Source of the DNA: Thermoplasmatota archaeon | GTDB taxonomy: Archaea; Thermoplasmatota; E2; DHVEG-1 | Direction: 5' to 3' | DNA length: 32,699 bases | NCBI GenBank assembly: GCA_030616985.1 | Contig: JAUWWG010000006.1 | Coordinates: 1 to 32,699, forward strand | In this document: positions 1 through 32,699 of the stretch, piece after piece | Numbering within the stretch: position 1 is the stretch's first letter | How the letters are laid out: every line of letters begins with the position of its first letter | The notes under the pieces: model-generated | Databases searched by the model: none | The model's input: the letters and a program-made list of their open reading frames with translations, nothing else | Told to the model about the DNA's origin: nothing | Translations under genes and position numbers: made by a program

Positions 1-276
1 AATGTCTTTTTTTTCACACAACAAATCAAATTTTTTAACAAATAGTTCTTGATGTTTAATATCTAAATCTGGCGTAGCACCATCGGGTAAAAAAACGCAT
101 TTTGTGTTTTCCTTTCCTATGGCATCGCTACATAATAGAGCAATAACTGCCGAATCAATGCCTCCCGAGAGTCCAAGTACTATACTTTTGCATCCGGAGT
201 TTTCAACATATGTTTTGATAAAATCTCTGATAACGATCGATGTTTCTTCTGGATTTATGGACAAGTCAATATCCAA
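1..276 (-). CDS. nadE: NH3-dependent NAD+ synthetase, N-terminal part (3' end cut by window edge)
   Basis: Minus-strand frame from TTG (276-274) reads LDIDLSINPEETSIVIRDFIKTYVENSGCKSIVLGLSGGIDSAVIALLCSDAIGKENTKCVFLPDGATPDLDIKHQELFVKKFDLLCEKKDI, open to base 1; SGGIDSA PP-loop motif; GGTGAT just upstream of TTG. Confidence 0.85.
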   Translation of the reverse strand, partial: MDIDLSINPEETSIVIRDFIKTYVENSGCKSIVLGLSGGIDSAVIALLCSDAIGKENTKCVFLPDGATPDLDIKHQELFVKKFDLLCEKKDI

Positions 277-450
277 ATATATCACCCTTTACCCATCTTA
301 TATCACTTTGATTCTTTTTAATTTGACGGATTCATATGTAAATGCAGCGAGTGGTAAAAAGCTATTCTCTATGAACTGAATGCACAAATTTAGTAAATCG
401 ACTATTAATAATGTAGTAAAAATTGTTCGATGTAAAGGAGGTGTAATATT

Positions 451-886
451 TTGGTATCAATAGAAGGATATGACCTTCCCGATGAATTATACTATCATAA
501 AGATCATGCATGGGCGAAGATTGAATCAGATGGAAACGTAAGAGTTGGAATGAATGATTTTTATCAAAAAAGTGCAGGTGATACAACATATATTGATCTT
601 CCTTTTGAAGAAGATGAGGTAGAACAGGGTGAGACATGTGGAAAGATCCAATCTGCCAAATGGGTAGGTAAATTTGTGTCACCAATATCCGGTGAAATCA
701 CTCAGGCGAATGAAGAACTTGAAGACCACTGTACATTGATAAACAAAAAACCCCTATGACAAAGGTTGGATAATGGTTGTAAAACCATCTAACCTTGATG
801 AAGATTTAAAAAATCTCATTCATGGTGATAAGGTCGAACCATGGATCAAAAAAGAAATTGAAGATACCGAGAAAAAGAAAGCATAA
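451..886 (+). pseudogene. gcvH: Glycine cleavage H-like (lipoyl-carrier) protein interrupted by an apparent 1-nt frameshift near 750-756
   Basis: TTG start after AAAGGAGGTG. Frame 1 reads VSIEGYDLPDELYYHKDHAWAKI...GKIQSAKWVGKFVSPISGEITQANEELEDHCTLINKKPL*. A shifted frame continues the expected GcvH C-terminus: PYDKGWIMVVKPSNLDEDLKNLIHGDKVEPWIKKEIEDTEKKKA*. The switch is at AAAAAACCCC. Confidence 0.8.
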
Positions 887-908
887 AATATTTCTATTCT
901 CTATTCTT

Positions 909-1457
909 CTATCTCTTAATTTCTCTATAAATCGATCTTCCGTGTGAATCTATTGCTACGACTAGTGGTCCGAATTCTTTTACTTTAAATATCCAGACAG
1001 CCTCAGGCATACCTAGCTCATCAAGCCAGTAGACAGATGGTACTTCCTCTACTTTATCTGCTGCTAACGCTCCTGCTCCTCCAGTATATGCTGTGTATAT
1101 CCCGGTGTGTTTCTGCAGTGCTTTTTCAGTTCTTTCACCCATGCCGCCTTTGCCGATTATGATGTTTATCCCATATTTTTCTATGAATTCATCTTCAAAG
1201 ATTTCCATGCGGCTGCTTGTCGTAGGACCTGCTGAAACTACCTGCCATCCCTTATCTGTTTTTTTCATGAGAGGGCCACAGTGATAGAGAGCCATTTCTG
1301 ATGGGTCAAACGGTAGATTGTTTTTGTCTTTTTCAAGCATCATATGATGTGCCTCATCCCTAGCTGTGAAAATCTTACCAGTGATATATATAACATCTCC
1401 TACGTGTAATTTTTCTATCTCTCCAGAGTCTACCGGCAATTTAAAATGATATTCCAT
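909..1457 (-). CDS. fumB: Fumarate hydratase class I, beta (C-terminal) subunit
   Basis: 182 aa; MEYHFKLPVDSGEIEKLHVGDVIYITGKIFTARDEAHHMM...GPTTSSRMEIFEDEFIEKYGINIIIGKGGMG is typical of class I fumarase/tartrate dehydratase beta; adjacent to the alpha subunit. Confidence 0.92.
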   Translation of the reverse strand: MEYHFKLPVDSGEIEKLHVGDVIYITGKIFTARDEAHHMMLEKDKNNLPFDPSEMALYHCGPLMKKTDKGWQVVSAGPTTSSRMEIFEDEFIEKYGINIIIGKGGMGERTEKALQKHTGIYTAYTGGAGALAADKVEEVPSVYWLDELGMPEAVWIFKVKEFGPLVVAIDSHGRSIYREIKR

Positions 1458-1458
1458 T

Positions 1459-2319
1459 TTATTTCACCTCCCAACTTCCATCAAAGTGAATAACCATTTT
1501 TGCCCTTCGATTAGCCCAGCATTGCACAGCAATTCCAACAGGCAGGCTAGCCGGATGTCTATGCGCTTTCTCAATATGAACATCTAGAACAGTGGTTTTT
1601 CCCCCAAGACCCATAGGACCAATACCGCTGTCGTTTATTCGTTTAATGAGTTCTTCTTCTATTGCAGCGATGGTTTTATCCTTGTGCCGATCGCCAACCG
1701 GTCTGAGGAGAGATTTTTTACCTAGTTTCATTGCCAGATCTGCACCACCCCCTATGCCTACACCTACAATAGTTGGTGGACATGGATTACCACCGGCTTT
1801 TATCATTTCCGTGACGACAAAATCTTTTACACCTTCTATGCCAACGCCGGGTTTTAGCATTCCAAGTTTACTCATGTTTTCACTACCTCCACCCTTTGGG
1901 AGAGCCGTTATCCATACGTTGCTACCTTCGACAAAATCCCATGTTATATATGGAATATTATCTCCCGTGTTGTCTTTATGATTCTCACCTGTAAATGGGT
2001 CAACAGTGTTTGGACGTAGGGGAATATCCTTTGTAGCTTTTTTTACCGCGTCTTTGATTAAGCCCCCAAGTTTGTCAATATCTGGAAAGTTTACGCCCAC
2101 TTCTACAAAAAACGTTTGGATGCCCGTATCCTGGCACATGGGACGTCCGGACTTTTTTGCCAGATCTATATTTTTAAGTATGGCCTCGATCTGTGTCTTT
2201 GCCACTCCTTCTTCGATTTCATATGCTTTTTTTAGTGCAGTTATCACATCGTTTGGTAGTTCCGTTTCGGCCTTTTTCATAAGTTGAACTATGCCTTTCT
2301 TTATATCTTCGTAGTCCAT
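1459..2319 (-). CDS. fumA: Fumarate hydratase class I, alpha (N-terminal) subunit
   Basis: 286 aa; motifs RPMCQDTGIQTFFVEVG, LPKGGGSENMSKLGML, GIGGGADLAMKLGKKSLLRP. Confidence 0.93.
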   Translation of the reverse strand: MDYEDIKKGIVQLMKKAETELPNDVITALKKAYEIEEGVAKTQIEAILKNIDLAKKSGRPMCQDTGIQTFFVEVGVNFPDIDKLGGLIKDAVKKATKDIPLRPNTVDPFTGENHKDNTGDNIPYITWDFVEGSNVWITALPKGGGSENMSKLGMLKPGVGIEGVKDFVVTEMIKAGGNPCPPTIVGVGIGGGADLAMKLGKKSLLRPVGDRHKDKTIAAIEEELIKRINDSGIGPMGLGGKTTVLDVHIEKAHRHPASLPVGIAVQCWANRRAKMVIHFDGSWEVK

Positions 2320-2455
2320 TTTATCACCATTCCTAAGAAGTTAAAAATTAAGATATGCCTCCTATAATTCCACAGATAAAACGATCAAGCATTATATAAT
2401 GGTTATTAGGTAAAAAAATCAAAAAAGAGAAAATGAGAGTAGAGAGTTACCGGCT

Positions 2456-4411
2456 TTATTTTGCTTTTCCGATTTCTTCTACTGCTTCAGGGTTAGCAAG
2501 CGTGGAAATATCACCCACATCTTTACCAAGTGCCTTTGAACGAATGACACGTCGCATGATTTTTCCACTTCGTGTCTTTGGCACATCATTGACAAACCAT
2601 ATCTCATCTGGACGGGCTATTTTGCCCACCTCATGTCCAACATGTTCTCTCAATTCTTTTCTTAGTTCTTCTGTTGGATTAATATCCTCTCTGAGTACTA
2701 CATACGAGGTAATTGACTCGCCCTTAAGCGAATGTGGTTTACCAATGCATGCTGCCTCAGCAACCATAGGGTGACTAACCAGTGCTGATTCTACCTCTGA
2801 GTTTCCAATCCTATGTCCCGATACATTAAGTACATCATCCGCACGTCCCTGAATCCAGAAGAAACCATCATTGTCTTTCCGTGTCACGTCACCTGCGAGA
2901 TATTCTCCTTCGAATTTACTCCAATATGTTACCTTGTAACGATCTGCATTCTTGTAGATGCCTCTGAGCATACCTGGCCATGGATGTGTCAGAACAAGAT
3001 TTCCTCCTGCGTTTTGAACAGATTCTCCTTGTTCATTGTATACATCGGCAGAAAGACCAGGTAATGGTCTTGTGGCAGAACCAGGTTTCAACGGTGTAAT
3101 TGGTAACGGCGATATAACAAAATGCCCTGTTTCAGTTTGCCACCAGGTGTCCATAATTTGACATTTCTCATTACCAATGTGTTTGTAATACCATATCCAT
3201 GCCTCAGGATTTATCGGTTCACCGACAGAACCTAACAATCGAAGAGTGCTAAGGTCATGTTTCTTCGGCCAGTCTTCTCCATACTTCATAAACAAACGGA
3301 CACTTGTAGGTGAAGTATACAACGTTGTTACATTGTATTTTTCTATGATCTCCCACCAGCGGTCAGGCTGTGGCCAGTTAGGTGCACCTTCATATAAAAC
3401 AGATGTTGCACCAAGAATCAACGGTGCATACACGATATAAGAATGACCGGTTATCCAACCAATATCAGCGGCGCACCACCAGATGTCCTCATCTTTAATA
3501 TCAAATACCCATTTGAGCGTATAAGCAGTACCAACAGCATAACCTCCATGTGCATGGATAATACCTTTTGGTTTGCCTGTAGTACCAGATGTATACAAGA
3601 AAAACAATGGATCATTCGCGTCAAGTTTCTCAGTTTCGCACTCTTTAGGAGCATCAAAAACAAGGTCATGCCACCAGACGTCTCTACCGGCAGTCCAAGG
3701 AACTCCATCACCAGTACGCTTGCATACTATGACATGCTCAACACTTGGTGCTTCTTCAAGAGCAACATCAGCTTGTTCTTTAAGATAGACCTTTTTACCA
3801 CGTCGCCAAAACCCATCACACGTGATAACAACCTTTACCTCACAATCATTAACTCTATCTCTGAAAGCAAGTGAACTAAAACCTGAAAATACAACAGAAT
3901 GAATCGCTCCGATCTTTGCACAGGCAAGCATAGCAATAGGCAATTCAAGAATCATTGGCATATAAATACCTACGCGATCACCTTTCTTCACACCAATTTT
4001 TTTCAATGAGTTAGCAAATTTATTAACCTCGATATAAAGATCATTATAAGTCAACTTTTGCACATCGCCGGGCTCACCTTCAAAAATAAAAGCAACCTTG
4101 TTCTTCCTCCAACTATTTGCATGTTTGTCAAGTGCATCATGTACAATATTATACTTAGCACCTACAAACCATTTAACCCATGGAGCATCCCATTCTACTA
4201 CCTCTTTATATGGTTCATACCATTCAACAAAATCTTTTGAAATCTCTTCCCAGAACCATTTCCAGTTTTCTGCTTTTTTATGTAATTCATCGAGGTTTTT
4301 TATATTATGTTCGTCCATCCACTGCTTCACATTTGTTTGTTTTACAAACTCTTCTTTTGGTTTAAAAACACGTTTTTCGTCTAGCAATACGGATATGTTT
4401 TCTTCAGCCAT
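2456..4411 (-). CDS. acs: AMP-forming acetyl-CoA synthetase
   Basis: 651 aa; [14 protein letters not shown]-binding motif, [42 protein letters not shown]-terminal [11 protein letters not shown]. Confidence 0.95.
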
Positions 4412-4439
4412 ATTTCCACCTTTGAAATCAAACTTTATT

Positions 4440-5132
4440 TTAGTAATCCCCAGGAAACGCTCCTGTTAATTTTGCATATTCCTCAAAGTTTTCAACCCAG
4501 TCAAATTCGTAATCAATGTCATCCTTGGGCGTTTTCTTTGCCCTCTCAGCAAGATGCTTTTTCTGCTTTTCTATCAATTTTTCAAGTGGAGCAAATCGTT
4601 TAGCTCTAAAAACTGGATAGAATGAAGATTGATCAACGCCATCCAGAGCTCTAATATGTTCTCTAAGGAATTTATTAACCGTCTCCTTTGAATCAGCAGC
4701 AACACTCATAATTATATCTTCGTCACCAAGAGAATACGAAATATAGATTGGGAAAAGATTGAAGGGATATTTATGGTCAACCAAATGATCATAGACATTC
4801 TTGTAATCTCGCGGATGGGCATAGACACGTATTATATATCTTTGGATATTTTCAGGTTTCTTTTTTGGAATTGGGAAAAATACTGGTTTCATAAGTGACA
4901 CTGTTTTCGTATGATGAACTTCATCACATTTGACAATTTCTTCTGTGATGAATTGCGCGATGTCATCTGTGTGTTCTACATCAAAAATTACACCTACATT
5001 CATCATTCCTTCTGACTGGGTAGCATATAATGGCGTAATTGGTTTTGATGGGTCGTTTCTAATTTCATTTTCGACATAATTCCATACTCTACTTAGGTCT
5101 GTTTTTGGATATAATCTTACTATCATTAACAT
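4440..5132 (-). CDS. Uncharacterised protein with two Lrp/AsnC-RAM (ACT-like) type domains and no HTH
   Basis: 230 aa; halves starting [15 protein letters not shown]... and [16 protein letters not shown]... look like a repeated alpha/beta ligand-binding fold, ending in SLMKPVFFP and [17 protein letters not shown] upstream; immediately upstream of acs on the same strand. Confidence 0.6.
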
Positions 5133-5299
5133 ATTCTTTTCCTCCCTATTTTATATCTTTTATATATGATGGGGATTTGCCTGAAATATATTTGGGGTAT
5201 AAGTAATTTTGTACAAATTCTTACAAATAGTTTAAGTATTAATTCTATAATTACTGATAACACCCTATAAGAAAGTAATAAACGGGGAGGTCTGTTCAT

Positions 5300-7249
5300 A
5301 TGGGAAAAGGTATAGTTCAAAAGATTTTAGAAAAGCACATTGTGGAAGGTAAGTATGAACCTGGTAAGGAGATCGCCATTAAAATCGATCAAACATTGAC
5401 TCAGGATGCAACTGGTACTATGGCATATCTTCAATTTGAAGCTATGGGAGTTCCACGTGTCAAGACAGAGTTGTCAGTTAGTTATGTTGATCACAATACT
5501 GTTCAGATTGGTTTTGAGAATGCAGATGACCATAAGTATCTTCAAAGTGTAGCAGCAAAATACGGGATTATTTATTCACGTGCTGGCAATGGGATTTGTC
5601 ATCAGGTACATTTAGAGCGTTTTGGTAGACCTGATAAGACATTGCTTGGAAGTGATTCTCACACACCAACTGGTGGCGGAGTTGGTATGATTGCTATTGG
5701 TGCTGGTGGTCTTGATGTGGCCGTGGCAATGGGCGGTGGTCCGTTTTATCTGACTTGTCCAAAAGTGATCAAGGTTAATTTATATGGAAAACTCAAACCG
5801 TGGGTTACTGCTAAGGACGTTGTTCTTAAGATGTTGGAGAAGTTTACTACTAAGGGTAATGTCGGTTGCGTGTTTGAATATGGTGGAGAAGGTGTAAAAA
5901 CTCTATCTGTACCTGAGAGAGCAACGATTACTAATATGGGTGCAGAGTGTGGTGTTACAACATCTATTTTCCCAAGTGATGAAATAACAAAAGCATTTCT
6001 CAAGGCTCAAGACCGGGAGAAAGATTGGGTTGAGATAAAAGCAGATCCTGATGCTGAATATGACAAAGTCGTTGATCTTGATCTCAGCGAGCTTATCCCA
6101 CTTGCAGCATACCCACATAGTCCTGGAAACATTAAGACAGTGAAAGAGCTGGAAGGAATGGAGGTAGATCAAGTATGTCTTGGAAGCTGCACAAACTCAT
6201 CATATAAGGATCTTATGACAGTTGCAAAAATCCTGAAAGGAAAGAAAGCACATCCTAACGTCAGCTTTGTCATTGCTCCAGGCTCAAAACAAGTACTTGA
6301 AAACATTGCTAGAGATGGAGGACTTGCTGATTTAATAGCTGCAGGCGCACGTATTGCAGAATCAGCATGTGGATTCTGTATTGGAAACAGTCAGTCACCA
6401 AAAACTGATGCAGTATCTTTGCGGACAAGCAACCGGAATTTCTTAGGTCGCTCGGGAACGAAAAGCGCACAAGCTTATCTTGTCAGCCCAGAAACTGCAG
6501 CAGCTGCGGTACTCACTGGTAAAATGACTGATCCACGTAATCTAGAAAAAATGGGGATAAAATATCCAGATGTTAAAATGCCAGAGAAATTCTACATTGA
6601 TGACAGCATGTTCATTTATCCGCCAGAGCACCCGAAAGATGTTGAAATCTATCGTGGACCTAATATTGGTGATCCGCCTAAAAGTGATCCAATATCCGAT
6701 ACAATCGCAGGAGAAGTTACAATCAAAGTGGAAGATTTAATCACAACTGATCACATCATCCCTGCAGGAAGCAAGATGAAATATCGGTCTAATGTACCTA
6801 AATATTCAGAGTTTTTATTTGAAATAGTTGATCCTAAATTTCATGATCGGGCAGAAAAAATCAGGGACAGTGGCAAACACAATATTATCGTTGCAGGTCT
6901 TAGTTACGGACAAGGTTCCTCAAGGGAGCATGCCGCACTATGTCCCATGTATATGGGTGTAAAGGCAGTTATTGCAAAATCATTTGAACGGATTCATACA
7001 GCAAATCTCATCAACTTCGGGATTGTCCCGTTGATTTTCAAAAACGAAAGGGATTATGAAAAAATATCACAAGGAGATGAACTAGAACTACCAAATATTA
7101 AAAATATCATCAACCAAGGCAAAGCATTAGTGGTAAAAAACAAAACTAATGGTGCTGAATTTGAGGTTGACTATAATCTTTCAGATAGGCAAAAGAAAAT
7201 AATACTTGCAGGTGGCACACTTGCATTTATGAAAAACCAAACCAGTTAA
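5300..7249 (+). CDS. acnA: Aconitate hydratase
   Basis: 649 aa; GSDSHTPTGGGVGMIAIGAGGLDVA, LGSCTNSSYKDL, SACGFCIGNSQSP, GLSYGQGSSREHAALCP; GGGAGGT upstream. Confidence 0.95.
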   Translation: MGKGIVQKILEKHIVEGKYEPGKEIAIKIDQTLTQDATGTMAYLQFEAMGVPRVKTELSVSYVDHNTVQIGFENADDHKYLQSVAAKYGIIYSRAGNGICHQVHLERFGRPDKTLLGSDSHTPTGGGVGMIAIGAGGLDVAVAMGGGPFYLTCPKVIKVNLYGKLKPWVTAKDVVLKMLEKFTTKGNVGCVFEYGGEGVKTLSVPERATITNMGAECGVTTSIFPSDEITKAFLKAQDREKDWVEIKADPDAEYDKVVDLDLSELIPLAAYPHSPGNIKTVKELEGMEVDQVCLGSCTNSSYKDLMTVAKILKGKKAHPNVSFVIAPGSKQVLENIARDGGLADLIAAGARIAESACGFCIGNSQSPKTDAVSLRTSNRNFLGRSGTKSAQAYLVSPETAAAAVLTGKMTDPRNLEKMGIKYPDVKMPEKFYIDDSMFIYPPEHPKDVEIYRGPNIGDPPKSDPISDTIAGEVTIKVEDLITTDHIIPAGSKMKYRSNVPKYSEFLFEIVDPKFHDRAEKIRDSGKHNIIVAGLSYGQGSSREHAALCPMYMGVKAVIAKSFERIHTANLINFGIVPLIFKNERDYEKISQGDELELPNIKNIINQGKALVVKNKTNGAEFEVDYNLSDRQKKIILAGGTLAFMKNQTS

Positions 7250-7270
7250 AACAATTTGGAGGTAAAAATT

Positions 7271-8545
7271 ATGGCACAAAGAGGAATAAGAGAATATGAT
7301 GGGAAGAAAATGCTTGCTAAGTACTGGACAGATTACATCAGCAAGGATTTCAAATTCCCCGGAAAAATTGTACTGGTAGACCCAAAAACTAAACTTGATG
7401 ATCTACCTAAAAAACATAAATGGCTTAAAACTGAGAAGTTAGTGGTAAAACCTGATCAACTTTTTGGAAAACGTGGTAAACATGGTTTGATCAAAGCAAA
7501 TGCTAGTTTTACAGAGGCAAAGAAATGGATTACAGAGCATATGAACAAAGAGACAAAAGTTGGAAAAGTAACAGGGATGTTGACTCATTTTATAATTGAA
7601 CCATTTGTCCCACATAAAGGAGAATTTTATGTTGCGATAAAAAGTAATCGTGAAGGCGACATGATTTATTTCTCCAACCATGGCGGCGTGGATATTGAAT
7701 CTGTGTGGAAAACTGTTTCAGAAATCCAAATTGATGTTGATCAAGATATAAATAAAGTCAATATTGAAAGTAAACTTCCAAAGGATACACCAAAAGAACA
7801 TAAGAAAATGTTTGCAGAATTTACCAAAGGGTTATACAAATTTTATAGAGAACTTAACTATGCATATCTTGAAATCAACCCATTTGTAGTATCTGGAAAA
7901 GAAATAATACCACTTGATCTGGTTGCCAGAATTGATGATACGGGTCATTTTGAAAGCAGTGATAAATGGGGAGATCTTACATTTCCAGCACCATTTGGAA
8001 GAAAACTTTCAAAAGAAGAAAAATACGTCAAGATGATGGATGAAAAAAGTGGAGCGTTGCTCAAGCTCACTGTTTTAAATCCAAAGGGCCGCGTTTGGAC
8101 TATGGTTGCTGGTGGAGGAGGAAGTGTAATCTATACTGATACCATCGTTGACTTAGGCTACAGAGATGAACTTGCAAATTACGGAGAATACAGTGGAAAT
8201 CCAACAACGGATCTCACTTACGAATATGCAAAAACAATTCTTGATTTAATGACCCGTGAGAAAGACCCAAAAGGACGACCAAAGTTCTTACTAGTTGGAG
8301 GAGGTATAGCAAACTTTACAGATGTAGCAAAAACATTTACCGGTATTACTATGGCACTTCGTGATTACAAAAAGAAACTGAAAGATACAAAAGTGAAAAT
8401 CTATGTAAGACGTGGTGGACCAAACTACAAGGAGGGGCTTAAAATCATGAAAGATCTTGGTGAAGAACTTGGAATTCCAATTGATGTATATGGTCCTGAG
8501 ACCCATATGACACGAATTGTTGATATGGCTTTAGGGGGAAAATAA
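7271..8545 (+). CDS. aclB: ATP-citrate lyase, ATP-grasp/beta subunit
   Basis: The track starts at TTG 7256, but ATG 7271 follows TTGGAGGT. MAQRGIREYDGKKMLAKYW...LVVKPDQLFGKRGKHGLI...IEPFVPHKGEFYVAI...LKLTVLNPKGRVWTMVAGGGGSVIYTDTIVDLG...ANYGEYSGNPT...FVRRGG-like VRRGGPNYKEGL..THMTRIVDMALGG matches the ACLY N-terminal region. Confidence 0.93.
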   Translation: MAQRGIREYDGKKMLAKYWTDYISKDFKFPGKIVLVDPKTKLDDLPKKHKWLKTEKLVVKPDQLFGKRGKHGLIKANASFTEAKKWITEHMNKETKVGKVTGMLTHFIIEPFVPHKGEFYVAIKSNREGDMIYFSNHGGVDIESVWKTVSEIQIDVDQDINKVNIESKLPKDTPKEHKKMFAEFTKGLYKFYRELNYAYLEINPFVVSGKEIIPLDLVARIDDTGHFESSDKWGDLTFPAPFGRKLSKEEKYVKMMDEKSGALLKLTVLNPKGRVWTMVAGGGGSVIYTDTIVDLGYRDELANYGEYSGNPTTDLTYEYAKTILDLMTREKDPKGRPKFLLVGGGIANFTDVAKTFTGITMALRDYKKKLKDTKVKIYVRRGGPNYKEGLKIMKDLGEELGIPIDVYGPETHMTRIVDMALGGK

Positions 8546-8559
8546 TGGAGGCGATTACC

Positions 8560-10434
8560 GTGACAAAAACCAAGAAATCTGGAAAAAGACCTGATTATAT
8601 TATAATGGATAAAAACACAAAAGCAATTATTTTCGGTTTTCAAACACGTGCAATTCAGCGCATGCTTGATTTTGATTATATTTGCAGACGCGAAGAACCC
8701 TCCGTTGTCGTAATAGTTAATCCGACTCGTGATGGAATGCATAAATGCTTCTGGGGAACCAAAGAAATACTCATACCAATGGTTCGAACCCTCAAAGAGG
8801 CGACAAAAATGCATCCAGAAGCAGACTTCATGGTAAACTTTGCAAGTTTCAGATCAGCCTATCAAACAAGCAAAGAAGCACTTGAAACCAAAACAATTCG
8901 CTCTGTTGCAATCATTGCAGAAGGATTACCTGAACAAAGAACAAAAGAACTTATAAAAATTGCAAAAGAAAAAAACAAATGGATTATTGGTCCTGCAACT
9001 GTTGGAGGCATTGCCGCAGGAGGATTTAGAATAGGAAACACAGCCGGACAACTTGATAATATTGTAGCTTCAAAGTTGCACCGCCAGGGTAGTGTTGCAT
9101 ATGTGTCAAAATCTGGTGGACTTAGCAATGAGCTCAATAATATCATTGCTATGACAACAGATGGAGTCTATGAGGGTGTAGCAATAGGCGGAGATAGATA
9201 CCCAGGGTCAACATTTATAGACCATATGATGCGATATGAGAAAAACCCAGATATCAAAATGACGGTACTACTTGGTGAAGTCGGTGGAACAGATGAATAC
9301 GAAGTAATCGATGCGATCAAAAAAGGACGGATAAAAAAACCAGTAGTTGCCTGGTGTATTGGAACATGTTCAAAAGTATTTCCAGCAGAAGTTCAATTTG
9401 GCCATGCTGGAGCAAGAGCAGGTGCAGAACGGGAAACAGCTGATGTAAAAAACAAAGCATTCAAGGATGTAGGTGTATATGTTCCAAAAAGCTTTGATGA
9501 TTTTGATAAACAAATAGAAAAAGCATATACAAAGCTAGTGAAAAGTGGGAAACATAAACCAATACCTGATGTTGAACCACCAATAATACCACTTGATTAT
9601 GAAGTTGCTCTAAAACAAGGAATGATCAGAAAACCTGCAAGTTTTATTTCAACTATTTCTGATGACCGTGGAGAAGAACTACGATACTGCGGTGTGACGA
9701 TCAGTAGAATCTTTGAAGAAAAATGGGGACTTGGTGGAGTAATAGGTCTATTGTGGTTTAAGAAAAATCTACCAGCATGGGCACGAGAGTTCATCGAACG
9801 TGTAGTATTACTTACTGCTGATCATGGACCAGCTGTTTCTGGTGCACACAACTCAATTATTGCATCACGAGCTGGAAAAGATTTGATCTCTTCACTAGTG
9901 AGTGGTCTATTAACAATTGGACCTCGTTTTGGTGGAGCAGTACAAGGATCAGCAAATCACTTCACAAAATACCTCTACGCTGGTGAAGAGCCAAGCTTCA
10001 TGGTCACAGACATGAAGAGTAAAAATGTAAACATCCAAGGTATAGGACACCGTATTAAATCAGTGACAAATCCTGATGTACGAGTAACAATCATGGTGGA
10101 CTTCGCCAAGAAGAACTTTCCAGTAACTGAAACACTTGATTATGCATTATCTGTTGAAGAACTAACGACATCAAAAAGAAACAACCTGATTCTAAACGTC
10201 GATGGTTGTATTGGCGTATTATGCTGTGATATGTTACGTGGTATAGGGTATTCAAGAGATGAAGTAAGAGAGTTTGTAGATCTTGGAATTCTCAATGCAT
10301 TCTTTGTTCTCGGAAGGAGTATCGGTTTCATGGGTCATATTATGGATCAGAAGCGTTTGAAATCCAGACTTTACAGACATCCGTGGGATGACATTGAATA
10401 TATGATGCCAGATAAACCTGAGAAGGTGAAGTAA
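8560..10434 (+). CDS. aclA: ATP-citrate lyase, alpha subunit (CoA-ligase plus citrate-synthase-like domains)
   Basis: [24 protein letters not shown] carries the predicted phosphohistidine; [107 protein letters not shown] 8560 preceded by GGAGGCGAT is favoured; the track start is ATG 8545. Confidence 0.95.
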
Positions 10435-12665
10435 TGAGTGGAAAAGGAAAGATAATTTATACAAAAGTTGATGAAGCGCCATCTTTAGCAACTTATTCTT
10501 TTCTACCCATTATAAAAAGTTTCACAGAAGTTGGAGATGTAACAGTTGAAACAAGAGATATTTCACTAGCAGGAAGAATTATTGCAAAATTTCCTGAAAA
10601 TCTTACAGAGGACCAAAGGATATCAGATGATTTAGCGGAACTTGGTGATCTGGTTAAAAAACCAGAAGCAAATGTCATCAAACTACCATGTATTAGTGCA
10701 TCAATACCTCAGTTGAAAGCAGCAATAAAAGAATTACAAGACCATGGCTATAATCTTCCAGATTATCCTGAGGATCCAAAAAATGATAAAGAAAAAGAAA
10801 TCAAAGCTAGATATGACAAGATTAAAGGAAGTGCTGTTAACCCTGTTTTAAGAGAAGGAAACTCAGATCGAAGAGTCCCCGGACATGTAAAAAACTATGC
10901 AAAACAAAACCCACATCCAATGGGTGAATGGACCACTGATTCGAAATCGCATGTTGCACATATGAAAAGTAATGATCTTTGTTCAAATGAGAAATCTACA
11001 ACAATTACAAAAGAAACAGCAGGAGATGCCAAAATTGAGTATATAGGCCAAGATGGAACTACTAAAGTTTTAAAGGAAAAACTTGCACTACTTGATGGTG
11101 AAATAATTGATGCAACAGTTATGAACAAACGTGCGTTACGTGCATTTCTTGAAGAACAAGTTGAAGATGCGGAAAAGAAAGATGTTTTGTTTTCTGTTCA
11201 TTTGAAAGCTACAATGATGAAGGTATCTGATCCTATTATTTTTGGTCATGTAGTTTCTGTTTTCTTCAAAGATGCATTTGAAAAACATGCATCTGTTTTT
11301 AAAGAACTAGGTGTCAGCCCTAACAATGGACTAGGTGATCTTTATGCGAAAATCAAAACACTTCCTGATGATAAAAGAAAAGAAATCGAATCTGACATCC
11401 AAGCATGTTATAAAAATAGACCTAAACTTGCGATGGTGAACTCTGATAAAGGAATAACAAATCTACATGTCCCAAGTGATGTAATAATTGATGCGTCAAT
11501 GCCTGCTGCAATTCGAAACTCTGGTCGAATGTGGGGTGCCGATGGCAAGCTTCATGATACAAAATTTGTGATACCAGACAGCAGCTATGCTGGAGTGTAT
11601 AGGGAGGTAATTGAGTTTTGTAAAAAAAATGGAGCATTTGACCCGACAACAATGGGAACTGTTCCCAATGTTGGTCTTATGGCACAAAAAGCAGAGGAAT
11701 ACGGATCTCATGACAAGACATTTCAAATCCCAGGTGATGGAAAAGTTCGTGTTGTTTCATCATCAGGAGAAATAATGCTTGAACACGATGTTGAAGAAGG
11801 TGATATCTGGCGTATGTGTCAGGTAAAAGATCTACCAATTCAAGACTGGGTAAAACTAGCAGTTAACAGAGCAAAAGCAACAGGTTCACCTGCTGTTTTC
11901 TGGCTTGATAAAAACCGAGCACATGATGCACAACTCATAGAAAAAATAAACCGATATCTTAAAGATCATGACACAAAAGACCTGGAAATCCATATAATGA
12001 CACCAGTAGAAGCCACACGATTCTCAGTAAAGCATATGAAAGAAGGTAAAGACACCATTTCAATAACTGGAAACGTACTACGTGATTATCTGACAGATCT
12101 GTTTCCAATTCTTGAAGTAGGAACAAGTGCTAAGATGCTATCAATAGTGCCTCTTATGAATGGTGGAGGATTATATGAAACAGGAGCGGGTGGATCAGCA
12201 CCTAAACATGTTCAACAGTTCCGACAAGAGGGTCATCTTAGATGGGATTCACTTGGAGAGTTTCTAGCTCTTGCAGTATCATTAGAACATCTAAGTAATG
12301 CAACCAATAATGAAAAAGCAAAAATCTTAGGGGAAACACTTGACCAAGCAACTGCTAAATTTTTGATAAACAACAAATCTCCATCTCGAAAGGTTAATGA
12401 GTTGGATAACAGGGGAAGTCAGTTCTATCTAACATTATACTGGGCACAAGCATTGGCGGAGCAAACAAAAGATGTAGATCTTCAAAGCCGTTTTGTAAAA
12501 CTTGCACAAGAACTTGCAGATAACGAAACTAAGATCCTTGATGAGTTGATCGTAGCACAAGGTAAGTCTGTTGATATTGGTGGTTACTACAAACCAAATG
12601 ATGAACTAGCGACTGAAGCAATGCGTCCAAGCGAAACTTTCAATGCAGCAGTAAAAGCATTGTAA
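10434..12665 (+). CDS. icd: Monomeric-type NADP-dependent isocitrate dehydrogenase
   Basis: 743 aa; [121 protein letters not shown] match the IDH-II monomeric family; overlaps the aclA stop as TAATG. Confidence 0.96.
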
Positions 12666-12738
12666 AATGCCGAATAACCCAGACAGCTAATAAAAAACTA
12701 AATATGTAATATAAAACATACAATGACACTAGTTTAAT

Positions 12739-13056
12739 ATGGAAGAAATCCTAAAAGATGCTGTAAAAAAGCATAAACTTGGTGCCACTGTTAACCTTTT
12801 TATTACACCTGATGTGCGTTCTAATGCTTTTCCAACAGGAGTTGATGAATGGAGGAAAAGTATAGAAATATCTGTAAAATCACCTGCGCAAGACAATCGT
12901 GCAAATATTGATGTTATAAAAACTGTTTCTGAATATTTTGATGTATCTCATATGAATGTATTAATTTTAAATGGTAAGAAAAACCGTGAGAAAACAGTTC
13001 TTCTTCAAGGAATGACACCAGGAAGAATTGTTAGTAAAATCCAGGAGAAACTATAG
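12739..13056 (+). CDS. DUF167/YggU-family protein
   Basis: 105 aa; VNLFITPDVRSNAFPTGVDEWRKSIEISVKSPAQDNRANIDVIKTVSEYFDV pattern. Confidence 0.75.
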   Translation: MEEILKDAVKKHKLGATVNLFITPDVRSNAFPTGVDEWRKSIEISVKSPAQDNRANIDVIKTVSEYFDVSHMNVLILNGKKNREKTVLLQGMTPGRIVSKIQEKL

Positions 13057-13058
13057 TT

Positions 13059-13451
13059 ATGGATTTTAAAAAATCTATTGAAGATCTTGAAAAAATCATT
13101 GATGAATTGGGAGAAGAAAATAGGTCTATTCCAATTATTGTTGAAGGGAAAAAAGATATAGAAGCTCTTCGTAAACTTGATATCAGTGGATCAATCATTA
13201 GTGTCAATGCCGGAATACCCCTTATCGACTTTTGTGATAAGATTGCCCAAGAGCATACAGATATAATTATCCTTACGGATTGGGATAGAAAAGGGGGTTA
13301 TCTATGCCGGACAATCAAGAGAAATCTTGAAGGACGGGTTAACTGTAATACAAAATACAGGGAATTGTTTGCTAAAAATGCAATGATTCGGACTCTTGAA
13401 GGTTTACCCTCTTGGCTTGAAACGATGAAGGGGAAGCTAAACCTGATTTAA
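13059..13451 (+). CDS. Small Toprim-domain protein (archaeal UPF0292-like)
   Basis: 130 aa; IPIIVEGKKDIEALRKLDISGSIISVNAG and DIIILTDWDRKGGYLCR Toprim motifs. Confidence 0.8.
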   Translation: MDFKKSIEDLEKIIDELGEENRSIPIIVEGKKDIEALRKLDISGSIISVNAGIPLIDFCDKIAQEHTDIIILTDWDRKGGYLCRTIKRNLEGRVNCNTKYRELFAKNAMIRTLEGLPSWLETMKGKLNLI

Positions 13452-13559
13452 GTAGTTAATTTGATAAAACTATGGTTTTTCCATTAAATGCAAAAAAAAA
13501 GTTGCAAAATTGAACATTTTCAGAAACTTTTAAGTTTAAGCACGGAATTAAACAATTTA

Positions 13560-13997
13560 ATGAAGAATGAGTTTGGAAGGATACTACTACCAATCGATGG
13601 ATCTAAAATAGCGAAAAAAGCAGGAAAAAAAGCTCTTGTTCTTGCAAAAACTAGTGGTTTGGAAGTTGTAGCAATGCATGTAATAGCCACTCCCAGCTTG
13701 CCAGGCCTCTATGGATATCAAGATGCAATATCTTATGACGAAATGCACAAATTTCTCCAGAAAAATGGGCAGTTCTATCTCGATGAAATAGAAAAAATGG
13801 GAAAAAAGATGGGAGTTAAGGTCTCAAAAAAGCTCGTAGAAGGCCACCCAGCCGAGGAGATTATAAAAGAAGCAAAAAAGAATGACCTGATTGTAATTGG
13901 GAGTAAAGGATCGACTGCTCTTGAAAGGATATTCTTAGGCAGCGTTACCGAGAATGTCGCACATCATGCTTCTTGCCCTGTTATGATTGTAAGATAA
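13560..13997 (+). CDS. Universal stress protein (UspA family)
   Basis: MKNEFGRILLPIDGSKIAKKAGKKALVLAKTSGLEVVAMHVI ... LIVIGSKGSTALERIFLGSVTENVAHHASCPVMIVR; the track start is 13488 and the internal ATG 13560 fits the family start better. Confidence 0.88.
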   Translation: MKNEFGRILLPIDGSKIAKKAGKKALVLAKTSGLEVVAMHVIATPSLPGLYGYQDAISYDEMHKFLQKNGQFYLDEIEKMGKKMGVKVSKKLVEGHPAEEIIKEAKKNDLIVIGSKGSTALERIFLGSVTENVAHHASCPVMIVR

Positions 13998-14061
13998 AAC
14001 AATAGCAAAATACCCACACAAATCACGAAAGAACGTCATTTAACAATTGAAAATATGATAA

Positions 14062-14178
14062 ATGATAAGATATAGATGTAAGAAATGCAGGACTCTTTTC
14101 TTTGGCGGAAAAGAAAAAAGAATAAAATGTCCTAATTGCAGAAGTAGAAACATAGAAATTATCGATTTATGGACGTAA
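14062..14178 (+). CDS. 38-aa zinc-ribbon/rubredoxin-like protein (not in the ORF track)
   Basis: Translates as MIRYRCKKCRTLFFGGKEKRIKCPNCRSRNIEIIDLWT*; paired CxxC knuckles. Confidence 0.7.
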   Translation: MIRYRCKKCRTLFFGGKEKRIKCPNCRSRNIEIIDLWT

Positions 14179-14184
14179 ATTAAA

Positions 14185-14679
14185 ATGAGAAGAATGACTG
14201 GAAAAAATGTAATAGCTGTAATCATCCTAGCGATAATCTTGTCGGTCTCAGGTTTTTTAGGTTATATTTATTATGCTGATGTTGCAGCCATGAGTAGTAT
14301 TGAAGTAACCATAAATGATGTAGATATTACAGATGTAAAATTCACATCTTTTAAATTGAAACTAGATGCAAATATATACAATCCAACTGACCAAGATATC
14401 TCTGGATTTTCATCCACGTTTTACATCTATATCGAGGATAACTATGTTGGAGAAGGTGGTTTTTCCAATGTATTTATACCTGCACACGCTCAAAGTGAGA
14501 AAGACGTATCAATAACCATATATTATAGTGGTTTAGCAGATGCATCCGTAGATGTGATTAAAAACATTATAAAGGAAGGTAAATTCGATCTAACTATTAG
14601 TGGGAACATAAACGGAAATGTCCTATTTGGCCTCATTACATTCTCACAAGAATTTGAAACAACGCACACTTATTCTTAA
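14185..14679 (+). CDS. Membrane-anchored LEA14/WHy-like domain protein
   Basis: N-terminal TM (VIAVIILAIILSVSGFLGYIYY) then INDVDITDVKFTSFKLKLDANIYNPTDQDISGFSSTFYIYIED. Confidence 0.6.
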   Translation: MRRMTGKNVIAVIILAIILSVSGFLGYIYYADVAAMSSIEVTINDVDITDVKFTSFKLKLDANIYNPTDQDISGFSSTFYIYIEDNYVGEGGFSNVFIPAHAQSEKDVSITIYYSGLADASVDVIKNIIKEGKFDLTISGNINGNVLFGLITFSQEFETTHTYS

Positions 14680-14789
14680 AAATTAACAGTCTATGAAAAA
14701 CTAATGCAACCAATTGGTATCAAGCACAAAAGTTGTTTTTCTGATAATAACATATTTTAACAGTTTCTGAATTATACCCAAAATGGGGA

Positions 14790-16223
14790 ATGATGAAGAT
14801 ATCAAAAATATTGTTTGTTGAACCACCAAAAGATTACTGGTTTGTAATGGGAGAATATCTCCCACCACCCACGTCACTACTTATACTTGCAGCATACATA
14901 GAACGAGAATTACCAGATATAGAGATAGCTATACTCGACTGTCAAGCAGAAAGGATGGACTGGGCAGGTCTTGAAAAATATGTCGAATCATATTCACCAT
15001 CAATAGTACTAAGCTCTGGATTTACAAGTACCGCATATCCATGTGCACGAACTTCAGAGATAGCAAAAAAGGTAAGCGAAGACATTGTTACAATTGTTGG
15101 TGGCATACATTTCTCATTTATTCCAGAGGAGTCACTCATTGATTTCCCCGAAATCGACATCATTGTAAGGGGGGAAGGTGAACTAACACTTGTAGAATTA
15201 ATCAAGACATTAAACAATGGAAAAAACATAGCACAAGTAAAAGGAATATCATTTAGGCATAAAGAAAAAATCATTCATACACCACCACGTCCTCTTATTA
15301 AAAATCTTGACAGTCTACCTTATCCTGCATATCATCTCATTGAAGATTACATTAAACACTATCATTTTACTATGATGGCTGGAAGAAACACTAGATATAT
15401 GATATTAGAAGGGGCAAGAGGATGCGATCATAGGTGCACATTTTGTACACAATGGAAACATTGGAACGGTGTTTGGAGAACAAAATCAGTAAAACGTATA
15501 GCAGATGAAATTGAACATCTCAACGAAACATACGGGGGTGTCTTTCTCTGGCTCACCGATGATCATTTCAAATATAATCTGCGAGGAAAGGCATTATATA
15601 AAGAATTAAAACATCGTAAATGTAAAGAAGAGATCATGCTGTTTTTACAGGCACGAACTGACGATGTTGCAAAAAATCCTGAGTTGGTTTCAAAACTACG
15701 GGAAGTTGGCAACTACTGGGTTATGTGCGGTGTTGAAACTGATTCAACCTCAACACTTAAAGAATTTAAAAAGGGATCAAGTGCACAAGATGCATATACA
15801 GCAATGAAACTACTAAGTGACAACGATATATTCTCACATGCAATGTTTGTCATTGGTACCAGACGAGACACGGTAGAATCCATAGAACGTCTAAAACAGT
15901 TCTCAATAGATATAGAAGCAGATTTTGTGATATATACTGCTCTTACACCGTTTCCGGGCACGGTATACTATGAAACTGCAAAGAAAAACGGATGGATAGA
16001 AGACACAAATTATGCAAACTATGACATGTCGCATGCAATAATGCCAACTGAAACACTAACAAGAAAAGAGGTTCAGCAGGAGCTATGGAAATGCTATCAT
16101 GCGTTTTATGGATCCTATATGAAGAATATAGCTGGAATATTTTCAAAAAACAAACTTAAAAGAACACTGTACCGTCATATGGCTGGGCAGCATGTGTTGA
16201 AGAAATTCAGGGGCCTAATTTGA
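14790..16223 (+). CDS. B12-binding-domain radical SAM protein
   Basis: N-terminal PPPTSLLILAAYIE..., IVGGIHFSFIPEESL, then GARGCDHRCTFCTQWKHWNG (CxxxCxxC) and LTDDHF. Confidence 0.9.
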   Translation: MMKISKILFVEPPKDYWFVMGEYLPPPTSLLILAAYIERELPDIEIAILDCQAERMDWAGLEKYVESYSPSIVLSSGFTSTAYPCARTSEIAKKVSEDIVTIVGGIHFSFIPEESLIDFPEIDIIVRGEGELTLVELIKTLNNGKNIAQVKGISFRHKEKIIHTPPRPLIKNLDSLPYPAYHLIEDYIKHYHFTMMAGRNTRYMILEGARGCDHRCTFCTQWKHWNGVWRTKSVKRIADEIEHLNETYGGVFLWLTDDHFKYNLRGKALYKELKHRKCKEEIMLFLQARTDDVAKNPELVSKLREVGNYWVMCGVETDSTSTLKEFKKGSSAQDAYTAMKLLSDNDIFSHAMFVIGTRRDTVESIERLKQFSIDIEADFVIYTALTPFPGTVYYETAKKNGWIEDTNYANYDMSHAIMPTETLTRKEVQQELWKCYHAFYGSYMKNIAGIFSKNKLKRTLYRHMAGQHVLKKFRGLI

Positions 16224-16924
16224 AACAAAACAAGAATATTTTTTATTACATTATTCTTTCAATTGCCGCAGCAGTTTTACTTTTAATATTGATTTTTTTA
16301 AACCCTTTAAACACAACTACCATTGAGATATATGATAAATTATTCGTCGGTGGAGCATTTATCATAAGCTGTATATTTGGTATCTCTCTGGCATTATATC
16401 CTCGCTGGTTCAGAAGATTAACTAAACATACAACTCCTCGTTCAAATAGTAAAAAATCTAAAAAAATAACTAGAAAATACAAGGGCCATCATCCAGATTG
16501 CGGCAATTTTCAGAGTCATACGATTGGAATAAAAAATAAAACTTTGTGCGCAGGCTGTCTGGGCCTTTCAATAGGGGCAATAATATCAATTATCTTAGCG
16601 ATTATCTATATAGTAACTATTGGAAATGAGTCGATATCTGGATTTTATTATGTTGTATTCATTGGTTTGATTGCAATTGGTCTTACCTATGCAGAAATAA
16701 TGCTCCCACTAAGACATGCAATCGTCCACGCTATATCCAATATTTTTCTGGTTTTAAGCTTATTTCTAATTACTATTGGTATATTTGAGATTACAGGAAA
16801 TAAAATCTATGGAACAATAAGTATAATCATATCATTTCTCTGGTTAGACACAAGAATTCAACTCTCCAACTGGAAACATACAAGGATTTGTGAGCACTGT
16901 AATGAAACGTGTAAAATGTATTAA
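16220..16924 (+). CDS. DUF2085-like membrane protein
   Basis: Multiple hydrophobic segments; HHPDCGNFQSHTIGIKNKTLCAGCLGLSIGAIISI; C-terminal CEHCNETC; TTG start overlapping the upstream gene. Confidence 0.6.
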   Translation: MKQNKNIFYYIILSIAAAVLLLILIFLNPLNTTTIEIYDKLFVGGAFIISCIFGISLALYPRWFRRLTKHTTPRSNSKKSKKITRKYKGHHPDCGNFQSHTIGIKNKTLCAGCLGLSIGAIISIILAIIYIVTIGNESISGFYYVVFIGLIAIGLTYAEIMLPLRHAIVHAISNIFLVLSLFLITIGIFEITGNKIYGTISIIISFLWLDTRIQLSNWKHTRICEHCNETCKMY

Positions 16925-16930
16925 TCCTTT

Positions 16931-17275
16931 TTACTTCCTAGTAATTATTCGGAGGCCGGAAAGGATAATTGCTACTGAAATAACAAGGGCAATAAGCCAC
17001 CAGAACTCAAAGTTCTGAATCCAGTTTGGTAAGCCTTCTAAGACTCCAATATTTTTTAATACGAACTCAAAGAGAATCCATAGACCGATAAGAATGACAA
17101 CGATTCCCCAAAAGATAGGAGGCCCACCGCGCTTTCCACCCGCGCAATCTTCCTCACAACGATCTTCCCATTCTTTTTCATAGGTTTTTTTTGAACCAGT
17201 TAAAGAAGCGCCGCATTTACTGCAAAATTCTGCACCGTCTTCATTTTTATTTCCACATTTTGGACAATATGCCAT
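16931..17275 (-). CDS. Zinc-ribbon membrane protein
   Basis: MAYCPKCGNKNEDGAEFCSKCGASL N-terminal zinc ribbon followed by two hydrophobic segments. Confidence 0.75.
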   Translation of the reverse strand: MAYCPKCGNKNEDGAEFCSKCGASLTGSKKTYEKEWEDRCEEDCAGGKRGGPPIFWGIVVILIGLWILFEFVLKNIGVLEGLPNWIQNFEFWWLIALVISVAIILSGLRIITRK

Positions 17276-17329
17276 GTCTTTCCTCCTAATTATCAGTATG
17301 TTAACAAGTTCGTAATATATAAAATCTAT

Positions 17330-19315
17330 TCAAATTGTTTCTTCAATCATGGGAAGTATTTGTTTATCTTTAAATCCACGTTGCTGCATTGCACCAGATG
17401 GACATGCACCGACACATGCTCCACAGCCCTTGCACAACGCCTCGTTAACCTTCGCGTAGGATTTCCCATTGTCTTCTTTTACGATTTCTATGGCGCTGTA
17501 TGCACAGACAGAAACACAAACACTGCAACCAGAGCATATTTCCTCATCAACACAGGAAACAAGTGGCTCAGACTCAAGTTCTTTTTTTGACAGAATATTG
17601 GCTGCACGAGCTGCAGCACCGCTTGCCATCGATACAGTATCTTGAATATCTTTTGGGCCCTGACAACAGCCTGCAATAAAAATTCCACCTACAAACGTAT
17701 CCATCGGACGAAGTTTCGGATGAGCCTCTAAAAAGAAACCATCGCCGCTTTGAGAAATACGAAGAATACGGGCAAACTCATCAGCATCTGCACGTGGAAC
17801 AAGCGCAGGTACAAGGACCACCAAATCCGTAATTATCTCAAACAACTTGTTTGTTGTAGTATCAAAAATATCTATCTTTAGATGATCATCGACATTCCTG
17901 ATTTCAGATGGGCGACCGCGGAAAAAATTAGTCTTCAAGCCACGAATATTCCGATAAAATTCCTCATATCCTTTACCAAAACTACGGATGTCAGTATAAC
18001 ACACATTAATCTCAACATCGTCACCAAGCTTCTCCTTCAAAAGATATACTTGTTTAAGTGCACTCATGCAACCAATACGACAACACCATGTGCACTCGGT
18101 CTCATCACGGGAACCTACACATAAAACAAATGTGATACTACTGGGCTTTTCGTTGTTAGAGGGGCAAACTATCTCTCCACCAGTAGGACCAGAAGAGCTA
18201 ATCAAACGCTCCATCTCAAGTGTTGTAATAACGTCATCCGAACGAGCGTAACCACACTCATACAAATTGGAGGGATCCATAACATCGTAACCAGTGGCAA
18301 CCAATATGGCCCCAACATCAACCTCAATCTCCTCTTCCTTCTGTTTGAAGTCAATCGCATCAGCCTCACAAGCCTCAACACATAACGGACCAGCCCCACA
18401 TTTACCGCGAGTAATCATCAAACAATGATCAGAATCGACAGTACATTTCAATGGAATCGCCTGGGGAAACGGCATATAAATCGCACTCCGTTTTCCCATG
18501 CCCATATCAAATTCACTAACAACACGACCTTTCAAACGGCAGGCATCTACACAGTCTCCACAGCCAGTACATTTCTCCAAGTCGACATACCGTGGCTTCT
18601 TCTTAATTTTCACTTTGTAGTTTCCAATACTCCCTTCAATACCAATGACCTCAGAATATGTAAGCAACTCTATATTTGGATGATTTGCAATCTCCATCAT
18701 TTTGGGGGTAAGAATACAACCAGAACAATCCAGTGTTGGAAACGTCTTATCAAGCTGAGCCATCCGACCACCGATACTAGGCGTCTTTTCAACAAGATAG
18801 ACTTTATGTCCTTCCTCGGCTAGGTCCAGAGACGCCTGAATACCTGCGATACCGCCACCAATTACAACAGCTGTAGGTGTAACGCTGACCTTTGATGGTT
18901 CAAGCGGCTCTAACAAACGTGCCTTAGCCACAGCACCTCGAATTAAAACCTTTGCCTTTTCTGTAGCACGCGCCTTGTCCTCATGAACCCAAGAACACTG
19001 TTCACGGATATTTGCTATCTCTAAATTAAAGCCATTAACGCCGCCGGCTTCAACAACACCACGGAACGTATGCTCATGCATACGAGGAGAACAACAGGCT
19101 ATTACTATTCCGTCCAACTTGTGTTTTTTAATAGAATCCTTAATGAGATTCGCCCCAACATCAGAACACATATATTTGTAATCCTTGCTAACAACAACAC
19201 CATCAAGCCCAGCAGCATACTTTGTAAGCTGTTCGACATCTACCGTGGAAGCGATATTTATACCGCAATGACAAACAAACACGCCGATTTTATTACTCAT
19301 GCTATTAGTCTCCAA
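17330..19315 (-). CDS. hdrA: Heterodisulfide reductase subunit A (FAD, multiple Fe-S)
   Basis: GVFVCHCGINI, GGGIAGIQASLDLAEEGHKVYLVEKTPSIGGRMAQLDKTFPTLDCSGCILTPKMME, several CxxCxxCxxxC clusters. ATG 19300 (MSNKIGVF) is an alternative start. Confidence 0.95.
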   Translation of the reverse strand: METNSMSNKIGVFVCHCGINIASTVDVEQLTKYAAGLDGVVVSKDYKYMCSDVGANLIKDSIKKHKLDGIVIACCSPRMHEHTFRGVVEAGGVNGFNLEIANIREQCSWVHEDKARATEKAKVLIRGAVAKARLLEPLEPSKVSVTPTAVVIGGGIAGIQASLDLAEEGHKVYLVEKTPSIGGRMAQLDKTFPTLDCSGCILTPKMMEIANHPNIELLTYSEVIGIEGSIGNYKVKIKKKPRYVDLEKCTGCGDCVDACRLKGRVVSEFDMGMGKRSAIYMPFPQAIPLKCTVDSDHCLMITRGKCGAGPLCVEACEADAIDFKQKEEEIEVDVGAILVATGYDVMDPSNLYECGYARSDDVITTLEMERLISSSGPTGGEIVCPSNNEKPSSITFVLCVGSRDETECTWCCRIGCMSALKQVYLLKEKLGDDVEINVCYTDIRSFGKGYEEFYRNIRGLKTNFFRGRPSEIRNVDDHLKIDIFDTTTNKLFEIITDLVVLVPALVPRADADEFARILRISQSGDGFFLEAHPKLRPMDTFVGGIFIAGCCQGPKDIQDTVSMASGAAARAANILSKKELESEPLVSCVDEEICSGCSVCVSVCAYSAIEIVKEDNGKSYAKVNEALCKGCGACVGACPSGAMQQRGFKDKQILPMIEETI

Positions 19316-20174
19316 TCTTTAATTTATCAACAGGACTGAGGTTCAAATCCAAACCAAGTTTCTCTTTCTTAACGCCAAACGCTAGTCCAAGCAATTGAGT
19401 AAGATAAACTACCGGAACCTCTAGCTTTGACGCAACTGTTTCACCAGCCTTAACCTGCTTTGAATCAAACATCCGATGACACCACGGACAAACATCAACA
19501 AAAACGTCAAAACCCTGCTCCTGAACTCTCTGAAGTTTCTGCCCTGTCTTAGTCAAGGCAGATTCGGGAAGATTTGCTAGTATAGGTGCACCACAACAAT
19601 CAAGTTTCTCAGCATAATCAAGTGGTTCAGCACCCAGAATCTTAAGCACTGTTTCCATTTTCTGTGGATTCTCAGAATCCACTGGACGTCCAATTTCACT
19701 AGGTCTAATAAGATGGCATCCATAATGCGTTGCGATCTTTAAACCATCAAGTGGTTTTCTCACATGTTTTTCTATCTGATCAACACCAATATGGTCATGC
19801 AAAAGATCAACCGTATTAACAATATCAACAGACCCCTTGTATTGTAAATCCTCAGAAACGAGCATGCCGTTAACTCGATCCCTCATCTCTACATTATTCT
19901 CCATGACATGTTTGCATTCACTCAGGGCTAGATGGCACATTGGACATGGGACAAACAAGTCAATATCTTGCTTCTCACCAATTGCAAGATTACGTGCAGA
20001 AAGATACAGAGTCATGAGCTGATTTACACTTTTCATCGGCTCTCCACAACATGAAAAACCCTCAAGATCAACAAGTTCTATATCCAAAAGCGGAAACGTC
20101 TCCCTTATAGATAACTCATAGGCATACTGTTCTGTTGGCATCACACAACCGGGATAAAGTGCATATTTTTTCAT
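19305..20174 (-). CDS. hdrB: Heterodisulfide reductase subunit B
   Basis: 289 aa; two CCG motifs (FSCCGEPMKSVNQ, LDCCGAPILANLP) with PCPMCH and CPWCH. Confidence 0.93.
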   Translation of the reverse strand: MKKYALYPGCVMPTEQYAYELSIRETFPLLDIELVDLEGFSCCGEPMKSVNQLMTLYLSARNLAIGEKQDIDLFVPCPMCHLALSECKHVMENNVEMRDRVNGMLVSEDLQYKGSVDIVNTVDLLHDHIGVDQIEKHVRKPLDGLKIATHYGCHLIRPSEIGRPVDSENPQKMETVLKILGAEPLDYAEKLDCCGAPILANLPESALTKTGQKLQRVQEQGFDVFVDVCPWCHRMFDSKQVKAGETVASKLEVPVVYLTQLLGLAFGVKKEKLGLDLNLSPVDKLKIGD

Positions 20175-20185
20175 AAGACCCCCTC

Positions 20186-20716
20186 CTATACTTTCTCAAC
20201 AGCTAACTTCGACAACACCATCTGGAACTTCGCAGCGTCAACAGGTTTAGAAATCGCAGGTAAACCAAGATCCTCTCGCTTGTTTGTTTTATTATCGCGA
20301 GTTATAACGCTTTGTGTCTCTTGGATCAGTCCAATAGAAAGAATAGACTGTAACATACCTGTATATTTACCCGGAATCTGCTTGCCACTTGCGACAGCCA
20401 TGTTCTTCAAAGCAAACAAAATATCAACAGGTGCAACTTTTTTCTGCGGGCATCGCTCCCTGCATTTAAAGCAGCTCATACAAGTCCAGATAACATCAGA
20501 ATTGACCAACTCATCAATCAGTCCACGTTTGAGCAATGCAACAACCTTGTGTGGCTCCAGTTCCAAAAGTTTATGGGCTTCACAACCGGAAGTGCACTTA
20601 GCACATTGAAAACAATAATCTGAAACCTCATCTTGAAGTCGAGATAGTCGGTCGTTAATTTCCTCCCTCAGTTCAGCCTGAGATTCCCCCATAGAAGTCA
20701 AATCTACTATACTCAT
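20186..20716 (-). CDS. hdrC: Heterodisulfide reductase subunit C
   Basis: 176 aa; CFQCAKCTSGCEA and CMSCFKCRERCPQ 4Fe-4S motifs; immediately upstream of hdrB. Confidence 0.92.
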   Translation of the reverse strand: MSIVDLTSMGESQAELREEINDRLSRLQDEVSDYCFQCAKCTSGCEAHKLLELEPHKVVALLKRGLIDELVNSDVIWTCMSCFKCRERCPQKKVAPVDILFALKNMAVASGKQIPGKYTGMLQSILSIGLIQETQSVITRDNKTNKREDLGLPAISKPVDAAKFQMVLSKLAVEKV

Positions 20717-20872
20717 CAGAAACCACTCACAAATTAACAGACGTTGGTCATATATTTTTGGAACCTACTGATAGTTTTGCAATTTTCTTATCCCGTATCC
20801 CTATTTAAAATCTACTGAATTTAACATTCGATCATCACTAGAATAAAGGAGGAAGTAAAAATATTCAAATAT

Positions 20873-21016
20873 TTATTTTTTTATCATATTAATATATATT
20901 GTTCCTTTGTTAAAAACAATCCACCGAAGCTTATCGCTGTGTTTAAGCTTGAGATTTTCGATAACCCCTGAAGGAACAGTCATCCTTCGTCTTGAACCTC
21001 TAATCGTTAACACCAT
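20873..21016 (-). CDS. 47-aa AbrB/SpoVT-like DNA-binding protein (not in the ORF track)
   Basis: Minus-strand ATG (21016-21014) to TAA (20875-20873): MVLTIRGSRRRMTVPSGVIENLKLKHSDKLRWIVFNKGTIYINMIKK*, resembling the swapped-hairpin pattern (RGs-r-TVPsgV-e-L-Lk--DklrW). Confidence 0.65.
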   Translation of the reverse strand: MVLTIRGSRRRMTVPSGVIENLKLKHSDKLRWIVFNKGTIYINMIKK

Positions 21017-21059
21017 TCGAAGATAAGATATAAATTAAAGGATTAGTATGTAGAAGTTC

Positions 21060-22094
21060 ATGATCGGAATCGTTTATCATGAAGATTACAACAAATACGA
21101 TCTTGGTGTAGACCATCCCTTAGTTGGAAATAAACCTGGCAAAACCATGGAATTTTTTGAAGAAAAAGGCATAATGAAAGATGTTGAATTATTTACACCA
21201 AATAAAGCAGCAGAAAAAGATCTTTTGCGAGCACATAGTGAAAACTATGTAAGCAGAATAAAAGAACTGAGTCGTACTGGCGGTATGCTTGCTATGGATA
21301 CACCTGCAAAAGTTGGCATCTACAACCATGCAAGTCTTGCAACAGGTGGTTCAATACTTGCAGGTGAAAAGTTATTTGAGGGTTTTAATTGCATGGTTAA
21401 TCCACTTGCCGGTTTTCATCATGCTTGCATAAGCGCTTCATCAGGTTTCTGCTTCTTTAATGACATCGCCGTTGCCATTGAATACCTGCGTGAGAAACAC
21501 AAACTAAAACGTTTTTTAATAGTTGACTTAGATGTTCATCACGGCAATGGTACACAAGAAATTTATTATGATGATCCGACAGTTCTTAACATCTCGTTTC
21601 ACCAAGATGGGAGAACATTATACCCTGGAACTGGAAGTCTAGAAAAAATCGGACGAGATAAAGGAGAAGGATTCACAGTTAACCTGCCTTTGCCCCCCGG
21701 AACTGGAAGCGCAAGTTATCTAAAAGCATTTGATGAAATCATCCCGCCAATTACCAAACAATTCAAACCAGAGATCATTATCTACCAATCCGGTGTGGAT
21801 ACACATCACTCTGATCCGTTGGCAGATCTAAATTTAACATATCAGACTTACTACCACCTAGCTAAAAAGATGAGAGAATTATCTGCTGATACTTGTGACA
21901 AACTACTTGTTCTTTTTGGTGGCGGATACAACAGTTCAGCAAGTGTCACATCATATTACAATATCATGTGCGGCCTTCTCGATAAGGACAAATATTTAAA
22001 AGAGATTGATAACACGTCTCATCAAAAATTTGAAAGGGTAAAAAATCTAGTTTTTGATCTTAAAAAAGTACTTAAACCACATTGGGAAATATAA
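21060..22094 (+). CDS. Histone deacetylase/AcuC-family deacetylase
   Basis: 344 aa; RAHSENYV, GFHHACISASSGFCFFNDIAVAIEYL, FLIVDLDVHHGNGTQEIYYDDP, YQSGVDTHHSDPLADLNLT. Confidence 0.9.
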   Translation: MIGIVYHEDYNKYDLGVDHPLVGNKPGKTMEFFEEKGIMKDVELFTPNKAAEKDLLRAHSENYVSRIKELSRTGGMLAMDTPAKVGIYNHASLATGGSILAGEKLFEGFNCMVNPLAGFHHACISASSGFCFFNDIAVAIEYLREKHKLKRFLIVDLDVHHGNGTQEIYYDDPTVLNISFHQDGRTLYPGTGSLEKIGRDKGEGFTVNLPLPPGTGSASYLKAFDEIIPPITKQFKPEIIIYQSGVDTHHSDPLADLNLTYQTYYHLAKKMRELSADTCDKLLVLFGGGYNSSASVTSYYNIMCGLLDKDKYLKEIDNTSHQKFERVKNLVFDLKKVLKPHWEI

Positions 22095-22200
22095 TGACAT
22101 ACTCTCATCCACGATGTCAGTGTCAATAAGCTTTATCAACACCATGTAACTACGGGGAACACAATCCTATTTAATACGAGGGGAAAATATAGGTGCCTAA

Positions 22201-22365
22201 CATCTTGACAAAGTTTTTAAGCCAAAAAGTATCGCGGTTATTGGAGCAAGTGATAAGGTCGGTTCAGCAGGATACAGAATTTTTAGAAACCTCATTGGTT
22301 CGGGGTATGATGGCATAGTTTTTCCGGTTAACCCAAAATACTTTGTCCCAGATTATAAGATATAA
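22201..22365 (+). pseudogene. Remnant of ADP-forming acyl-/acetyl-CoA synthetase alpha N-terminus
   Basis: Frame reads (stop)-HLDKVFKPKSIAVIGASDKVGSAGYRIFRNLIGSGYDGIVFPVNPKYFVPDYKI-(stop): the typical CoA-binding domain start of ACD-family enzymes, with no start codon and about 54 codons only. Confidence 0.8.
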
Positions 22366-22426
22366 AAAATAGAGAATTAGGAAGACTCTTTAGTCTTCCC
22401 AGATACAGAACTTTATCAATTTCTAT

Positions 22427-23035
22427 CTAGAAAGTGTTCTGATTATACTGCGATTGTTGGGTGTTCTGATTGTACTGAGTGGTCTTCTGCTGGTCCCAGA
22501 ATCCTTTCAATTCATCTAAGGTTTTGTCAAGTAGTATGGTGTCCGTTACATTGGTTAGGAAGTTAGGCGATATTGGCCACAATGTATTGTATGGCATTTT
22601 CCAGATATCACACAAATATGGATCCAACAATACTCCATAGTTCTTGTATGTTCCGTCACTCTCTGTCCAAGTATAGAAAGTTCCAACTTTGGAATGATTT
22701 CTGTCATAGACGGGTTTTTCAACCAATTCATCTGTTGGGCAGGTCGTGGTGCCAAAATGAACCGCTTTGTTCCAAAAACGACCTAATTCTTCCGTTGTTT
22801 TGTTTAGATATACACGGTCGTCGGTGTGTTTTATGTAGTCGCTGTATATTGGTATCAGCTTGCATGTTCCTCTGAACCATGTATCTCTGGTATTGTCATA
22901 GGTTTTTATACCAAAGAAATATCCAGGGTAGTCCTGATTCCAACTGTTCCATGTTTTGTCTATTGTTCCAACAGTGTTCCCATTTACGTCAACAACTTCT
23001 TTTCCAACTAACTCATGTGGGTTATTAACTTTCAT
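22427..23035 (-). CDS. Double PRC-barrel-like protein with Q/N-rich C-terminal repeat
   Basis: MKVNNPHELVGKEVVDVNGNTVGTIDKTW... and DELVEKPVYDRNHSKVGTFYTWT...; tail QQKTTQYNQNTQQSQYNQNTF. Confidence 0.65.
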   Translation of the reverse strand: MKVNNPHELVGKEVVDVNGNTVGTIDKTWNSWNQDYPGYFFGIKTYDNTRDTWFRGTCKLIPIYSDYIKHTDDRVYLNKTTEELGRFWNKAVHFGTTTCPTDELVEKPVYDRNHSKVGTFYTWTESDGTYKNYGVLLDPYLCDIWKMPYNTLWPISPNFLTNVTDTILLDKTLDELKGFWDQQKTTQYNQNTQQSQYNQNTF

Positions 23036-23241
23036 CTCACATCTCTCCTAGTTTTAAGTCTAGCATATACAAAGCCATATATAAAATATCCTATTTTTAA
23101 TAGGTTTAATAGAAAATCGCCTACCTTAGGATTCCCCCATTATGATAATAATTGTATCTTTTGAAAAACTATTAAATTATATGCATTACTTTAGAAAGAT
23201 TCAAGAATCAACACGCTTAAATTTCTCTGTTCAAATTCCAT

Positions 23242-23592
23242 TTAACTATCAAATAGTTCTATCATTTCTTTCATGGATGTATACCATTTCTCTACACACA
23301 TCTCTACTCTCTTTTTCACATGTTTTGCATTGATACATGAGTATACATGATAATATCCTCCGGTTTCTATCGTATTTGTTTCTTTGGTGCATAACCCACA
23401 GGTTGTTAATTTTTGTAGAGAACGATATACAGTGCTTCGCTCCCTATCCATCTTTTTTGCCAAATCATCAGCCCTTGATTTTCCTACTTCCTTCAATTTT
23501 TTATAAACGTTTAGATCCAAAACATTCAGATCGAAAACGCATTGTATAACATCGTCACAGCAGATATTTTCGAAAGATTTGATAAATTTCAT
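23242..23592 (-). CDS. Cys-rich winged-HTH transcriptional regulator (TrmB/MarR-like)
   Basis: 116 aa; LDLNVYKKLKEVGKSRADDLAKKMDRERSTVYRSLQKLTTCGLCTKE HTH region; Cys in ICCDDVIQC and CGLC. Confidence 0.7.
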   Translation of the reverse strand: MKFIKSFENICCDDVIQCVFDLNVLDLNVYKKLKEVGKSRADDLAKKMDRERSTVYRSLQKLTTCGLCTKETNTIETGGYYHVYSCINAKHVKKRVEMCVEKWYTSMKEMIELFDS

Positions 23593-23615
23593 CAGTTTAT
23601 ATGTATCACATTAGT

Positions 23616-23658
23616 TATTTATAATGGTTGTGCACATTTTATGCACAAACGTTATATA
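23616..23658. promoter_or_regulatory. Divergent promoter with putative operator TTGTGCA-CATTTTA-TGCACAA (23628-23648) between two TATA-like boxes
   Basis: Perfect 7-bp inverted repeat with 7-nt spacer; TATA-like ATTATAAATA (minus, 23625-23616) facing the regulator and TTATATA (plus, 23652-23658) facing thioredoxin. Confidence 0.6.
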
Positions 23659-23684
23659 GTATGCTAACTATTATGTGGAAAATA

Positions 23685-24098
23685 ATGAATGATGACTTAG
23701 ATGAAATAAAAAAAAGAAAAATGGAACAATTAAAAAAGCAGTATATAGATAGAGGAAATAACATGGAAGAAAATTCACTAAACACCCCAATACATATAAC
23801 AGACGCGGATATGGATGAAAATATCAAGAAATACCAAACAGTTGTCATAGACTGCTGGGCACCATGGTGTGGCCCATGTAGAATGGTAGGACCAGTCATA
23901 GAAGATCTAGCAAAAGAAATGCAAGGAAAGATTGTTTTCGGTAAACTTAATGTCGATGAAAACCGAGCGACATCTGCAAAGTATGGAATAATGAGTATAC
24001 CAACCTTACTTGTATTTAAAAATGGAGAACTAGTAGACAGAATAGTTGGTGCAATGCCAAAAGAAATGCTTAAGGCTAAACTTACATCATATGAATAA
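23685..24098 (+). CDS. trxA: Thioredoxin
   Basis: VVIDCWAPWCGPCRMVGPVIEDLAKE...YGIMSIPTLLVFKNGE; N-terminal MNDDLDEIKKRKMEQLKKQ extension. The track start 23628 lies upstream of the TATA-like box, so ATG 23685 (or 23673) is preferred. Confidence 0.92.
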   Translation: MNDDLDEIKKRKMEQLKKQYIDRGNNMEENSLNTPIHITDADMDENIKKYQTVVIDCWAPWCGPCRMVGPVIEDLAKEMQGKIVFGKLNVDENRATSAKYGIMSIPTLLVFKNGELVDRIVGAMPKEMLKAKLTSYE

Positions 24099-24124
24099 TT
24101 TCTATCTGCTAATAATAAGTCAAT

Positions 24125-24763
24125 GTGGTGATTTGTATCGGTAGAAAAAGATCTGAAAAAAAATCAAATAAGGAAAATATACTTAAAAGCAGTAGCGTAA
24201 AGATGGGCATTATCATATCAGCCGTTATTATAATAATTGCGATAAGTGGAATTTATGCATCAACATTATCAGATCAGTCATCGGAAAATAATAATTCAGA
24301 GGTAGACGAAGGAGATGACTTTGCCTTTACTGCACTTGATGGCAGTGAAATGCATCTGAGCAATTACAGAGGCAAAATTGTCATTCTGGATATGTGGGCA
24401 ACGTGGTGTAGTCCTTGTAAGTACCAAATGCTAGATTTGAAAAAAGCATATGACAATTATAGTCGAAATGAATTGGAAATATTATCAATAAACATTGATT
24501 CTCGTGAAGATGCTCAACAAATACAGGATTTTATTAATCAATTTGCCCAGTATGGTTATGAGCTGAATTGGATATTTGGCATGGAGGATGACAGTTTAGA
24601 TGGATATATGCCAAGTGGATCTATTCCTACTCTTTGCATATTTGATCAAAAAGGGAATCTTTATTTCTCCCATGCGGGATTTAGTCCCTATTCAGAGATA
24701 CCAGAAGAATTTCCAGAAGATACCGTTACACTTGTCCAAAAGATAGAGGAATTGATATATTAA
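24125..24763 (+). CDS. Membrane-anchored TlpA/ResA-like thioredoxin-family protein
   Basis: N-terminal TM (IIISAVIIIIAISGIYA), FTALDGSEMHLSNYRGKIVILDMWATWCSPCKYQMLDLKKAY, SIPTLCIFDQKGNLYFSHAGF. Confidence 0.88.
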   Translation: MVICIGRKRSEKKSNKENILKSSSVKMGIIISAVIIIIAISGIYASTLSDQSSENNNSEVDEGDDFAFTALDGSEMHLSNYRGKIVILDMWATWCSPCKYQMLDLKKAYDNYSRNELEILSINIDSREDAQQIQDFINQFAQYGYELNWIFGMEDDSLDGYMPSGSIPTLCIFDQKGNLYFSHAGFSPYSEIPEEFPEDTVTLVQKIEELIY

Positions 24764-24807
24764 TTAATATATGAGAATTTGATATAGGAAAGCAAATTAA
24801 GATCAAA

Positions 24808-25338
24808 ATGGAGGTGAAATCTAATATGAGAGATAATATGAGGAAATTTTTGATAGCGATCATAGTAATTGTAGGATTATGTATATCAACTAGTGGTGTT
24901 ATGGCAGCAAGTGAACCTACCATTGTGTTAGACCCCGAGGAGCCTACCCCACAGTCAACAGTATTGTTTACCGTTACTATCCCAGATAGTGAAACTGTGA
25001 GTAACGTACGGTTAATTGTCAAAGAATGCAAGGAAGGAGACATATGCTTTACTGACTCCTTTAATGAATCAATGACTGAAAAAGATGTAGATGCATTTGA
25101 AGTTGAAATCACATTAAAACACGATACTGCAACATATATTGAATATCATGTTGGATATTTGAATAACGACGTATGGGAAGAATCTGATTCAGAGAAACTC
25201 GACCTCAAAATCGAGTCGAATAATGGCAACTCAAATGGTGGAAACGACGATACGAATGGGACGCCAGGATTTGAATTTATTCCATTCCTAGCTGCCATTT
25301 CAATTGGAATACTGCTATTTAGAAGAAAGAGATTCTGA
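24808..25338 (+). CDS. Secreted/surface protein with PGF-CTERM-like anchor
   Basis: Signal peptide-like MRKFLIAIIVIVGLCISTSGVMAA; C-terminus GTPGFEFIPFLAAISIGILLFRRKRF (PGF, hydrophobic stretch, basic tail). Internal start ATG 24826 possible. Confidence 0.75.
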   Translation: MEVKSNMRDNMRKFLIAIIVIVGLCISTSGVMAASEPTIVLDPEEPTPQSTVLFTVTIPDSETVSNVRLIVKECKEGDICFTDSFNESMTEKDVDAFEVEITLKHDTATYIEYHVGYLNNDVWEESDSEKLDLKIESNNGNSNGGNDDTNGTPGFEFIPFLAAISIGILLFRRKRF

Positions 25339-26156
25339 TGAAATTCCAGATAAAAAGACTGTTATCTCAAATTCTTATCTTTTTCTCAGCCAATCTTGGA
25401 GCCTTTGGTCTAAAGACCGGGTTCTGCTATCCTTTTTTTTACTGTCATTCGTGTCCCACAAGTACATCTGCCTGTCCCTTGAAAGCCATCGAAAATAGCG
25501 TATATAACATAAAGGATAACGGGATTGCATGGAAACTTCTATTTTACCCGATTCTAATTCTTGGGTTTTTTGGAGCGCTTACAGGTAGAGCAATATGTGG
25601 ATGGGCATGCCCCATCGGCCTTTTGCAGCGAGGTACTGGCAGAATTGCAAGAAAACTAAAAAAATACCCAATAGTGCGAAAATTAGGTCAACATAAAATT
25701 GAACCTCGTTTGAGGTACATAAAATATTTTGTTTTTATTATTCTTGTTGTCATTACTTCGGCTCTTATAGGTTTCATGTTTACAGACATTTGTCCTATAG
25801 GTTTTCTCACAGGAACAATTCCTACTTTGATACTCTATCCGGGCAAATTTATGCCAAACCCGTTTTTCTGGGTTGCACTTGTCATTTTCATTATGTTTCT
25901 TGTCTTAATTTTTACTGTTGAGCAAGGGTGGTGCAGATATTTTTGCCCGATTGGTGCTCTTCTAGCTCCCTTCAATAAGATCAGTATTTTGCACATATCT
26001 GTAGATACTGCAAAATGCATTCATTGTAACGCTTGTTCAGAAGTATGCCCGATGGGTATTGATGTCCCCAATATGAAGAGAGACCCAGAGTGTATACTTT
26101 GTGGAAAATGCATAAATGTCTGTTCAAAGAGCTATATAACATTCGAGAGGAAATAA
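25338..26156 (+). CDS. NapH/CcoG-like 4Fe-4S polyferredoxin membrane protein
   Basis: Multiple TMs; CGWACPIGLLQ, CRYFCPIGALLAPFNKIS, CIHCNACSEVCPMG, CILCGKCINVC; extra N-terminal cysteines CYPFFYCHSCPTSTSACP. Confidence 0.85.
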   Translation: MKFQIKRLLSQILIFFSANLGAFGLKTGFCYPFFYCHSCPTSTSACPLKAIENSVYNIKDNGIAWKLLFYPILILGFFGALTGRAICGWACPIGLLQRGTGRIARKLKKYPIVRKLGQHKIEPRLRYIKYFVFIILVVITSALIGFMFTDICPIGFLTGTIPTLILYPGKFMPNPFFWVALVIFIMFLVLIFTVEQGWCRYFCPIGALLAPFNKISILHISVDTAKCIHCNACSEVCPMGIDVPNMKRDPECILCGKCINVCSKSYITFERK

Positions 26157-26795
26157 ATGAAAAAAATGATCGTTATTCAGATAAGTGCATTGCTCCTTAT
26201 TTCAGGAGGATTGGGAGGCATGCTTTTGTTTACCGATGTCTATGAAGAAGTCCAATCCAATATCGTTTTAATTCTTTGTCTTAGCTGCATGAAACTTGAG
26301 GTAAACACGATAAAAGAATTTACATTTGAAACAGCAAATGATGAACCGCATCCGGATTTTGTATTAGATAACTTGACCAAGGGTCCGGTGTTTTTGCATT
26401 ATAGTGAAAAGGCTTGTCCTGGATGCGACATCATGTACCCAATAATAAAGCAGTTTTTTAACATTGAATTTGAAAAAAACGAGATGTTTTATGAAACGGT
26501 CAATTACGAAAACTCTAGTGTTTCCTATTTCTATACAAATATTGATTATTCTTCTGAAGAAATGAGGAATTCTCTGTCAATCTATGATAAAGATCACGTC
26601 CATGGTTTACCCATGTTTTCTGTGGTTACACTTGGATACGATCGAGGCATCATACGTCCATACTATACATCAGTATACGGTACGCTTGGCTTTGATAACG
26701 ATGAAGAAAGAATTTCTCTTTTAACAGAACTGATGCAAGAAAGTATCGATATGTACAATCAAAACTGGGAAGGATATAACCCAGATCAACAGTGA
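26157..26795 (+). CDS. Membrane-anchored thioredoxin-fold protein
   Basis: N-terminal hydrophobic segment, CLSC, then GPVFLHYSEKACPGCDIMYPIIKQFF; start directly follows the stop of the upstream gene. Confidence 0.6.
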   Translation: MKKMIVIQISALLLISGGLGGMLLFTDVYEEVQSNIVLILCLSCMKLEVNTIKEFTFETANDEPHPDFVLDNLTKGPVFLHYSEKACPGCDIMYPIIKQFFNIEFEKNEMFYETVNYENSSVSYFYTNIDYSSEEMRNSLSIYDKDHVHGLPMFSVVTLGYDRGIIRPYYTSVYGTLGFDNDEERISLLTELMQESIDMYNQNWEGYNPDQQ

Positions 26796-27040
26796 GCTAA
26801 TTCAAGAAAATGTGTAGGAAAAAAATTCTGACAGGCTGAAAATAAAAAATCTACCATAAAATATAGAAAATAGAGAAAAAATATCATGCAGGAGTTAATC
26901 TGCAGAGAAAAACCCCATCAATTATCAGAAATAGAAATCAAGATTTGCTAAAGGACGATACCCGTTATTTTAATCATAGGGATAGTATCTGCAAAATATA
27001 TCTTTTTTATTTCATCCACTATGTTTGAGAGGTTCATGGC

Positions 27041-27304
27041 TTAAAGGCCATGACTCTTTCCATGCTGATGTAATTTTTTAACCAAGTCCGTAGGTTCACC
27101 CTGATAAACAACAGTATTTCCACAGTATAATCTATATATTGATCCCCATTTATCATGACTCTTTCCATGCTGATGTAATTTTTTAACCAAGTCCTTAGAC
27201 CCGCCTTGATAAACAACAGCGTCTCCGTAATACAACATATACATATCTAACTCTTCAATTGATTTGTATCCATCTTCCATTTTTTTCTTACTTGTTTTTC
27301 CCAT
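27041..27304 (-). CDS. Small tandem-repeat protein, possibly degenerate GIY-YIG-like half-modules
   Basis: ATG 27304 after GGATGG gives MGKTSKKKMEDGYKSIEELDMYMLYYGDAVVYQGGSKDLVKKLHQHGKSHDKWGSIYRLYCGNTVVYQGEPTDLVKKLHQHGKSHGL; two 35-aa units. Confidence 0.5.
   Translation of the reverse strand: MGKTSKKKMEDGYKSIEELDMYMLYYGDAVVYQGGSKDLVKKLHQHGKSHDKWGSIYRLYCGNTVVYQGEPTDLVKKLHQHGKSHGL
27049..27194. repeat. In-frame direct repeat with period 105 bp; 41-bp identical core at 27049-27089 and 27154-27194
   Basis: Both copies read catgactctttccatgctgatgtaattttttaaccaagtcc. Confidence 0.95.
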
Positions 27305-27684
27305 ATTTCTCCATCCTTTCTTTCCAATAATGATATTATATAGCATGATATTTTTTAACAATCATTGTATATAAATCCACTGTGTCAAAATACCAAAATG
27401 GAAAAACGGATTACACAGTAGTGTACAGACATTTGCCATAGTGGCACAAATAAAAAACATCTTTCATCACCAATAGATCACACTACCAACATTCATAAAA
27501 GATTCACAATGAATCGAAATCTTGCAAACGATCAATATCAATAAACCATTCCAACATTGGAGAATATCAATCGATTTACAAGTAGAACCCCCACAGTCAT
27601 ACATGACTAAATACCGAACTCCAAATTATCATAATATTGAAAAAGGAAAAATAAATGGGTATTGAGTGTTTTCAATATAATTTT

Positions 27685-28062
27685 TTAATCAACTTCTTTT
27701 GTCAGAACTGTTTTAGTCGCTACAATATCTATGCCAGTATTTGCAGCATTTTTGATTATTGTTTGTCCGGATTTCACTGGAGCCTTCACTGCTGTTCCCC
27801 CTACTTCTTTTAAAACAGAGAACAATTTTTCTTCTGGAACCGGCTTTGAACTTTTAACGCTGACAAGCGGCCATTCACCGTCATTTACTAGTATCGAAGT
27901 TGTCAGCATCCGTCTGGGATCAAGAGCCTCGCTTCTTGCATATTCTATCCCCCTTTTACATTTGTTTCCCCCAACAATTTCAAACTGTGCCCCATCTGTT
28001 TTAACCAGTATTTTACAACCAATAGGGCAAACGATACAAGTTATATTCCTCTCATCGGTCAA
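27685..28062 (-). CDS. DUF1667-family protein
   Basis: NITCIVCPIGCKILVKTDG...GGNKCKRGIEYARSEALDPRRMLTTSILV. Confidence 0.88.
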   Translation of the reverse strand: MTDERNITCIVCPIGCKILVKTDGAQFEIVGGNKCKRGIEYARSEALDPRRMLTTSILVNDGEWPLVSVKSSKPVPEEKLFSVLKEVGGTAVKAPVKSGQTIIKNAANTGIDIVATKTVLTKEVD

Positions 28063-29329
28063 CGAGTATTACCTCCAAGTTCTGTGTAGATGTCAGTACC
28101 TCATGTGGAATATCAACATCAACTCCAATCATATTAGCAGGATTTACCCACGCCAATCTTTTCTTCAAAATTTCTTTATCACCTGCAACCATATGTAACA
28201 CGGATGATTCCCCAGGTTTTTCAACTCTTAATGTTAAATGTACTTTTCCCGGTTCACTAATAATTTGAGGGACAACATATCTAATCCCTTTACCAGGTAC
28301 AATTTTAGCAATAATTTTCTTGTCTTTCTTTTGAATAGCCGAATTTTTTGCTGCACTTCTTCCTGCATTCTCTGCATCAGCTGAGAGAACATCGACGGTA
28401 TCGTAGACCTGGAGACAATTTCCACAAGCAAAAACTCCTGATAGTGTTGTCTCCAAATATTGGTTTACTGTAGGTCCACCTGTTATATTATCAATCTCAA
28501 TTCCAATATTGTTGGCTAATTCATTTTCAGGAATCAGTCCCAACGAAAGAAGGAGAGTATCACATTCAATTTTTTTCTCAGTTCCAGAGATAATGTTCAT
28601 TTCCCCATCAACTTGAGCAATAGTAACTTGCTCTAATCTCTCTTTTCCATCAATGCAAGTGACTGTATGATTCAGAAAAAGAGGTATATCATAATCCTCA
28701 AGACATTGAACTACATTTCTGGGAAGACCACTTGCATAAGGCAAGATTTCCACAACTCCCAAAACATTAGCTCCCTCGAATTTCAAACGCCGTGCCATAA
28801 TAAGTCCAACATCTCCAGACCCAAGAATAATCACATTCTTTCCAGGCATGATGTTATAGAGATTTATGAACGCCTGTGCCACGCCAGCAGTATAGATGCC
28901 GCTTGGTCGGTCACCAGATATCATTACATTCCATCTTGTCTTTTCCCTGCACCCCATTGCAAGAACAATAGCACTAGCTTTGATTTTGTGTAATCCCTTT
29001 TTGTTTACTGCGGTTATCTCTCGTTTTTTATCAAACTGCAAAACCATTGTCTCTTTCATTATGTCTATGCCTTGTTTCTCTGCCATCTCAATATACATCT
29101 CTGCGTATTCGGGTCCAGTCATAGAGGTCCCTGTTTCCTCAACACCAAAACCGTCATGTATACACTGGGGAAGAATGCCACCTAGCCAACTATTTCTATC
29201 TATGACTACAACACTCTTGGCACCATGTTCGTGTGCTGATACAGCTGCAGCCAGACCTGCAGGTCCACCACCTATAACTGCCACATCCACCGTATAATCA
29301 ATCACTTTGATTACCTCGGGTTTTACCAT
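28052..29329 (-). CDS. FAD-dependent pyridine nucleotide-disulfide oxidoreductase family protein
   Basis: VAVIGGGPAGLAAAVSAHEHGAKSVVVIDRNSWLGG; NVIILGSGDVGLIMARRLKFEGANVLGVVE; GVFACGNCLQVYDTVD. Confidence 0.88.
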   Translation of the reverse strand: MVKPEVIKVIDYTVDVAVIGGGPAGLAAAVSAHEHGAKSVVVIDRNSWLGGILPQCIHDGFGVEETGTSMTGPEYAEMYIEMAEKQGIDIMKETMVLQFDKKREITAVNKKGLHKIKASAIVLAMGCREKTRWNVMISGDRPSGIYTAGVAQAFINLYNIMPGKNVIILGSGDVGLIMARRLKFEGANVLGVVEILPYASGLPRNVVQCLEDYDIPLFLNHTVTCIDGKERLEQVTIAQVDGEMNIISGTEKKIECDTLLLSLGLIPENELANNIGIEIDNITGGPTVNQYLETTLSGVFACGNCLQVYDTVDVLSADAENAGRSAAKNSAIQKKDKKIIAKIVPGKGIRYVVPQIISEPGKVHLTLRVEKPGESSVLHMVAGDKEILKKRLAWVNPANMIGVDVDIPHEVLTSTQNLEVILVDR

Positions 29330-30767
29330 AAAAGAGATTGGAATTCGGTGATTTTAGCCTCATATCAGCAACATCCATGTTAAAATGTTCTTCCATAATT
29401 CTAACTATATGTTGGGTGCAGAAACCACCTTGACATCTTCCCATCCCTGCTCTGCAACGATATTTAACAGAAGAAAGAACCCGTGCTTCCAATGGATTTG
29501 AAAGTGCCTCGATTACTTCTGCCTCAGTAACATGCTCACATCTACAAACAATTCTACCCCATTTCTCATCCTTTTTAATCAGATTTGATTGTTCTTCTGC
29601 TGACATCTCGGAGAATCGTTTTCTTCTATGTCTTCTTGATTTGAAACTATTTTTTTTATTCAGTTCTATTAAATGAGAAATCATTTTTATTATCTCTTTG
29701 GCAATGGCGGGAGCTGCAGTAAGTCCAGGTGATTCTATTCCTAACAAGTTAATAAAACCAGGCATATTCTTGCTTTCTTCTATTCTATAATCAGCCCAAC
29801 CTCCAGATTCAGGAGAGGCGAGTTTGCAACGAATTCCTGAATAAGCATTTATTACTGCTTTATCTGGTAAAGAAGGGATGATCCCCCTCGCCTCCAAAAA
29901 TAGAGTATTCATTGTTTCATTAGTAGTCCTTTTGTCATAAGGATCACCTATAAATTCTGCACTTGGACCAAGGAGAATGTTTCCCTCAATCGTTGGAGTA
30001 ATGTGAACACCCAACACACCTGACCCCTTTACCGGCACAGGATATATCATAGAGTTTATTAACGAACTATAATTTTTATCTAAAACCAAATACTCTCCTC
30101 TGCATGGATACACCTGGAAATCTGGTTCCTCCATCATAGAGACCACCTCCCTACAATTCAAACCCGCAGCGTTTACTACCACTCCTGCTTGGAAGTCACC
30201 TTTGTTGGTTTTTATTAAAAAAAGATTTTTTTGTTTTTTCAAATCAGTAATTTTTGTTTCAAGAAAGAACACGACATTATTTTCTGCGGCATTTTCGGCA
30301 AGAGCTATCGTAAACTGGTAAGGTAGTGTAATACCAGCAGTGGGAATCCATAACGCTTTAAAACATGAGACATTCGGCTCTTTCTTTTTAACCTCTGATC
30401 TGTTTTTTATCTCCAAACCAGGGACGTTATTATTCATACCAACTTTTTTAAGGTGTTCAAGATCACGTACCTCTTCCTCATTTTTTGCTATGATATATTT
30501 TCCAACCCATTGTAATGGAAAATCTAACTCATTGGCAAGAGATTGAAACATTTTGTTACCTTCAACACAAAAACGAGCTTTAAGAGAAGAGGTGGGGGAA
30601 TTTATACCACTATGAACAACGCCGCTGTTTGCCTTACTGGCACCAGACGCAACATCGCTTCCCATTTCAAAAACTGCTACATCGAGTTTAAACATTGACA
30701 ACTCCCGCGCAATAGCAGAACCAATAACACCCCCTCCAATTATAGCAACCTGGAAGTTTTTCATCAA
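29298..30767 (-). CDS. GlpA/L2HGDH-like FAD oxidoreductase with C-terminal BFD-like [2Fe-2S] domain
   Basis: VAIIGGGVIGSAIARELSMFKLDVAVFEMGSDVASGASKANSGVVHSGI; C-terminal RIVCRCEHVTEAEVIEAL...YRCRAGMGRCQGGFC. Confidence 0.88.
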   Translation of the reverse strand: MMKNFQVAIIGGGVIGSAIARELSMFKLDVAVFEMGSDVASGASKANSGVVHSGINSPTSSLKARFCVEGNKMFQSLANELDFPLQWVGKYIIAKNEEEVRDLEHLKKVGMNNNVPGLEIKNRSEVKKKEPNVSCFKALWIPTAGITLPYQFTIALAENAAENNVVFFLETKITDLKKQKNLFLIKTNKGDFQAGVVVNAAGLNCREVVSMMEEPDFQVYPCRGEYLVLDKNYSSLINSMIYPVPVKGSGVLGVHITPTIEGNILLGPSAEFIGDPYDKRTTNETMNTLFLEARGIIPSLPDKAVINAYSGIRCKLASPESGGWADYRIEESKNMPGFINLLGIESPGLTAAPAIAKEIIKMISHLIELNKKNSFKSRRHRRKRFSEMSAEEQSNLIKKDEKWGRIVCRCEHVTEAEVIEALSNPLEARVLSSVKYRCRAGMGRCQGGFCTQHIVRIMEEHFNMDVADMRLKSPNSNLFYGKTRGNQSD

Positions 30768-30851
30768 AGAGGGAATAAAAATCCGTCGTATAAATATTAG
30801 GTACTGAGCTTCTACGCTAGATTTTTAACTAATTAACTTATAGACAGATAC

Positions 30852-32111
30852 ATGCAGGTTGATATTCCATATGGAAAAGAAAAAATAAAAGTAAACATAC
30901 CAGAACCTTGTGAAATATTAGTTCCAAACAAAGTTAAGGGAGGAGATGAAAACGAAATTATCGAAGAGGCTTTAAAAAATCCAATTGGTATGGAACCTTT
31001 TAAAAAATTTGCTGAAAAATCAAAACAGCTACTTGTAATTGTTAACGACGCGACACGACCTACCCCCACACTGAAGGTACTAGAATTTCTTTATCCTTTT
31101 CTTTCATCGCACCCTAATGTCAAGTTTCTCATAGCAACAGGAGTTCACAGAGCCCCTACTAAAGAAGAATACCAGTTCATATTCGGAAGATTCTATGATA
31201 TTTTCAAAGACCAGATTTATGTTCATGATGCTCGAAAGGAGGAGGAGATGATGTATCTCGGTAGATCAAAGAATGGAACCGAGATGTACATAAACAGAAT
31301 GGTTCCAGAAATTGGAAATGTACTTGTTATTGGAAGTGTTGAACCGCATTATTTCGCAGGTTATACAGGTGGACGGAAATCCTTTCTTCCTGGTGTGGCC
31401 TCATATAAAACCATTGAAATGAACCACAAACTGGCTTTAAGTGATAAGGCACGTTCTCTTGCCCTTGAAGGCAACCCGGTTCACCAGGATATGGTAGATG
31501 CCATGAATGTCTTAAAAGATGTAAATGTCTTTTCAATACAAACTGTGCTAACTGGAGATCATGGTATATATGCTGTTACCGCTGGTGATTTACTCAAATC
31601 CTTTGACGCTGCTATAAAATATGCAAATGAGATATTTTGTGTTCCATTAAAGAAAAAAGGCAACATTGTAATCACCGTAGCACCTTACCCAATGGATATC
31701 GATTTATATCAATCTCAAAAAGCACTTGATAACAGTAAATTAGCCTTAGAAATAAATGGTATTGTTATATTAGTATCCAAATGCCGCATGGGCATTGGAG
31801 AGGAAACCTTTTTGGATCTATTATCCAAAGCAAATACACCTCAAAAAGTCCTTGAAATAATTGACAAGGGGTATAAGCTGGGTTATCATAAGGCAGCCAA
31901 GATGGTGCAAATTGGGGCTTGGGCTCAAATGTGGATGGTTACTGATTTAGACGACGAAATTGTTAAAAAAACCATGATGAAACCTTATGAAAGTATACAA
32001 TCAGCGTTAGATGATGCTGTAAAAACAATCAAAGCAAGAAATGAACAACCAAGAATTGTTGTGATGCCCTTTGGAAGTCTCACGATTCCATTAATTAAAG
32101 GGGGAAAATAG
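30852..32111 (+). CDS. larA: LarA-like nickel-dependent 2-hydroxyacid racemase (DUF2088 family)
   Basis: VIVNDATRPTPTLKVLEFL, FLIATGVHRAPTKEEY, VEPHYFAGYTGGRKSFLPGVASYKTIEMNHKLAL. Confidence 0.85.
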   Translation: MQVDIPYGKEKIKVNIPEPCEILVPNKVKGGDENEIIEEALKNPIGMEPFKKFAEKSKQLLVIVNDATRPTPTLKVLEFLYPFLSSHPNVKFLIATGVHRAPTKEEYQFIFGRFYDIFKDQIYVHDARKEEEMMYLGRSKNGTEMYINRMVPEIGNVLVIGSVEPHYFAGYTGGRKSFLPGVASYKTIEMNHKLALSDKARSLALEGNPVHQDMVDAMNVLKDVNVFSIQTVLTGDHGIYAVTAGDLLKSFDAAIKYANEIFCVPLKKKGNIVITVAPYPMDIDLYQSQKALDNSKLALEINGIVILVSKCRMGIGEETFLDLLSKANTPQKVLEIIDKGYKLGYHKAAKMVQIGAWAQMWMVTDLDDEIVKKTMMKPYESIQSALDDAVKTIKARNEQPRIVVMPFGSLTIPLIKGGK

Positions 32112-32699
32112 ATGGATTTTAGTTGGACTGAGGAACAGGAAATTTGGAGAAGAACTGTGAGAGATTTCGCTCAGAAAAAGATAAAACCTAGGGTTCGAGA
32201 GATTGATACGAATAAAAAAATTCCTGATGAGATCATTAAAGACATGGCACGGCTTGGATTACTTGCTCCCACTGTATCAAAAGAATATGGGGGTCAGAGG
32301 TTGACTGGACAATGGCTTGCATTGCTGCAGAGGAACTCGGACGAGCAGATATCAGCCTCGCGATTCCTGTGATGTATCTTGTCGAAGCAGCATGGGGATA
32401 TATATTTAGTCGGTATGGCACGCATGAGATGAAGGAGAAATACCTGCCCAAGGTAACCTCTCTGGTGATGCCTTTCTTGGTATAGCTGTAACAGAACCTG
32501 AAGGTGGTTCAGACATTTTAGGTACTGCTAAAACAACGGCATTTAAAAAAGGGAAAAATTGGGTGTTAAACGGTGAAAAGATGTTTATTAGCGGCGTGAC
32601 TGAGTCGAAGCAAATGGGTGGTATTCATCTCACTCTTGCCCGAACTGATCCAAATACTGGCCACAAAGGCTTTTCGTTCTTTGCCGTTCCATTGAAGGA
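32112..32699 (+). pseudogene. Acyl-CoA dehydrogenase, two apparent frameshifts, 3' end cut by window edge
   Basis: Frame A: MDFSWTEEQEIWRRTVRDFAQKKIKPRVREID...LLAPTVSKEYGGQ. Frame B: WTMACIAAEELGRADISLAIPVMYLVEAAWGYIFSRYGTHEMKEKYLPKVTS. Frame C: SGDAFLGIAVTEPEGGSDILGTAKTTAFKKGKNWVLNGEKMFISGVTESKQMGGIHLTLARTDPNTGHKGFSFFAVPLK. Confidence 0.85.

Follow-up and report, generated by a model that had tools for sequence, protein, structure and literature searches.

An acn-aclB-aclA-icd operon of Thermoplasmatota as a candidate stand-alone citrate arm in place of citrate synthase

A stretch of 32,699 nucleotides from a Thermoplasmatota genome (hereafter the window) carries, side by side, genes for aconitase, both subunits of ATP-citrate lyase (ACL) and isocitrate dehydrogenase (IDH). 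Earlier reports infer a reductive TCA (rTCA) cycle in Thermoplasmatota (PMC9802188) and in a single Thermoprofundales MAG, OTU 25 (PMC11287216). Is the cassette part of such an autotrophic cycle, or does it do something else? The initial annotation regarded ACL as unusual in an archaeon; it is in fact already known there, from the Methanothrix structures and from the published Thermoplasmatota claims.

The operon, its enzymes and its host

The four genes form a single tight operon on the forward strand. The first, acn (5300..7249), encodes an aconitate hydratase of 649 aa of the PRK07229/TIGR01342 type and is preceded by a Shine-Dalgarno sequence, GGGAGG, at 5285-5290. It is followed by aclB (7271..8545), for the small ACL subunit (ATP-grasp and citrate-binding domains), aclA (8545..10434), for the large subunit (CoA-binding, CoA-ligase and citrate-synthase-like domains), and icd (10434..12665), for a monomeric NADP-dependent IDH of 743 aa and bacterial type. 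The mechanical ORF start of aclB was TTG 7256. We placed the start at ATG 7271, on account of the GGAGG at 7258-7262 ahead of it and the length of AclB in close relatives (424-425 aa). TAATG overlaps join aclB to aclA (8543-8547) and aclA to icd (10432-10436). ORF positions across 5300-12665 agree with the four same-strand genes, tight junctions and two overlaps originally described, and family profiles above cut-off uphold the gene identities. The type of the last enzyme, monomeric and bacterial-type, is a detail added to what had been plain isocitrate dehydrogenase.

Acn scored 965 bits against PRK07229 (cut-off 612). AclB matched PF24948 (ACL ATP-grasp, 292 bits) and PF16114 (citrate-binding, 286 bits), both above cut-off, and carries the motifs ANFTDV and VRRGGPNY. 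In AclA, the domains PF02629, PF00549 (CoA-ligase) and PF00285 (citrate-synthase) all exceeded their cut-offs; the protein matches 6hxi_B over its full length and is 59% identical to the Methanothrix enzyme (6hxi) and 58% identical to human ACLY. Its residues H287, H427, H502, D553 and R591 correspond to human H760, H900, H975, D1026 and R1065, which include the phospho-histidine and the citryl-CoA lyase residues. With all five tested catalytic residues kept, the two subunits are predicted to form a heteromeric ACL that would be active. The ACL of Methanothrix (Methanosaeta concilii; PDB 6hxi/6znw), although from another phylum than the present host, has the same two subunits with matching length and domains. 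That of Chlorobium (6hxj) catalyses the same reaction with the same two-subunit layout but is far more distant in sequence (416 bits, versus 837 for Methanothrix). A Chlorobium-type origin was rejected, since this match is much weaker than those to Methanothrix or human. Chlorobium also has an rTCA cycle, the remaining parts of which could not be identified in the present genome. Our AclA tree is a quick tree in which human, Methanothrix and Sulfurovum sit on long branches, so that their placement is not interpreted.

Icd reached 1327 bits against TIGR00178 (cut-off 950), with full-length matches to TIGR00178/PF03971 (second score 1324 bits) and to the bacterial monomeric NADP-IDH of PDB 1itw (1195 bits). 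Its best bacterial homologues share 63-65% identity, and in a small quick tree the Thermoplasmatota monomeric copies formed one group against four bacterial ones. What sets it apart from the bacterial enzymes (1itw and others) is its archaeal host and its place within an ACL operon.

Several genes beside the cassette, identified by profile, recur next to it in relatives. Divergent from acn on the reverse strand lies an Lrp/AsnC-family regulator with a RAM ligand-binding domain (4440..5132), separated from acn by an AT-rich intergenic region (5133..5299) that is presumably a shared control region; the regulator may control the operon. Beyond it, also on the reverse strand, are acs, for an AMP-forming acetyl-CoA synthetase (2456..4411), and the N-terminal (1459..2319) and C-terminal (909..1457) subunits of a two-subunit class I fumarase. 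Scanning the window for Rfam families and tRNAs gave no lead.

The host is a sediment archaeon of the Thermoplasmatota, in keeping with the archaeal assignment first suggested by the neighbouring genes: where close relatives of its AclA come from named genomes, these all belong to this phylum, bar one 'Heimdallarchaeota' record. Named close relatives (M9B1D and others) place it very probably in E2/DHVEG-1 'Thermoprofundales' (MBG-D). Its MAG (G000) measures 2.05 Mb and is 89.5% complete, with 142 contigs and 2% contamination; the window corresponds to contig C26. This contamination, together with a jump in identity to the sister species G001 from ~65% to 95% near 10350, might suggest that contamination or a chimeric join explains the cassette. 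We consider this extremely improbable. The arrangement fumBA-acs-asnC on one strand and acn-aclB-aclA-icd on the other recurs in many independent MAGs, gene order in one locus (L013) matches that of the window all the way from fumBA to hdrABC, and DNA identity to two others (L003 and L015) is even across the aclA/icd junction. Collinearity and even identity together led us to reject a chimeric join flanking 5300-12665, which had been named beforehand as refuting the module. Because identity to L003 and L015 stays even there, the jump near 10350 was assigned to G001: either ACL and the rest of its upstream part look replaced, or its contig is chimeric.

The rest of the cycle in this genome and in its relatives

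The initial annotation proposed autotrophic or mixotrophic CO2 fixation, or simply a supply of acetyl-CoA from citrate, and suggested a search of the same genome for four further enzymes. Pyruvate synthase is present, in NifJ-type and PorA/PorB-like forms; 2-oxoglutarate:ferredoxin oxidoreductase (OGOR), fumarate reductase and citrate synthase were not detected. PF01855 matches in G000 were restricted to NifJ-type, PorA and IorA proteins, and no full-length citrate synthase was retrieved. The sole PF00682 match, a candidate for Re-citrate synthase, was rejected as it is the B subunit of pyruvate carboxylase. PF08442 matched AclB only, so that no succinyl-CoA synthetase was found, and searches for malate dehydrogenase (MDH) of the LDH type (PF00056) and Ldh_2 type (PF02615) were negative. 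A search of G000 for fumarate reductases of the SdhA/FrdA and TfrA-like types found no dedicated enzyme; its single SdhA/FrdA-like ORF was rejected for this role because it scores best as L-aspartate oxidase. Wood-Ljungdahl as a complement was likewise rejected, as CdhC of CODH/ACS was found in none of 19 genomes, G000 among them. In G001, of the same genus, OGOR, SucC, a TfrA-like protein and MDH were also not found. These absences rest on one incomplete MAG (G000, 89.5%, 142 contigs) and its sister MAG, and single absences are soft. Precursor enzymes are present in G000 (NifJ, PorAB, IorA, PycB and Acs), as is a second citrate-handling gene pair, CitF and a citryl-CoA lyase-like protein (CCL).

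For this genome, then, the rTCA and autotrophy reading is not supported: the searches recovered no OGOR, SucCD, LDH-type or Ldh_2-type MDH, dedicated fumarate reductase or CODH/ACS. That these rTCA enzymes were not found, at 89.5% completeness, is an outcome that the initial annotation itself had named as contrary to its proposal, and its caution that the module might be other than autotrophic proved justified.

Among 31 relatives, 17 were ACL-positive, none of them with a full-length citrate synthase (0/17), and the only two relatives with a full-length citrate synthase (G028 and G030) are both without ACL. In G002 and in G006 a single region encodes KorAB, a large HdrA, a TfrA-like fumarate reductase and SucCD; G002 and G005-G008 all have SucC as well as the TfrA-like protein. 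G002, a single contig of which 90.5% was examined, also encodes NifJ, PorA, PycB, PpsA, Gdh and fumarase, as well as a malic enzyme gene interrupted by a run of N; citrate synthase, MDH, Mqo and LeuA were not found in the examined part. A nearly closed reductive set thus exists in some relatives (G002, G006 and G008 carry most of the reductive branch) but was not found in the window's genus, and for these three the rTCA reading is a possible one.

Distribution of the cassette and its exchangeable slots

ACL is present in 65 of 390 Thermoplasmatota genomes, including 36 of the 45 genomes listed for the window's own family, and the cassette also occurs in distant families of the phylum. According to one published study, none of its Thermoprofundales MAGs contained aclAB (PMC6461988). 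This is contradicted by aclA, at 91%, in its own MAG M9B1D (MUGC00000000; L006).

In most loci with long enough flanks, the operon includes an IDH, which belongs to one of three unrelated types; in some loci it was seen just as a partial ORF where the contig stops. The first type is the monomeric NADP-IDH. The second, found in many relatives, is a eukaryote-type dimeric NADP-IDH (IDH1/2-like; PRK08299, 639-653 bits), and the third is an NAD(P)-IDH/homoisocitrate-dehydrogenase-like protein that falls below every curated cut-off. On the AclA tree, the distribution of types requires at least nine switches, compared with 12-21 for shuffled labels (36 typed rows, 15/11/10). The IDH types are clustered by descent yet repeatedly exchanged. 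The ACL slot also varies: lineage f19 has acn-citE-citF-idh, with CitEF in place of ACL (L125, L145 and L149). Three unrelated IDHs in one slot, and CitEF in the ACL slot, are apparently undescribed; our literature search, which covered open-access PMC, found no description of an operon with interchangeable IDHs.

Direction of the citrate arm

The module itself is well supported, by gene content, operon structure, catalytic residues, missing competing enzymes and recurrence; from these we infer enzyme activity and net direction. The best explanation, to which we give roughly even odds, is a stand-alone reversible citrate arm that replaces citrate synthase and is most likely run to 2-oxoglutarate with formation of ATP. 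Oxaloacetate would come from pyruvate carboxylase, and acetyl-CoA from pyruvate:ferredoxin oxidoreductase or Acs. ACL would then convert oxaloacetate, acetyl-CoA, ADP and Pi into citrate, CoA and ATP, and aconitase and the monomeric NADP-IDH would carry citrate through isocitrate to 2-oxoglutarate, CO2 and NADPH. The 2-oxoglutarate would feed glutamate synthesis. Such an arm would be reversible and would stand outside any closed reductive TCA cycle in this genome.

ACL is regarded as a reversible enzyme and can therefore form citrate with a gain of ATP. PMC12137691 credits this reversibility to Guynn and Veech (1973), and ACL-type citrate formation with ATP gain in Desulfobacter postgatei to Moller (1987). 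For ANME-1 and ANME-2c, PMC9012536 proposes a partial oxidative TCA with ACL in the ATP-forming direction, based on the same ACL, aconitase and IDH, with reductive-branch genes missing and 2-oxoglutarate synthesis inferred. Compared with the ANME case as described there, Thermoplasmatota differs in having one conserved operon and interchangeable IDH types. The present genome shows the same pattern, with ACL, aconitase and IDH present and neither Si- nor Re-citrate synthase found at 89.5% completeness. Because searches of G000 did not recover the reductive branch, ACL, Acn and IDH working oxidatively are the only route to 2-oxoglutarate detected, amino-acid uptake aside; with no other usual citrate-forming enzyme and no reductive branch detected, the oxidative direction is the most economical reading. 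Against it stands the usual view of ACL as a citrate-cleaving enzyme. The oxidative reading is further weakened by the acn...idh arrangement of f19, which holds CitEF, mostly a catabolic citrate lyase, and ACL as the sole citrate-forming route is weakened by the CitF and CCL pair in G000. Moreover, the host group is thought to use protein and may not need to make 2-oxoglutarate.

The main rival is a reductive run of the same arm in amino-acid fermentation, which we regard as possible, though somewhat doubtful. Deamination of glutamate would yield 2-oxoglutarate, to be carboxylated by IDH with NADPH and converted by aconitase to citrate, which ACL (or CitF/CCL) would split into acetyl-CoA or acetate plus oxaloacetate; GDH and IDH would be in redox balance if GDH uses NADP. 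The route resembles human cytosolic reductive carboxylation by IDH1, ACO1 and ACLY, and a eukaryote-type IDH1/2-like enzyme occupies the slot in many relatives. CitEF in the ACL slot, the second citrate-cleaving pair in G000, the Gdh of G002 and the adjoining regulator of the amino-acid-sensing Lrp/AsnC family also argue for it, as does a report of the group as protein or peptide users with aminotransferases (PMC6461988). However, cleavage by ACL costs ATP, and Thermoprofundales showed no uptake of 13C-protein in SIP (PMC9123169). A broader proposal, which we hold only tentatively and as rather improbable, is that Thermoplasmatota ferment glutamate by reductive carboxylation and citrate splitting through an exchangeable cassette of acn, ACL or CitEF, and one of three IDHs, and that the cassette could complete a bidirectional TCA ring, free of citrate synthase, in those relatives that also have OGOR-HdrA, a TfrA-like fumarate reductase and SucCD.

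Alternatively, the sole role of ACL might be to turn citrate, imported or formed internally, into acetyl-CoA for isoprenoid lipids or acetylation, as in the eukaryotic cytosol. The ACLY-like sequence and the neighbouring Acs, which serves the same end, are consistent with this, but no citrate synthase was found as a source of citrate, acetyl-CoA is already provided by pyruvate:ferredoxin oxidoreductase, and an IDH is co-encoded, making this reading unlikely. If anything, it is slightly less probable still that this organism has a full autotrophic rTCA cycle. ACL is the classical marker of that cycle, some relatives encode SucC and TfrA-like fumarate reductase (with a Kor-type oxidoreductase in G002 and G006), and the claims in print (PMC9802188 and PMC11287216) concern the same phylum or order and share ACL. 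Those studies infer an autotrophic cycle from rTCA1 gene sets, whereas OGOR, SucCD, the TfrA-like fumarate reductase and MDH were found neither in G000 nor in same-genus G001, and the lone SdhA/FrdA-like ORF fits L-aspartate oxidase best.

The repeated swaps among IDHs, and of ACL for CitEF, suggest that the three-step arm is the selected unit. If the fermentative proposal is true, it would be a route of glutamate fermentation that is, to our knowledge, apparently undescribed. MAG surveys routinely take ACL to mark rTCA autotrophy. As it is present in most of an archaeal family, appears to replace citrate synthase and occurs in genomes that yielded little else of the cycle, this marker alone can mislead. 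This concerns MBG-D/Thermoprofundales, abundant in sediments and uncultured, which may fix CO2 or ferment protein.

ATP-citrate lyase copies in related genomes

AclB and AclA are fused in a single 1044-aa ORF in a Thermoplasmatota genome (locus L163, from position 2245 onward; contig G036:C54), as they likewise are in animal ACLY. Two ATP-citrate lyase (ACL) copies are present in each of the related genomes G006, G007 and G008, and in G006 both lie inside complete acn-aclB-aclA-icd cassettes. The aclA gene of the published Thermoprofundales MAG M9B1D (locus L006, MUGC01000019.1) shares 91% identity with the window aclA and adjoins an isocitrate dehydrogenase of the eukaryote type; the publication of this MAG states that aclAB is absent (PMC6461988). 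A record labelled Heimdallarchaeota bin76 (locus L014, CP070665) also has an aclA 91% identical to that of the window, which groups within the Thermoplasmatota clade, and its aclB is truncated. This locus may have originated by recent transfer, from a misassembly or from a mislabelled bin.

CitF and citryl-CoA lyase cassettes

In the source MAG, a minus-strand stretch of another contig (G000:C101, locus L070, 613-4815) encodes a citrate lyase alpha subunit of the CitF type (508 bits, cut-off 501) and, directly adjoining it in the CitE position, a 6hxp-like citryl-CoA lyase (CCL) with a citrate-synthase fold (294 bits, cut-off 212). The pair is preceded by an HD-domain protein and followed by an aconitase/LeuCD-like fusion, and no CitD was seen near it. 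It is a candidate hybrid citrate (or citramalate) lyase, composed of a CoA-transferase and a CCL, and the same hybrid is found in many relatives.

Three loci, L080 (8410-11828; G003:C32), L089 (G018:C102) and L023 (G004:C346), carry a variant of this cassette type in which a SucC-like protein and a 715-aa SucD-CCL fusion stand for CitF. The architecture is ACL-like, has a domain of the citryl-CoA-lyase type and is perhaps an independent fusion. In such cassettes, transferase and ligase seem interchangeable for CoA activation.

Redox genes in the window and in relatives

Downstream of the ACL cassette, the window encodes hdrABC (17330-20716), with an HdrA2-like protein shorter than its model; this arrangement is conserved in loci L005 and L013. 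A histone-deacetylase-family protein (21060-22094, 288 bits) was not found in the searched part (90.5%) of genome G002. Further along (28052-32111) lie a GlpA/L-2-hydroxyglutarate-oxidase-like FAD oxidoreductase pair with a BFD domain and a LarA-family protein, whose top model, malate-racemase LarAH6, scored below its cut-off. This trio adjoins the ACL cassette and fumarase in several relatives and might substitute for the missing malate dehydrogenase.

In G006 (L085, 11793-18001) and G002 (L076), a row of genes adjoining SucCD runs from an FeS protein through a TfrA-like fumarate reductase, KorA and KorB to a gamma-like subunit and then a large HdrA, whose products possibly form an electron-transfer complex for 2-oxoglutarate/fumarate.
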